Shown here in pieces: positions 1 to 64,000 of a DNA stretch of 64,000 nt (positions are counted from its first letter, which is position 1; each line of letters opens with the position of its first letter). Source of the stretch: Mermis nigrescens. Lineage: Eukaryota; Nematoda; Enoplea; Mermithida; Mermithidae. The position numbers and the translations under genes were made by a program. The notes below the pieces were generated by a model. It was not told where the DNA came from. It was given only the letters and a program-made list of their open reading frames with translations, and did not search any database. The stretch is from NCBI GenBank assembly GCA_036768485.1, contig JAVLUZ010000745.1, forward strand, positions 62,001 through 126,000, given 5' to 3'.

Positions 1-185
1 TCTTGGAGGAACAGGATAAGGTCATTAAGAATATTGTTAATAAATAGATAGACTGTTATAAAATGAAATAAAAAATGGAAAAAGTGTTAAAGCAAATATA
101 TTATGCCCCTGAAACAGGTATAGTAGCGTGGAATAGCTATATGAGTGGGCTAAAAAAAGTAAAGCTAAAAATAGACCGGTCCTAG

Positions 186-630
186 GTGAAAGGATGGTTG
201 GAAAAGCAGCCCACTTACACATTACACAAACCCACCCTCAAGCGTTTTTCTCGAAATAAAGTGTTAGTAAGTAGCATTGATGAGCAATGGCAAGCTGATA
301 TTGTATATTTGCAGTCTTTAAGCAAGTTTAACTATAATTTCAAGTATCTCTTGGATTGCATAGACATTTTTTCAAAATACGCATGGTCTCTTCCTCTAAA
401 ATCCAAAAGTTCAAAAGATGTTCTGGCCGCTTTTTGAAGCACTTTAAATTCATCTAATCAAAAACCGTACAAGCTGCAAACAGACGCAGGAACACAAATT
501 TACAAACAAGGAGTTCCAGAAATTTATAAAATCTGAATCTATCAATTTTTTTTACAACCAGAAGCAAAACAAAAGCTAAGCGTAGTTGAACGTTTTAATC
601 ACACGCTTAGGCGTCTTGTATCAATTCATG
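186..630 (+). pseudogene. Broken transposon-derived integrase (F54H12.3-like)
   Basis: The frame from 186 to 437 reads like the start of a retroviral-type integrase core found in transposon-derived proteins such as C. elegans F54H12.3 and in Maverick/Polinton integrases. It has a KRFSRNKVLVSSIDEQWQAD-like entry with the first catalytic Asp, then LLDCIDIFSKYAW. After a stop, the second catalytic region (KLQTDAGTQIY, about 465-505) and the third (VVERFNHTLRRL, with its Glu, about 582-618) follow in another frame with at least one more stop. All three D,D,E blocks are therefore present but the gene is dead. The family call rests on remembered motif similarity. It lies on the opposite strand to element A and is probably a separate older insertion that continues left of the window. 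Confidence 0.6.
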
Positions 631-631
631 G

Positions 632-910
632 TTCGACAGAACTTCGAAGAACTTCTATAGAAGTTCGATAAAGAACTTCTAAAGAAGTTCTATAGAAGTT
701 TGATAAAGAACTTTAAAGGAGTTCTATAGAAGTTCTATGGAAGACTGTCGAACTTCAAAGAAGTTCTATAGAAGTTTGATAAAGAACTTTGAAGAAGTTC
801 TGTAGAAGTTCGACAAAGTTCTGTAGAAGTTTGATGAAGAACTTCAAAGAAGTTCTATAGAAGTTCAATAAATAACTTTGATCGAAGTTCTATAGAAGAC
901 TGTCAAACTT
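632..910. repeat. GAACTTC/GAAGTTC minisatellite
   Basis: Many imperfect units built from GAACTTCTATAGAAGTTCG-like half palindromes repeat here at roughly 35-40 bp spacing and fade out towards 1015. Each unit is itself a short inverted repeat (GAACTTC...GAAGTTC). No coding content is supported. Confidence 0.75.
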
Positions 911-1189
911 TTGATAACACGCTAATTGAAGTTTGGTAAATTTTTAATAGAACTTTGATAGAATGCACGTCAAAGTTTGTCTAACTTCAAGACAAAGTGC
1001 TGCAAATCTTTAATAGAACTTTGATGTTGTGCAAATTGGAGTTCGGCCTAAAATTTGGAACCAAACAAAGTTTTTATATTGTGTCTTTGACTGTGAAATC
1101 AATCATGACGCCAGCGTTTTCCAATGTTGCTTTAGCAACAACAGCTGTAGAAGCAACTATCTCTCAAATCAATAATTAACTTCTTGCAG

Positions 1190-2760
1190 TTATAAGAATA
1201 GTTTTTATATGATCTCTCAATTAAAAATAAATCACTTTTTCTAAACCCCCTGTTGCACAGAATATCAGACAACAAAGTGAAATTATTTTGAATGTCTGGG
1301 TTATTTTCTTCCAAAAGCTTTGAAGAATTTTTGGATTCCAGTATCATTTAAGTGGTACTCAGCAAAATTCTTATGTAATTTTTCCGTTTCAGTGCATTCT
1401 TCTTCAAGACCTACAATCTCATTTAAGGGGTAAAATTTAAGATTTTTGATATCAATGTTTTCGATGTTATTCTGACATGGAAATCTGGACAAAACATCTA
1501 CATTTTTATTTTGTGAACCTTTTTGAGGCTAGACATCTAATTTGTATGCGGAAAGGGCATGACCCCAATGTGCTATTCTCCTTGATGGATTTTCTTTTGA
1601 TAAAACTGATTTCACGGCTGTGTGATCTGTATGTTTGATTACCTTTTGCTGAAACAGATATGAGCAAAAATACTTAACAAAAAAGAATACTGATTAGGTC
1701 TCTAATTCAGTAATTGCATAATTAATTTCAGCCGGTTTAAGACTTTTGCTCGCAAATGCGACAGGAGGTTCCTTACTATCTGAACCTATTTGGCTCAGAA
1801 CTGCTCCGATAAGATATGTTGGTTTGTAAAATGAACGCTTTAGTAAAATTGGGGTGCTGCAAGATGGGAGCAGATGCTATGAGTGATTCAAGTTCATCAA
1901 ACGCCTGTTGCTACTCGGGACCCCAAATGAATTGTGCATTCTTTTTCAAGACTTGCATAAGCAGAAACAAAATTTGTGAACAATTTTTAATGAAACGTCA
2001 ATAATACGATGGCAAACCTAAAAACGATTTTAGGTCTTTAATATTTGTAGGCACAGGTATTTGCATGATTGCATGTACTTTTTGTGGGTTGAACAAAATG
2101 CCATGCAAAGAAATTATGTGACCTAAGAATTTCACCCGAGGTCGGAAAAATGTGCATTTTTTGATGCAAAGTTTTATGCCTGCTTCATTTTAAGCTGAAA
2201 AAGTATATTATCAAGTCTTTACAACATTTCAGCATGATCCTTACTGAACATGATATGCGTTAGCGCCTGATCTAACAAAGTGAAATACTTTGCACCTCTC
2301 AATGTGTCCAAAATGCAGTCTATCCTAGGGATAGGATAACTGTCTTTTTTTGTTACAGTGTTTAATGCTCTAAAGTCAATACAAAGGCAGTAACCGCCAT
2401 CTTTTTTCGAACTAATACAGTAATTGTACACCAGGCAAATTGACTTTTTGCTATAATGCCTGCTTTTTCAAGTTTTTTGACCTCTTTTTTGAATTATTTT
2501 GCATTCTTTAGGCGAAATGCGAAAATGGGGACAACAGATTGGTTTACTGTCCCCTGTGTCAATAGTTGCTGAACAAGTTCTGTGCATCCTGCATCTGATG
2601 CGTCTTTTGCATATAAATTAGGATATTTTGCTAAGATTTGCAAAAACGTAAATTTTCCAGTCTCTGTAAGGTTAGTTTTGCTTAAATTAACTTTTTCTGC
2701 TAACCATCTCAAAGATAAGTTTGTAGTGAACTGCTGAACTGATGAATCAGATTAAAGACT
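1190..2760 (-). pseudogene. Element A RT-RNase H remnant
   Basis: The RT start shows a KDGGYCLCIDFRALN block and TKKDSYPIPRID (2431-2219), the fingers region of Ty3 RT. The palm segment with the YxDD box is missing: the frame jumps from the FTLLDQA block to a FLGHIISLHGI-like thumb region near 2120, so an internal deletion is likely. RNase H similarity (VAFASKSLKPAEINYAITE) lies at about 1700-1800, and an ALSRFP-like RNase H end at about 1490. After about 1190 no integrase zinc finger or DDE motif is seen. It cannot make an active polymerase. Confidence 0.7.
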
Positions 2761-3049
2761 AGAAAATGTGTGCATCCTTATATGCTTTTATATAAACCTA
2801 CTTGCATATTTTTTAAAGAATCTGATGTGATGATTATACGGGTTTAATGCAGAAATCATTATGCGACTATTCTGTGGCTTAGAAATACACGCTGCTAAAC
2901 ATGCACTTGTTCCTTCATACATGAGCAAAATTGGGACTGAAATTTCGGTAACACTGTTCGCATTTAGAACCAAATTTTCATCAAGAAAAATTGTGCCTCT
3001 ATTTTTGGGCGGATTATAAAGCAAAGTTTGAGAACAAGGGACTTATAGT

Positions 3050-3400
3050 GGTCCCACAATTGAACGTAAAAATTTTCATTGTTCACAGTGTATGCTTTAA
3101 ATTGACTGAGAAAGACAGCGCCTTAAAGTACAGGTGCATTGCACTTTTCTTGTATGTGCGCAACAATTATTTCCTCAATATCACAAACGCTTATAGTCAT
3201 GAAAGCTGCACCAATCAAAGATATCAGCAAACCATTTGCCGCATACACTGTGATTGCGGCGGGAAATGTATTCATGTTAGGCAATTTATGTATAAGCAAA
3301 ATGTCAATGAGTGAATACGAGGCACCACTGTCGATGAGTGCTTCAGCGCTAATTACTTTATTTATTAGTATACATATATATGGTGATTGTTTTGCTGAAA
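3050..3400 (-). pseudogene. Element A aspartic protease remnant
   Basis: Near 3310-3350 the minus strand reads ALIDSGASYSLID, the active-site loop of a retropepsin (D-S/T-G). It lies between the second membrane segment of the envelope-like unit and RT, the same position as in elements B, C and D. The frame is short and broken downstream, so it is not expressed as a protease. Confidence 0.6.
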
Positions 3401-3559
3401 TGAGGTTTTGTGTGATAACAATATAACTGGTGATACAGTATTATGGCAAAAACTGTGCGTCTGATTTATGTTGGCTGACTGAAGAAGTGCTTGACCTAAC
3501 AATGGCATATTCAGTGATGCTACTTGCCCAACTATAATAAGATGTTGGTGGCACAATTA

Positions 3560-5345
3560 GTGGAACAAAATCAAAATGTGTGTGGCACCAGAAATAAGCA
3601 AAAATAAGGCAAGCTATAGTGATAATTATAATGACAATGTTTAGTGAAACTTGCAGCAGACCTCTTAAGAGATTATTGAAGCCGTCGGTCGTTCCTTTTG
3701 AACACCGTTAATAACATGTTCAACCGCTTTGCCCACCCCATACAGTGTGTTACCTATCGTTTTACCCCCTTCACACAAAGCTTCGTAAAGGCTAACTGAA
3801 CCTAGTGACATTTCCAATGCATAATTCACTAAATTATTTAAAACATGTTCTATGTAACGAGTGCAAAAATATTCTTGCAAATGAACTGCGTTTATTGTGC
3901 ATTCTAATGCGGAATGATGAAAAATTTTTGGTGTATTGAAAGTGAAAATCAAAAAATTTCCATGCTTAGCAATTTGTACTGGTGTGAATGTAATGTGTGC
4001 TATGCCTGAAGATGTATGCCATTTGTCTTACTCTTTAAAGTAAGATGCTTTAAATGTGTTACATGGAATGATTGGACTGTTAAAATTAAATCACTGCTTC
4101 CTGGTATTACAAACATAATATGTGTATTAAGCTGTATTGGTAAGAATGCATAACATGTATCATTCACACAAAAATCTTTATAAATGTGTGAACTGTTTAC
4201 TTGCATACAGCGCCAAAAAACCAAAGCTTTGCCTTGAAAATCTGCCACTAAATCATTTCTTTGCAGAAATGCTCGTGCTCCTAAGGTTGAATCGAGTCTT
4301 AAAATTTGCCATACAGGGTCTAAATGTCTTTGAGCTTTGCATGCGAAGTTCAAACCATATATTTCAAAAATTCTGTACCTCGTATTGAATAATTTTTTGC
4401 TCTAAATAGTTAAGCTTAGCATTAATGGGTTCTTTATTGCTATGATCAAATATTTTTGCTGGTACAGATGTCTTTATTTTGTATTTATTACGTCCTACTT
4501 TAATTAAAATGCCTTGATGAGTCAAAATCGCGCCTTCAAGCAAAAGACAAGTAGGATCTGAAAAATAATTAGATTTAATCATAAAAGCTCCTTGCTTCAA
4601 TAACAATATGCATGTCAGTGAGTGATATATTATACATTCCTTTTGTTCAAAGGGACAGCATTTACTTATTAAATGAGGATTATTCCACATGATCAGATTT
4701 TGTTTAGAACTGTAAAAACTCAGCTCATAGCACACAACCACCAACATCATCTAAATTACTTATTAGGATCTTCCATCTTGTGTGGCTATATGTCCTACTT
4801 CTAAAAATGCATTATGTACTGTTTTACAACACCATGTAAACGAGACATATAACTTATTTTGAGATGCTCAAAAGTCAGGGTATATTTCTGTTAGATTTTG
4901 GTCTTCATAGATTTGGTTTTGAACAATTTTGCACAGAATTGTGTAGTAACAATTTTATATTCGGTTATCTGAGCTGTGACCTTGGATCCAAAAAAACCTT
5001 TGTTTGCACACACTGTTTGCTGTTTTACAGTACATTCATATGCAGACACAACAATAGGCAATGAACAAGGTACGTAAATAGTAGCTGAAAGAGCAGATGG
5101 ATTTTGATGCAGCAAAGGTAAAGTACATAAAATATTGCACGAATTTCAATTAGATGGCCTGATTCAATATGCTGACAGATTTGAAAATTTTCTGCTACAG
5201 ACTTTGCTAAAAATGCGAGTAGAATCAGCATGAGTAAATAATTACAAAATTTGCTAACATGCGAAGATATACCTGACACATAATTAAATGCGTTATTTGT
5301 AAGATGCATGCCCTCGGTTGGCATCTGAGTAGTGGTGCACAAGTT
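3560..5345 (-). pseudogene. Element A envelope-like membrane glycoprotein remnant
   Basis: Several minus-strand frames in a row form the remnant. The first (5342-5025) has a hydrophobic stretch (CNYLLMLILLAFLAKSVA) followed by a CQHIESGH motif. A Cys-rich segment with VCANKGFFGSK follows (about 5020-4970), then a frame with CCPF (4750-4364), one with LDSTLGARAFLQRND and CYAFLPI (4353-4000), and a third with YALEMSLGSVSLYEALCEGG (3952-3665). It closes with a hydrophobic span rich in I and V near 3578-3654. The same ordered blocks occur in B, C and D between gag and protease. A membrane-anchored ectodomain role is inferred from the two hydrophobic segments and paired cysteines; the fusogen class is not established. 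Frames are broken at several places. Confidence 0.6.
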
Positions 5346-5884
5346 GAAGGGTGAATCAACTTGTCGGGTGCTTTCTTGACCAATTTAGGGGTAAGAAGAA
5401 GAGTGTGCTGTTTGACAAGTGGCAATGGGCTGTGTAGAATAGGTACTTTTGGAATAATCTGTTAGGGCAATGCAAATTTTTGGATCAGCTTGCTTTCTGA
5501 TAAAAAATGCTCATTTCAAATTTTTGGCAGAGAAATATTGGCTGTAGTTGCCAAATTGTTGGATTCCTTGCGTAATGACAAAGAATTGTTGCTTTTGCGT
5601 TAATTGTCAATTTCCTCCCTTTTTCTGGAAATAAACGACTTTAATTTCATCCACTTAATCCAACGTGAGCACATAATCATTGCTGTTGGAAGTTTTGTTT
5701 TCCGATTCTCCCTGCGTTGTGTTTTTGTGCATTGGGCTACGTTGGTTACTGTGCGTATTAATTGAATCTGAATCAATCATTTGATTTCGAACAATGGTAT
5801 CATCATCATTGTAAATGTTTAATTCTATATTACTGATACTACGTGCTTGTTGTGTACTGTTTGACTGTGTTGAGTTCCTGAATG

Positions 5885-6719
5885 AAACATGCTGATTTGG
5901 ATAAAATCTAGCAATGTGTCCGAGTGCAATTACACTTAAAGCATAACAAAACTTCTGGCGGTTTCCACTGGCAGAATTCAGATTTATGTCCGGTCTGTGA
6001 ACAATATCTGTATTTTATCCTACAATCTCGTGTAGTGTGATTGGTACAATGACATACGCTACACAAAATTCTGCTTGGGGTGTGATCTGCACTAATCTGT
6101 TATTGCTTGGTGTACGTGAATTTACGCTAGGATGTTGATATGATGCAGTCATATCTTGTGAAGAGTTTAAATGCTCATTTTTTGGTTTTGCTTTATTCAA
6201 AGTTATAGATATAAGCAATTTGACCTGTTTAGTCAATTTTTTGATCAAAATTTCAATATTCAAATGCAAAGAAATATTGAATAAAGCTTCATGCTTTGAA
6301 TACGGAGAAATATTTGAATGACTCAATTCATTTCTTAAGATCTGCAATTCAACATATGTAGCAGCCTTAAGTACTTCATTTAAATTAGAAAATTCACAAA
6401 ACTTAATGGCTTTGCGAACATTGCTTAACATGCCACATAAAAATAAAGGTTTAATAATAGTGTCTTTTGCTCTCTGATCTAAGTCAGGTTAAGCAAAACG
6501 TGCTAAACGTCTTAGTCCCGATAAATACTCTGATACTGATTCTGAACGTTTTTGCCAACATTCCATGAGCAATTGCTGCTGCACATTGCTATTGCAATTA
6601 TCAGGAAAATGATTTTTAAGTAAGACTTTATATGTGTCATATGTGTCAGGCGGATTTTGAAGATATTTTAGATCCTCAAAAGTGGCGAGAGCTGTGCGCT
6701 TAGAAATGATTTGAGACAT
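5885..6719 (-). pseudogene. Element A gag and nucleocapsid remnant
   Basis: The frame 6719-6489 carries a capsid-like segment (FPDNCNSNVQQQLLMECWQKR, then VSEYLSGLRRLARFA) typical of Ty3 gag (retrotrans_gag family). A second frame, 6431-6015, continues with NVRKAIKFCEF and YVELQILRNE. Both blocks match element B gag. Near 5960-6000 lies a zinc-knuckle relic, CSQTGHKSEFC, whose first Cys reads as Tyr. Stops and a frameshift separate the pieces. Confidence 0.65.
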
Positions 6720-7164
6720 GCTAATTTTAAATGCAACTTGTTGTCCCTAAATCCTTGCAACAATAAATACTGCTACAAATTTACGTAACCAATCAGTAAA
6801 ATTTTTTTCTACCTCTCCGGATAAAGGTCTGGGAGGTTGGATAGCTGAGCCTATATTGTTTCTTAAATTCAGAAGCTCTGAGATCATCTAAGAGAGACTA
6901 ATTAGCTTGATGCCCCTTAGCTGATTTCCGATTACGGTCTGCAAGGTATCTGTAATAAGCGTTCAAGTTTTGTTGCTGTACAATCAGTGTGTGTACATGC
7001 TTGTATGATGCTTTAAAATTTCGGCTTCAGATTAAAATTCTATGTGCTTAAATTGATCAGAAAGTGATTCTGAACTTTTCGAAACTTTTTGTATTTCGAA
7101 GCTTGTCAACTTTAGCAATATGTACGAATTAAATTCAGAATTGTGAATACAACTTTTATCTATC

Positions 7165-7310
<146 letters not shown>

Positions 7311-7462
7311 GTTACTTGTGTGTGTATGCTTACTTGTATGGATGTCACGATACTACTATTACATGTGAGCATGAATGTTATTTATGAGTGGAAAGACTCT
7401 ACTGCCCTTTTGAATATCCGACACGGAAAATCCATGTGATTCGCCTAATTGCGCGATTGCCA

Positions 7463-7854
7463 TGTAATTTTTAATCCCTACCATTTTCCGAATTCTAAAT
7501 AGTCAGGGTAAAATCACTATCTTCATTCAGAAGTCTTTATCATGCAACACTCGCTAAAATTGAGGCACTACGCCTATTATACTTATCCATACGCTAATAC
7601 AATGCAACATGTTAATTCAGTAGCCACTTCATTAACAGACCAACAACTGGGCCGCACAGTCTAAAATCTAGCCCACATTCTATCTAAACTATCTCTATCC
7701 TGCTGCCCATCTTCTAACGCTCTTTGGCTCCGCCTTTGCTCTTCCTTGCTACGTCTTTTTCTTCATTGCTCCGCCTTCATTCTTCATTTGTCGTCCATCA
7801 TATTCGTATATGCTACTTTTATTATATTTAAAATAATTTGCATAATGCCTTACA
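7463..7854 (-). repeat. Possible 5' LTR of element A
   Basis: On the minus strand the sequence to the right of gag reads ...ATTACA then TGGCAATCGCGC at 7462-7451. This is the TG...CA boundary plus TGG start expected of an LTR end and a primer-binding site, and similar to B and C. A stretch from TGTAA (7463) to TTACA (7854) would be 392 bp, close to the other LTRs here. The second LTR lies outside the window, so neither boundary can be confirmed by a pair. Confidence 0.25.
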
Positions 7855-8092
7855 CTAGCTTATAAAATAACATGCTTATGTGAATTTTAGTAATTTGCTT
7901 TCACTTGAGATATGTGTACACGTACATGCTTATAACATATACACTTACAAAAAATGCTTTCAATGAGTTATGAATTACTTGCTCTGTGATAAATGTTTAC
8001 AAACTTATAAAATTGTAAGGTTACATGCTTAATGATAAATGCTTACAGCAGATTACATATGAATTGAATGCCTGCTACATGACAAACTCATC

Positions 8093-8119
8093 ATAGGTAG
8101 CGCGTTAGCGCGTACCTAT
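8093..8119. repeat. Short GC-rich hairpin
   Basis: The arms ATAGGTAGCGCG and GCGCGTACCTAT, separated by TTA, can form a stem in otherwise AT-rich DNA. It is followed by a C-rich stretch (to 8160) that faintly resembles the ends of the hAT-like MITEs but lacks their body. It may be a terminus of an unrecognised element. Confidence 0.4.
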
Positions 8120-8449
8120 AATATGCTTGGGTACCCCCAACACCTGGGCACCCCCCTACAGCTATAACGGGACACTTCTGGAAGGTGCGGCTTTTTTTAA
8201 AGAAAGATAATAAAAAAAATTCGCTGCCCGTGTTTTTTTGTTTTTCTTGAAACTCAAAATTGACTGTGTAAAGAAGGTGTAAAGTTTTTGTGTAACGTTA
8301 TAACATAGGACAAATTTTGGGACCTTTTTACTGCGGCATGTGGACAACTGGTATTGATGACTCGAAGGATTAAACAGAATAGGATAATAGAGGGATGAAT
8401 TCTACAGATGACACTTTTTTTGTTTTTTGAAATTCGCATTATTTATTGA

Positions 8450-9320
8450 ACGGCAGTGTAAACAGTGCGAAAATCTGGGGGTGAAAAAGCACTTTTTGGT
8501 CGAGTTTTCAACCTTCCTATGTCCGATACTAACTCCGGTTATGAGGTTTTTAAAATAAGTTTTCTGACAGAAATGTAGAGCGGATCAAGGGCTACATTCT
8601 GCATATAAGCAAAGTCTTGTATGCTCTATGGTGAGTTAGATCCTGGGGTTTAAAGTTTACACTCTAGTGGATGGTGTAAAAAAACGGATTTTAACTAAGA
8701 TTTCTCTGCCAAATTTTTCCGCTTATGAGTCAGTGCAAATCGAAGACAGCATTAATAAAGTGCCTCACAGGGGCTAAACATCGCAGCAAACCGCATTCAA
8801 AAAACGCAATATTGAGTTATTTATGGGGTGTAAAGTTCGAAATCAGAGGTAAAAATGGGCTAAAAAAACACGTTTTTTCCGAAGTTTGATTGATAAATCA
8901 TGCCAAATAATTTTTGCAACAGAATTTCGGCACACAGGAATGTACTACGATTTAAAAGCTACAAATTGTACCAAACCGAATTTCTTTAAACTCAATGGGG
9001 AGTTCGATACGGAATTTTAAAGTTTACAGTGTTCTAAATGATGGAAAATACGTTTTTGTTGCGCTTTTTGTTCGCCACTTTCTCCGTCCAGAAGTCGGGA
9101 TAAGTCTAATAGAATAAAAATAAAGTGCTTTATATCGGGTGCATGTCAAAGCAAATTGTCTATACATTAATATTTAGCGAGTGTAAAGTCAAAAATTTGG
9201 AGTTTTAAATGCGTTTCTGTCTTGTTTTTACTGCCTGCTTCTCCGGTTACGAGTCAGGGACACGTTTATCAAGTCTAGAAATGGACCAGGAATCAAATTT
9301 GATAAGTCAGTCTGGCGCAT
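8450..9320. repeat. Degenerate tandem repeat, about 185-bp period
   Basis: Blocks such as CTCCGGTTATGAG (8531), CCGCTTATGAGTC (8720), CTCCGTCCAGAAGTC (9081) and CTCCGGTTACGAGTC (9240) recur with GTGTAAAG stretches between them. The units are strongly diverged. This gives roughly 160-190 bp spacing over about 870 bp. No gene is supported. Confidence 0.5.
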
Positions 9321-9324
9321 ATGT

Positions 9325-10180
9325 TTACACTCTACGGTGTTGTAAAGTAGTTTACACCAATTGTTAGTTTGCCCATAGAACATTATGTAGACTTAATTTT
9401 TTTCATAAATATTAATCGTAAGATCGGAACAATATCAAAATTACGAATCTGACTAAAATCTTCTTTACACTAGGTGTTTACATGAAGTTTACACTACATA
9501 TATATTTATCTTCGTTTTTGAGCATTCCTGAAACCTAATTTTTTCTTGGAGCCTAGAAGTTTTCAAAGGATCAAATGTGAGACGTCACGTAGGCGCGTTT
9601 GTTTACATCCAACAGTGATGTAAAGTAGTTTACATTCATTGTTTATATGTCCTCAGACCATTGTAGAGACATAATTTTTTCATGAATGTTGATCATAATA
9701 TCCGAGTAATTTTTGACACTGCATGTTAGCCTTTTGTTCTAGAGCATTGCCAAAATCGAAATTTTTTCCTGAGATATAAAAATTTACAGGGAATGAAATA
9801 TATACGTCAATTGGGCGCGCTTGCTTACACTCAGCAGTATTGCAAAGTGGTTTAAACCTAATGTTTATTGTCTTTAAAACAATATGGAGACTCATTTTTC
9901 CATAAATGCTGAAAGAAATATCGGAGCAATATCAAAATTACGAATCCGACTAGAATATTCTTTACGCTATGTGTTTGTGTAAAGTTTACGTTACGTGTTA
10001 ACCCTAATTCGATAGACTTGCAGAGACTTTGTAACTGAAGTCAAGAAATTTTCAAGGATTCATACGTGAGACATCAATTAAGTGAGTTTGTTTACCCTCA
10101 AAAGTTATCTAAAGTGATTTAAAAATTATGTTCAAGTGTCCTTAGATCATTGAAGAGATGTAATTTTGTCTTAAATGGGT
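9325..10180. repeat. Degenerate tandem repeat, about 225-270-bp period
   Basis: Four diverged units begin near 9329, 9600, 9823 and 10089. Each opens with GTTTAC.CTC and TAAAGTRGTTTA, followed by a CATTGTAGAGACATAAT-like block and a TCATGAATGTTGAT-like block. Two of the units also share ATCAAAATTACGAATC and a CTTTAC-rich tail. No coding content is seen. Confidence 0.55.
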
Positions 10181-10807
10181 TGCATTAAAGTTAAATCTTT
10201 CTTAGCCGTGTTTATAATATGTTTCACAAAATCTTGCACATGGAGAGCTATCGTTTAATTGATGTAAATTGCCTGCAAAAGTGGTTTAAAATGAACCAGC
10301 AATCACACTACTGTGCACAGAAGTCGACAAAGATATACAGCTTTATTGTAATCATGTACATTAATAAGCCGTAAACTGTTAGTATTCTCTACACCTAGTA
10401 GTTGTATAAAGTTTGCACTATTCATTTGTTGTTAATATGTAGTCTATACTACAAATTTATTTTACTACCAAATCGAAGCGTTAGTGTTCCTTACATTTGA
10501 TATTTGCGTGAAGTTTTTGAATTTTTGCCAAAAAACTTTGCCTTCTAATTTACCAACATCCCGCCTTTTCCATTTTCTTGAAGTTTAAAATCTTTTATAA
10601 TTCTCTCATAATTTAATGGTAGGTTTTAACTTTAAGTTTCTCTTGGTTTACAACTCCTCGCTTAGCAAGCTCATTTTTCAAAACTTTTTCATAGTGATCA
10701 GATTAGTTGCGTTTAGTTTGGAATTGGTGGACGGTCGTTATTTTATTACTTGGCTTAAATAAACCAAGTGACTATCTTTTGATTATTTTCTTCATCGCAA
10801 ATTCAAA

Positions 10808-10885
10808 CACCCAATTTTCAATTTGAAAATTGACCCAATTTTCAATTTGAAAATTGATCCAATTTTTCAATTTGAAAATTGAAAA
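10808..10885. repeat. Palindromic CAATTTTCAATTTGAAAATTG-type minisatellite
   Basis: Three to four consecutive near-perfect palindromes with arms CAATTTTCAA and TTGAAAATTG, spaced by about 25 bp, make one long snapback structure. The flanks (10560-10800 and 10890-11200) hold no recognisable gene. Confidence 0.7.
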
Positions 10886-11200
10886 TTGGGTGTTTTCAAT
10901 TTCAAAAGTCACAACACATTGTGCTTGTGTATTGATTGAGTGAGGATTTGCAATGTGAATTCGTTGGTTAAATTTTTGTGCTTGATTATAAGTGAACTGC
11001 ACATTAAGAAGAAATAACTTAATGCAGTTTTAATTTGAAAATGGATGGTGTCAATAAGGTTGTCTTATTTAAAAAGGATAATGCTGATGTTAAGAACAAT
11101 ATTGTTTTCCGCGTTCTTGGACTGTTGTCATTATTGTGGCATGTTACTGATTGTGTTTACTGACTGATGTACTGAAATCACGCTAATTAAAAGTAGTGTA

Positions 11201-11966
11201 CTAGCAAAGAAAAATGCTCCGATGGAACAAAAAAGATGAATATACTTGGAATTGTGGATTATTATGGATGTAAAAAGGAGGGGACTAGGAAAATCTACCT
11301 AAAGTCGGAAAATCTGCTAAAAATCACACTTTCTAAGCAACGCAAAAAATCGATGTATATTCTTGCGGCTCTAAAAAGTGTCTTTTTTAAATAATGTCTC
11401 GAAGTTTCAGATAAGAGTGTATAAACGAAATCTATCAAGGTTACTTTTTTAAATTGCTGGCACCTGATTGATAGAAAACTAAGAGGTATTGTATTTAAAG
11501 TTGTTTTGTTTTATGAGCATTATAGCAAGCAAAGCAGGAGCCAATTGATTAGTGCACACAATTGTTTCGGGCATGCTAGTGTATCTACATTAAGTCTGTT
11601 TCAAGTCAACTTACGTGTTTCCTACTGTTTTTTAACCAACCATGTCTTCAATTGTCTTCGATGTTAGCCATATTTCATTCAATTGGCTTGGAAGACTGTT
11701 AGTTTACTTAATATCATTTCCCATAGCTACTGCATAGCTAACGTGCTGCTGTTTCAATCATTGTTATGGTTGAATATTTATTTTAATCTGTTGGCTGCAG
11801 AATATACATCAATTTTTTGCGTTGCTTAGAGAAAGTGTGATTTTTAGCAGATTTTCCGACTTTAGGTAGATTTTTCCTAGTCCCCTCCCTTACATCCATA
11901 ATAATCCACAATTCCAAGTATATTCATCTTTTTTGTTCCATCGGAGCATTTTTCTCTCTTTGCTAG
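11201..11966. mobile_element. Foldback element with about 160-bp inverted ends
   Basis: The left arm 11201-11362 and right arm 11801-11966 are inverted copies. Both begin CTAGCAAAG, carry AATGCTCCGATGG, AGGGGACTAGG and CGGAAAATCTGC, and end near GATGTATATTC. TA dinucleotides flank both ends (11199-11200 and 11967-11968), suggesting a TA target duplication. The 440-bp centre has no coding frame, so it is non-autonomous, possibly Tc1/mariner-like. Confidence 0.65.
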
Positions 11967-11980
11967 TATATACATACATT

Positions 11981-12005
11981 AGGTAGGTAGGTAGGTAGGT
12001 AGGTA
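11981..12005. repeat. (GGTA)n microsatellite
   Basis: Six AGGT/GGTA units in a row immediately after the foldback element. Confidence 0.85.
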
Positions 12006-12029
12006 TTTATACATATCTATGTACATATA

Positions 12030-12313
12030 CAGTCAAGAACACAACTAACAATACACATTTGTAGGAATGCATCCGGTTGCCAACCATTTTCTAAGGTCTT
12101 GGTGCAACCGGCTAGACATCCATTCACACCCGGTTGCCAGGCAAGTGGTTGTGTTGGCACATCGCTCAACAAAATTCTTCTTTTGATCATCCGCCAACTG
12201 GATGTGGAAAGTTGTGTTACATGGGAAAAAGCAACCAGGTGCCCATCCGGTTGGCAACCAAACAACCGGTGGATGAGTTGCAGGTTTGTGGTCGTTAGTT
12301 GTGTTCAGTGCTG
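12030..12313. mobile_element. Tc1/mariner-like MITE, intact copy
   Basis: The ends are inverted: left CAGTCAAGAACACAACTAAC and right (reverse complement) CAGCACTGAACACAACTAAC, each flanked by TA. TA-CAGT ends are typical of Tc1/mariner elements. The body has several internal GGTTGCCA and TGGCAACC motifs. A second copy lies at 13233-13791. No transposase is encoded. Confidence 0.7.
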
Positions 12314-12345
12314 TAGGTACTTAATTACATAGGTAGGTATACCTA

Positions 12346-12566
12346 TAATCCGTTTCATTTAGCTTTACTATTTTTTGAAAAAATTTAGAAGTGCTTACAA
12401 AAGTGGTTTAAACTAGTACGGTAGTTGTGATATTTTACATTATATTGGTTTATGGGGAGACATTTGTCATTGTAAAGTTGCATCACTATACTAACATAAT
12501 AGACCACTTTTGTAGCCTTGCAGATTAAATTTAAGAAAGAAGCTCAAAGTTAAATGAAACAGACTA
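12346..12566. mobile_element. GTCTGTTTCA-end foldback MITE
   Basis: The outer ends TAATCCGTTTCATTTAGCTTT and AAAGTTAAATGAAACAGACTA are inverted copies. An inner inverted pair, CAAAAGTGGTTTAAAC (about 12400) and GACCACTTTTGTAG (about 12502), gives a two-level hairpin. Related copies are at 14192-14431, 60651-60870 and, more degraded, about 44980-45213. Confidence 0.6.
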
Positions 12567-13232
12567 GACATATGTATATACCTATGAGGTAGCGGTGTTG
12601 CCAGCACCAACTTGTTGATTTTAGCTAGCCATGTGTACATATAGTGTGTTTCACACGGGCATGTTGTTGTAGCTGTCCTTCTGAATTCGGAGGGACTCAC
12701 ATTTTGAAGCAAACCACTAGCAGATAGACATAAAAAATTGTGTTTTTGAGGCGTCTTGCAGCAAGCTGTAATCATTGAAGAAAAAATTTGTTTTAAATTC
12801 TCAAAAACTTTTCAAATTGATTTCAATCATATTCAGAAAATAAGTTATTTGAATGGTTTCACAAAAGATTTTTTACCATTAAATTCCAGCTTGAGCCTGT
12901 GCTTAACCTCATTTGGATGCAACTGTGTCCATTGCACAGAAAAACAACATGAAACATAGATAGTTCTGCGCAGAAAGAGCTACAGAAAATTGTGACATAT
13001 ACATACTTTCAAATGCGCTTCAAAAACTTTTTGAGGAAGCTTTGCTAGAATTTCTTGTACTTCCAACTTTTTAGGGGGACTAGTCTCCCCCTATCCCGTT
13101 TTGTGAAATACTATAAGACAAAAAGCAGACAGATTGTGATCGCTTGATCTGAAACTAATAAAATTATGGTCTGCTGACATCTGTCAATGAAAATTTATGA
13201 AATTTTGTGACCAAAGTTTAGTGAAACTGGTA

Positions 13233-13791
13233 CAGTCAAGAACGCAACTAACAATACACATTCACTTAAAATGCATCTGGCTGCCAACACACCTGGGCGT
13301 GGGGTTTAGGGGTATGCAGCCCCCAGAAACCAAAATACCCCAGAATTCAAAATACCCCCAGAATTCAAAATACCCCCCAGAATTCAATTTTTGAAAATTT
13401 TTTTTTCGTTTCTTTCACAATTTTATGATGTCAATGGAAAGTGCTTGATGAGAAACGTCGAAAAATGGTGTTTTTATTGCCATACCATTAATTTTAGGCC
13501 ATTTTTGACGCTCGAAAAATCTTGCACCCCCACAATTTTCTTGCTGCCCACATATGGTTGCCAACCATTTTTTAGGTCTGGGCGCAACCAGCTAGACATC
13601 TGTTCACACCGGTTGCCAGGCAACTGGTTGGGTTGGCACATTGCTCAACAAAATTATTCTTTTGATCATCTGCCAACCATATGTGGAAAGTTGTGTTACA
13701 TGGAAAAAAGCTACCAAGCGCCCATCCGGTTGGCAACTGAACAACTGGTGGAAGAGTTGTGGGTTGTGGTCGTTAGTTGTGTTTGGTACTG
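13233..13791. mobile_element. Tc1/mariner-like MITE interrupted by a hAT-like MITE
   Basis: Same family as 12030-12313, with TA flanks and CAGTCAAGAACGCAACTAAC at the left end. A 269-bp hAT-like MITE (13288-13556) is inserted at a GTTGCCAA site. The intact copy shows the empty site, so the duplication can be read directly. Confidence 0.7.
13288..13556 (+). mobile_element. hAT-like MITE copy 1
   Basis: Starts CACACCTGGGCGTGGGG and ends GCTGCCCACATATG. Flanking 8-mers are GCTGCCAA and GTTGCCAA, one mismatch apart. Body blocks shared by the family are ACCAAAATACCCC repeats, AATTCAATTTTTGAAA, GATGCCAATGGATAGTGCTT-like, GAGAAACGTCGAAAAATGG and TTCTTGCTGCCCA. No coding capacity. 'Plus' here means CACACCTGGG first. 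Confidence 0.85.
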
Positions 13792-13912
13792 TAGGTACAT
13801 ACCTAGTTCAAAAGGTGTCTATGATTATTGCTGATGTTGTGCATAAATATTAGCAATGAGTTGACATATTTCTGAAGGAAAGTTGTGGCATCATATATTA
13901 GGTGGATATGAC

Positions 13913-14180
13913 CACACCTGGGCGTGAGGGGGTTTTGGGGGTATGCACCCCCCAGAAACCAAAATACCCCTCCCCAGAAATCAAAATACCCCCAGAATTC
14001 AATTTTTGAAAATTTCTTTTTTGTGTTTTTCGCAATTTTTTGATGCCAATGGATAGTGCTTGATGAGAAACGTCGAAAAATGGCAGTTTTTATCGCCATA
14101 CCACCATTTTTAAGGTCATTTTTCGACCTTCAAAAAAATCTTGCACCCCTCCCCCAGAATTTTCTTGCTGCCCATGTATG
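13913..14180 (+). mobile_element. hAT-like MITE copy 2
   Basis: Complete copy with the perfect 8-bp duplication GATATGAC at 13905-13912 and 14181-14188. It abuts the foldback MITE that begins at 14192. Confidence 0.9.
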
Positions 14181-14191
14181 GATATGACCCA

Positions 14192-14431
14192 TAGTCTGTT
14201 TCAGGAGACCTTGTGCATGGATTGCAACTTTTGAATTAATGCAAATTGATAACAAAAGCGGTTTATACTAAATCACAATCACAATACTGTGCATAATACT
14301 TGGTGAGTATATAAAGCATATAGTTTTACTATGCAGAATTGTATCACATTAGGCTGCCTAGAAACCACTTTTGTAGCTGCTCGCTAGTTCACTAAAAATT
14401 GAATTTGCACAAGGTTCCGTGGAATAGACTA
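14192..14431. mobile_element. GTCTGTTTCA-end foldback MITE
   Basis: Begins TAGTCTGTTTCA and ends GGAATAGACTA. Inverted sub-terminal blocks CCTTGTGCA / TGCACAAGG and inner AAAAGCGGTTTATAC / AACCACTTTTGTAG are present. Non-coding. Confidence 0.55.
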
Positions 14432-15663
14432 CATCATTTGTGGAATAAACAGAATCATCAATGTAAATTGACATGTATATATGTACCCATACATAGGCAG
14501 GACCAAAATTCTGGGGTAAGGATGGGAGAAATAACCATAGAATCCTAGGGGTCTACAATAATTTGCGGGAGTAATTCAACTTCTGGGTTAATACAAACCT
14601 TTCTCCACGCCCAAGTGTATGTTAACTTCAGTATACACTAGAACCCTAGCATTCTTCAGACTCTTGAATTGAATGTTTGGCTAGTTGTATGTAATATTTT
14701 TTATTTTTGCCGAATTCAGACCCCCAGAATGTAGTCGCTCTGCTTTCTAAATTTTATTACGTTGCTTAGGTCTATGTACATATTTATGTATGTATGGCAT
14801 GCATGTCGAGGAGGGGGTTGGAGGGCTGGATTTTCATGAGAGAATGAGGCAAAATGAAGGCAAGAAACGGATTAAAATTAAAAATTTTATCAAAAGTACC
14901 TACTTAAAACTTGACTAGAAACTGTATGAATCTAGGCAAGATAGGTTACCTAAAAACTATACATATCTAAAGTCACCTACTTTATGAATGCATGCAATTT
15001 CAATAACCTACATGGGGATGCGCTCCTGATGGTGCCCTTGGCCTGCTACAGTAACTGAGTATTCTGCTACAGTAACTGAGCCATAAAACTAAAGCGGACC
15101 GTTTGGAATGGAAAAACAGAAACTATTTTAAGAGAAGAATTGAGAACGGAAATACAAATAACTTTAGCAAAAATACAGTGCTCTATTTTATGCTAAAATG
15201 CATACAATTTTAAACAATAAATGACATCATTGAATTATGTGATGCGCATATGTAAGATGATTGTTGTGGGCAAATGATAATACTTTATTAACACACATTG
15301 TCAGGATTGAATTTATATAAAGAAAAGCAGTTATTAGATGTGCACAATTAAATTTATTTTCTGATTTACTGTATGGTGTGCACTGAATGCTTTGTTCAGT
15401 GCATGGCCATGCACCAAACCAGTGCCTGAGAGAAACTGCCATCCCCTGTACAAAGTTTTTGGAAGCGGCTCACAAAAGACTGCCATTGGCCCTCAAAAAA
15501 CTGTCATCCTATGGTTGAGCATAGGAGCAAAAAACTTCCAAAAATCAAACAACTGGCAAAATGGAGGAAAAATTGCCTACCTGGCAACAAAGTGAAGTAC
15601 ATACAGTAATACTTCTTTTGTATCACAATATTCTTTGCTTCAAGACTTTTGTTTTTTTGTCAT
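14432..15663. other. No recognisable gene
   Basis: AT-rich sequence with scattered short direct repeats (for example CTGCTACAGTAACTGAG twice near 15042-15081). I see no gene, RNA or element end that I can support here. Confidence 0.5.
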
Positions 15664-15824
15664 GGATATCTGCATTCTTGAAAAGGTCAGTTGTTATCTG
15701 CATCCTTTTGAAGAAGTCGGTTGTTATCTGCATCCTTTTGAAAAAGTTGGTTGTTATCTGCATTATTTTTAAAAAGTTGGTTGTTATCTGCATCCTTTTG
15801 AAAAAGTTGGTTGTTATCTGCATC
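15664..15824. repeat. 30-bp minisatellite, left part of a split array
   Basis: About five units of a 30-bp repeat (TTGTTATCTGCATCC then TTTTGAAAAAGTTGG). Element B is inserted at its end with a CATC duplication and the array resumes at 26102. Thirty bases equal ten codons, so both strands stay open by chance; coding is not supported. Confidence 0.85.
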
Positions 15825-16211
15825 AGTCATGTAAAATGGTTTCACATGTGATTTTAGAAGCAACATGCTAAAAGTAAACCAAACATATTTAGTATTCTTT
15901 TTTCAGTAGGTACAGTATTGCATTTATTATGTACATATTATACAATGAGTAAGGCAGCACGCACACAAAGGATGTGGAAGAGCGAGGGTGGAGTTGAATA
16001 AGGTCATACACAAAGAAAGAAATTCAGAGTGGCACACACACGAAGAAGGTGTGCCTGAGAGGATTCCAGTAGGCAATTTGTGTGGGCCTAGTATTACACT
16101 GTTTGGCCCGTTTTAGTCCTTTCTGCATTAATAAAATCTGTATATCCGAATATTAGTGTAGGACATTGCTCAAGGCAGGGATTTTATGGTCTAAGGATCA
16201 GGGTTGTGACA
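15825..16211 (+). repeat. Element B 5' LTR
   Basis: Matches 25712-26097 throughout with many substitutions and small indels. The copy at 25712 begins TGTCATGTAAAATGG; here the first base is A. It ends GGGTTGTGACA. A CATTAATAAAATC block (AATAAA near 16130) could be a polyadenylation signal. The bases TAT then TGGCGAGCGCC follow. Confidence 0.85.
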
Positions 16212-16214
16212 TAT

Positions 16215-16226
16215 TGGCGAGCGCCA
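16215..16226 (+). promoter_or_regulatory. Putative primer-binding site, element B
   Basis: TGGCGAGCGCC starts 3 bases after the LTR. A TGG start matches the CCA end of a tRNA primer. It resembles the sites of C (TGGCGATCACG) and, less surely, A (TGGCAATCGCG). The tRNA is not identified. Confidence 0.5.
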
Positions 16227-16699
16227 TACAAACTAATTTGGATTTCCATCACAAGCGAATTTGGATTCCGACGCATACAAATGGTAACACCATGCACATA
16301 ATCATACACACAACTAAAAATCTTTAGCTATACAGTCATTTTTACTGTATACACCCATAATACATAAGCATAAATTGAAACATTTCTGGCATTTTTCTCT
16401 TTAGATTGTATACAAAAATTGAGCTTCAATAAGTACAATTGAGAAAAAAAGCAGTATAAATTTATTCAAAAAGAGACTATTTCTGATCAGTTTCAACACA
16501 TAGCGAATGAATCAAAAACAGAAGCATTGAAAAATATTGATCAAAAGTACAAAAGGGTAGAAGCAGACAAACTCGAAAGAATTATTCAAAAAAACTTAGG
16601 GTGCAGTGGTGGGAGAGTAATTTAGAGATGCTCAAAATCAAGTTGCTACCACTGTAATAGACAATATTTGTCTAAATAACTTCCGAAATAATTTCGGAT

Positions 16700-17570
16700 T
16701 AACAATCCGGCCACCTATCCCCTCTTTTGGTAGTCTGGGAGAACATTTTGGGACTGGATTTCGGAATTCAAACAATTTGTCGCTTTACAAAATATCAAGG
16801 ATACCAACCAAAATTTGAAAATTGCATCCCTCAAATCTTTTTTAACCGGACCAGCACTTGCTTTAATTGATGAATTAAAGAATACACATAATGCACACTT
16901 GACATACCAGTTATGTATTACTACACTACAAAATGCATTTCCAGACCACAGAGATGCAGATATACAACAACATTGGTTAATTGAACGTAAGCAAAAATGG
17001 TCCAAAACAACAGCAGAATTTCTTTCAGATTTGAAAAAATTGGCACAATTTTTGTATCCAAATTTGCAGCAAAATAATAGAGACACAATAATAAAACCTC
17101 TTTTTGCAAGGCATTTTAAGCACACCTGAGGCGTGGGGGGTTGGGGGTATGCAGCCCCCCAGAAACCAAAATACCCCCCCAGAAATCAAAATACCCCCCC
17201 CCAGAATTCAATTTTTGAAATTTTTTTTCGTTTTTTTCGCAATTTTTTGATGCCAATGGATAGTGCTTGATGAGAAACGTCGAAAAATGGTGTTTTTATC
17301 GCCATACCACCATTTTTAAGGCCATTTTTCGACCTTCAAAAAATCTTGCACCCCTCCCAGAATTTTCTTGTTGCCCACGTATGATTTTAAGTGATGTTTG
17401 TGAAGCCATAAAATTTCGCGAATTTGCAACTTTAAATGATATTCTACAAGCCGCTAATTATGTAGAATCTCAAATTTTGAGGGACAAGTTTTTGCAAACT
17501 AATTTTCGGAGAGCACCAGAGCCTATTTGCACTAACATTAATGCAGAAAATGCAATGACAAAGTAGCACA
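16700..17570 (+). pseudogene. Element B gag, split by a MITE
   Basis: The frame 16815-17129 carries a capsid-like segment (LKSFLTGPALALIDEL, then FPDHRDADIQQHWL and LSDLKKLAQF) like Ty3 gag. After the MITE at 17121-17383 the coding similarity resumes (ILSDVCEAIKFREF, YVESQILRDKF) to 17566. The ATTTTAAG duplication marks the exact interruption. The same blocks appear in element A at 6719-6015. Upstream, 16440-16810 has gag-like sequence in broken frames. Confidence 0.7.
17121..17383 (+). mobile_element. hAT-like MITE copy 3, in element B gag
   Basis: Starts CACACCTGAGGCG and ends GCCCACGTATG. Perfect 8-bp duplication ATTTTAAG at 17113-17120 and 17384-17391. Confidence 0.9.
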
Positions 17571-17911
17571 TCAGCTACAGCTACTCACTTACTAAAAACC
17601 CGCTTCCACACTTAAGCATAGGCATAAGGTGGACATGCATAAAATAAATACAAATAGTATATTTTAGTTGATTAAAACATCATTTTAGGACTGTAGTAGC
17701 TGATTAAAAAGCAGAAGCCCACCAATCCTGTACTAATCATTGGCCAACACTTTTTTATAATTTAAGTTTTTATGTGATAATCATGAAAATTTGCTAATTT
17801 TTTAGGATGTATAATTTTATTTACTAGCTTGAATATTTTGAATGATGTAACTAGGTCTAAAATGACGCTAGACAAAGTTTTGTAGTCATACAAAACATAC
17901 AATGAAATAAA

Positions 17912-18388
17912 TTGCAAAAAAGTGATCGGCTAGGCGCCATCCTAGTTCACATGAACGTGAGGGTTAAATGCCAACACTGCTCTCAAACAGGGCACAAATC
18001 AGAGCTATGCAGGCAGAGACCGCCAGCAATTTTCTGTTATAAATGCCATCAATCTGGGCACTTATCTCGCACATGCCCACAACGTATAAGCAGTACCCCC
18101 AGAGTTGCATCTCAAAACCACCCTCAAAACACTAACACATTTTTGAGACCTCCAAGGAACACATTGCATGATTTTCTGCAGACACAAGATGTGAACAATA
18201 TAAATCATGATATAGATTACCCACAGATCAATCAATACCCACAAATCAATCCACTTCATTTGATTCAGAAATCAATATGCAACACTGTTGAATCTGATTT
18301 CAAGAATGAATTAAGCAACACGCTTAAAAACAAACAGTCAAACGACAATTATATTTTGTTACTTGATTTTCCAATAATTCCAATATAG
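17912..18388 (+). pseudogene. Element B nucleocapsid with two zinc knuckles
   Basis: This 158-codon frame contains two CX2CX4HX4C knuckles in tandem, CQHCSQTGHKSELC and CYKCHQSGHLSRTC, the RNA-binding nucleocapsid signature of retroelement Gag. It ends in an Asn- and Gln-rich tail. It is separated from the rest of gag by about 340 bp of non-coding sequence (17570-17910), possibly another small insertion. The envelope-like unit follows after the piggyBac-like insertion. Confidence 0.75.
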
Positions 18389-18762
18389 ACATTGAGACTG
18401 TCAAATTTATTTTGGATAGTGAATAGGACAAAGAGCCCTCAATCAAGTCGGCGCCACTTGCCAAAAATATGACAAAGATTACACTGATGAACAACAAAAA
18501 ATCAGCAACGACAGAGCAAGCACCGACAGAGCAGGCAAAGCACACAATGTACCCACCATTGCGTCTGGTGAAATTATTGACGTCTTCAATTACCGCAACT
18601 CCTGCACCTGAAATTACCCCAACATTGGAGCCTGGTATGTGGCAACCGCAAAAATCCGTACATTGTAGCCAATGCTGAGGCGCATGCTTTTACTGCTGCC
18701 AATGTATAAACAAGGTACACAGCATGCAATTAACAATCTATTCTGTTTCTTACGACCTTTAA

Positions 18763-20428
18763 TCTTTTAAAGTCCGCTCTATGATGCAGATGTGCTACAG
18801 CAATGCAATCTTAATATGTTTCAAATCTGTAAAATGTAAAAGACTGTATGCAAAAACCAGAGCAAAAGCTCTCCTCTCTATCATGTTGTTCATATGTTCC
18901 CATTTGGGAACGTTGGCTTCTCGGGAACATTTTTGTCAAATTTCATGTTCTGTTATGTTTTGCAAAACATAAGATTAAAGCAATCTGCTACAAATATTGA
19001 TATCACAAGTGATCTAAACTGTCAAATTGTCGAATAGAGAGCCTACAAGGGTGTGGTTTTGAGTGTTTGAAACCTGATGGGTACCATAAACCTCAGAGAA
19101 ACCAAGAAACTTTTAGTAGACACCATAACTTTATATTTGTTTTTTGTTAGATTTGCTTACTTTCCAGATAACATTAAATAATGTCTAGCTATGATGAGTA
19201 AAAAGTTATAATCTGTATTTTCTGCATTTTCTGGATGTTTCAAAATTTATTGGTTTTCTCATTTCTACGCTGTTGAACTAATGCACGTGATCTCAGAGCT
19301 ATTTACACTGCATTGATGTATATGTCGGTATACTAAAAATTAGAAACCATGAATCGAAATTTGGGATATTATAGGAAGTCAGGGTGTAATATAGTCAATT
19401 TGGCAATTTCATACATTTTTCAATAAGTAAAATTTTACAGTGAATTAAAGTAAGTCATAAAATCATACATTTACCCTATTCGGATATTTACCTATTCGCA
19501 GTTGTTATTGATAGTCCAATAAACTCACACTCAAAGGTTAGTTATGTTGCTAGCATGCTTCTGAGCTATTGAAAAATGTTAGCAATCAGTAGTTATATAA
19601 AGTTTGATAAAGTGCAGTGCAAGTTCTACAGATCAAAAACACATGATATTGTGCATGAATTCACGAAAAATTTGTCTCTAGGCCTCTAAAGATTCATGGC
19701 TCTGTAAGTTATAGTAAAAAATTCAAGCAAAGTATGTAAGGTAGAGCAGGTAATTTCTGCAAAAGCACCTAAAATTATTTACAGAAACACTTGAATTTTT
19801 GCCTAAAAACTGCTAGAAATCAAGAGCTACATTGCTGTGTAATTGTAACACATAGAATCAAGTAAATAATCCTATAAACCTGCATTTAATATTTTGAATA
19901 TGTGCATTGGAGTCATACCAGAATGCTTTTTGAGCTCTAGAAAATTGAAGGAAGGCATGAGAGGTCACTAAAGAGCATCATCAAGGTTACATATGCAGCC
20001 CCATAGATTTTGTTCTCTTTCCAGGAATTATATATTTTTGCACTCCTAGGAGCCAACGTTCCCAAATGGGAACATCAATATAAATTTAACCATAACTTTT
20101 GATGAACAACTAAATAAAAATGAATAAGATACCAAAATGATCAGAAAACCTCTGCAAACATGACTGCATTACATTTGGCTCAAAAATTTTGTATGTCAAT
20201 TGACATTATGCAAATTTCTAAACATGACAAACTTTCGCTATTTTTGTCTAACTTAAGACAGTATGAGCGTAGCATATACTCATTATTAAGTTTTAAAATT
20301 GCTTTCACAGGATATGCAAAGATCTTGTTTCTCATCCAAAACAAGTCTCATTTAAATTAGATGAGTTGTTGTTTTGCAACAAAATTTTGAAAATATGTTC
20401 CCGATTGGGAACGTTGGCCACTAAAAGG
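18763..20428. mobile_element. piggyBac-like non-autonomous element
   Basis: TTAA occurs at both borders (18759-18762 and 20429-20432). The left end reads TCTTTTAAAGTCC and the right end, reversed, CCTTTTAGTGGCC, a plausible imperfect inverted pair. TTAA targets are typical of piggyBac. The interior carries near-palindromes of form GTTCCCAWWTGGGAAC at 18895, 20059 and 20397, each next to GTTGGC or its complement. No transposase frame is seen. It sits just before the envelope-like unit of element B. Confidence 0.55.
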
Positions 20429-20473
20429 TTAAGCAAAAACTCGTTTTGTTAAAAATTAACAATTTGTCCAAAA

Positions 20474-22420
20474 TTTAGGGGTGGTCATCCCATTGAAATT
20501 TTGCAAAATATTACGTGTAAATTACCAACATCAGGCATTAAAACACATGGGTGTGGGGGTTGGGGGTATGCACCCCCCAGAAGTTGAAATATTCCCCCAG
20601 AAATCAAAATACCCCCAGAATTCAAATTTTGAAAAATTTTTTGCTTCTTTAGCAATTTTTGATGCCATTGGATAGTGCTCAACAAGAAATGTCAAAAATG
20701 GTGTTTTTTTTGTTATACAGTCACTTTTGAGACCATTTTTTGACCTTTGAAAATTTTTTCACACCTTATCCCAGAATTTTGGTGCTGCCCACCTATGGGC
20801 ATTACCCCTACAGTGCTCAGTGCAGTTGTTTTCATACCCCAGGTTAAACCCAATAATACATTTGCTCATAAATGTAGTGTAAAGAAGCAAACAGCATGTA
20901 CTTATACAAGTTTTTTATGGAGGAGAAGGAATTGTAGCAGACATAACAAATTTCAAAATTGTAATGCCTCAAATTTGTCAAAAAAATGGCAATAAACAAA
21001 ATTTTTTTCGATCAAAATCTTACAAATGTACATGCAGATATTTGGTTCACACTAAACTTGTTGCAAGTTTCTTTTTCTTGGTGTTGCAAATTGTGTTGTG
21101 AAGAAGTCAAAAATGCAGTTGTCGAATTTGGGCATGTAGCAACACAAGACGGAAAAACTTTGATGAGCAATTTAGGTGATGTTGGAGGGTGTTTACCCCA
21201 ATGCCGGATTTTGTAGTTCAAGCGAACATATAATTAAATGGGATAAATGTAAATTAAAGCAAGCAGAATGTCCATTTGAGATAAAAGGCATGTATAATAT
21301 TTTGTTGAGTGAGTCTAACATTGTCATAGAAGCTTATGCAAGGGACATTTTTAGTAAAACATGACTATTTTTTGATAAAAGATGTCATTCACTAAACGGT
21401 TCAATTGAAACGCACTAAGGCATTTTAATTTACACCAGCTTTAATAAATCGCAAATTCTGATGCAGAAAATGGCAGAAGTTTTTGAGCAAAGCTCTTGGT
21501 TCTATGAAACAGACCCCAAGGACCCCATAAATGCAAAATTAATTAATTTATAGCATAAAATATTACAATATGAATTGCAAAATTTTTGTAATGTATAGTT
21601 AGAACTTTGCATGCAGGCCCAAAGACATTCAGACGTGGTGTGACAAATTTTGAAGCTTGACGCCACTCTTGGGGCCTGTGTCTTTTTGCAATGTACCGAT
21701 GTAATGGCTGAATTCCAAGGCAAAGCCCTGATTTTTTGGGTATGCACACCTGTGCAGATTAGCCATATAAATAAGGATTTTGAGTTAACAGTATATGTTA
21801 CACATTTCTACCTGTCAAATTTGACAATCGGACTTTTTTCATGATACCCGGAAGCATGGACTTAACTTCAAATAGTCCTCACAATATCATGTAAAAACAA
21901 GAAAACAAGAGGACCGCTAATTTTAAGGAAAATGTAAATTTTCGACTAATTTTGGGTAAGTGCATGTCACATTTGTACCTGTAAACATATTTTGAAATGA
22001 CAACTTTTCGCTTTTCAATTTTGATGCCTCAGCAATATTTGAAAGTCATGAAAGTTCATCAGATAGTCATAATCCGCAACAATATATTTGTCGTAATCAC
22101 CACATTGAAAAAATTCTTAGTAAGTTAGTGAATTACACAGCAGAAATGTCCTTACACCCGGACAGTTTGTATGAAACTTTAGAAGGAGGTGGGAAAGCCT
22201 TAGGTAATGTAGTCACTGGAGCAGGTGAAGTGATCAAATATGTTATCTATGAGGTGCAAAAAAGGCACAAAGGAAGCATTTTATAGCTTATTAAAAAGGA
22301 CCATTACAAAGTACCATCAATATTATCATTGCAATTGTGACCATTGCATGTTTAATTTATTGTTTTACTGGTGTCGCATGCATTTGGGTATTTGTACATT
22401 CCATTGTACTCATCTGTTCA
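20474..22420 (+). pseudogene. Element B envelope-like glycoprotein remnant
   Basis: Broken plus-strand frames hold the same ordered blocks as in A, C and D. There is a CPKFRGGHPIEI motif near 20470-20510 (compare CDRFQGGHAVLVP in C), interrupted by a MITE. A Cys-containing region follows at about 20880-21000, then W.KCKLKQAECPFEIKG (about 21240-21290), LDATLGACVFLQCTD (about 21650-21700), AEMSLHPDSLYETLEGGGKA (about 22140-22200) and a hydrophobic anchor (NIIIAIVTIACLIYCF) near 22320-22380. Many stops interrupt it. The first hydrophobic segment is not visible, probably lost at the insertion. Confidence 0.6.
20544..20797 (+). mobile_element. hAT-like MITE copy 4 (variant subfamily)
   Basis: Starts CACATGGGTGTGGGGG and ends GGTGCTGCCCACCTATG. 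This variant has AGAAGTTGAAATA and GGTGCTGCCC instead of the main family's ACCAAAATACC and CTTGCTGCCC. Flanking GGCATTAA and GGCATTAC suggest the duplication with a 2-base offset on the left. Confidence 0.75.
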
Positions 22421-22589
22421 TTGAACTTTCATCATCACATAATCTTCAAAGCCTCTCTTTAGGCCAAGTGCTTTTGAAACTGAGTAAGACAAACGCGGAT
22501 GCAAAACTTCAGTCAGTAAGTATTCTGCCAATTCATACTAAAATAAGACGTTTGCCTTTTATATCGTAATAATAAATGATACAATATGC

Positions 22590-22740
22590 ATTGAAGCTAT
22601 GCTAAATACTGGCGCTTCAGATTCTTTAATTGATACTTTGATTCTTAAACTTATTTCTGATGTCAAGATTTTACCTACATCCACAAAAGCTTTGACAGCT
22701 AATGAAGCTTACCGATACCATTAATAGGTTGCGCTTTTAT
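22590..22740 (+). pseudogene. Element B protease remnant with dead active site
   Basis: The sequence reads IEAMLNTGASDSLID, aligned with AMLDTGSEITLI in C and ALIDSGASYSLID in A. The catalytic Asp of the D-T-G loop is Asn here, so it would be inactive even if translated. A stop follows within about 40 codons. Confidence 0.6.
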
Positions 22741-22949
22741 AACACTAAAGTAGCCAACATTGAAGAAACAATAATAGTTCAAGTTCAAGAAAAATATATG
22801 GCCGCTAATCTTATATTAAGCCAAATTTGTTGACCAGTTTCAAGATTTATTTTTTTAACAACGAGCAAAATTACATGAAATTAGGTGAATTTTGAGTCCC
22901 ATGCAATGGACTTTTCTTTAATCCACCCAAAAATAGAGGGGCTATCTAC

Positions 22950-24700
22950 TTGGACAACATATTAATTTTACCTGCAAATAGCATAACAGAATTCTCAGTC
23001 CCAGTAGCCAACATGTATAAGATCGCTTCATCCATTCAATTTTTACCAACAGAATTATGTTTCAAAAAAACTAATCCTTGTTTTGCTCCTAGTATCTCAA
23101 AAATCCATGACAACCGCATTCATATTTCATTTTATACCCACAGAAAAGCCAAATTATTTTATTTAGAAATATGCACCTTGGAAACATTAAGGCATATAAT
23201 GATGCAAAAATATGCATAAATTTGTGTAACTCAAGCATTGAGGAAACTGAAAACAAAAAGCTTTTGAGTTGGCTTGCTGAAAAGGTGAACTTGAGTCAAA
23301 CTGACATGTCATACATGCAAAAACTCATGTTTCTTCAAATTCTAGTGAATTATCCAACTTCATCCGCAATGTGCAAAATGGATTCTGGGCGGACAAAGCT
23401 TTTCGAACACACTATTGACACAGGAGACAGTAAGCCCATTTGTGGCCCAATTTTTGTATTTCACCCAAAGAAGATGGAATTATTCAAGAAGAAGTCAAAA
23501 ATTAGAGAAAGCAGGCATGATTAAAATTCAATCACCATGGTGCACAAACACAGTATTAGTTCATAAAAAGGATAGCGTTACTGCCTATGCATGGATTTTT
23601 GAGCTCTGAAAAGTGTTACAAAAAAGTTAGTCTTCCCATACCGTGAATTGATAGCATTTTAGGTTCACTGAATGGCGCTAAGTATTTTACATCGCTCGAC
23701 CAAGCTAACACGTATTTTGCAGTGCCTATAGCTTCCTCCAATTCAGAGAAAGCCACATTTTCAGCACCACAAGGTCTCTTTGAATTTAAAGACTTACTTT
23801 TTGGTTCAACAAATGCATCAGCATCATGCTGAGCGCCTTATGAATATTTTGTTAGCAGGTTTGCAGTGGAATACCTGTCTAGTGTACTTAGATGACGTTT
23901 TAGTATTTGGCAAAGATTTTGCAGAGATGCTGCAAAGACTTGATTCAGTTTTATCGCACTTGAACAAAGCAGGTCTGACATTGCGCGTTGAAAAATGTAA
24001 ATTTTTTCTGACACAAATAAAATTTTTAGGGCATGTTATTTTGTCAGAGGGCATTTCACCCGATCCACACAAAATTAAGGCTATCATGGGAATACCAACA
24101 CCTATGTGCGCAAAAGAAGTTAAATCGTTTTTAGGGCTCCCATCTTACTACAGGTGTTTCATTGAATATTGCTCACAAATTTTGTTTCCGCTCACCCAGC
24201 TTCTTAGAAAGAATGCACTTTTTGTTTGGGGACCGGAGCAGAAAAACGCATTTAAAACTCTTAAAACGCATTTTATTTCAGCTACTGCATTACAACATCC
24301 TGATTTTAATTAGCCATTCATCTTGCAGACCAACACCTCTTATAGGGAAATTGGGGCCGCTTTGAGCCAAATCGGGGCAGATAATAATGAGCGCAAGTAG
24401 CTTATGCAAGCAGGAGTCTTAAACCTGCTAAATTAAACTATGCAGTGACAGATTTAGAAACATTAGCACTTTTTATGTTTTTGAATACTTCCACGCGTAT
24501 CTTTTTCAGCAGAATGTAATTGTACAGCCAGACCATAAAGGAGTAAAGTCAATTCTTGCTAAGGAAAACCCCTTGGGAAGAATAGCACGTTGGCAATTGG
24601 CCCTGTCTGCATACAAGTTAGACATTCAAGCTTGAAAAGGTACACAAATTTGCAATGCCGATGTTTTATCAAGATTTCCTAGCACAGATAAAATGGAAAC
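22950..24700 (+). pseudogene. Element B RT-RNase H remnant
   Basis: Connected frames: 22950-23219 and 23171-23524 match the segment before RT. At 23780-24313 a 177-codon frame has CLVYLDDVLVFGKDF (YLDD catalytic box), LRVEKCKFF, KFLGHVI and VKSFLGLPSYYR, the Ty3 RT palm and thumb. RNase H pieces follow to about 24680 in shifted frames. Stops near 23610 and elsewhere break it. No integrase zinc finger or DDE motif can be found downstream. Confidence 0.75.
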
Positions 24701-25697
24701 AATTGATATTGAGAAATTAATATGTATATACCTACGTAAAATAACATTTAATCTGCTCAAAGGAACATCAACTCGGGCCAACTGCAATTCTGTGCATGTA
24801 CCCTATGTATCAAAAGTCCGAAAGGCAAGAATTCTGGCCATGCAAATGCGAGTGAGAGCTAATGCTAATGGCATATAAGTTTATGCATGTTTCTTTTTTG
24901 TTGTTGTATCGCAATTTACACTTTTCACTACATGAAGCATGTGTAACTAATCACATAATCCTGTTCATCTTCATTTTTTCCGGCAAACAATTAGCCCACG
25001 TTTTTTCTGGCAATATGCCAATGCCTTGCACAGTATATATGTCTAAATTAACATTAAGCATACTGTATTACAGTAATGATTTGTTTTCATACTGAGACAT
25101 CTGCTCAGAGATTTCTGAAGAGTAAGATTTATGAGCACATCTTTTGATTGATATTTCTCATGTGTAGGTCACGTTGTTATTGTCCAATAGAATTTTCATA
25201 TTACATAGGTCTTAGAAAACAAATAGTAATTACCTACCTATATCCTTTGAAAATAAGTATCCTACACAAAGAAGCTGAAAAACAGCTGTACACATAATTG
25301 TTTGCCATTTAGTAACCACACACTTGAGATACATTATGCAATTTGAAAGGAGTATCGGAAAATGGGTCAAGTGCAAGGTGACAGCTAGTATTGGAATTTC
25401 TCACCTTGCTCATAAGTACATAAGATACACTATAAAGAGGAAAAAATAGAACGTTTTTCCACGCAAAGTACAAGCACCAAATTATTCTCTATATAAAAAT
25501 TGTACTGGCCCATTATATTTTAATCTCAACAACACCGTAAATTGCATCATACCAAAGAAAAACTGTAGTTCCATCCTACCCGCATACTGTATTCATTCTA
25601 AACTGTATTTAACATTCATTTTGCATGCTGAATATCCACGTTAAAATAGTTTTTTCCTGTTTTTGCCTTTTTCTACTAAGACTGAGGGCGTTCGTCT

Positions 25698-25711
25698 TTG
25701 AAGGCTGAAAA
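25698..25711 (+). promoter_or_regulatory. Putative polypurine tract, element B
   Basis: TTGAAGGCTGAAAA directly precedes the 3' LTR start TGTCATG. It is mostly purine, but weaker than the tract of element D. Confidence 0.4.
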
Positions 25712-26097
25712 TGTCATGTAAAATGGTTTCACATGCGATTTCGAAAGCAACATGCTAAAAGTAAACCAAAGATATTTAGTATTCTTTTTTCAGTAGGTAC
25801 AGTAATGCATTTATTACGTACATATTATACAATGAGTAAGGCAGTATGCACACAAAGGACGTGGAAGAGTGAGGGTGGAGTTGAAGAAGGTCCAACACAA
25901 AGAAAGAAATTCAAAGGGGCACACTACGATAAGAAGGCGTGCCTGAGGATTCCAGTTGGCGATTTGTGAAGGCCTAGTATTAGTATGTTTGGCCCGTTTT
26001 AGTTCTTTCTGCATTAATAAAATCTGTATATCCGAACATTACTCTAGGACAATGCCTAAGGCAGGGATTATACGGTCTAAGGAACAGGGTTGTGACA
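25712..26097 (+). repeat. Element B 3' LTR
   Basis: Pairs with 15825-16211. Starts TGTCATGTAAAATGG and ends GGGTTGTGACA, followed by the duplication CATC and the resumed minisatellite. Confidence 0.85.
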
Positions 26098-26101
26098 CAT
26101 C

Positions 26102-26189
26102 CTTCTTAAAAAGTTGGTTGTTATCTGCATCCTTTTAAAAAGTCAGTTGTTATCTGCATCCTTTTGAAAAAGTTGGTTGTTGTCTGCAC
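26102..26189. repeat. 30-bp minisatellite, right part of the split array
   Basis: Three units of the repeat seen at 15664-15824, in the same orientation and phase once element B and its CATC duplication are removed. From 26190 to 26670 nothing is recognisable. Confidence 0.85.
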
Positions 26190-26670
26190 TATACAATGAA
26201 TAATTTTAAGGTTTTTGAACTTTCCTGAACGAACTAGAAGGATTCATAACATGAGACATAGCTCATTAGAAAGAACATTAAATTTTCTAGCTATTTACTG
26301 AAAAAAATTTTGAAATATGTCAATAACTCACAGAATACTAGCTGAAAACATCAAAAGCTACAGTATGACAGCCTTCCTGGCAGCCATATCAAAAAACTGG
26401 AACTCTTCACTAAATCAGACAAATAGGATATCATTTGAACAAGCTTTTTTAGAGCTTTCTAAAATGTGCTTAACCATTTAAAAATATAAAAAATAACATG
26501 AATAAAATGCATACCTTATAGGGGCAACCATATTGGAAAAAAGTTTAATTTTAATTGCAGGACAATGTATTCAGAAACACTAAAAACAAAAAGGGTGGAA
26601 TTTAAAGTACAAAAATATCTGACTATTTTGCTATTTTCCAAAATTTGAAACCTAACCTGTATACTGTAGT

Positions 26671-27105
26671 TGTAACGCGTGCCTTTTATTTAGTAACGTG
26701 TATGTATAAGGTGAGTGATACTTTATTACGCTTAAGATATTATGTAACAACAAGGTGAGCGATACTTACGATATAATACAGCAGCGATCGCCACGGCACA
26801 TACGACAGCAATAATATACTAAGCCGTTTCCCAGAATTTGGGAGATCCAACCCAAGTTCGCTCGGCACGGCTACAATGCGGGTTCATGTTGAGCAGAGAT
26901 GTTTTATATTCTACGTTAAACATTTCCAAGTCATATGAGTGCGGGGTATTGGAATAAGTTTTTATGATATTCGCATGACCAATAAAATTCGGAGATGAGA
27001 TTCTTAGATAACTTTTTTGCATTGAGCGCAAGCTTCGAAACTATGACGCAAATAATATCGCGAATTTCGATGCTAATATCAAAGTTCAAAACTTAGAGCA
27101 TTACA
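26671..27105 (-). repeat. Element C 3' LTR
   Basis: Pairs with 36660-37096. On the minus strand it starts TGTAATGCTC and ends GCGTTACA. An AATAAA (CTAAATAAAAGG on the minus strand) lies just before the end, a candidate polyadenylation signal. Confidence 0.92.
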
Positions 27106-27117
27106 TTCTTCCCTGTT
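27106..27117 (-). promoter_or_regulatory. Putative polypurine tract, element C
   Basis: On the minus strand AACAGGGAAGAA directly abuts the 3' LTR, the expected site for plus-strand priming. Just upstream, at 27130-27168, a 20-bp direct repeat (CTAGGTACCCCAAACCTA) occurs twice. Confidence 0.6.
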
Positions 27118-27503
27118 TGGAAAAAGAGGCCTAGGTACCCCAAACCTAGCCTAGGTACCCCAAACCTACGTGAGAGGAAAAGTGTGTGTAAAAAAACTAT
27201 TGCATATGTAAAGAATAAAACAATTTGCAATGTGTTGTGTAAAGAGGTACCTATGTGAGTGTTTCGTATTGTGTAACAATACCTACGTGAGTGCTTGCAC
27301 GGACTGAAACGAGAAAAATAAAAGAAATTCTTCTTTTCTTTTTGGAATAAAATATTTTTTTGATTAATAATTTTCTTCCTCTTAATTCTTTTCCTCCCCA
27401 TCAAACTGAACCTATTAGTATGTGAGTACGAAAAGCCCATAAGCACGTAGATACATTATCAAAAAAAATACACTCCAATAAACAAAATGCAATAAACAAT
27501 GAA

Positions 27504-28904
27504 TCATTGATATGGTCGCGGTGGACGGCGATAGAACGGCATTGGACGCTCCTGTGGCTTATACGTGTGTATCTCGCCTGGCTTCGACTCGACCCTCACG
27601 CGCAAAAATTTTAGTAAACGCTGCTCTTTTTCCTTCATCTCATTCGCCGGTATCATGAAACTTTTATGCAATTCTTCAACGCATTCCCGATAAAACTGCT
27701 CGTAGTAGCCCCAAATATTAACGCGGCAGTCGCCAAATCGTTCTCCAAAAACTTGTTGCACGGTGTTGAGAAAAATCTGGAATCGTGGTGCTATATCTTT
27801 CGTGCGAACATCTTGAGCCGGCATGTAGTTGTAAAATGATGGTCGCTGCTGATTCGGATATGGGTGACTTTGCGCTGTAATCGCCTTTGGCTCGCTTTGA
27901 TCGGCTGGTCGCAAAAAGCCTATTTGAATCGACTCGTTTGGTCCGCTCATTTTCGGTTCCAACTGCAAAGGTGAGGAGTGAGACTGATGCTGCAATAAAT
28001 CGGAAAATTGTGGTGTGATTATTGGTGCAACTTCGTTGCTTTTGTTAGCGGATGCGGTTGTTTGGGTGTTTACATCAACAACACACACTGGTACCAACTT
28101 CCCTATTTTCATTGTTTGAGTGTATTCGCTTCGATACGTATTCGCGCACCAGATAATTGGCGGCGGGAGACGAACGTCGCTATTTTTCATTTTCATTGCG
28201 CAATATAATTCATCATAATTTTCTTCCAAAATCGCGTAAAAGTCGAAAGTTAGTGCAGCAAGCATCGCACTCATTATTGCGGGGGAAGCAATTGAATATT
28301 GCCCTAAATCGCCGTATAAATTAGCTGCGAAGAAAAAATACGCCATAGAACTGAAATCGGTGGGCACTTTGTGCTCGAAAAAAGGTGCTATTCGCGACTC
28401 TTGTGCTGCTTTCATTAATTCTGCGGCGTCTACCGAAACATTAAAACCGAGTAAGCGACTGTCCGTATTTTCAAGGCAAGCTAAACAATTCTTATCAAAA
28501 TCAAAGCCGATTTTTCTTACGCTTTCGTCTAATAGAAGTTCGCGCAAAACAGTGGGAATTTCACGCAAATTCATGATATCGAAACTGCAAACTATGCCGT
28601 CTGGCCGAAACAAACTGATAAAATCGCAAAATGGGCCATTTCCTTCGCCTTTAAAAGATCGTGTGGGTTTTAGAGTGAGAGCAGTATCTTCAATATTAGC
28701 TATTTCAACATAGTGTGAACAATGAAAACCAAGAATGCCTTTGATGCGTGGGTCACTGCATATGATCGAACAAGCGTCCTCTGGCGCCAGATCATTTGGC
28801 ACAAAAAAAATCTTTGATTCGGTAGGTCGTCGATTAAACCACAACAACCATTTCCGTGAAACAACAGTCGAAAACAACGTTGGTTTAGCCGGAGTAACTG
28901 CCAC
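27504..28904 (-). CDS. Accessory ORF of element C, possible DEDD exonuclease-like protein
   Basis: An uninterrupted 466-codon frame lies between integrase and the 3' LTR. Residues about 30-230 have a layout like RNase D/WRN-type 3'-5' exonucleases: a strand region (IKGILGFHCSHYVEI, 55-69), a strand then helix (IVCSFDIMNLREIPTVLREL, 104-123), VRKIGFDFDKNCLACL (129-144), VDAAEL (158-163), and AALTFDFYAIL (216-226), where the family has its last Asp and Tyr. Motif I, normally D-x-E, reads H-C-S, so catalysis is doubtful. The C-terminal 110 residues form a separate basic, Pro/Arg-ending region. Elements A, B and D have no counterpart. CpG-rich codons differ from the AT-rich neighbours, which fits capture from elsewhere. 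The fold call is inference; it could be an unrelated regulatory protein. Confidence 0.5.
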   Translation of the reverse strand: MAVTPAKPTLFSTVVSRKWLLWFNRRPTESKIFFVPNDLAPEDACSIICSDPRIKGILGFHCSHYVEIANIEDTALTLKPTRSFKGEGNGPFCDFISLFRPDGIVCSFDIMNLREIPTVLRELLLDESVRKIGFDFDKNCLACLENTDSRLLGFNVSVDAAELMKAAQESRIAPFFEHKVPTDFSSMAYFFFAANLYGDLGQYSIASPAIMSAMLAALTFDFYAILEENYDELYCAMKMKNSDVRLPPPIIWCANTYRSEYTQTMKIGKLVPVCVVDVNTQTTASANKSNEVAPIITPQFSDLLQHQSHSSPLQLEPKMSGPNESIQIGFLRPADQSEPKAITAQSHPYPNQQRPSFYNYMPAQDVRTKDIAPRFQIFLNTVQQVFGERFGDCRVNIWGYYEQFYRECVEELHKSFMIPANEMKEKEQRLLKFLRVRVESKPGEIHTYKPQERPMPFYRRPPRPYQ

Positions 28905-29019
28905 TGTGCGTTTCCATGAAACGTCATCCGTTTTGTTTGTTGGTGAGGGCGATTCCTCTCGGGCTGGAATCCATAAAATAGTTACATTATATTTTTTTTA
29001 GGTGAGAGAAAAAAATTAA

Positions 29020-31998
29020 TTATTTGCTACTACGTAAATAATAAGGGTGACTGGGTGGTTGACGATCCGCTAGTTTCTTTTCGATTTTTATTTCTTCTTT
29101 TTGATTACTTTGAGTGAGATTGTCAATATTTTCACGATTTTTATTGGGTGAGAGCTTTAATCGGTTAACGTGAACCCATTCTAAAGCATCTTTTGTGGGT
29201 TCCCGTAACAAAACAATAGGATATTTAATTTGCATAATTTCATAAGGCCCGATCCAAGGATGTAAAAATTTGCTTGTCTGCCCTAATTTAACAGCTGGCG
29301 AAAATTTATAAACCCAACAACCTATCGAAAGTGAGATATTTTTAACTTTTTTATTGTACTGATGCTTTTGTGTTTGCTGAGAAATTTTTATATTTTCACG
29401 TGCTATATTTTGAGAGTCATTCAAAATTCTTGCTACTTCAGTCGCGTAATCACTGAGATCAATTTTATATGGGGAGAGATGTTCAGGCTTAAAGAGTGCA
29501 ACTTCGACTGGCAACTTAGGTTTTCTTCCATAAAGCAAGAAAAAAGGTGAAAACTTAGTCGATTCTTGAACAGAAGTATTGTATGCAAAAATAGCAAAAG
29601 GCAAGAAAGCATCCCAGTCCGATTGACTTTTATTCACATACATCGATAAAATATTAGTCAAAGTTTTATTGAATCTCTCTACTAAGCCGTCCGTTTGAGG
29701 GTGATAAGCGGTTGTGTTGATTGTGCGAGTATCACATAAGCTACAAATTTCCTTAATTAACTCAGACATATAATTAGACCCACGATCAGATAATAAAAAA
29801 CTGGGAGCACCATGCCTGAGAACAACTTCATGTAATAAAGTGTGAGCGACGGTTTTAGCGGTTGTATTAGGAATAGCAGCTCCCATAACAAATTTTGTTA
29901 AATAATCAGTAAAAATGATTATAAATCTATTACCATTTTCAGTGAGGGGTAAAGGACCTAAAATATCAGTAGCAACACGATCAAAAGGTCCATTGACATG
30001 AATTGGACACAATTCTGCTTTAGTGAGTTTATTTGGTGATTTTCTAGTCAAACACCTTAAGCATTTTTCACAATAATCTTTGATGTCATTATACATTTTC
30101 AGCCAAAAGAATCTTTCCTTAATTTTCTTGTACGTACGCTTAAAACCAAAATGGCCGGAGAGAGAGTGGTCGTGAAAAGCAAATAAAATTTCCTCTCTTA
30201 AATTATTAGGCACAACTAACAGTTTTTCAGTGTGTTTACTATAAGGCGAACCTACGAAATATAACAGATTATCCTCCACAATATATTGAGAGCTAAGTAA
30301 GGTAAAACGCCTTGCTTCATTTTCTGCCTGCGGTAACTCATTCGTATTAAGATATTTTATCATTTTTCCACAAAAATCATCCTGATTTTGCTTATCAGAT
30401 AAGCTTAAAATTGAGTCAGAAGGAGTTACGACTATATTAGCATTTCTTGACAAAGCGTCAGCATTAGTGTGTAGCTTTCCTGGCTTATATTTAATTTCAA
30501 AATCATATTCTTGTAAGGCTAAGCCCCATCTTGCTATACGTGGTGAGGGGTTGGGTTTTTTTAGAATATACTGCAAAGCAGAGTGATCCGTTACGATTAT
30601 TATTTTCCGTTGAAAAATATAAGACCTAAACTGTTTTACGGCCCAAACACAAGATAATGCTTCTTGCTCAAACACTGGATAATTAATTTCCGACGATTTT
30701 AAACTTCTACTAGCAAAAGCTATGGGGTGTTCTTTTCCATTTATTTCCTGAGCCAAAATAGCACCTATGCCTTTTCCGGATGCGTCTGTTTGAACAATAA
30801 AGGGTTTTGTGAAATCTGGGTAAATAAGAACAGGCGCAGTGATGAGTGAGTTTTTTAACGAATCAAAAGCATTTTGACATTCATCACTCCAAACAAATTT
30901 TTTATCCTTTTTTAATAAATTATGTAAGGGCGTAGCAATGATAGAAAAATTGCGTATAAATCGACGATAATAGCCAGCTAATCCAAGAAAACTTTTAACT
31001 TTATCGATCGAAACGGGTGTGAGAAATTCAGAAACGGCTTTGACTTTATTAAAATCGGGAGTGACGCCATTTCTATTCACCGTAAATCCTAAATAAGAAA
31101 TACTTGACTGCGCAAATTTGCATTTTTCTAAACGCAATTTTAAACCTGCTTGTTGAAGCTTTTCTAAAATTATTGAGAGTCGATATTGATGTTCTGCGAA
31201 AGTACGTCCGAAAATCAAAATATCATCTAAATATACAAGACATATGTCCCATTGAAGTCCAGAGAGAATAAGGTCCATTAACCTTTGAAAAGTTGCGGGA
31301 GCGTTACAGAGACCAAAAGGGAGAACATTAAATTCATAAAGACCTTTATATGTTATAAAAGCGGTTTTTTCTTTGTCTTTTTCAGCGACAGGTATTTGCC
31401 AATAACCCCAAGCTTGGTCTAGACTTGTGAAATATGCACTTTTGTTGAGTGTTTCAATAATATCATCAATTCTTGGGAGAGGATAGGAGTCCTTTTTTGT
31501 AACTTTATTGAGTTTTCTATAATCAACACAAAATCTGAAACCTCCTGACTTTTTAGGCACTAACACGATAGGACTAGCCCACGGACTTTGAGAGGGTCTT
31601 ATCACAGATTTATCTAACATATGTTTTATTTCATTTTCAATAACTTCTCTCTGCTTATGTGGTACTCTATAGGCTTGTTGTTTTATAGGAGAGGCATTAT
31701 CGGTATTTATCTTATGTTCAGTAAGTTGAGTATGTCCTAAATCCTTATCGTCTCTTACAAAAAGTTCTGCATAGTGAGATAGAAGTTTTAATAAATCAGC
31801 GTTTTCAGATTCTGTTAATACTGGTTTACCAGGAATTTCACTAAATTTCAAAGATGGTTGAGTGAGAGTTTCATCTTTAAAATTTAAATTAGAGAGCGAT
31901 ACCATTCTTCCATCATTACAAAAGCTTACTCGACCTAAACGACTTCCTTTAAAAATTTTAACAGGGTCTTGATTAGGGTTCAAAACACTAATTTTCAC
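29020..31998 (-). CDS. pol: Element C Pol: RT, RNase H, integrase (992 codons)
   Basis: Makes element cDNA and inserts it into the genome. RT is at about residues 100-340, with DYRKLN (159-164), SLDQAWGYWQI and the YLDD catalytic box (256-259). RNase H is at about 395-520, with QTDASGKG (Asp405), Glu445 and TDHSAL (Asp471). Integrase has an HHCC zinc finger (about 609-649), Asp678, Asp738 and Glu774 (YHPQTDGLVERFN), then a GPY/F-type module (WIGPYEI). PR-RT-RH-INT order and these motifs are Ty3/Gypsy. The listed start codon is GTG; the frame continues upstream about 18 codons to a stop near 32050, so Pol was probably joined to the protease frame before a small indel. All catalytic residues are intact. 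Confidence 0.9.
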   Translation of the reverse strand: MKISVLNPNQDPVKIFKGSRLGRVSFCNDGRMVSLSNLNFKDETLTQPSLKFSEIPGKPVLTESENADLLKLLSHYAELFVRDDKDLGHTQLTEHKINTDNASPIKQQAYRVPHKQREVIENEIKHMLDKSVIRPSQSPWASPIVLVPKKSGGFRFCVDYRKLNKVTKKDSYPLPRIDDIIETLNKSAYFTSLDQAWGYWQIPVAEKDKEKTAFITYKGLYEFNVLPFGLCNAPATFQRLMDLILSGLQWDICLVYLDDILIFGRTFAEHQYRLSIILEKLQQAGLKLRLEKCKFAQSSISYLGFTVNRNGVTPDFNKVKAVSEFLTPVSIDKVKSFLGLAGYYRRFIRNFSIIATPLHNLLKKDKKFVWSDECQNAFDSLKNSLITAPVLIYPDFTKPFIVQTDASGKGIGAILAQEINGKEHPIAFASRSLKSSEINYPVFEQEALSCVWAVKQFRSYIFQRKIIIVTDHSALQYILKKPNPSPRIARWGLALQEYDFEIKYKPGKLHTNADALSRNANIVVTPSDSILSLSDKQNQDDFCGKMIKYLNTNELPQAENEARRFTLLSSQYIVEDNLLYFVGSPYSKHTEKLLVVPNNLREEILFAFHDHSLSGHFGFKRTYKKIKERFFWLKMYNDIKDYCEKCLRCLTRKSPNKLTKAELCPIHVNGPFDRVATDILGPLPLTENGNRFIIIFTDYLTKFVMGAAIPNTTAKTVAHTLLHEVVLRHGAPSFLLSDRGSNYMSELIKEICSLCDTRTINTTAYHPQTDGLVERFNKTLTNILSMYVNKSQSDWDAFLPFAIFAYNTSVQESTKFSPFFLLYGRKPKLPVEVALFKPEHLSPYKIDLSDYATEVARILNDSQNIARENIKISQQTQKHQYNKKVKNISLSIGCWVYKFSPAVKLGQTSKFLHPWIGPYEIMQIKYPIVLLREPTKDALEWVHVNRLKLSPNKNRENIDNLTQSNQKEEIKIEKKLADRQPPSHPYYLRSSK

Positions 31999-31999
31999 T

Positions 32000-32206
32000 T
32001 CATTATTAGAGGGTGCATCGACTGAACAACCGATATGTATATTTTTTTATTTAAAATTTCGCAAAAAGGCTCAAAAATGACACATTTCAAATCAGAATAA
32101 GGATATTCTAACGCAACTGTAGCAATTAAAGAAGTTCTGGGAGGTATAATTAATGTTTCTGAGAGTCGTGTGATTCCTTTACTTCCATCTGAGTGTTGCC
32201 TAGTAT
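32000..32206 (-). pseudogene. Protease-RT linker with two frame changes
   Basis: Coding similarity continues between the protease frame and Pol in a third frame, with small indels near 32250 and 32045 (a poly-T run on the plus strand). Protease-Pol is therefore broken in this copy unless frameshifting bridges it. Confidence 0.5.
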
Positions 32207-33428
32207 TCAGAGTGGGTAACTCATGTGGACCAAATTTAACAATACTACGATTCCAATAAAAAATAAATTAGGGTAACGCCACAAATAATCATTACCTATT
32301 AAAAAATCTACGGGGCATTCAGGAACAACATATGCTCGAATCATTTCATCATTAGCCAAATATTTATTATTAATTAAATGTAAGTTTATCCATGTACTAC
32401 CTAGCACATTTGATACAACACCACAAGCTTGCTTTATTATTTTAATTTCCGAAGAATAAAGTGAGAGTCTTAATTTTTGACGCAACCCGTCTTTTATTAG
32501 CGTTATTTCTGATCCTGTATCTAACATAGCTTCAATTACTTCACTAGTCAATAAGTTTTGAGGGTTAGTGAGTTGAACCAAAATTTTTGGATAACGCTCA
32601 TTTTTATTATATTTATTTGGAAGATTTTCAGAGTCACTCCTTATCATTGAAGATATTCTATATTCTTGCATTTCTTTATTCATAAATGGTGAGAGTGCTT
32701 GGGATAGTATTTGAGTGAGATTACCGGTTTCTCCACTATCGCTGGATGCATTAGGACTAGCAACTCGTTTCGGACTGGCAGTCTTAATTTCTCTTTGCAC
32801 TTCACTTTCGCGATTTGCTTCCATCGTTTGTGTGGGTGAGTTTTGGTTGCGTCGCGTAATTCGACTCGCGCAAAAATAATTAATTTCGCTGAAAATATTA
32901 AATTTGTAGAGCAAATAGACAACGTACACAACGCAAATGACAACAATAATCGTTACTATAATATTTATAATTAATTGTAAAGGAGCGGAGAGGAGGTGAT
33001 TAAGACCTGTACTTAAGTAAGAGGTACCATTTAATAAAAAATATCCTACCGCTTTTTCTTCACTTTCAATAATTTCACTTACAGCTTCGCCAGTGCCTTT
33101 CATAAAATTATAAATAACACTTGAATCAAGTGACATACTAGCTGAGTAATCTATTACGCGCTGCATTTGAGCATCTAATCGTTCATTCATTTCCATATAT
33201 TGAAATAAAGAAGAAAATATGTGAGTATTAATTTCTTTAGGTATTTTTATGAGTGGGGGTGCTTCAAAAACATATGGCTTCCATTTATGATGCCAAGCTA
33301 TTTCTAAAGGTATCTGACTTACATGTGTTTTACCATTAACACTATACCAAACATTATCTAACTGATAAATAGCATTGTGTTTTTCAGCACAATTAACAAT
33401 GGGAGAACGGTGAGTGAGGTCATTTGAC
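32207..33428 (-). pseudogene. Element C glycoprotein C-terminal part fused to aspartic protease
   Basis: One continuous frame carries, in order, the end of an ectodomain (helical region with YSASMSLDSSVIYNFMKGTG), a long hydrophobic anchor (LINIIVTIIVVICVVYVVYLL, about 32910-32980), a basic and Ser/Thr-rich linker, and a retropepsin with AMLDTGSEITLI (about 32498-32530) and a downstream FLIGNDYLW. The in-frame link between envelope-like anchor and protease is direct in the sequence. The frame opens inside the MITE at 33429-33684, so the true upstream coding part lies beyond it. The protease should cut Gag and Pol precursors; its active-site DTG is intact. Confidence 0.75.
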
Positions 33429-33684
33429 CACACCTGGGCGTGGGGGGTTTGGGGGTATGCACCCCCCAGAAACCAAAATACTCCCCCAGAAATCAAAACA
33501 CCCCCAGAATTCAATTTTTGAAATTATTATTTTTTTTTTTGCAATTTTTTGATGCCAATGGATAGTGCTTGATGAGAAACGTCGAAAAATGGTGTTTTTA
33601 TCGCCATACCACCATTTTTAAGGCCATTTTTCGACCTTCAAAAAAATCTTGCACCCCCCTGAATTTTCTTGCTGCCCACATATG
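33429..33684 (+). mobile_element. hAT-like MITE copy 5, in element C glycoprotein
   Basis: Perfect 8-bp duplication CATTTGAC at 33421-33428 and 33685-33692. It starts CACACCTGGGCG and ends CCCACATATG. It splits the glycoprotein coding region of an otherwise young element, showing recent MITE activity. Confidence 0.92.
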
Positions 33685-34847
33685 CATTTGACCCTGGAAC
33701 AATAAATCTAATTTTTTCACCTATTCCCACAGGTACAAAAGAATAACAAGTATTATTCACGGTGTAATTCCATAAAATAAAATCAGGAATTACTTTTTGA
33801 CAGTCCCAAATAAGTAGTGCTTCTCCTAAAAATATCGCCAAAATATTATTTCTTTTTAACAGAGCTTGAGCTCCTAAAGTGGGATCAAAACGAAGTATTT
33901 GCCAGACAAGCTGAAGATATCTGTCAGCAGCTCTACATAATTCAATCCAAATGTCATGAAAATGTTGCATTTCAAAATCCTGTATTTTAGACCAAAGGAA
34001 TTGCAATTTGGCATTGTATGGATCAATTTCTACATTTTTGCTTCTGTGTGATGAATTAAAAAGTGTGAGAGAATGCGTGGAGTTGAAAACATTATCATCC
34101 TCAAGCTGAACGAAAATTCCTTGAGAGGTTTCAAAAATATTTGAAATATTGCAAATGATTTTCCTGTTTTTGAGAGTGAACGCACCTTGATTGCTTCAAC
34201 GATAATATAATTATCTAAATATTTTGCATTATATGAACCAGATTTAATATAATGACATGGGTGTGTGAGATTGGAAGAAACAAGCGAAAACATAACAAAG
34301 AGTGAGTTTAACACACTGGCCTCTGTGTAAGAAACATCCTCCTGTATCACCTAAATTACTCAAAACAGACTTTCCATCATATGATACGAACGGACCCTAC
34401 TTCGATTACAAAATTTTCGATAGTTTCGCAAAAATCATAACAACAATATTTAAATTTTAGGTTTAATGTGTTGTTCGTAGACCAAATTCTATCTGAAATT
34501 TTATTCAAAATTTGGTGTGAGTATGATTTGCGAGCCTAGACAGTCTTACATTGCTCAATAGTTACACTTTTAGTAACGCTTTTATCAGCAACAATGCCTT
34601 TTGAAAAGAAAAATCCATAATTTGTACAAATAGTGTGAATTTTCATGAAACATTTGAAAGCAATTATTTGAGTGGGTTTCATATTTGGAGTCCATATAGC
34701 AATTTTTATTTTCTTAACATTATTTTTGTGAGTTTTCGGACATAATGCACTTAATTTCTTTTGGCACCAAAACTGCGTGACCACCTTGAAATCGATCACA
34801 AACAAAATAAGTCTTATGGTGTGAATCGTGAAAGTCAGCGGACACAT
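33685..34847 (-). pseudogene. Element C glycoprotein ectodomain pieces
   Basis: Three minus-strand frames (34847-34536, 34350-34030, 34006-33693) carry the middle of the envelope-like unit: a Cys-rich part with TICTNYGFFFSKG, one with SNLTHPCHY (a possible N-glycosylation site), and one with RFDPTLGAQALLKRN and CYSFVPVGIGEKI. Each has a counterpart in A, B and D in the same order. Frame breaks near 34730 and around 34020 and 34360-34530 separate them. The fusogen class is undetermined; the paired-Cys pattern and CTNYGFFFSK-type motif recall class III-like (chuvirus-type) glycoproteins but this is weak. Confidence 0.6.
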
Positions 34848-35667
34848 AATTATACAGTGAGAGCATAAAAATCAATAATATCCCAAATACAATAATCATA
34901 GACCCAAACATATGAGAGTTGTAGTGCGATCCCGAGTAGCCTTTAAAACCTACTAACGGACTGCGATAAATCATGGCATCCCCCTCTGGCATGGAATTTT
35001 GACACCCAATCACCGAGGGAGGTGTTTTTAAATTTAAAATAAAATTTTTGAAATATGATCTAGCACTACCTTCATGATCTTCGCCTTTCGGAATATCAGA
35101 AAGATACCCGGGAACCCCATTAAAATTCACTTCGTTATGTAGGCCGGACGTTATGCAGAACGTCCTCATGGAGGGAAAACCAACCTCATTGTATGAGAAT
35201 GCCTGAGCAAGAAACGGATCTTCGATAGAAAATGGATCGAATAAAATCTTTTCTTGTTCAGGTGGGCACGAGTCATTCTGGGAGCTCGAACCCTGTCTGT
35301 CATCCTCCGCATGCGCATTAGTTGTATTGCTCGTAACACTCCTATCCGACCAGACAACTCGTTTAGGAAATGTGCCTTGACCCTGGGGTCCTTTATTAAT
35401 GAACCCCTGACCCGAAAATGGCTGTGCTCTTGCGACCCTATCGCTATCATTATTATAATTATTTCCATTTGAAAACTCATTTGAATTACGCGCCAAAATA
35501 TTATTTTTTATTCGACAATTTATCTGTCTATGGCATAATTTTCCGCAAAAATAACAATTTACATTTTTATCCACATTAAGAGAGAGATTACGGTAATTGT
35601 GAATATTGCGATTATCACTTTCTTTATTTAAATCACGCATACCCGTGTTGCTATATCTTATTGTCAC
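34720..35667 (-). pseudogene. Element C nucleocapsid fused to first membrane segment of the glycoprotein
   Basis: This 315-codon frame starts in an overlap with gag and contains a CX2CX4HX4C zinc knuckle (CYFCGKLCHRQINC). A linker of about 150 residues with acidic and Ser-rich parts follows, then a hydrophobic span (MIIVFGILLIFMLSLY, about 34858-34915), then the start of an ectodomain (CDRFQGGHAVLVP). Nucleocapsid and glycoprotein are thus encoded in one frame with no stop between them, which is unusual. The hydrophobic span would act as an internal signal-anchor with Gag in the cytosol (inference). A single-base frame change ends it at 34720. Confidence 0.75.
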
Positions 35668-36616
35668 GTGGATTTAAATTAAAATTACGCCTGAGAGAGT
35701 AGTCATTTCGTTCGCCTCCGTCTTTAACAAAATTTACATGACTTGAGTTAGTAGTGGGAGCCTGAGATAAAATTGTGCCGATGGGTGAGACTCCTTGCTC
35801 ATACGCCTGATTTATTTCTTGTTTGTGTGCTTCTGAAATAGCCTCTTCAAAAGTTTTTGGTGACGCATTTCTAACCCAAAGACGAAGATTAGGTAATAAT
35901 TTTGAGATAAAGTGACTTTTTACAAAATCATTTTCATCATGTCCCGTCCAGCCTGGTTGGGCTTTTCTAGATAAACGTCTTATATCTGTTGCGTAGCGTT
36001 GTACTGATTCTCCGGGGCCTTGAAAACGTGAGAGAAGCTGATCCCGCTTGATATCTATGTGTTGGTTGTCGGGGAATTGATCACGAAAAGCATTTACCCA
36101 TTCTTGCCAGGTTGTGAGAGCAGGGATTCGTGCACTAAGCTCAGCGAAAAAGGTTTGCGCAGCGCCTTTTAAATATGTTGATAATAAAGCCACTTCTCGA
36201 TTTAATTGAGAAGCACCAGCTAAAATTGACATATTAGAGAATTGTTTTTCCCAATCCGTCCAGTCCGTTTCTCCGTCCCCAGTAAAAACAGTGAGAGGTG
36301 GAGCAGCTACTACTGAAACTGGCCTGCTATCATACATTTCTTGAATATGCTGTACTGTTTGTTGTAAAAGATTAACGACTTGTGCATCCATTTTCACAGG
36401 CTTTTGAGCAATTTTAGATCCACTTTGTTTATCACAGAAAGGCAAATTTTTAAAAAGTGAGACTGTTTCTTGTTCTAAGTTAACACTTAACGTCCGATTT
36501 CTTAGCGATTTTCCTTCACTTAGTCTTTTCGGATCTTTACTTCCTTTTTCAATGTGTTGAAAAACTCCGCTCAACGATGGATCCGTAATTAAAGTAAAAA
36601 AGTGAGTGAATAACAC
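35651..36616 (-). CDS. gag: Element C Gag (matrix/capsid part)
   Basis: This 321-codon frame contains a retrotransposon gag capsid-type segment: FTGDGETDWTDWEKQF, a Leu-rich helix set, FPDNQHIDIKRDQLL, then VQRYATDIRRLSRKAQPGW and FISKLLPNLRLWV. It forms the particle core that packages element RNA. Its 3' end overlaps the nucleocapsid frame by 17 bp, and the downstream frame is +1 relative to it. That may be a programmed +1 shift or a one-base indel. An internal Met about 75 codons in (MDAQVVNLL) may be the real start. Confidence 0.75.
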   Translation of the reverse strand: MLFTHFFTLITDPSLSGVFQHIEKGSKDPKRLSEGKSLRNRTLSVNLEQETVSLFKNLPFCDKQSGSKIAQKPVKMDAQVVNLLQQTVQHIQEMYDSRPVSVVAAPPLTVFTGDGETDWTDWEKQFSNMSILAGASQLNREVALLSTYLKGAAQTFFAELSARIPALTTWQEWVNAFRDQFPDNQHIDIKRDQLLSRFQGPGESVQRYATDIRRLSRKAQPGWTGHDENDFVKSHFISKLLPNLRLWVRNASPKTFEEAISEAHKQEINQAYEQGVSPIGTILSQAPTTNSSHVNFVKDGGERNDYSLRRNFNLNPRDNKI

Positions 36617-36642
36617 GAACGTATGAACAAATAAATAGCTAA

Positions 36643-36655
36643 GGCGTGATCGCCA
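36643..36655 (-). promoter_or_regulatory. Putative primer-binding site, element C
   Basis: On the minus strand TGGCGATCACGCC begins 4 bases after the 5' LTR. It fits the CCA end of a tRNA, perhaps an Arg type by likeness to TGGCGACCGTGAC sites known in insects (recalled, not checked). Confidence 0.5.
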
Positions 36656-36659
36656 CTAT

Positions 36660-37096
36660 TGTAACGCGTGCCTTTTATTTAGTAACGTGTATGTATAAGG
36701 TGAGTGATACTTTATTACGCTTAAGATATTATGTAACAACAAGGTGAGCGATACTTACAATATAATACAGCAGCAATCGCCACGGCACATACGACAGCAA
36801 TAATATACTAAGCCGTTTCCCCAGAATTCGGGAGATCCAACCCAAGTTTGCTCGGCATGGCTACAATGCGGGTTCATGTTGAGCAGAGATGTTTTATATT
36901 CTACGTTAAACATTTCCAAGTCATATGAGTGCGGGGTATTGGAATAAGTTTTTATGATATTCGCATGACCAATAAAACTTCGGAGATGAGATTCTTAGAT
37001 AACTTTTTTGCATTGAGCGCAAGCTTCAAAACTATGACGCAAATAATATCGCGAATTTCGATGCTAATTTCAAAATTCAAAACTTAGAGCATTACA
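36660..37096 (-). repeat. Element C 5' LTR
   Basis: Pairs with 26671-27105 with about ten differences by eye. It is flanked on the right by the TAGT duplication. From 37101 to 37456 I see no gene or element end. Confidence 0.92.
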
Positions 37097-37456
37097 TAGT
37101 GACTAAGCAAATTTTGAGCATTTTTTTGAGCCTAGCATACTGTAGACATAAGCTAGCTATACTTTTTTGGCAAAATATTCATCTAAAACACTTTATTTCA
37201 TAAAAATCCGTTCAGTGGTTCTTGTGTTCATCTCAAAAAACCTCACTTCACTGAAATGAGTTATTCGATAGTGAGCAGGTTCATCAGCTTTGACCAACTG
37301 TCACACTGTAGACATGTTATAAAATGAAAAATAAATTAATTTTTGAGCAAGCTGAATGAATTTTGATCATTTATTGTATTTTTCTTATCAACAAATACCA
37401 GCGGATCAAAAGTTATACGTAGGCATATCAAATTCTAAAATTGTGTGGAAACAACA

Positions 37457-37769
37457 TGTATCTGCATCCTTTTGAAAAAGTTGGTTGCTATCTGTATCAT
37501 TTTGAAAAAGTCGGTTGTTATCTGCATCCTTTTGAAGAAGTCGGTTGTTATCTGTATCCTTTTGAAAAAGTTGGTTGTCATCTGCATCCTTTTGAAAAAG
37601 TTGGTTGTTATCTGCATTATTTTGAGAAAGTCGGCTGTTATCTGCATTCTTTTGAAAAGTCGGTTGTTATCTGCATACACTTTTGGAAAAGTCGGTTGTT
37701 GTCTGCATCCTTTTGAAAAAGTCGGTTGTTATCTGCATATACTTTTGAAAACATCGGTTGTTATCTGTT
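37457..37769. repeat. 30-bp minisatellite, main array
   Basis: About ten units of the same 30-bp repeat as at 15664 and 26102 (TTATCTGCATCC then TTTTGAAAAAGTCGG), with 1-2 bp length variants towards the right end. Open frames on both strands reflect the 30-base period. Between 37770 and 38145 nothing is recognisable. Confidence 0.9.
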
Positions 37770-38145
37770 ATCATTACCAATAGAGCTAATTTATAGAAGA
37801 AAGATAATTAAAATCAAACTGCTAGTTTTATACATTTGATAAAAGTAATAGATAAAAGTAAGAAGCATTTGAATTATTTCAGTGTTAAAAGACACCAGGC
37901 AGAGATCCTAACAACGCTTCTTTTCATATCACAAGGTTCATATTTTTGTAATAATTCATTGTCAGTTGTCTGAAATTTTTCATTGTTATGCACCGTTTGA
38001 AATATTCCATTGCTATCTTTCATAATGCTAGTTAACAATAAAATTATTCAAATGAATCTGCCTCACTTTCCGTACCTATGGACATTTGTGCATTGCTTGC
38101 CATACATATATGTATGTACAATGTACCTATATAGGGTTACACAAG

Positions 38146-38279
38146 CACACTTGGGCGTGGGGGTCAGAAACTTCCCCTCCCCAAGAATCTGTCGGACCCC
38201 CAGAATTAAATTTTTTATGCTTTTTAGTGCTTCGTATTTTTGGCAATTTTGCTCCACAGAACCCCGTGCTGCCCATATG
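38146..38279 (+). mobile_element. hAT-like MITE, short variant
   Basis: Begins CACACTTGGGCGTGGGGG and ends GTGCTGCCCATATG but is only 134 bp and lacks the central GAGAAACGTCG block. No clear target duplication. From 38280 to 38885 there is no supported feature. Confidence 0.6.
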
Positions 38280-38885
38280 TAGGTAAGTATACTTACTCAA
38301 AAAAATATGTAAGTATAGGTATGTACCTGTAGGTACTGCTCCACATATGTACATACAGGGTGCCCCAGGCTATAGCTATTTAACGACTCAATTATGCAGC
38401 ATTGCATGGCCCGTTTCTCCATAAAGAATAATTTTTGTGCACTGAAAAACTGTTGACCAGAAGAATGGTCACGGCCAGTTAATATGTAAACATAAGTACT
38501 GCTTAAGGCGATCCACTTCAAAAAGTTAAGACCGCACATATGTATACCATACAGTAAAGGTAATAAAGAATGGCAAGAAGACCCCAGAATGACAAATAAC
38601 AAGGCAAGATAAAATTTAAGGCAGAAATTGGACAAATATATCTACTTTTCACAGGCGGTTGAAATTAATCTCAGAAATTGCATAATGATTACAATAAGTA
38701 ATGTGTAATAACGACTTCAACAGCAATTTTAGCCCAGAAATCTGTCAAAATGATTATTTTCAAGCTGTGCTGATCCCCCAGTCGGCCTTTTTGTGCATCT
38801 AATTGAGACCACAACGGGCCTTTACTCACAGTCCACATCAGTCAAGGTTCCTTGTGTAAATCAAAATGCATCACTTGCTGCTGAG

Positions 38886-39140
38886 CATATACCTGGGCAT
38901 GGGGGCTGGGGGTATGCACCCCCCCCAGAAGGCCAAATACTCAACATGAAAATGAAAATACCCAATAGTACCCCTCAGAATTTGATTTTCGATTTTTTTC
39001 ATGATTGTTTGATGTAAATGAGAGAGCTTGATGAGAAATGTTGAAAAATGGTGGTTTTTCGCTAAAGCACCATTTTAAGGCCAATATTTGACTTTAAAAA
39101 TTTTGCACCCCCTAAAGAACTTTGGAGCTGCTCAACTATG
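38886..39140 (+). mobile_element. hAT-like MITE, diverged copy
   Basis: Contains the ACCTGGGCATGGGGGCTGGG start, GATGAGAAATGTTGAAAAATGG centre and GAGCTGCTCAACTATG end of the family, well diverged. Flanking 8-mers CTGCTGAG and CTGATAAG match at 5 of 8. From 39141 to 39622 nothing is recognisable. Confidence 0.65.
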
Positions 39141-39989
39141 CTGATAAGGGAAACAAGCAACTATCAGAGTCTGAAAAGTGAAATACCTTCTTTGAAGCCA
39201 TTTTATGATGCGATTGTTTGAGAAGCTACGCCAATTCAAAGTGATATCAGAAGAAAAAAAAGTTGCTTGTTCCAATGGTAGAATAAAGAAAAATATTGAA
39301 GGATGGGTATTTTGAGAAAAATACAGCTGAAAATTTCAAATACTAGCATATCTTGAATTTTCTGAAAGTTTGATCGATTATATGTATCTTTATGCTGCAG
39401 ATATCTTATAACCTGATATTTGGTTTTAAGATGGAGCAGCATATGCTTGTTTTATGTGTACAATGAGAGGATAAACCCATTTCTCGTTCTGGAGTAATAA
39501 ATGAATAAACTTTGATATAATTTTTAAAAGTAATTTTTTGTGGCAACTTCGCATGATAATAAAAGCAGAAAAACAGCTGACAAAATAATAAGCTATTTGT
39601 AGTCTTAAAAAGCGCAAAGTTGGGTATTATCTTAATACCTACGTCAACACCCTACAAAAATTTTTTTTGAAATAAAAGTTTACACATATTTACCATGTAA
39701 ATTGAGGTTGCTGATTTTAAATCTAATGTCAAAAATGTTGTTCGACCAGCAGGTCAAAAGTTAGAGTGTAAATTTAGATCACTAATTTTAAATTCTATTA
39801 AAAATTCAAGAATGTTGTAAAATGTTAAAAAATTGTTTAAAAAAAGTTCTATTCAATTTGTTTAATTTCAACATTTATCCAAGTTAATGGGAACTGAGCA
39901 GCTATATCACGCAAAATATCTTTAAAAGGCGCTTCTATATGACATCCATGCCAACAATATGCAGCTAAATGACCAGACAACAAATTTGG

Positions 39990-41222
39990 TTATGTTCCGC
40001 GCATATTACGCAAAATTTTAGTTTTCACGTGACTCCAGTGCGTTTCGATGCACTGAGTGTGGGCGCCAGTGATTGGGTCTACAAAGTTTTCCATGTGGTT
40101 TACAGTCATATGTCTGTAGTTGAATCCCGGCCAATTTGAAATGTTACTATATGCAGCCCACTCATCTGACATAATCAACATGCCAGGCACAACATGACAT
40201 TGAATAATAGTAAGAAGTGTAGCTTTGTTTTGACATAGAACATGAAACATGCATAGATCTTGAGTACCGTCCGGCTTTTTCCATACAATGCCAAAAATCC
40301 AAGGTCCGACCACTTTATTTCCATAATTTTGATTTGCACCCAGACCTCAATTTCCATGCAGCAGGTGTCCACGGTTATATTTTTGTCTTCCTCTCATGAG
40401 CATACATAGGCAGCAAAAGAAAATTCTAAGGGGGGGGTGCAAGATTTTTTTGAAGGTCAAAAAATGGCCTTAAAAATGATGGTATGGCGATAAAAACACC
40501 ATTTTTCGACGTTTCTCATCAAGCACTATCCATTGGCATCAAAAAATTGGTGAAAAAAACGAAAAACATTTTCAAAAATTGAATTCTGGGGGGGGTATTT
40601 TGATTTCTGGGGGGGTATTTTGGTTTCTGGGGGGTGCATACCCCCCAAACCCCCCACGCCCAGGTGTGCTCATGAGACTTTCATCAATCTGAACTGTTTC
40701 TCCTGCACCACCCATAGCCGGAGCTTTGTTCAGAGCCCTGAAGCAAACTATGTGCACATAATTGCGCCAATCTACTAATGTGTTATTATTCATCACTAGA
40801 TCACCACCAATGCACTCTTTTGACTGGGCTAATGAAATCTTTTTAGCCCAAAAGCATATGATCGTGAGTGTTGCTTTGATTGAAATCTTAGTTTGTGATT
40901 TGCTCAATGCACTAACAGTGGTGAGAAAAGACCATAATCCCCAATTAGCTGAAGCACAACAAAATTCACCTTGTACAATTGTATTCTTGGCTGATCTGTA
41001 TTTTTTGCATTGACTGCAGCGCATAAAGTCATAATGTTTTTGTTGTGCATTATCAAAGATACAAGTCTCCTTCAAGTGACCATTGCATCCAGCGGTACCC
41101 ATAAAACAATTCACATTAATTTGTTGAGGAATTTGTGCTGCCAATAGTAGTAAATAATTTTGTCGAAGCGAATTCAACAGAACTTTCTTCAGATTGTGCA
41201 ATATAACAAAGTTTGTGTACAA
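39990..41222 (-). pseudogene. Merlin/IS1595 (ISXO2-like) transposase, interrupted
   Basis: The upstream part (41222-40669) has a zinc-binding pair (CIFDN...CSQCKKYRSAKN) and the first catalytic region ETVQIDESL. The MITE at 40401-40668 follows. The downstream part resumes with RGRQKYNRG and an in-frame stop after HLLHGN. Next come GPWIFGIVWK, IMSDEWAAYSN (second catalytic Asp) and CIETHWSHVKTKIL (third catalytic position), ending near 39990. These are the D,D,E blocks of the DDE_Tnp_IS1595 family. The MITE and at least one stop make it non-functional. Confidence 0.8.
40401..40668 (-). mobile_element. hAT-like MITE, in the Merlin transposase
   Basis: Reverse orientation (starts CATACATAGGCAGC, ends CGCCCAGGTGTG). 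Perfect 8-bp duplication CTCATGAG at 40393-40400 and 40669-40676. Confidence 0.92.
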
Positions 41223-41536
41223 AAAGATCTCGAGCCACGGTAAACTGGAAAAATTTATTATATGAAAAGCTAACTACCAACATACAACAAAATTGAATTG
41301 TGTAGGTTGTGTAAACCAGTAGTAAAACTTTGTTTTGCTGCGTTTTACAACACGCTTGAATTTTTACTAGAATTTAAAATCAGTGATCTCAATTTACACT
41401 ATAACTTTTGACCTGGTGGTTAAACAACATTTTTGACATTGGATTTAAAATCAGCAACCTCAATTTACCCGGAAAATACGTTTAAAGTTTCATTTTAAAA
41501 AATTTTTTGTAGGGTGTTGACGTACCAAGATAATAA

Positions 41537-42324
41537 CGCAAAGGTGTATATGCTTGCAAATTTTCAACTGATAAAGAGATATGATTAGGCACTGATAAGG
41601 AGATATGATTAGGCTAAAATCCGGTTTTGAAAGTTGTGGGTTTTTAACGTTTTTGGTGCAAGCAGTATAAATTGGGGTTTAAATTTGGGGTCCTGCCTCC
41701 TCAAATTTTTGAAGTTATGAAAAAAAATTTACACAAGCCCGTTCGAGACCCTAGGTAACTTACACACAAAATTTTATTGAAATCGGAGATTGTCGAGTGA
41801 GGCCGATTTTCAAAATTGGACCACTTGACATGGAATGAGCCCAATGCAGTAATTGTAGCATGGTACACAGCACATAAATATTGGTATTTTTAGCTCACAT
41901 TTATGGTATTTAGAAAAATAACCAATTTGGCATTAAACGCCAGCAAAGTTGACAGATTTTTCACATTGACATAGATCAAATTTAAGCAATTTAGAAGGAA
42001 TAAATGATGAACAAACAATAAATTTTGCTTATTGAGGTAAACAAAAATATACATGGTTTATGTAAATTTTGGATTAATTATTACAAGCTAACAATATCCT
42101 GATAATACATCTATTAGTGCATGTATAACTATCACAAAATATCAATTATTATAAATGTATATCATAACAGACAAATAAAAACCGAGAAAAAACTGTTTGT
42201 TGTTACAAAGTGCCGGAATTTTCCGAGCTTCACAAACAGAAAGGTCATCAATTAGTTTCTTCTTTTTAAATGATAATGTTGAAGAGCGCGAGCTTGTAAA
42301 ATTTTCACAACTGATTGCTATCTA
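41537..42324. other. No recognisable gene
   Basis: AT-rich sequence. A short duplication (GATATGATTAGGC, twice near 41579-41614) is visible, but no frame or element end is supported. Confidence 0.5.
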
Positions 42325-42365
42325 CTGAATTGATCCAGGCTTGGCGCGTCAGGGACCCTTGGGGC

Positions 42366-42543
42366 CACAGATGGGCGTGGAAGGTGAGGACTTGAGGGAT
42401 ATACATCCGCCAGAAGTCCAAATATCCCCCAGAATTCAGTTCCTGAAATTATTTCTGTTTTTATTGCAATATTTTGATACCAATGGATAGTGCTCAATGA
42501 GAAATGTTGAAAAATGGTGTTTTTCTGCCATACCACCATTTCT
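42366..42543 (+). mobile_element. hAT-like MITE, 3'-truncated
   Basis: Starts CACAGATGGGCGTGG and keeps the GATAGTGCTCAATGAGAAATG block but stops at CCATACCACCATTTCT. A 40-bp flanking segment (GGCTTGGCGCGTCAGGGACC) recurs before the next copy, so the pair arose by tandem duplication. Confidence 0.7.
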
Positions 42544-42586
42544 ACAGAATTTATCTAAGCTTAGCGTGTCAGGGACCCTTAGGCCC

Positions 42587-42827
42587 CACATGGGCATACT
42601 AACGGGAGGGGATTTGAGGGTATGTACCCCCAAAAGTCCGATTAACCCCCAAAATTTAATTCATAAATTTTTTTTGTTTTTTTGCAATATTTTGAAACTA
42701 ATGGATAATGCTCAATGAAAAATGTTAAAAAATTGTATTTTTTGCCACAACATCATTTTTTAGACCTTTTTTGACCTTCAACAACTTTTGCACCCCCTCC
42801 CCTGAATTTTGATGCTTCCCACCTATG
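42587..42827 (+). mobile_element. hAT-like MITE, diverged copy
   Basis: Starts CACATGGGCATACT and ends GCTTCCCACCTATG. It is preceded by AAGCTTAGCGTGTCAGGGAC, the second copy of the duplicated flank. Confidence 0.7.
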
Positions 42828-44665
42828 CTCAACCACAGGGCTATGTGTGGTCACATATTCTGCACATGCCTATGACCGGGTCTGTTTGCATGAACTACAA
42901 TTATTACATTTCTGCTTGTGAATCTTTCCATTAATAAGTCACATACCTCAACTTTGATTGCTGACGCTGGGCTTATTAATGATGAAATGGCCGGTAGAAA
43001 TTAAGCAATAATTGATTCTAATTTTGTTTGATACTTCCGCTCATCAGTCATCAATAGCTAGTCTATCTTTAAGCAAAATACAACAGTAATCCAACACCAT
43101 GCTCGCAATACCTCTAGATGAATTTATTACTCCATTGGAATCAGACAGTCGAGCAAAGTTGAGGTGTTCTGAAAATGCTTTCACGTACGTAGAAAAGCAG
43201 AATTCTATACTCATTTTTTTCTTTGACGTGATGTACACAAATACCTTAAGCAATTACAATAAATTGTTGACTTTCCACCCTGACAACAACATCACTGATT
43301 GAAGATTTTTGAATGAATGACCGCTCAGCAATGTGCAACATTTAATATTAATATTTCTTAGATATTACCATACTACCATTTTGGTGAGCCATTTATGTTT
43401 CTCTGCTTAGAAATGATTGATTACTATACTTTGCACAGGTTTTTCCACCCAGGTCATTTTTTCCCAAAAAGTACTATCATGTTACAATGCATTCACTGCT
43501 GGCATGTTTTTGTGCTTATGTACTTATATAAAAACATGAGAGTATAAAGATGTTTAAGCACTTGCCTATGACATATGTGACTATTTGCTATATGATAGGT
43601 ACTTAGGTTGAGGATTGCTGGACCTTCAACATTTGTTAAGTGTGTATGTTCATAAAGAATTACAGTATGATCGCAGATATTATTGCGATGTCATAAATTG
43701 TTTTCTGCAAAAACAATAGATGTTTTTTTCATGGGAAGAATTATGAATGTGGCGGCAATTTTTTATATCTGCCTAGCACACTGTCATTTGATCTCACACA
43801 AGCTACATTAACATATTGGTGTAGCGAGTGCCCACATTTTTGGACGTCAGTATGCAAAAACAATCACTTTGATTTGTACAATTACACAGCCTATCGGTCA
43901 TATATGTGTATTGCAACTGAATTCCCTGAAACCCCTGAATTCCCTGAAATCCTGAATTCCACAATAAATGTGTGTGAAGCTCAGAAATCCCACAAGCAAA
44001 ATTGTGTAGTAGGGTTTCAGGGTTGCACCAAATATTATGCTTTCTTAATAAGCTGTAAAGCGGAAATGGGCCCTTTGGAATTGAACAGACTATAATTATT
44101 TGTACCTATGCATATTTCTTACTGCGTAGCTCATGTCAACTTTGTAAGTTATGTATATACCTAACCTACCTGTACATACATAATTGATTTGAGATTCATT
44201 TAAAAATTGTAAATATTTTAAAAGGCATTTAAAATTGAAATTCAATAGAAATTTCAAAGTCATTACATTTTTTACAATATACTATACCATGCAAAAGCAA
44301 TTTTTTAAAGTAAAATTTTAAAACTATAGTTTCCAAACTTATAACATTTTTTGAGGGATGATAAAAATTAAGCTTAGAATAATTGTCAGAAAAGAACTCC
44401 TTCTTTTGAACCAGTGTTTGAAATTGAGAAATATTGCTGAAGTAATTTTAGGATTCAAATCAAGATTGTGCTACTTTATTTATAGTTATAAAGTTAGCTA
44501 AAAAATGATAAAATTATTTTTCAGATGAAAAGCGCCTCAATTTCAATATAAGTCAGCTTTGATTTTATCGATTTAAGCTTGCAAAAAAAGCTTTGCTTTA
44601 TTCCATTTTCTTACAATGAAACCTCTTTCAGTATTCCAGATTTAGAACAATTCGAGTCGTAGAAC
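42828..44665. other. No recognisable gene
   Basis: About 1.8 kb without a supported gene. Short open frames near 43044-43302 on both strands overlap each other and show no recognisable motif. A small CCTGAAAY direct repeat (CCCTGAAACC, CCCTGAAATCC) lies at 43924-43950. Confidence 0.45.
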
Positions 44666-44894
44666 ATGCACCCCCCAGAAACCAAAATACCCCCAGAAAT
44701 CAAAATACCCCCCCAGAATTCAATTTTTGAAAATTTTTTTCGTTTTTTCGCAATTTTTTGATTCAATGGATAGTGCTTGATGAGAAATGTCGAAAAATGG
44801 TGTTTTTATCGCCATACCACCATTTTTAAGGTCATTTTTCGACCTTCAAAAAAATCTTGCACCCCCCTCAGAATTTTCTTGCTGCCCACGTATG
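44666..44894 (+). mobile_element. hAT-like MITE, 5'-truncated
   Basis: Begins at ATGCACCCCCCAGAAACC, missing the first 30 or so bases including the inverted end, and ends GCCCACGTATG. Flanks GTAGAAC and GTAGACC suggest that the duplication survives and the end was lost afterwards. Confidence 0.75.
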
Positions 44895-44979
44895 GTTGTA
44901 GACCTTTTTCTAGCTAGAACGTTTTGAAGGTGCGTGTAGAAAAATCTCTTTGAGTCGCTCTGTTGTTTCATTATGTTAC

Positions 44980-45213
44980 ATAAACAGATAAGTGCAAGGC
45001 CAGCTTTGAGGTTATTGAAAAAATTTAAAGTGACTGCAAAAGTGCTCTAAACTAATACAATCAATACAATATTCTAGAGTATGTCGAGTCACTTGTTGAC
45101 ACATGCAAGTTTTGAGCTGTGTTATTGCATCTAAAGTTTGAAGCACTTTTGTAGCCTACTTCTTATGGAAAAATTTCAAGAAAACTGCAAAGTTAAATGG
45201 AACAGACTATAGG
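44980..45213. mobile_element. GTCTGTTTCA-end foldback MITE, degraded
   Basis: Inner inverted blocks GCAAAAGTGCTCTAAAC (about 45043) and GCACTTTTGTAGCC (about 45141) and right end AAGTTAAATGGAACAGACTATA match the family at 12346. The left end is unclear. Confidence 0.45.
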
Positions 45214-45375
45214 TATTTTGAAATCGTCCACGCATAAATGACCTTCAATTGTTGATGCGCTTACTCAGACATTTATGGTTTATTTTTTTGGTTTAATAGA
45301 AGTTTGATTTGCTTGCTTAGGAATTTCGAGTTAAGCCAGTCAAACTTCGATTTGCGCCTGCTCAAAGTTTGTCTA

Positions 45376-46877
45376 TAGTCTGTTTTGTTTATTTGAGAGC
45401 TTTTTTAGAAATTTTTTGATGGCTATTGTATGCCCAACTAGGCGATTTACTGTAACTCAACAGAAAAAATGATTGGGGGGGCAGTGGCCGCCATTCTTTC
45501 ATAATATACTAAACCGACCATATAGACTCAATTCAAGCATATTAACAGTACTGTGACATACTACAGTAAGTGCGCTGAATAAAAATCTTGCAACAGGAAT
45601 CGACCTTATGTTGCTTCTGTAAAGCTTGTGTTGTGGTTTTACAGTAATATGTTTAATGTTAATATTACACAATGTGAATATGACAAATGCAGCTCTCCGA
45701 AAAGCAAATATTTAGTAAAAATGCAAACAAAGTTTGTGCACTATCATGGCATACACGCCTAGTGCATATTAAGCTATGCCTTTGTAACATTCTCTGACAG
45801 CTATTACTTTCATTAGTGCAAATTTTTATGCTCTTCCTTAATATGTATGTAATTTTCTGTAAATTTTTTTTTGAAAAAGATATAATTAAAAAACTACCAC
45901 AATGCATAAGAATAGGCACCTGTTGGACATTAAGCAAAAACAAGAGTAGATTTCACTTGTGTTAAACACATCAAGGGATGCATTTAAATAGCTGGAAAGG
46001 AATAAACCCCTTTATTTTCTTATTAGAACCTTATTTTCCCATCTTGAGTTTTTGTGATATCCCTGTAAATAGGCCAAATATTTCCTATTCGTTACTAAAG
46101 TCAAAATGAGGCTAGACAAAGTTTTGGACACATGGATAAGGTAGAACTGAAAAAAATGACACAAAACTGATTCATTATGCCTCTGGCATAGGACACAGTA
46201 AACGGAGGATTAAATAATAATGATTTGTACCCACAAGGAGTGGGCAGGGCCAGGTCAATAAGAATTTTCTATGTTTCCTTGAATTTTGCAATTAAAAGTT
46301 CTTAATGCTTGTAACATTATTCTGTAAAAAGTGCAATGCAATCTAAAGCTAAATATCTGATGACGCAAAAGCATTCTCATGCTCAGCAGTCATGCACCTT
46401 GAACTTAATTTCGCATTAAGAAATGAAGATAAGATCACCATCGCAAGAGTCATTCAGAATAATGCAAAAACTACTTAAATGAATGCATCTTTTAAAGTTG
46501 CGCACAAAGTAAGTTAAATAAATGAAGTTTTGCATAATGCATAACACATAACTACATAATGTGTGAAAGATATGCAAAACCATCCTTTACACTTTGATGA
46601 CAATCAAACATTCTACCACTACTCTAAGCGGAAGTTTTCGGAGATGTCTATAATGCTAGTCTATTGTGTTTAAAGGTCAATTTATGACAAGCCATCTCCA
46701 TGTTACATGATCTGCTGGAAGACGAGAATAAATTACGCCACGAGAAATTTTACAGAAAAACCCTTCCTTCCTATGCACAGTGATCTCTAAATAACCTACA
46801 GTAAGTAGGGAAAAGGGTTACTGTAGCTTTGGAAAAAGATTAGCTAAAAGAAGCTCTTGGATTGATGAAACAAACTA
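45376..46877. mobile_element. Long GTCTGTTTTG-end foldback element
   Basis: The left end TAGTCTGTTTTGTTTATTTG then GAGAGCTTTTTTAG is inverted at the right as CTAAAAGAAGCTCTTGG then ATTGATGAAACAAACTA. The right 90 bp also match, in reverse, the left end of the element at 60065 (shared TACAGTAACCC and TTACTGTAGGTT). The 1.5-kb interior has no supported gene. Confidence 0.5.
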
Positions 46878-47195
46878 CAGAGATCCATTGAACTTTGATT
46901 TGCAGCTACTCAAAGTTCGAATTAAGGATCTGTTGAACTTTGATTTGTCTTATCTAAGTTTGGCAAACTCCCATGTCAAAACGTCTGCTAGGACTTTGTC
47001 AAAGTTCTGTATAGAACCATTAGTTAATACAAGACGCCTATTTGAAATACTGCAGTCTATTTTATGCTCAATCTTCTTATACAAAGGGAAATTTATGAAT
47101 ACCTTATCCCTTATTTAGCAAAGCCTTTTTTATCTAACTTTAAAAATATGTAGGCTAGATCAATGACTTGGCAATAAATTAATGTAACATGCTAG

Positions 47196-47430
47196 TGTAA
47201 TGCTTCTCAACGTCAGACCATGCTTTCCATGTTCAATTATTGACACTGAGTGATAATTTGGGTTTTTATGTGTTAGTAGGTAACTAATTAAGTAGAACGA
47301 ACATGTTATTTCGAATAGTTGATGGGAATGATTCATTTCTGCATATAAATACTAGTGTTAATTCCAATTTAGGCTCTCTTTCTCTCTATTTCAATATTAT
47401 ATTTTTTCTATGTAACTCTGCCCGGTTACA
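47196..47430 (+). repeat. Element D 5' LTR
   Basis: Pairs with 59734-59960, sharing GCTTCTCAACGTCAGACC, TTAGTAGGTAACTAATTAAG and ATAAATACTAGTGTTAATTCC. A TATAAATACTAG box near 47342 is a possible core promoter. No convincing TGG primer site directly follows; the nearest TGG is about 15 bases in. Confidence 0.88.
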
Positions 47431-47998
47431 TTTGAGGGGCAATCTTGGAATCCTGCAGAGTCACAGGTTCCCTCTAGCTGGTAGAGATTGAGATGCCGAC
47501 GGTCAGAGAAAAATACTACATCATCAATAGCAAATTTTGTAATATTAGTTTGTTTTAAATCGCCCAGTTTGCTGACAGAGCCATAGACAGCTCCTTTAGA
47601 TACATATCACAAAATTTTAATATAGTTGACGAAGATGATGTAAGATTAGTTATGTATGCTTAATAACATCAAAATGTCGACTTTGAGGTTGATTTTTAAA
47701 TATCAACTTGAAAAAGCTTCATTACCTTTATTTTTCTTCCACTTTGTTTTTGAAATTTAAATTGCCCATGTTTATCGATTAACAATTGCAAAATTATTCA
47801 AATTTCCAACAAGATCAAATGCAAATCATGCTTAGCTATATTTTATTCTGCTTTTCTCTTGATATATGCTATATACTATATATTGTTACTACATTGCCTT
47901 GGGCCAAAAAGTTGGTGCACAAATGCTTTCTAAATGATTTTTTTAACGTATTGTGGGTTGCAGTAGCACAAAGCCTGGAGGCCTACTCAAAAGATTAC

Positions 47999-48264
47999 CA
48001 CACCTGGGTGTGGGGGGGAGTTTGGGGGGTATGCACCCCCACGACTACCACCCCCCCTCAGGAAATCAAAATACCCCCCCAGAATTCAATTTTTGAAATT
48101 TTTTTTTGTTTTTTTCACAATTTTTTGATGCCAATGGATAGTGCTTGATGAGAAACGTCAAAAAATGGTGTTTTTATCGCCATACCACCATTTTTAAGGC
48201 CATTTTTCGACCTTCAAAAAAATCTTTTCCCCCTCCCCCAGAATTTTCTTGCTGCCCATGTATG
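47999..48264 (+). mobile_element. hAT-like MITE, in element D leader
   Basis: Perfect 8-bp duplication AAGATTAC at 47991-47998 and 48265-48272. Starts CACACCTGGGTGTGGG and ends GCCCATGTATG. The rest of the leader (47431-49038) has no supported gene. Confidence 0.92.
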
Positions 48265-49038
48265 AAGATTACCTGATAAACTAATTTAATATTATATTTT
48301 ATAAAATTATAGATTTAGAAATGCGCCAATGCTATGCATGTGTATTCCACCCTAAATTTTTGTAGTCATTTTGTTACTTGTCGGCAAGACACTACAAAAA
48401 GCCTAAGCTAGGGTGGAATTTTTGTAGAAATTGTAAATGTTTACCTGTCATTCGCTGCTTTGGGCGTAAGGTTATTAGGGAATGTGTTGGTGTAAAATCA
48501 TGAAAGACAAAGGCGCCTTTCAATGTTTCTGTGATTTGGGAGCTCCACTTTTTGTTCAAAAAGTTTGTACCCCGAGAGAAAAAGGTCACAGAATTCTCCG
48601 GTTGTCTCAACTAAAACTGTGTATCCTATACATATATATGTATTTGAATGTTTGTTGACATGATTGCAGCTGTGCTCAGAGGTGCCGTAGTAGTCTAAAG
48701 TAACATGAACAGCGTTTGAAATGCCTCATCACAAGGTAATCCACACATACGGAGTTTGGCCTCGCAAAATATATTCAAAGATTATCCTCGTAAACCATAT
48801 TCAGAGTGTGGGTTTACAGAACACGACCTTAACAGAATTGCAGCTCCGCAACCTATGTGACTAACATGCATATTTTCCTTTGCATTTATGTTTTTATTTT
48901 TTGGGCGTGGCCCTTGTGCATATAATGGCAGAAATTATATTGCTAATTTTTTTAGCTAATATTGATTATTGTCTACTGTAAATTCTAAAAACTACGAGTA
49001 AATAGAGAACTATTTCATTCAGATTGTAGTTTAAAAAT

Positions 49039-49930
49039 ATGAGTTTTGTATCTCGTGGTAATGCTCTAGAAAGACTTTCAGATGAGGTAGATAGGCTTAC
49101 TTCATTAACCAGATGGCAACAGCAACAAATTGAGGGTTTACAACCACCACCCGCATTAGATCTCATTCCTTTTGGGACTCGGGATCATGTTTCCATTGGA
49201 GAATCTTATCATGGGCGGGCGGATGAAAATCTTGATTGGTAGACTGAACATTTTGGTAGGATAGCATTAGTTATCAGGTGGGATGATGCTAAAAAAACGT
49301 TCACTGTTACCAACTTACTTACGTGATTTTGCTGAAATAGCAAATGCTAAAAAAAAAACGTTTGCTTTGCCAACTTACTTACATGATTTTGCTGAAATAA
49401 CTTATGAGTCCATTTTGGCGCCAGAGCGTCAAAATTTAACATGATGAACTTGTAGCACGTTTGAGAGAGCGTTTTGTACCTCAAGAAACCACAGAATTAA
49501 AAGTACTACAATTGCATACTCGGCGTCAAGGTCTCAGGGAACCTGTAACTAAATATGCTCTAGACATACAGCATTTAGCCATTCAGACATACCTTAATGT
49601 AGAAGTTGATAATTTGGACACTCTCACTAGAAGGTTTTTTGTTGATGGACTTAATTCCAATTTATGGTGGTTTGTTTCAGACAGGAAACCCACAACATTT
49701 CTGGAGGCTGAGATGCTAGCTTGACAAGCTGAAACCCAACTGCACTTGGAGGCTGAATGGCAACCAAGTAATTTACTTGCTTCAGGTAAGTGGCAGATGA
49801 CGACGGAAAAACCAATGAATAAACAGACAAAGACATTTGGGCGACAGTTCATAATGCCACCATCAAACCCATAGTTCTGTCAGCCCCAGCAAATTCAATG
49901 CTTTTGTTGTGGGCACTTGGATACATAACC
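49039..49930 (+). pseudogene. Element D gag remnant
   Basis: The frame 49039-49239 starts MSFVSRGNALERLSDEV and a second, 49461-49724, has LRERFVPQ, LHTRRQGLREPVTKYALDIQ and RFFVDGLNSNLWWFV, the capsid-like part of a Ty3 gag. Between them a segment of about 60 bp is tandemly duplicated (TTACTTACGTGATTTTGCTG near 49315 and again near 49374), which breaks the frame. A knuckle relic, CFCCGHLDT, lies near 49898. Confidence 0.65.
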
Positions 49931-50073
49931 TGAGAGTGCGCTTAGTCACCCAATAATTTTGAAGGAACAACATTTGCTCGGACCCTGGGTTCTAGGTTGG
50001 GGACGTCCATAGTGCAAACAGGACCACAATAGAGGCCAATGGGGTACATGGGATCTCAATCACATGTGGTAAG

Positions 50074-50347
50074 CACACATGGGCGTGGGGGGGGGGGTTT
50101 GGGGGTATGCACCCCCCAGAAGTTGAAATACCCCTCCCCCAGAAATCAAAATACCCCCCCCAGAAAATTTTTTTTTGCTTTTTAGCAATTTTTTGATGCC
50201 ATTGGATAGAGCTTGATGAGAAACGTCGAAAAATGGTGTTTTTGCCATATGACCACTTTTAAGACCATTTTTTGACCTTTAAAAATTTTTTCACCTTCCC
50301 CCCAGAAATTTTTCACCCCCCCCAAATTTCAGTGCTGCCCACCTATG
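50074..50347 (+). mobile_element. hAT-like MITE (variant), in element D
   Basis: Perfect 8-bp duplication GTGGTAAG at 50066-50073 and 50348-50355. Starts CACACATGGGCGTG and ends GTGCTGCCCACCTATG (variant subfamily). Confidence 0.92.
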
Positions 50348-51229
50348 GTGGTAAGTCCTCAGGGGCCAGGACGGTCACCACCATGGGCCACCCAAAGTTT
50401 TGATCGAACTTATGCTGTACAACAACCTAATTTGACCCTGGATCCAGAGATGTCCGCAGCTGTGGAACAGATGGGTAATTAAGCCTTACATGATATAATT
50501 TGTGCTGTACAAATTAAAAATCCACAAAATCTCTCCACAATTTTTAATGAAATCACATTAAACCAGAAGAGCAATAACAAAATTTTGCACAGTTCTTCTA
50601 TAGAATAGAATACTTTATTTAATTTGCAGAAATTTTGGCAATATATAACAAAATGTTCCAAAATGGCAAAAATGTCGATTTATATCACATTAACATTTTT
50701 GTTTCAATTATCTATTTTGTACTACTTCATTTTTCCGACATTCGGCGTTCAAGCTTATCATTTATGTGAACCACATACTACTGGAATTCATTTTTCTTTA
50801 CCTATCAAATTAAATTGTAATCCACCTTCATTGGAAAATGATGTAAAAACTTTTACTGCAAATTTGTGGACACCAAATCTGGGTGTTCTCTTAATTCCTG
50901 CTTTTAAGTGTACTGCTTTTACACATACTGTTTTACAAATACTGGATTTTTAGGATCCCGAAGGATTGTGCAAGAATCCTAGGAATTTTACAAAATAAGT
51001 CAGCATAGATGTTTCACGAATGATTAGCACAAATTAGTTTCAAGGGATTTACTTATATCAAGCAGAACCTAACATCTGGCAATGTAATCAGACTTTAAAT
51101 GTTAACTATAAATATTGTTATAAAGATATTTGTAGTAATGTTGATAACGCAATGGTTCAGAAAGGACAGATAGCAACTTATGATGATTATCATATGAGTT
51201 CAAATTTAGGAGACATAACTGCTTGTAAG

Positions 51230-51757
51230 CGCCATGGGCAGCAAGAAAATTCTGAAGGGGTCCGCAAAGATTTTGAAGGTCAAAAATAGCGCTTAAAAAT
51301 AGTGGTATGGCGATAAAAACACAATTTTTTGACGTTTCTCATCAAGCACTATCCATTGGCATCAAAAAATTGCAAAACAAATGGAAAAAAATTTCAAAAA
51401 TTGAATTCTGGAGGTATTTTGATATCTGGGGGTATTTTGGTTTCTGGGTGGGTGCATACCACACATGGGCGTGGGGGGGGGGGGTTTGGGGGCTATGCAC
51501 CCCCAAGTTGAAATACCCCCAGAAATCAAAATATCCCCCAGAAAATTTTTTGCTTTTTCAGCAATTTTTTGATGCCATTAGATAGAGCCTGATGAGAAAC
51601 GTCGAAAAATGGTGTTTTTGCCATACAACCACTTTTAAGACCTTTTTTTGACCTTAAAAAATTTTTCAACCCCCCCCCCCAGAAATTTTTCACCCCCCAG
51701 AATTTTGGTGCTGCCCACCTATGGTGCATACCCCCCAAACCCCCACACCCAGGTGCG
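51230..51757 (-). mobile_element. hAT-like MITE (outer) carrying an inner MITE
   Basis: Reverse-oriented copy starting CGCCATGGGCAGC and ending CACCCAGGTGCG, with the perfect 8-bp duplication CTTGTAAG at 51222-51229 and 51758-51765. The inner copy at 51460-51723 is inserted in it. Confidence 0.9.
51460..51723 (+). mobile_element. hAT-like MITE (inner, variant), nested
   Basis: Perfect 8-bp duplication GTGCATAC at 51452-51459 and 51724-51731, within the outer copy. It belongs to the variant subfamily (AAGTTGAAATACC, GGTGCTGCCCACC). Confidence 0.92.
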
Positions 51758-52961
51758 CTTGTAAGCCCCTAACAGGGTGGTGCAATCTAGAGGACGGTAC
51801 CCTAATATGGGAGCCTACTCAGATTAAAGCCCCATGCCCATTTATAACTAATGGTTATAATTATAAAATCCAACGATCAGGTTTTTATCATACTACAAGG
51901 TTTTGCAAGAAGCTTTCACCACAATAAAGCTTCTTCCAAACCCTAAACACTTTTGTATTCCTAATTTTGTTGTACACACAGATCAGGGGACTCTCATCCA
52001 AGCTTTTGATAGCAATAGTTACACAAAGCCTATCCCACAACTACTAAAACTAAAACACAAATAGCTAAAAATAGCTCAGAAGTACTAAAAAGCTTACATT
52101 TAACTTCTGGGATTTCAACTTGTGGGAATTCAACGCCAGAAATACAATATTTAGAACAGCAAATTAATCAATGGGAAACTCTTCATTTTTTACAAATTTG
52201 GACACAACTTTGCAAGTCAGCTGATTTATAATTACAAATTGTTTATCAATTTTTACATTTGGACGCCACTCTTGCTGCTTGCCTTTGGACACTAAGAAAT
52301 GACTAGGGTGCTTCCTTAGTGGGAGAAGTTCTCCTGATCTGGTCCTGTGTTCGAATTCAACCGGATGTGATCTTTTACAATTATTGAATCAAAGATGAAT
52401 GCTACTCACTTTTACTATGGTGGTTAATGAAAATCTTTATTTTATACTACCTGGAACTGAAGACATTGTAACTTATTCTCCAAAAATTCCTTGTCACCAA
52501 ACTCCCTCAGGTGTTCACTTTGACCCTTTATCAAAACATTGGGTCATTGCAAAAGTGACCATTGATGTAAAACCACTCATACATCAAAAATTTAATGTCT
52601 CAATTCCAAATTTTAAAAGATTACTGATTATTTTGATCCAGTTTATCTACATAAATAAAATGGTCAATTTCCACCTTTTCAAACTTCTTTAAGAATTAGC
52701 AACTTTGAAAAATTGGAGAATAAAACAACAAATGGAACAGCTTATTACTTTTACATCTACTTTGCATGCAAACCCAGCTCAATTTTGATAAGCTTTAAAA
52801 GACATTGAAAATGGAGTAAAGGATGTAAATGGGTTAACAATTACTTATCTGCAAACTGCTGTAAGTGGCCTTTTTCAAACAGTGGGCATGTTTTCTCTCC
52901 CTTAACAGAATTTTGGCACTTTTTGACTAATACCCTGTTTTGGATTTTGCTTACTATAGGC

Positions 52962-53090
<129 letters not shown>

Positions 53091-53404
53091 TATTTAGGGA
53101 TTAGGTTTGGATGGTGCTGCTTATGGTGTCAGTGGGGATGTGGTTGCTGTGCCATGTGCTGTAATTGGTTCGGGTCACTTTGCCCAAGATTTCTTAATTT
53201 TTGGGCAATATCTGTGCAAATAATCGATTGAGAAGAAGGATCAATTCTTTTTCTTGAACCCCTTCCACATGGCACAGTATTGCAGACCAGCTTTACAAGA
53301 TACGCAAGAAACCCTGATCCTTTGCAGAGCAAGTCCTTCACAAACTCCAATTTATGCTATAGATGATGGCATATCTATTAAAAGTGCCCTTGTCCACTTA
53401 TTCA

Positions 53405-53800
53405 CGTCAAATTTCCAAATGGACGTTGTATACAAGCTCTTGTAGATAGTGGTTCCACTGTGTCTATTATTAACCATGCTATTTTACAGGAGCTAGGAAT
53501 CTGAGAGGCAATGAAGCCCAATTTGGCTGTAAATGCAACTTCTATCACGAATCATGCTTTTAAAACTTTGGGCGAGACCATGGTAATATCCAAATTTAAG
53601 CCCAATGCCTCCCAATTTCTTATATAGTCATGATTGACAGCCCATACCCCATGGTTTAGGTTATGATGTGATTCAATTACTTTGTGGTAAATTAGTCCGA
53701 GTTCTCATAGAACATCATGCTAAGTATATACAATGTGGGAGCAATGTCCCTTTTCCTCTATTAGATGCTGTAAAGCCTATAAATTCTATTTCTGCACTTG
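53405..53800 (+). pseudogene. Element D aspartic protease remnant
   Basis: Reads QALVDSGSTVSIINHAILQELG near 53430-53500, the retropepsin active-site loop, then a YPMVLGYDVIQLL-like second motif near 53645-53690. It sits between the glycoprotein anchor and RT. The Penelope-like fragment is inserted at its 3' side. Confidence 0.65.
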
Positions 53801-54225
53801 TTTCAATTAAAGACAACATTATAATATCTTCAACAACTATTTCTTTGGTTTAAATACAATCTGATTTACGCAGCAGAATTCTAAAGGTTATATCTGCATT
53901 TTACCCTCAGATTAGAGTAAGGTTTGTTTACAAACCTGTTATGTGTATCAGCCAGTTTTTCAAGAACAAGGATGCTGTACCTGCTAAGCTACTCTCAAAT
54001 TTAGTATATAAGTATACGTGTTCTAGCTGTATGGCTAGTTACATCAGTGAAACTCGCCAACATTTTGGGAGTAGAAAGGCAGAGCATACTGGCATCTCAT
54101 TTGCTACAGGAAAGCCAATTCAGGGCGATAGTTTATCTGCTATTCACAAACATATCTCAAATAGCAATCATCCAATTACATCAGATTGCTTCAATGTTAT
54201 CCGATCGAGACGTCATGCTGGGTAT
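53800..54225 (+). pseudogene. Penelope-like GIY-YIG endonuclease fragment
   Basis: The frame from 53941 reads LVYKYTCSSCMASYISETR with FGSRKAEHTG and ISNSNHPITSDCFNVI, the GIY-YIG-type endonuclease end found on Penelope-like elements. Only this C-terminal part is present; RT is absent. On both sides lies a near-identical segment of about 60 bp (53724-53790 and about 54222-54285, containing CAATGTGGGAG and TTAGATGCTGTAAAGCCTATA), which looks like a long target duplication. Confidence 0.6.
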
Positions 54226-54299
54226 ACACAATGTGGGAGAAATGTCCCTGTTCCTCTGTTAGATGCTGTAAAGCCTATAACTTTCATTTATACGTTCAC

Positions 54300-55860
54300 G
54301 ACTCAAACTGTTCAGCTATTCCTATCAGTAATTATTCTAAACAACCAATAAAATTATATAAAAACGTTAACATTGCCTCTGTTTCTACTATTCCTAAACC
54401 AGCAAAGGAGGCAGAAATTAAAAATTTTCAAATTATGGCTCGAGAAAAGTTGAGCCATATTTTAGATCCTAACGTTTTTAATGCATTTCTGGAATTTTTG
54501 GAACAAAATATGAACATTTTTGGTGTAAAATCAACCCCTTGGGAAAAGTTCTCTTGTCAAACATAGGATTAATACAGGTGAAACCAGGCCCATTTCTCAA
54601 CCGCCCTATCGAGTTACCCTATGCAAAAAAGACAAGCAGTCAAAAGAACATGTTGCAAAAATGTTAGATGAAGGTATAATTTGTCCTTCACGGAGTCCAT
54701 GGGCTGCTCCCATTGTTTTGATAGATAAAAAAGACAGAAATAAAAGATTTTTGTGTTGAATACCAAAAATTGAATGAATTTACTGTGAAAGATGCATCTC
54801 CATTGCTTACATTAATAGATGATAAGTTTAGTCAATTACAAGGATCTAGCATTTTCACTAGGTTAGATTTTGGGCAAGGTTATCATCAAATTGAACTTTT
54901 AATGGAAAATGATAAAAGAAAAGACTGCATTTAATTCATTTCTCGGACTTTTTGAATTTATTGTCATGCCATTTGATTTATGTAATGGCCCAGCTACTTT
55001 CAGAGAACCAAGGAACAGGTCTTGCAAAATTAGAATTGGCAAAATTGTTTTGTCTATCTTGATGATATTCTAGTCTGTAGCTCTGATTTCAAAAATCATC
55101 TGAAACAGCTGCAGAAAATTTTTGATTCGCTTGACCTGGGCTGGATTGACATTTAAACTCAAGAAATGTGAGTTATGACTCAAGGAAGTAAGTTATTAGG
55201 GACATAATATAGATAAAGATGGATTTATAGTTAAACCAGTCAAGGTAGGAGCCCTAGTAAACATGCCCGCTCCTCAGTCTATTACTGAGGTACGCATGAT
55301 TTCCCTGGTTTAACCAATTATCGTAGATTTATCAGTCGATTTGCTGACAAAACATATGCTATAAACAAACTTCTTTGTAAAAGAACAGAATTCAAATGGA
55401 CTGAAAGTATCCGGCTAATTTTCAGCCAAATCAAAGCATGATCTGATAAATACTATAACTTAAGCGTTTCCTGATTTTACGCAACTTTTTTATTATTCAA
55501 ACACGATGCGAGTGGTATTGGCATAGGAGGTGTATTAGCTCAAAAACATGGGGAACAAGAACACCCTATAGCATTTGTTTCTAGAACCCTAACTAAATAA
55601 GAATAAAATTATAGTACAATTGAATAAAAAGCTCTGGCAATTATTTGGACCATAAGACAATTTAGACCTTATTTATATGGCCATCATTTTACACTTTTTA
55701 CGGACCATGCCCTTATTAAACTTTTGAAACTTTATTATGCCTCACCCTCTTGTTTGGTCTAATGGATTCTGTCTCTTCAGGAGTATGATTATGATGTCGT
55801 ATTTTGAAAAGGGAAGGAAATTAGGAATGCAGATGCCCTATCCCATTTTCCTTCAGAAAA
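54300..55860 (+). pseudogene. Element D RT-RNase H remnant
   Basis: RT blocks in shifting frames: SMGCSHCFD-type start near 54695 (WAAPIVLID in the adjacent frame), KTAFNSFLGLFEFIVMPFDL (about 54920-54980), a YLDDIL-type box near 55055-55070 in another frame, and LTFKLKKCEL near 55145. RNase H follows, with DASGIGIGGVLAQ (about 55505-55545), HPIAFVSRTL and FTDHALIKLL (about 55700-55725). At least ten stops or frame changes are visible. Confidence 0.7.
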
Positions 55861-56099
55861 TTCTCTCAATAATTTTGCAAAAATGTCAACTCTCTCCATT
55901 TGCACGATTAGAATTGCCTCAAGGAATTTTTGAAATTATGCAAAGAAAAGACGTATTTCTTGGTCAATTCATAGATTGTTGCATAACCGTCAAATGACTC
56001 AAAGAATTTCAGGGGAAACAATTAAATGCAGCTGAAAATTTTATTATAGATCAAGGGAATATTAAAATATCAGCAAAATAATAATACTGAACCAATTTT

Positions 56100-57013
56100 G
56101 GTTATACCTAGGAGGTTGGTCCCCACAATCCTTATTACCCTACATGATAACACAATTTCTGGACACTTGGCCTTTGACTGGACTCTTCAAAACGGCAAAG
56201 AAAGGTTCTTTTAGCCGGGCATGCTTGCCTTCAAATATGGCATCACTGCCAAAAGTGTTTAGTATGTCAGCATTATTGGCCTACAACCCAACAGTTATCA
56301 ATACAGCCGATGAAATCCATTCCTTCAGCAGCAGCAATGGAATCTTGGGTTATGGATACTATGGGACCACTCCCTATGGTTTTAAATAAAGCTCATACTG
56401 TTTGAAGTTTTTAATGATCGTTCAACAAAATGGGCTGGAAACTGTAGCCATTTCTGATTTAGGAGCTACTACAGTTGCAGAAAATTTTGTGGACAAAATT
56501 ATTCTAAGATTTCAGGCCCCAAGGGTTGTTCAGTCAGATAGATTGTTAGTGGTTTTGTGGCTGCAACTTTTCAGGAAATTTTGTTGGTTGTTTTGAGGTC
56601 CGACATATCCACCTCAGCTTAGCGTACTCATCCACAGACAAATGGACTGGTTAAAAGGTTCAACCGGACACTTAGAACCATGCTGGCCACTACAGTTCAA
56701 GGAGACCACAAAAATGACTGGGATTGTCATCTTCCGGCTGTGACTTTTGCTAACAACACTGCCCATTGAGCAAGCATTAGATACACCCAAGATGCATGAC
56801 AAAAATCCACCAGCAACACCTATGATTAGGGAAATCCATACTAAATTGTGAATAGCTTGAGGACTGGCTGTTGAAGCTGCCCGCCATGCTCAGACACTGC
56901 AACAAGGCCATTATAATCAGCAGAACAGGGTTGGAAGTGAGCCACCCTATAAGGTGGGTCAATTGGTGTTATATAAGAATGCCCATTTTAATAATAGAAT
57001 TTCAAAAACGTTG
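56100..57013 (+). pseudogene. Element D integrase remnant
   Basis: LHDNTISGHLAF (zinc-finger side) lies near 56140-56175. NDRSTKWAGN and the DDE middle part lie at about 56410-56540. HPQTNGLVKRFNRTLRTML, with the catalytic Glu position changed to Lys in GLVKRF, is near 56630-56690. A C-terminal segment (RISKTLAWA) stops at the hAT-type insertion at 57022. Multiple stops occur. Confidence 0.65.
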
Positions 57014-57471
57014 GCTTGGGCTAGCGTTGTTAAAAAAAAGTTAACTAATGGTCAACTAATGCGCTTAGTTAACTAGGCTTTTTGGGCGTAGTTAATCACA
57101 CTAACTAATAACTAGCTCCGAAAGTGTAAGTGGTGTGATTAATCAATAACCTTTAGTTATTTTGGTTAGTTAATTTAGTTAGTAACAAAGTCCATTTTTT
57201 GACACATAGTCGTAAATGTATGTTGATTACTGTAGAGCAACAACAGACAATTTTTATTTTAGCATGCCTGTGTGCTAGTAATGAAACCAGCAAATGCCTG
57301 CTGTGCAACTAGTGGAAAGTGATCAGCCTTCATCAGTGCTCGTGATCCGCAATTAATTGAGTGCAACCACGACACTGAACTTGTACGGGATCCATCTCTT
57401 ACTATATTAACAATATTGTCTTGTAAAAGTGCTTCATCTTTGAGCAATCATCCATCAAAACCACCCACCAC

Positions 57472-57745
57472 CATAGGTAGGCAGGACCAGAATTCTGGGG
57501 GGTGAAAAGAATTTGTTGGGGGGATGAAAAAAATTTTTAAAGGTCAAAAAAAAGGTCTTAAAAGTGGTCGTATGGCAAAAAAACACCATTTTTCGACGTT
57601 TCTCATCAAGTTCTATCCAATGGCATCAAAAATTGCTTAAAAAGCAAAAAAAATTTTTTTTCTGGGGGGGTATTTTGATTTTTGGGGAGGGGGTATTTCA
57701 CCTTCTGGGGTGTGTACCCCCCAAACCCCCCACCCCATTGATGTG
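57472..57745 (-). mobile_element. hAT-like MITE
   Basis: Reverse orientation (CATAGGTAGGCAGG...CATTGATGTG). Perfect 8-bp duplication CCCACCAC at 57464-57471 and 57746-57753. Confidence 0.9.
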
Positions 57746-57962
57746 CCCACCACCTCTGCCATTCATTACGATATTTCAAGTTACAATGCTGTGAGTGACA
57801 AAGTTCTTGTAAAAATTACCGAGTATTCATAATTTACCTGCAGGGATATTCCTTACTGGCCGTATTGTATGTGCACTTAATTAATCTTAGCTCTCACATT
57901 TTTGTAGTCCCAGCACAAAAATAGTGTAGACTTATACATATGAATTAATAGGTACAGTAGAC

Positions 57963-58224
57963 CATATGTGGGCAGCAAGAGAAATTCTGGGGGGGGTGCA
58001 AGATTTTTGAATGTCAAAAAATGGCCTTATAAATGGATTGGTATGGCAAAAGAACACCATTTTTCGGCGTTTTCTTATTGAGCACTGTCCATTGGCATAA
58101 AAAAATAGCGAGAAAAACAAAAAATATTTTCAAAAAATTAAATTTTGGGAGGTATTTTGATTTCTGGGGGAGGGTATTTTGGTTCCTGGAGGGTGCATAC
58201 CCACAAACCCCCGCCACTGCCAAG
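57963..58224 (-). mobile_element. hAT-like MITE with altered end
   Basis: Starts CATATGTGGGCAGC; the far end reads CCGCCACTGCCAAG instead of CGCCCAGGTGTG. Even so the 8-bp duplication CAGTAGAC is perfect (57955-57962, 58225-58232). Confidence 0.85.
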
Positions 58225-58869
58225 CAGTAGACTTTCTTATCTAAGTAGAGCATGCAATGTGGTAGCAAATTACGTAAGACAATAGGGCACCTGCACGTGT
58301 CATAAAAGAACCTATAGATAACAGTAAAAACGTTTTATGTAATTTGCAAACAACAGTAACACAACTACAGTAAATTTTTGCTGAGTAACAATCTGGATTC
58401 AACGGAACAGAGTAGAACAATGACTGGCGGGAAGAGCTAAAGCATGATGAGATGATTTTTGTAAGACCAGACTCATTTATAGAGGGGAGATACCTCTTTT
58501 GGTCCGACAGTCAAACGGACAGTTTTTTGAAGTATTTTCACGTGATGTCTGGTTACCTTAGTTGTTTTATACCTTGTGAATAGATAATTGCATGGGACTT
58601 GGATTTACATTTAAAGATATAGATCAAACCTGATTTCAAAAAGTCGAGAAAAAGTTAGCTCAATTTTTGATTTGGAAGAAGGACCCCGTTGCACGTAGGT
58701 ATATAAAATGTGTTTTCACAAGTACAACATTTTATTCTTACTTAACTAGTTAACTAGTTAATTTCGCCTAGTTAAGCAATAACTTAACTAGGCCAGTTTC
58801 TGTAATGCGAGTTAATCAATAACTAATGACTAAGCCATTTTTACTAAGTTTAACAATGCTAGCTTAGGC

Positions 58870-59035
58870 CCTATTCAATTCAAAAGATACAAGGAGTAAT
58901 TGCAAAAATTAAAGAATTAAGTGGTCATCATTGAAACCATGTGGTTCATTTAAATCATATACGTCCTCTTCATGGTGAAAGACATAATGTTGCAGATGAA
59001 GCTAACTCTTTGTGTGAGGGCAGCATCAAATTTTA
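58870..59035 (+). pseudogene. Element D integrase C-terminal tail
   Basis: After the hAT-type element, coding similarity resumes with KIKELSGHH and VHLNHIRPLHGE, like the HVNRLK tail of Ty3 integrases. One stop interrupts it. No extra ORF follows, unlike element C. Confidence 0.5.
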
Positions 59036-59187
59036 AATATGGGATTATCTCTAAAAAGAAACTTATTAAATATTAATATCTTAATCATAATTAATATTTG
59101 GCTAATCTTGGAATTAAATTAATTCCAAGCCAAATCATATTTATTAGCATAATTATTACATCTTTATTGGATACTATGGTACATATT

Positions 59188-59298
<111 letters not shown>

Positions 59299-59720
59299 TT
59301 TGCTGTATTATTAAAAGTTATTGGATGTATTGAATATGCCCAAATGGCACAAAACTTTATCAAAAATCTGATCCTTTTATCCAATTTAATCACATTTAAA
59401 TTAAAGGTTTTCCATATTTTTGAAATAACCACATTTCTTTAACAATAGATGATCAATGATATCTCGCAACCTCAAAAATTCAACTTCGTCGTGCTTACTA
59501 CAAACTTCCATTTATTTATTTTCTGCTTTAATCCCAACTTTGATAACAATGAATTGATCATACTTCATGATACACATTACTCCCCTAATGGTGTCAACAA
59601 TACAATAAGAAGGCAGTAGCCAAAACTGCCCAACAAACACTGATCTAGAATTTTATAATTTTCTAGCTAACCCCTTATAATATTTGCTTAAACTGCTCAT
59701 GAAAATTTATCCAAAATTGT

Positions 59721-59733
59721 AAAAGGGGAGGAA
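59721..59733 (+). promoter_or_regulatory. Polypurine tract, element D
   Basis: AAAAGGGGAGGAA directly abuts the 3' LTR, a textbook plus-strand primer tract. Confidence 0.8.
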
Positions 59734-59960
59734 TGTAACGCTTCTCAACGTCAGACCATGCTTTCCATGTTCAACTATTGGCGCCGAGTGATAATTTGAG
59801 ATTTTATGTATTAGTAGGTAACTAATTAAGTAGAACAAACATGTTATCTAAAATAGGTGACAGGAACAATTTATTTTTTCATATAAATACTAGTGTTAAT
59901 TCCAAATTAAGCTCTCTTTCTCTCTATATCAAATCTTTTCTATGTAACTGCCCACTTACA
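59734..59960 (+). repeat. Element D 3' LTR
   Basis: Pairs with 47196-47430. Ends CCCACTTACA and is followed by the CTAG duplication. Confidence 0.88.
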
Positions 59961-60064
59961 CTAGCCTATTTTTATATACATGTAGCATGTACATACATAA
60001 AAATATTGTTAGCCCACACCAGAAACTATTCCTTAAACTGACCCTGAATTGTATATGTGCAATA

Positions 60065-60587
60065 TAGTGTGTTTCAATTATTCAAGAGCTTTTTCAGTGA
60101 ATGTTATCGGATGCTACAGTAACCCCTTATTTCTTATTTACTGTAGGTTGCTAGATCTCACTGTTGCAACATAGTACAACAACATTTGTGTGACATAATT
60201 TATTCTTGTCTTTTAGCAGATCAATCAGCTTACAGATAAAAATCAGCGCATTCAGCTTATCCTAAGTTGTCACTTCAAACACAATAGACTAAAATGTTAA
60301 GAGACACTGCGAACTCCTGCATAGTGTAGTGATAAAACGTCTGCTTGTTGTCGAAGCAACCCGTGATCGACTCCAGCTGGTAGCCTTTTGTTTAGCACAC
60401 TTATTGTAGTATGTCCCAGCACTGATTAAATGCTTAAATTTATATGGGCGGATTAGTGAAATAAAAATGGAAGAATTCCAGCCATTTGCCCTCACTGAGC
60501 GCCAAATTACAGTAATCCATCTTCTTTTGCATACTGTAGCCTTTAAAAACATTGAATAAAAAGCTCTTGAATAAATGAAACAGACTA
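60065..60587. mobile_element. GTSTGTTTCA-end foldback element
   Basis: The left end TAGTGTGTTTCAATTATTCA then AGAGCTTTTT is inverted at the right as AAAAAGCTCTTGAAT then AAATGAAACAGACTA. Related to 45376-46877. A TACAGTAAYCC motif recurs inside both arms. Non-coding. Confidence 0.65.
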
Positions 60588-60650
60588 AGCAATGTAAAAA
60601 TGCTCTATAGAATTAAACTTGATGCCTTTGATTGACCATCCTCAAAACTA

Positions 60651-60870
60651 TAGCCTGTTTCATTCAACTTTGAAGTTTTATTTGAATTTTATCTGCATGA
60701 AACAGGCTACAAAAGTGGTTTAAACTTTGATACAGTAATGCGCTTTTGCTACAGCAAGCGTCTCACCATAACTCAATATACTGTAGAATATCACAACCAT
60801 ACTGTTAGATTAAACCACTTTTGTAAACTTTAAATTTTTCAAAAACCTCAAAAATAAATAAAACGGATTA
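60651..60870. mobile_element. GTCTGTTTCA-end foldback MITE
   Basis: Begins TAGCCTGTTTCATTCAAC and ends AAATAAAACGGATTA, with TA on both flanks. Inner inverted blocks CAAAAGTGGTTTAAAC (60713) and TTAAACCACTTTTGTA (60812) match 12346-12566. Confidence 0.6.
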
Positions 60871-61044
60871 TACTAATGCACTTAGAAAATTCACGCATTT
60901 TCAACCCATACCTACAAATCAAATTCTGGCTACATGCTGCACACTTTGGCAGTATGCCAAAATATGTACATAGTTCACTTTCTTGTTCAGCTAAAATAGT
61001 GACAGGATTTGATGCCATTGAGAGCAGGGCTTGGTTTCTCAAAT

Positions 61045-61185
61045 CTACACCTTTGTCAAGGTGGCACCTTGCTCAAAGGCGTCACCTTGGCTGAGGTGGC
61101 ACCTCCGGAGGTGGGACTCAAAAGTAGGGTCCCTAAAAAAATCTCCACCTTCGAAGGTTGCACCTTTGCTATTCAAAGGTAGAGG
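61045..61185. repeat. Cluster of AAGGTGGCACCTT-type palindromes
   Basis: Overlapping inverted motifs (AAGGTGGCACCTT, GAGGTGGCACCTC, CCTCCGGAGG, CCTTCGAAGG, AGGTTGCACCT) occupy about 140 bp, with a GGGACTC...GGGTCCC pair in the middle. It may be a compact hairpin element. No coding content. Confidence 0.6.
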
Positions 61186-61582
61186 TTTATAAAATTCCAA
61201 ACTTACTGTAGGTACGTTGCTGGGCCGGGGAGATTGACGCGCGTCTGTGTGTAGTTCTTGCTCCTGCATATTTCTCTGGTTCTACCAAAGGCGATATCAT
61301 TCACACACAAGTGATTTGAAGTTTTTATGAGATTTTCAAAGCAAATCATTATAACAAAGTTGTAGTTGTACAAAATTTTTGAACTAGGCCCACAAAGTGG
61401 TCTGAAAGCAAATTGCTTTTTGTCAAAATCCAAAAATATCCAGTGCTTAGCATCAAATTAATGTTTAGGTAGGATAGGTATCATATTATCTGCGCCTTCC
61501 TCATGTGCTTCAATCACTTTCTGCCTCATGTCAGATTTGTCGTCCAAATTATGTTTCAATCATATTTTTGAATAGATACAAG

Positions 61583-61838
61583 CACACCTGGGCGTGGGGG
61601 GTTTGGGGGTATGCATCCCCCAGAAACCAAAATACCCCCCCAGAAATCAAAATACCCCCCAGAATTCAAGTTTTGAAAATTTTTTTCGTTTTTTTTTGCA
61701 ATTTTTTGATGCCAATGGATAGTACCTGATGAGAAACGTCGACAAATGGTGTTTTTATCGCCATACCACCATTTTTAAGGCCATTTTTGACCTTCAAAAA
61801 ATCTTGCACCCCCAGAATTTTCTTGCTGCCGACGTATG
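61583..61838 (+). mobile_element. hAT-like MITE, no target duplication
   Basis: Complete-looking copy (CACACCTGGGCG...GCCGACGTATG), but the flanks GATACAAG and CCTTTGAG do not match, suggesting rearrangement after insertion. The region 61186-61582 has no supported gene, nor has 61839-62332. Confidence 0.8.
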
Positions 61839-62332
61839 CCTTTGAGTAATCCGGCACTTTTGTGCAGTTCAGGAAGTAGTATACCTATATAATATCAATT
61901 TTTTTATTTTATTGATTGATTATGGTCAATTTTGATATGCTGATTACAAATTTGCAAACATTTTGATACAGCTGCAATAATTTGTAAAATATTTCAATTT
62001 CGACATTTTTTTCAATTTTTTTAATTTAGCATTTCCAAATTTTGTAATGAATACGCTGACCACAAATTTGCAAACTTTTTCTATCCGGCTTTAATATTCC
62101 ATTAATCAAAAATACTTTTTCCAAAATTTTTTTAATTTGGTAAGTGTTTCCATTTAAATACTTGGAGAGAAAAAGACCACTTTAGGAGACTTCTTTTTCA
62201 GAGCATTTTTTGATCATTGGTAATTTCTTATTTGCTTAAGTTTTATTCAGCTCGTGAACTCATCATTCTCCAATGGGCGTACATAAAGAGGGCAATCAGC
62301 CAGCCTGTACATATGTGCGTCCCATCCCAACC

Positions 62333-62600
62333 ATACGTGGGCAGCAAGAAAATTCTGGGTGGGGGGGGGGGCTGCAAGATTTTTTTGAAGGTCAAAAAAT
62401 GGTTTTAAAAATAGTGGTATGGCGATAAAAACACCATTTTTCGACGTTTCTCTTCAAGCACTATCCATTAACATCAAAAAATTGCAAAAAAACGAAAAAA
62501 ATTTTCAAAAATCGAATTTGGGGGGGGTATTTTGATTTCTGGGGGGGGTATTTTGGTTTCTGGGGGGTGCATACCCCCAAACCCCCCACGCCCAGGTGTG
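62333..62600 (-). mobile_element. hAT-like MITE
   Basis: Reverse orientation (CATACGTGGGCAGC...CGCCCAGGTGTG). Perfect 8-bp duplication ATCCCAAC at 62325-62332 and 62601-62608. This copy is close to the apparent family consensus. Confidence 0.93.
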
Positions 62601-62666
62601 ATCCCAACCTTTGTTATTTTGGTGACATTCTTTTCTTATTGCTTTTTCTAAGCCCGCACACCTTCA

Positions 62667-63057
<391 letters not shown>

Positions 63058-63350
63058 TTAAAAAAATCTTAAATTTTTATTTTAAAAAGTATTTCCAAAG
63101 TCTGGCAAGTTTCACGTTTGATTATTCAGGCGTTATCCTTATGGAAATATATTTTCTTGTTAAATTTCTTATGTCAAAAGGAAAAATCACAAAACAGTGG
63201 TGTTTGCAGGTAGTTTCTAATATCCACGAGTGCGACACTAAAGTTTTTCTTGCAGATATTTTTCTGTTTGAGTATTTTAGCTGTTGTTCAATTTTAAATG
63301 AAAGTTCAATTATTTTTTATGTATCAATTTTAGGCTTACGTATTGTTTAT

Positions 63351-63535
63351 AAATGGCTGATGAACATTCTAATTCAACTCGCAGCCCCCTATCACTTTAG
63401 CGGAACGCATAAGACTGCTGGAATTTGTCCAAGATAACAAAATTCTTTTACTATCAAAGGATAGTAAAAGTGATGGATGGAAACAAAAGAATGCTAAATG
63501 GGACGGAGTAATTAAAGACTCCTGCCATATAACAT
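63351..63535 (+). pseudogene. Possible Myb/SANT-like (zeste-type) fragment or exon
   Basis: One frame reads [20 protein letters not shown], then KQKNAKWDGVIKD. This resembles the first helices of Myb/SANT-like DNA-binding domains found in zeste-type regulators and transposon proteins. An ATG at 63354 opens [15 protein letters not shown] in a different frame and hits a stop, so either a one-base break or a splice acceptor (CTCGCAG before CCCCC) is involved. No continuation is seen before a stop near 63540. The ORF at 63141-63437 in a third frame shows no motif. Confidence 0.3.
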
Positions 63536-63539
63536 TATA

Positions 63540-64000
63540 ATGTATGATAGTAATTTTTGCCTATTTAACGACTTTTGTAATAACAATTTAGATTTATTAA
63601 GCAATTTTTGTCGTATTTGAAGCATTTAGAACAATTTTTTATGCAAATTTTGGTTTTTTGACCACCTATTCTAAAAATTTTTTTAGATAGACTGACCCCC
63701 TATTGATCCGCCATAAGCAGGACCCCCTCTTTAGACCCCTTCTTGACTTCCCTAGAAAAGTTATCTGTTACATGTATGAGTCTAATGGATACCCTGGTTA
63801 CATGTTTTATGTGCAACACATCTAACAAATACTTCAAATGTGTAAATTAATGATGGAATGCTTTAATATAGTTTCAGTTGCCCTATTTTGCTTATTGACC
63901 TGCAGCTCCTTTTGTTTTTATTACAATTTGCTAGCAACTTAAACTGCAAATCCACAATGTCACGTTTATGAAAACAGTGGAAAAAGTGTTGGGAACAGAT
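63540..64000. other. No recognisable gene
   Basis: AT-rich sequence to the window end with no supported frame or element end. Confidence 0.5.

What the first reader, a model, noticed from the sequence alone, without database searches (positions are those of the whole stretch)
26671..37096. Ty3-type retroelements with an envelope-like unit between gag and protease
Seen directly: in element C a zinc-knuckle frame leads into a hydrophobic segment and Cys-rich ectodomain, then a second hydrophobic segment, then a DTG protease, RT-RH-INT. The same block order appears in A (1190-7462), B (15825-26097) and D (47196-59960), each with different LTRs, so it is not an assembly accident or one rearranged copy. 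Known env-bearing Ty3 and BEL elements place env after integrase. I know of no described family with this order, but I cannot search.
Basis: partly seen in the sequence, partly recalled or inferred. Interest (0 to 1): 0.9.

Follow-up and report, generated by a model that had tools for sequence, protein, structure and literature searches.

The report
Retroelements with envelope inside gag-pol
An animal genome carries many copies of a retrovirus-like element whose envelope gene, of the kind found in certain negative-strand RNA viruses, sits between its capsid and enzyme genes instead of at the end, a gene order I did not find in the papers I could search.

Summary
Element C is a Ty3-type LTR element (LTRs 98.2% identical, 4-bp target duplication). 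Its order is gag, zinc knuckle, signal peptide, viral fusion glycoprotein, transmembrane segment, protease, RT, RNase H, integrase. The glycoprotein matches Pfam PF24664 (Monjiviricetes_fusion). A, B and D keep the order; A has no LTR pair in the window.

The window's own 524-Mb genome gave 68 scored PF24664 places, 14 control genomes none. In 20 of the 68, read as 10-kb stretches, gag lies upstream in 18, a pol part downstream in 19, integrase upstream in 0. One open frame of 2,654 codons runs from part of gag through glycoprotein to integrase. A metagenome protein, P0070, joins glycoprotein and Pol. The 18 RT rows linked to the glycoprotein form one group among 71 (support 99/97).

Env-bearing retroelements whose order I could read carry env last. 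Most likely Env is made within the polyprotein as a membrane-spanning middle module (inferred; gag and env often differ in frame). New variant of a known kind; one relevant 2025 survey was unreadable.

The parts
26671..37096 (-). Element C, complete LTR to LTR; TSD TAGT at 26667-26670 and 37097-37100
   Evidence: LTR comparison and flanks read by eye
36660..37096 (-). 5' LTR of C; primer-site-like TGGCGATCAC follows at 36655
35651..36655 (-). gag (capsid) frame of C, P0004
   Evidence: Pfam Retrotrans_gag 1.7e-9, Ty3_capsid 5.6e-7
34720..35673 (-). C frame P0003: CCHC zinc knuckle (35515-35556, by eye) and, about 200 codons later in the same frame, signal-peptide-like segment and glycoprotein N terminus
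   Evidence: no Pfam match
33638..34195 (-). C glycoprotein core piece P0005
   Evidence: PF24664 1.2e-10, BDV_G 3e-4
33463..33660. dispersed ~200-bp repeat nested in the C glycoprotein (families D4 and others)
32207..33523 (-). C frame P0002: glycoprotein stalk, transmembrane segment (about 32906-32980) and protease with DTG (about 32282-32545) in one frame
29020..32046 (-). C pol frame P0006: RT, RNase H, integrase, GPY motif visible
   Evidence: Pfam
27504..28997 (-). C accessory frame after integrase, P0001, 497 codons, unknown; diverged homologue at the same place in L037
26671..27105 (-). 3' LTR of C
1412..6884 (-). Element A, partial: gag 6303-6884, zinc knuckles in 5911-6099 (by eye), signal-peptide-like segment in 5028-5384, glycoprotein about 3591-4711, protease 3096-3389, RT-RH 1412-3012; no integrase or LTR pair found
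15825..26097 (+). Element B: LTRs 15825-16211 and 25712-26097 (90.7% identical), TSD CATC; gag 16734-17126, zinc knuckle in 17906-18385, glycoprotein about 21188-22459, protease in 22542-22721, RT-RH 23129-24716; no integrase found
47196..59960 (+). Element D: LTRs 47196-47430 and 59734-59960 (85.5% over 235 columns), TSD CTAG; gag 49440-49721, signal-peptide-like segment and glycoprotein N terminus 50609-50950, glycoprotein 51757-52518, RT-RH 54529-55858, integrase 56077-56787

Best explanation
These are endogenous, env-bearing Ty3-type retroelements (Metaviridae-like) in which a viral fusion glycoprotein of the chuvirus/bornavirus type (by Pfam kinship; a class III fusion protein by recalled knowledge of that group) came to lie, probably once, between the nucleocapsid end of gag and the protease, and has been inherited with the pol gene since. 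Likely mechanism: Gag is made in the cytosol. An internal signal peptide after the zinc knuckle sends the glycoprotein ectodomain into the ER lumen, a transmembrane segment anchors it, and protease-RT-RNase H-integrase follows as its cytosolic tail. Signal peptidase would free Gag from Env and the element's protease would free Pol from Env, so Env doubles as the membrane anchor that brings Pol to the budding Gag. Shown: gene order, homology, frame joins in several copies, one RT group, copies in many places. Inferred: topology, cleavages, packaging, infectivity. In many copies gag and env are in different frames, so a frameshift, reinitiation or splicing step is also likely in some lineages.
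For: Pfam calls. Collinear tblastn in four window elements. LTRs and TSDs in 3 of 4. P0070, 1,750 aa, with glycoprotein, TM, protease, RT, RH and integrase in one protein. Own-genome search: 68 scored places, 68 over cut-off, 0 of 14 controls, 15 of 68 with open frames of 2,000 aa or more. Of 20 loci read: gag upstream 18, protease downstream 15, RT 14, integrase 13; integrase upstream of env 0, in the about 3.9 kb in view. Same open frame as the glycoprotein: gag or part of it in 3 of 20, protease in 6 of 20, part of gag through integrase in 1 of 20. RT tree: 18 glycoprotein-linked rows (two pairs identical) are one group among 71, 99/97, in 99% of 200 bootstrap trees. Positive residues after the TM of P0070 and P0117 (37) suit a cytosolic tail.
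Against: In 12 of the 18 loci with gag the best gag piece is in another frame than env, so one polyprotein is not general; some of this is decay. No RNA data. The env structure model is poor (mean pLDDT 46.6). The only PDB profile match, herpes gB, has E 0.98. Element D's pol pieces were left out of the tree and mostly match other Ty3 proteins best, so D may be a second lineage. The tree's other rows were chosen as kin of C's pol; env-less elements of the same genome were not sampled. The 20 loci read come from the 31 best-scoring of the 68.
Confidence: 0.75

Rival explanations
1. The order is real, but Env is expressed conventionally from a spliced or reinitiated mRNA; the in-frame joins to gag and pol are incidental and Pol is made by frameshift past env or from an mRNA that skips it.
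For: The best gag piece and env differ in frame in 12 of 18 loci with gag. In L040 gag and env frames overlap by 7 nt and a hydrophobic segment starts 11 codons into the env frame, as for a stand-alone env start. Errantiviruses splice env (passage in PMC12992720).
Against: Env and protease share an open frame in 6 of 20 loci, in C and in P0070; a spliced env would not need to stay open into protease.
Confidence: 0.35
2. The glycoprotein block is a separate RNA-virus fragment or nested element that landed in unrelated retroelements.
For: Endogenous Jingchuvirales glycoproteins near Gypsy fragments are reported for Hymenoptera and other insects (PMC10084718, passages). Element D's pol pieces mostly match other Ty3 proteins best.
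Against: Same position and order in four diverged window elements and in the genome loci read, in-frame joins on both sides in C, and one RT group.
Confidence: 0.03
3. An already described lineage, for example one in the 2025 survey of envelope-carrying retrotransposons, under another name.
For: That survey (cited in PMC13172572, PMC12859917 and PMC12992720) covers many animal phyla; it is not held here, and no retroelement library such as Repbase was among the tools.
Against: 10 paper searches listed no gag-env-pol LTR element that I could see; 'gag-env-pol' with 'LTR retrotransposon' gave 0 papers. PMC10084718 states no clear evidence of such glycoprotein capture by Gypsy (passage).
Confidence: 0.2

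Closest known systems
Anakin (BEL/Pao element with chuvirus glycoprotein, mosquitoes; PMC7642597, abstract and passages seen)
   Same: LTR retroelement carrying a glycoprotein of the chuvirus type, proposed to make it infectious.
   Different: BEL/Pao pol, not Ty3. The paper says that three other elements of that superfamily (Roo, Tas, Cer-7) have the envelope-like gene downstream of pol; where it lies in Anakin's own figure I did not see.
Insect errantiviruses (PMC12992720, passages seen)
   Same: Ty3-type pol with an env gene.
   Different: env is a third ORF downstream of gag and pol, F-type (baculovirus kin), made from spliced RNA.
Atlas virus and nematode belpaoviruses (PMC9094657, passages seen)
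   Same: A single open frame for Gag, Pol and Env.
   Different: Order Gag-Pol-Env; BEL/Pao; phlebovirus-like class II Env in the last residues.
Flavivirus polyproteins (recalled)
   Same: Capsid, internal signal, envelope, membrane anchor, then enzymes, in that order.
   Different: RNA viruses with no reverse transcriptase; likeness is of layout only.

Membership tests
Ty3-type LTR element (Metaviridae) | Two LTRs TG..CA with a short target duplication | tested here: met
   B, C and D, 4-bp duplications read by eye; A has no LTR pair; the first base of B's 5' LTR is A
Ty3-type LTR element (Metaviridae) | Pol order PR-RT-RH-IN with Ty3-type domains | tested here: met
   C and P0070 in full; pieces; GPY visible
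Errantivirus | env downstream of pol | tested here: not met
   env upstream of RT in 4 of 4 window elements (72); integrase upstream of env in 0 of 20 loci (110)
Errantivirus | F-type envelope | tested here: not met
   P0005 and P0070 match PF24664 and BDV_G; no F-type family listed
Anakin (BEL/Pao) | BEL/Pao pol | tested here: not met
   No BEL/Pao family among Pfam matches of P0006 at E up to 1
Anakin (BEL/Pao) | chuvirus-type (Monjiviricetes) glycoprotein | tested here: met
   PF24664; nearness to chuvirus rather than other members of the Pfam family was not tested
Class III fusion protein | Class III fold | tested here: inconclusive
   Pfam kinship only; model pLDDT 46.6 (76); PDB profile best hit gB at E 0.98 (83)
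Infectious retrovirus-like element | Enveloped particles that infect cells | not testable with these tools
   No RNA, protein or cell data

The most novel reading that the evidence does not exclude
A clade of retrovirus-like elements builds its particle from a Gag-Env-Pol polyprotein threaded through the ER membrane, in the manner of a flavivirus: capsid, internal signal, fusion glycoprotein, membrane anchor, enzymes. Env thereby replaces the Gag-Pol frameshift as the way to bring Pol into particles.
Probability: 0.4. Interest if true: 0.92.

Novelty: new variant of a known kind. Interest (0 to 1): 0.8.

Why it matters
Retroviruses (recalled) and the env-bearing retroelements whose order I could read carry env last, which is usually tied to late acquisition and expression by splicing. 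An abundant group with env in the middle, joined in-frame to gag in some copies and to pol in others, would show that env capture can happen inside gag-pol and persist. It also appears to be a capture of a Monjiviricetes-type glycoprotein by a Ty3 element, which PMC10084718 looked for in arthropods and did not clearly find. It offers a testable alternative to Gag-Pol frameshifting for packaging Pol.

Tried and rejected
Nested independent element: rejected (frame joins, recurrence). Troyka: not it (no env; PMC12440569, parts 1-3 of 5 read). Relatives in viral contigs with P0005, P0070, P0117, A2 and P0006: none; phages with P0005: none. Database kin of P0001 and P0002: none. P0001: no Pfam or NCBIfam match at E up to 1, two PDB matches at E 0.52 and 1.8 taken as chance, none with a two-row profile, useless fold (pLDDT 33). 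By eye it recalls a degenerate RNase D-like exonuclease; that is recalled and untested. A hydrophobic segment before the protease also occurs in four chromodomain-bearing database proteins without PF24664 (P0017, P0047, P0063, P0067), so a TM there is not by itself proof of env. The models were too poor for a fold search, so none was run. tRNA and Rfam scans of the window: none. Rows dropped: the tree used 109 of 121 pol rows; that used 71 rows, database rows thinned to every second one, and RT pieces of 14 of 20 loci (6 had none of 150 residues); A and D pieces were not put in.
Full report
OBSERVATION. Element C spans 26671-37096 on the minus strand. Its two LTRs differ at 8 of 437 aligned bases (plus 2 gap columns) and are flanked by TAGT on both sides. 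The open frames in order give these Pfam matches: Retrotrans_gag and Ty3_capsid; a CCHC knuckle by eye, followed about 200 codons later in the same frame by a signal-peptide-like segment; a piece matching PF24664 Monjiviricetes_fusion at 1.2e-10 (40.4 bits against a cut-off of 27), with weak BDV_G and herpes gB matches; a stalk, a transmembrane segment and an aspartic protease (below cut-off) in one frame; then RT, RNase H and integrase. Four frames were tested against 300 Markov simulations (317, 438, 497 and 1,008 codons); the longest simulated frame was 222.

THE OTHER WINDOW ELEMENTS. With the C pieces as queries, A shows gag 6303-6884, glycoprotein 3591-4594 and RT-RH 1484-2898; B shows glycoprotein 21521-22241 and RT-RH 23129-24674; D shows glycoprotein 52133-52414 and RT to integrase 54529-56787. 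Gag pieces of B and D match C's gag at 2e-9 and 9e-7. Signal-peptide-like starts of the glycoprotein are visible in A, C and D, and were not found in B. LTR pairs and 4-bp duplications were read by eye for B (CATC), C (TAGT) and D (CTAG), not for A. B and C have TGGCGA just inside the 5' LTR. No protease was pinned down in D.

OUTSIDE RELATIVES. Of 120 listed kin of C's pol (7,971 passed; only 120 are shown), one, P0070, carries PF24664. It is a 1,750-aa metagenome protein reading glycoprotein, TM, protease, RT, RNase H and integrase. A second, P0117, starts with a hydrophobic segment before its protease. P0070 aligns collinearly with all four window elements. Nine of ten A and B pol pieces match P0070 or P0117 best among these kin; one A piece matches P0060 best; three of four D pol pieces match other proteins best.

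THE OWN GENOME. The window is part of a 524-Mb assembly in 860 contigs. PF24664 gives 775 candidates, of which 68 were scored, all 68 over the cut-off; 14 control genomes give none. Some of the 68 may be haplotype duplicates (for example C117 and C191 at almost the same coordinates). Gag lies upstream in 18 of 20 (not L026, L036), stalk in 20, protease downstream in 15, RT in 14, integrase in 13, any pol part in 19 (not L028); both gag and some pol part in 17. Integrase upstream of the glycoprotein was seen in 0 of 20, within about 3.9 kb in view. Pfam scans of pieces from four loci confirm gag in three of four pieces tried, one zinc knuckle, two protease pieces (one below cut-off) and two integrase pieces.

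FRAMES. The frame through the glycoprotein also holds gag or part of it in L027, L035 and L038; protease in L024, L032, L037, L038, L039 and L040; at least the start of RT in L037, L038 and L040; and part of gag to integrase in L038 (2,654 codons; the best gag piece there is in another frame). In 12 of 18 loci with gag the best gag piece is in another frame than env. 15 of 68 places have frames of 2,000 aa or more; only L038 of these was mapped. In L040 gag and env frames overlap by 7 nt. So order is constant in what I read, while the way of joining varies or has decayed.

EVOLUTION. In a tree of 71 RT rows (69 different), the 18 rows linked to the glycoprotein (14 genome loci, C, B, P0070, P0117) form one side of a branch with 99/97 support, in 99% of 200 bootstrap trees. 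Inside it three lineages show, whose joint order near the root is weak. An earlier tree of 109 rows grouped C, P0070 and P0117 at SH-aLRT 85. Within one family (L024, L030-L034, L038) segments are 84.8-99.6% identical, and most alignments stop well short of the 3' end of the stretches, so these copies sit at different sites.

MECHANISM. From the layout, a ribosome that reads gag into env would meet an internal signal after the zinc knuckle, thread the ectodomain into the lumen, stop at the TM and make Pol in the cytosol. Proteases on either side could free the parts. This is inference; the rival is a separately made env message. I put the order and homology at about 0.95, single capture at about 0.8, and the in-line polyprotein as the main route at about 0.4.

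LITERATURE. Ten searches. Passages seen: PMC7642597, PMC10084718, PMC9094657, PMC12992720, PMC13172572, PMC12859917. PMC12440569: parts 1-3 of 5. The other papers were seen only in listings. None of what I saw describes env between gag and protease in a Ty3 element. Chary and Hayashi (eLife 2025) was not readable, so novelty stays provisional.

Noticed in passing
window 27504-28997 (-) and L037 302-1090 (-): An accessory frame after integrase (497 codons in C) with a 29%-identical homologue at the same place in L037; P0001 found no kin in Pfam, NCBIfam or the protein database and nothing convincing in the PDB.
   Followed up: partly
L024, L031, L032 against L030, L033, L038: Three copies share one internal deletion that removes RT to integrase but keeps gag, glycoprotein and protease: perhaps a non-autonomous, env-keeping derivative family.
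   Followed up: partly
P0017, P0047, P0063, P0067: Chromodomain-bearing Ty3 proteins from databases with a hydrophobic segment about 85-115 residues before the protease and no recognised glycoprotein; perhaps a wider use of membrane-tethered Pol.
   Followed up: no
window 53854-54348 (+): Fragment inside D that by eye resembles the GIY-YIG end of a Penelope-like element; no Pfam match.
   Followed up: no
window 15618-15883, 26104-26192, 37412-37771: Arrays of a 30-bp repeat beside elements B and C; B appears inserted into one such array.
   Followed up: no
window 33463-33660 and other copies: A ~200-bp dispersed repeat, many copies on both strands, with copies inside the B, C and D elements.
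   Followed up: no
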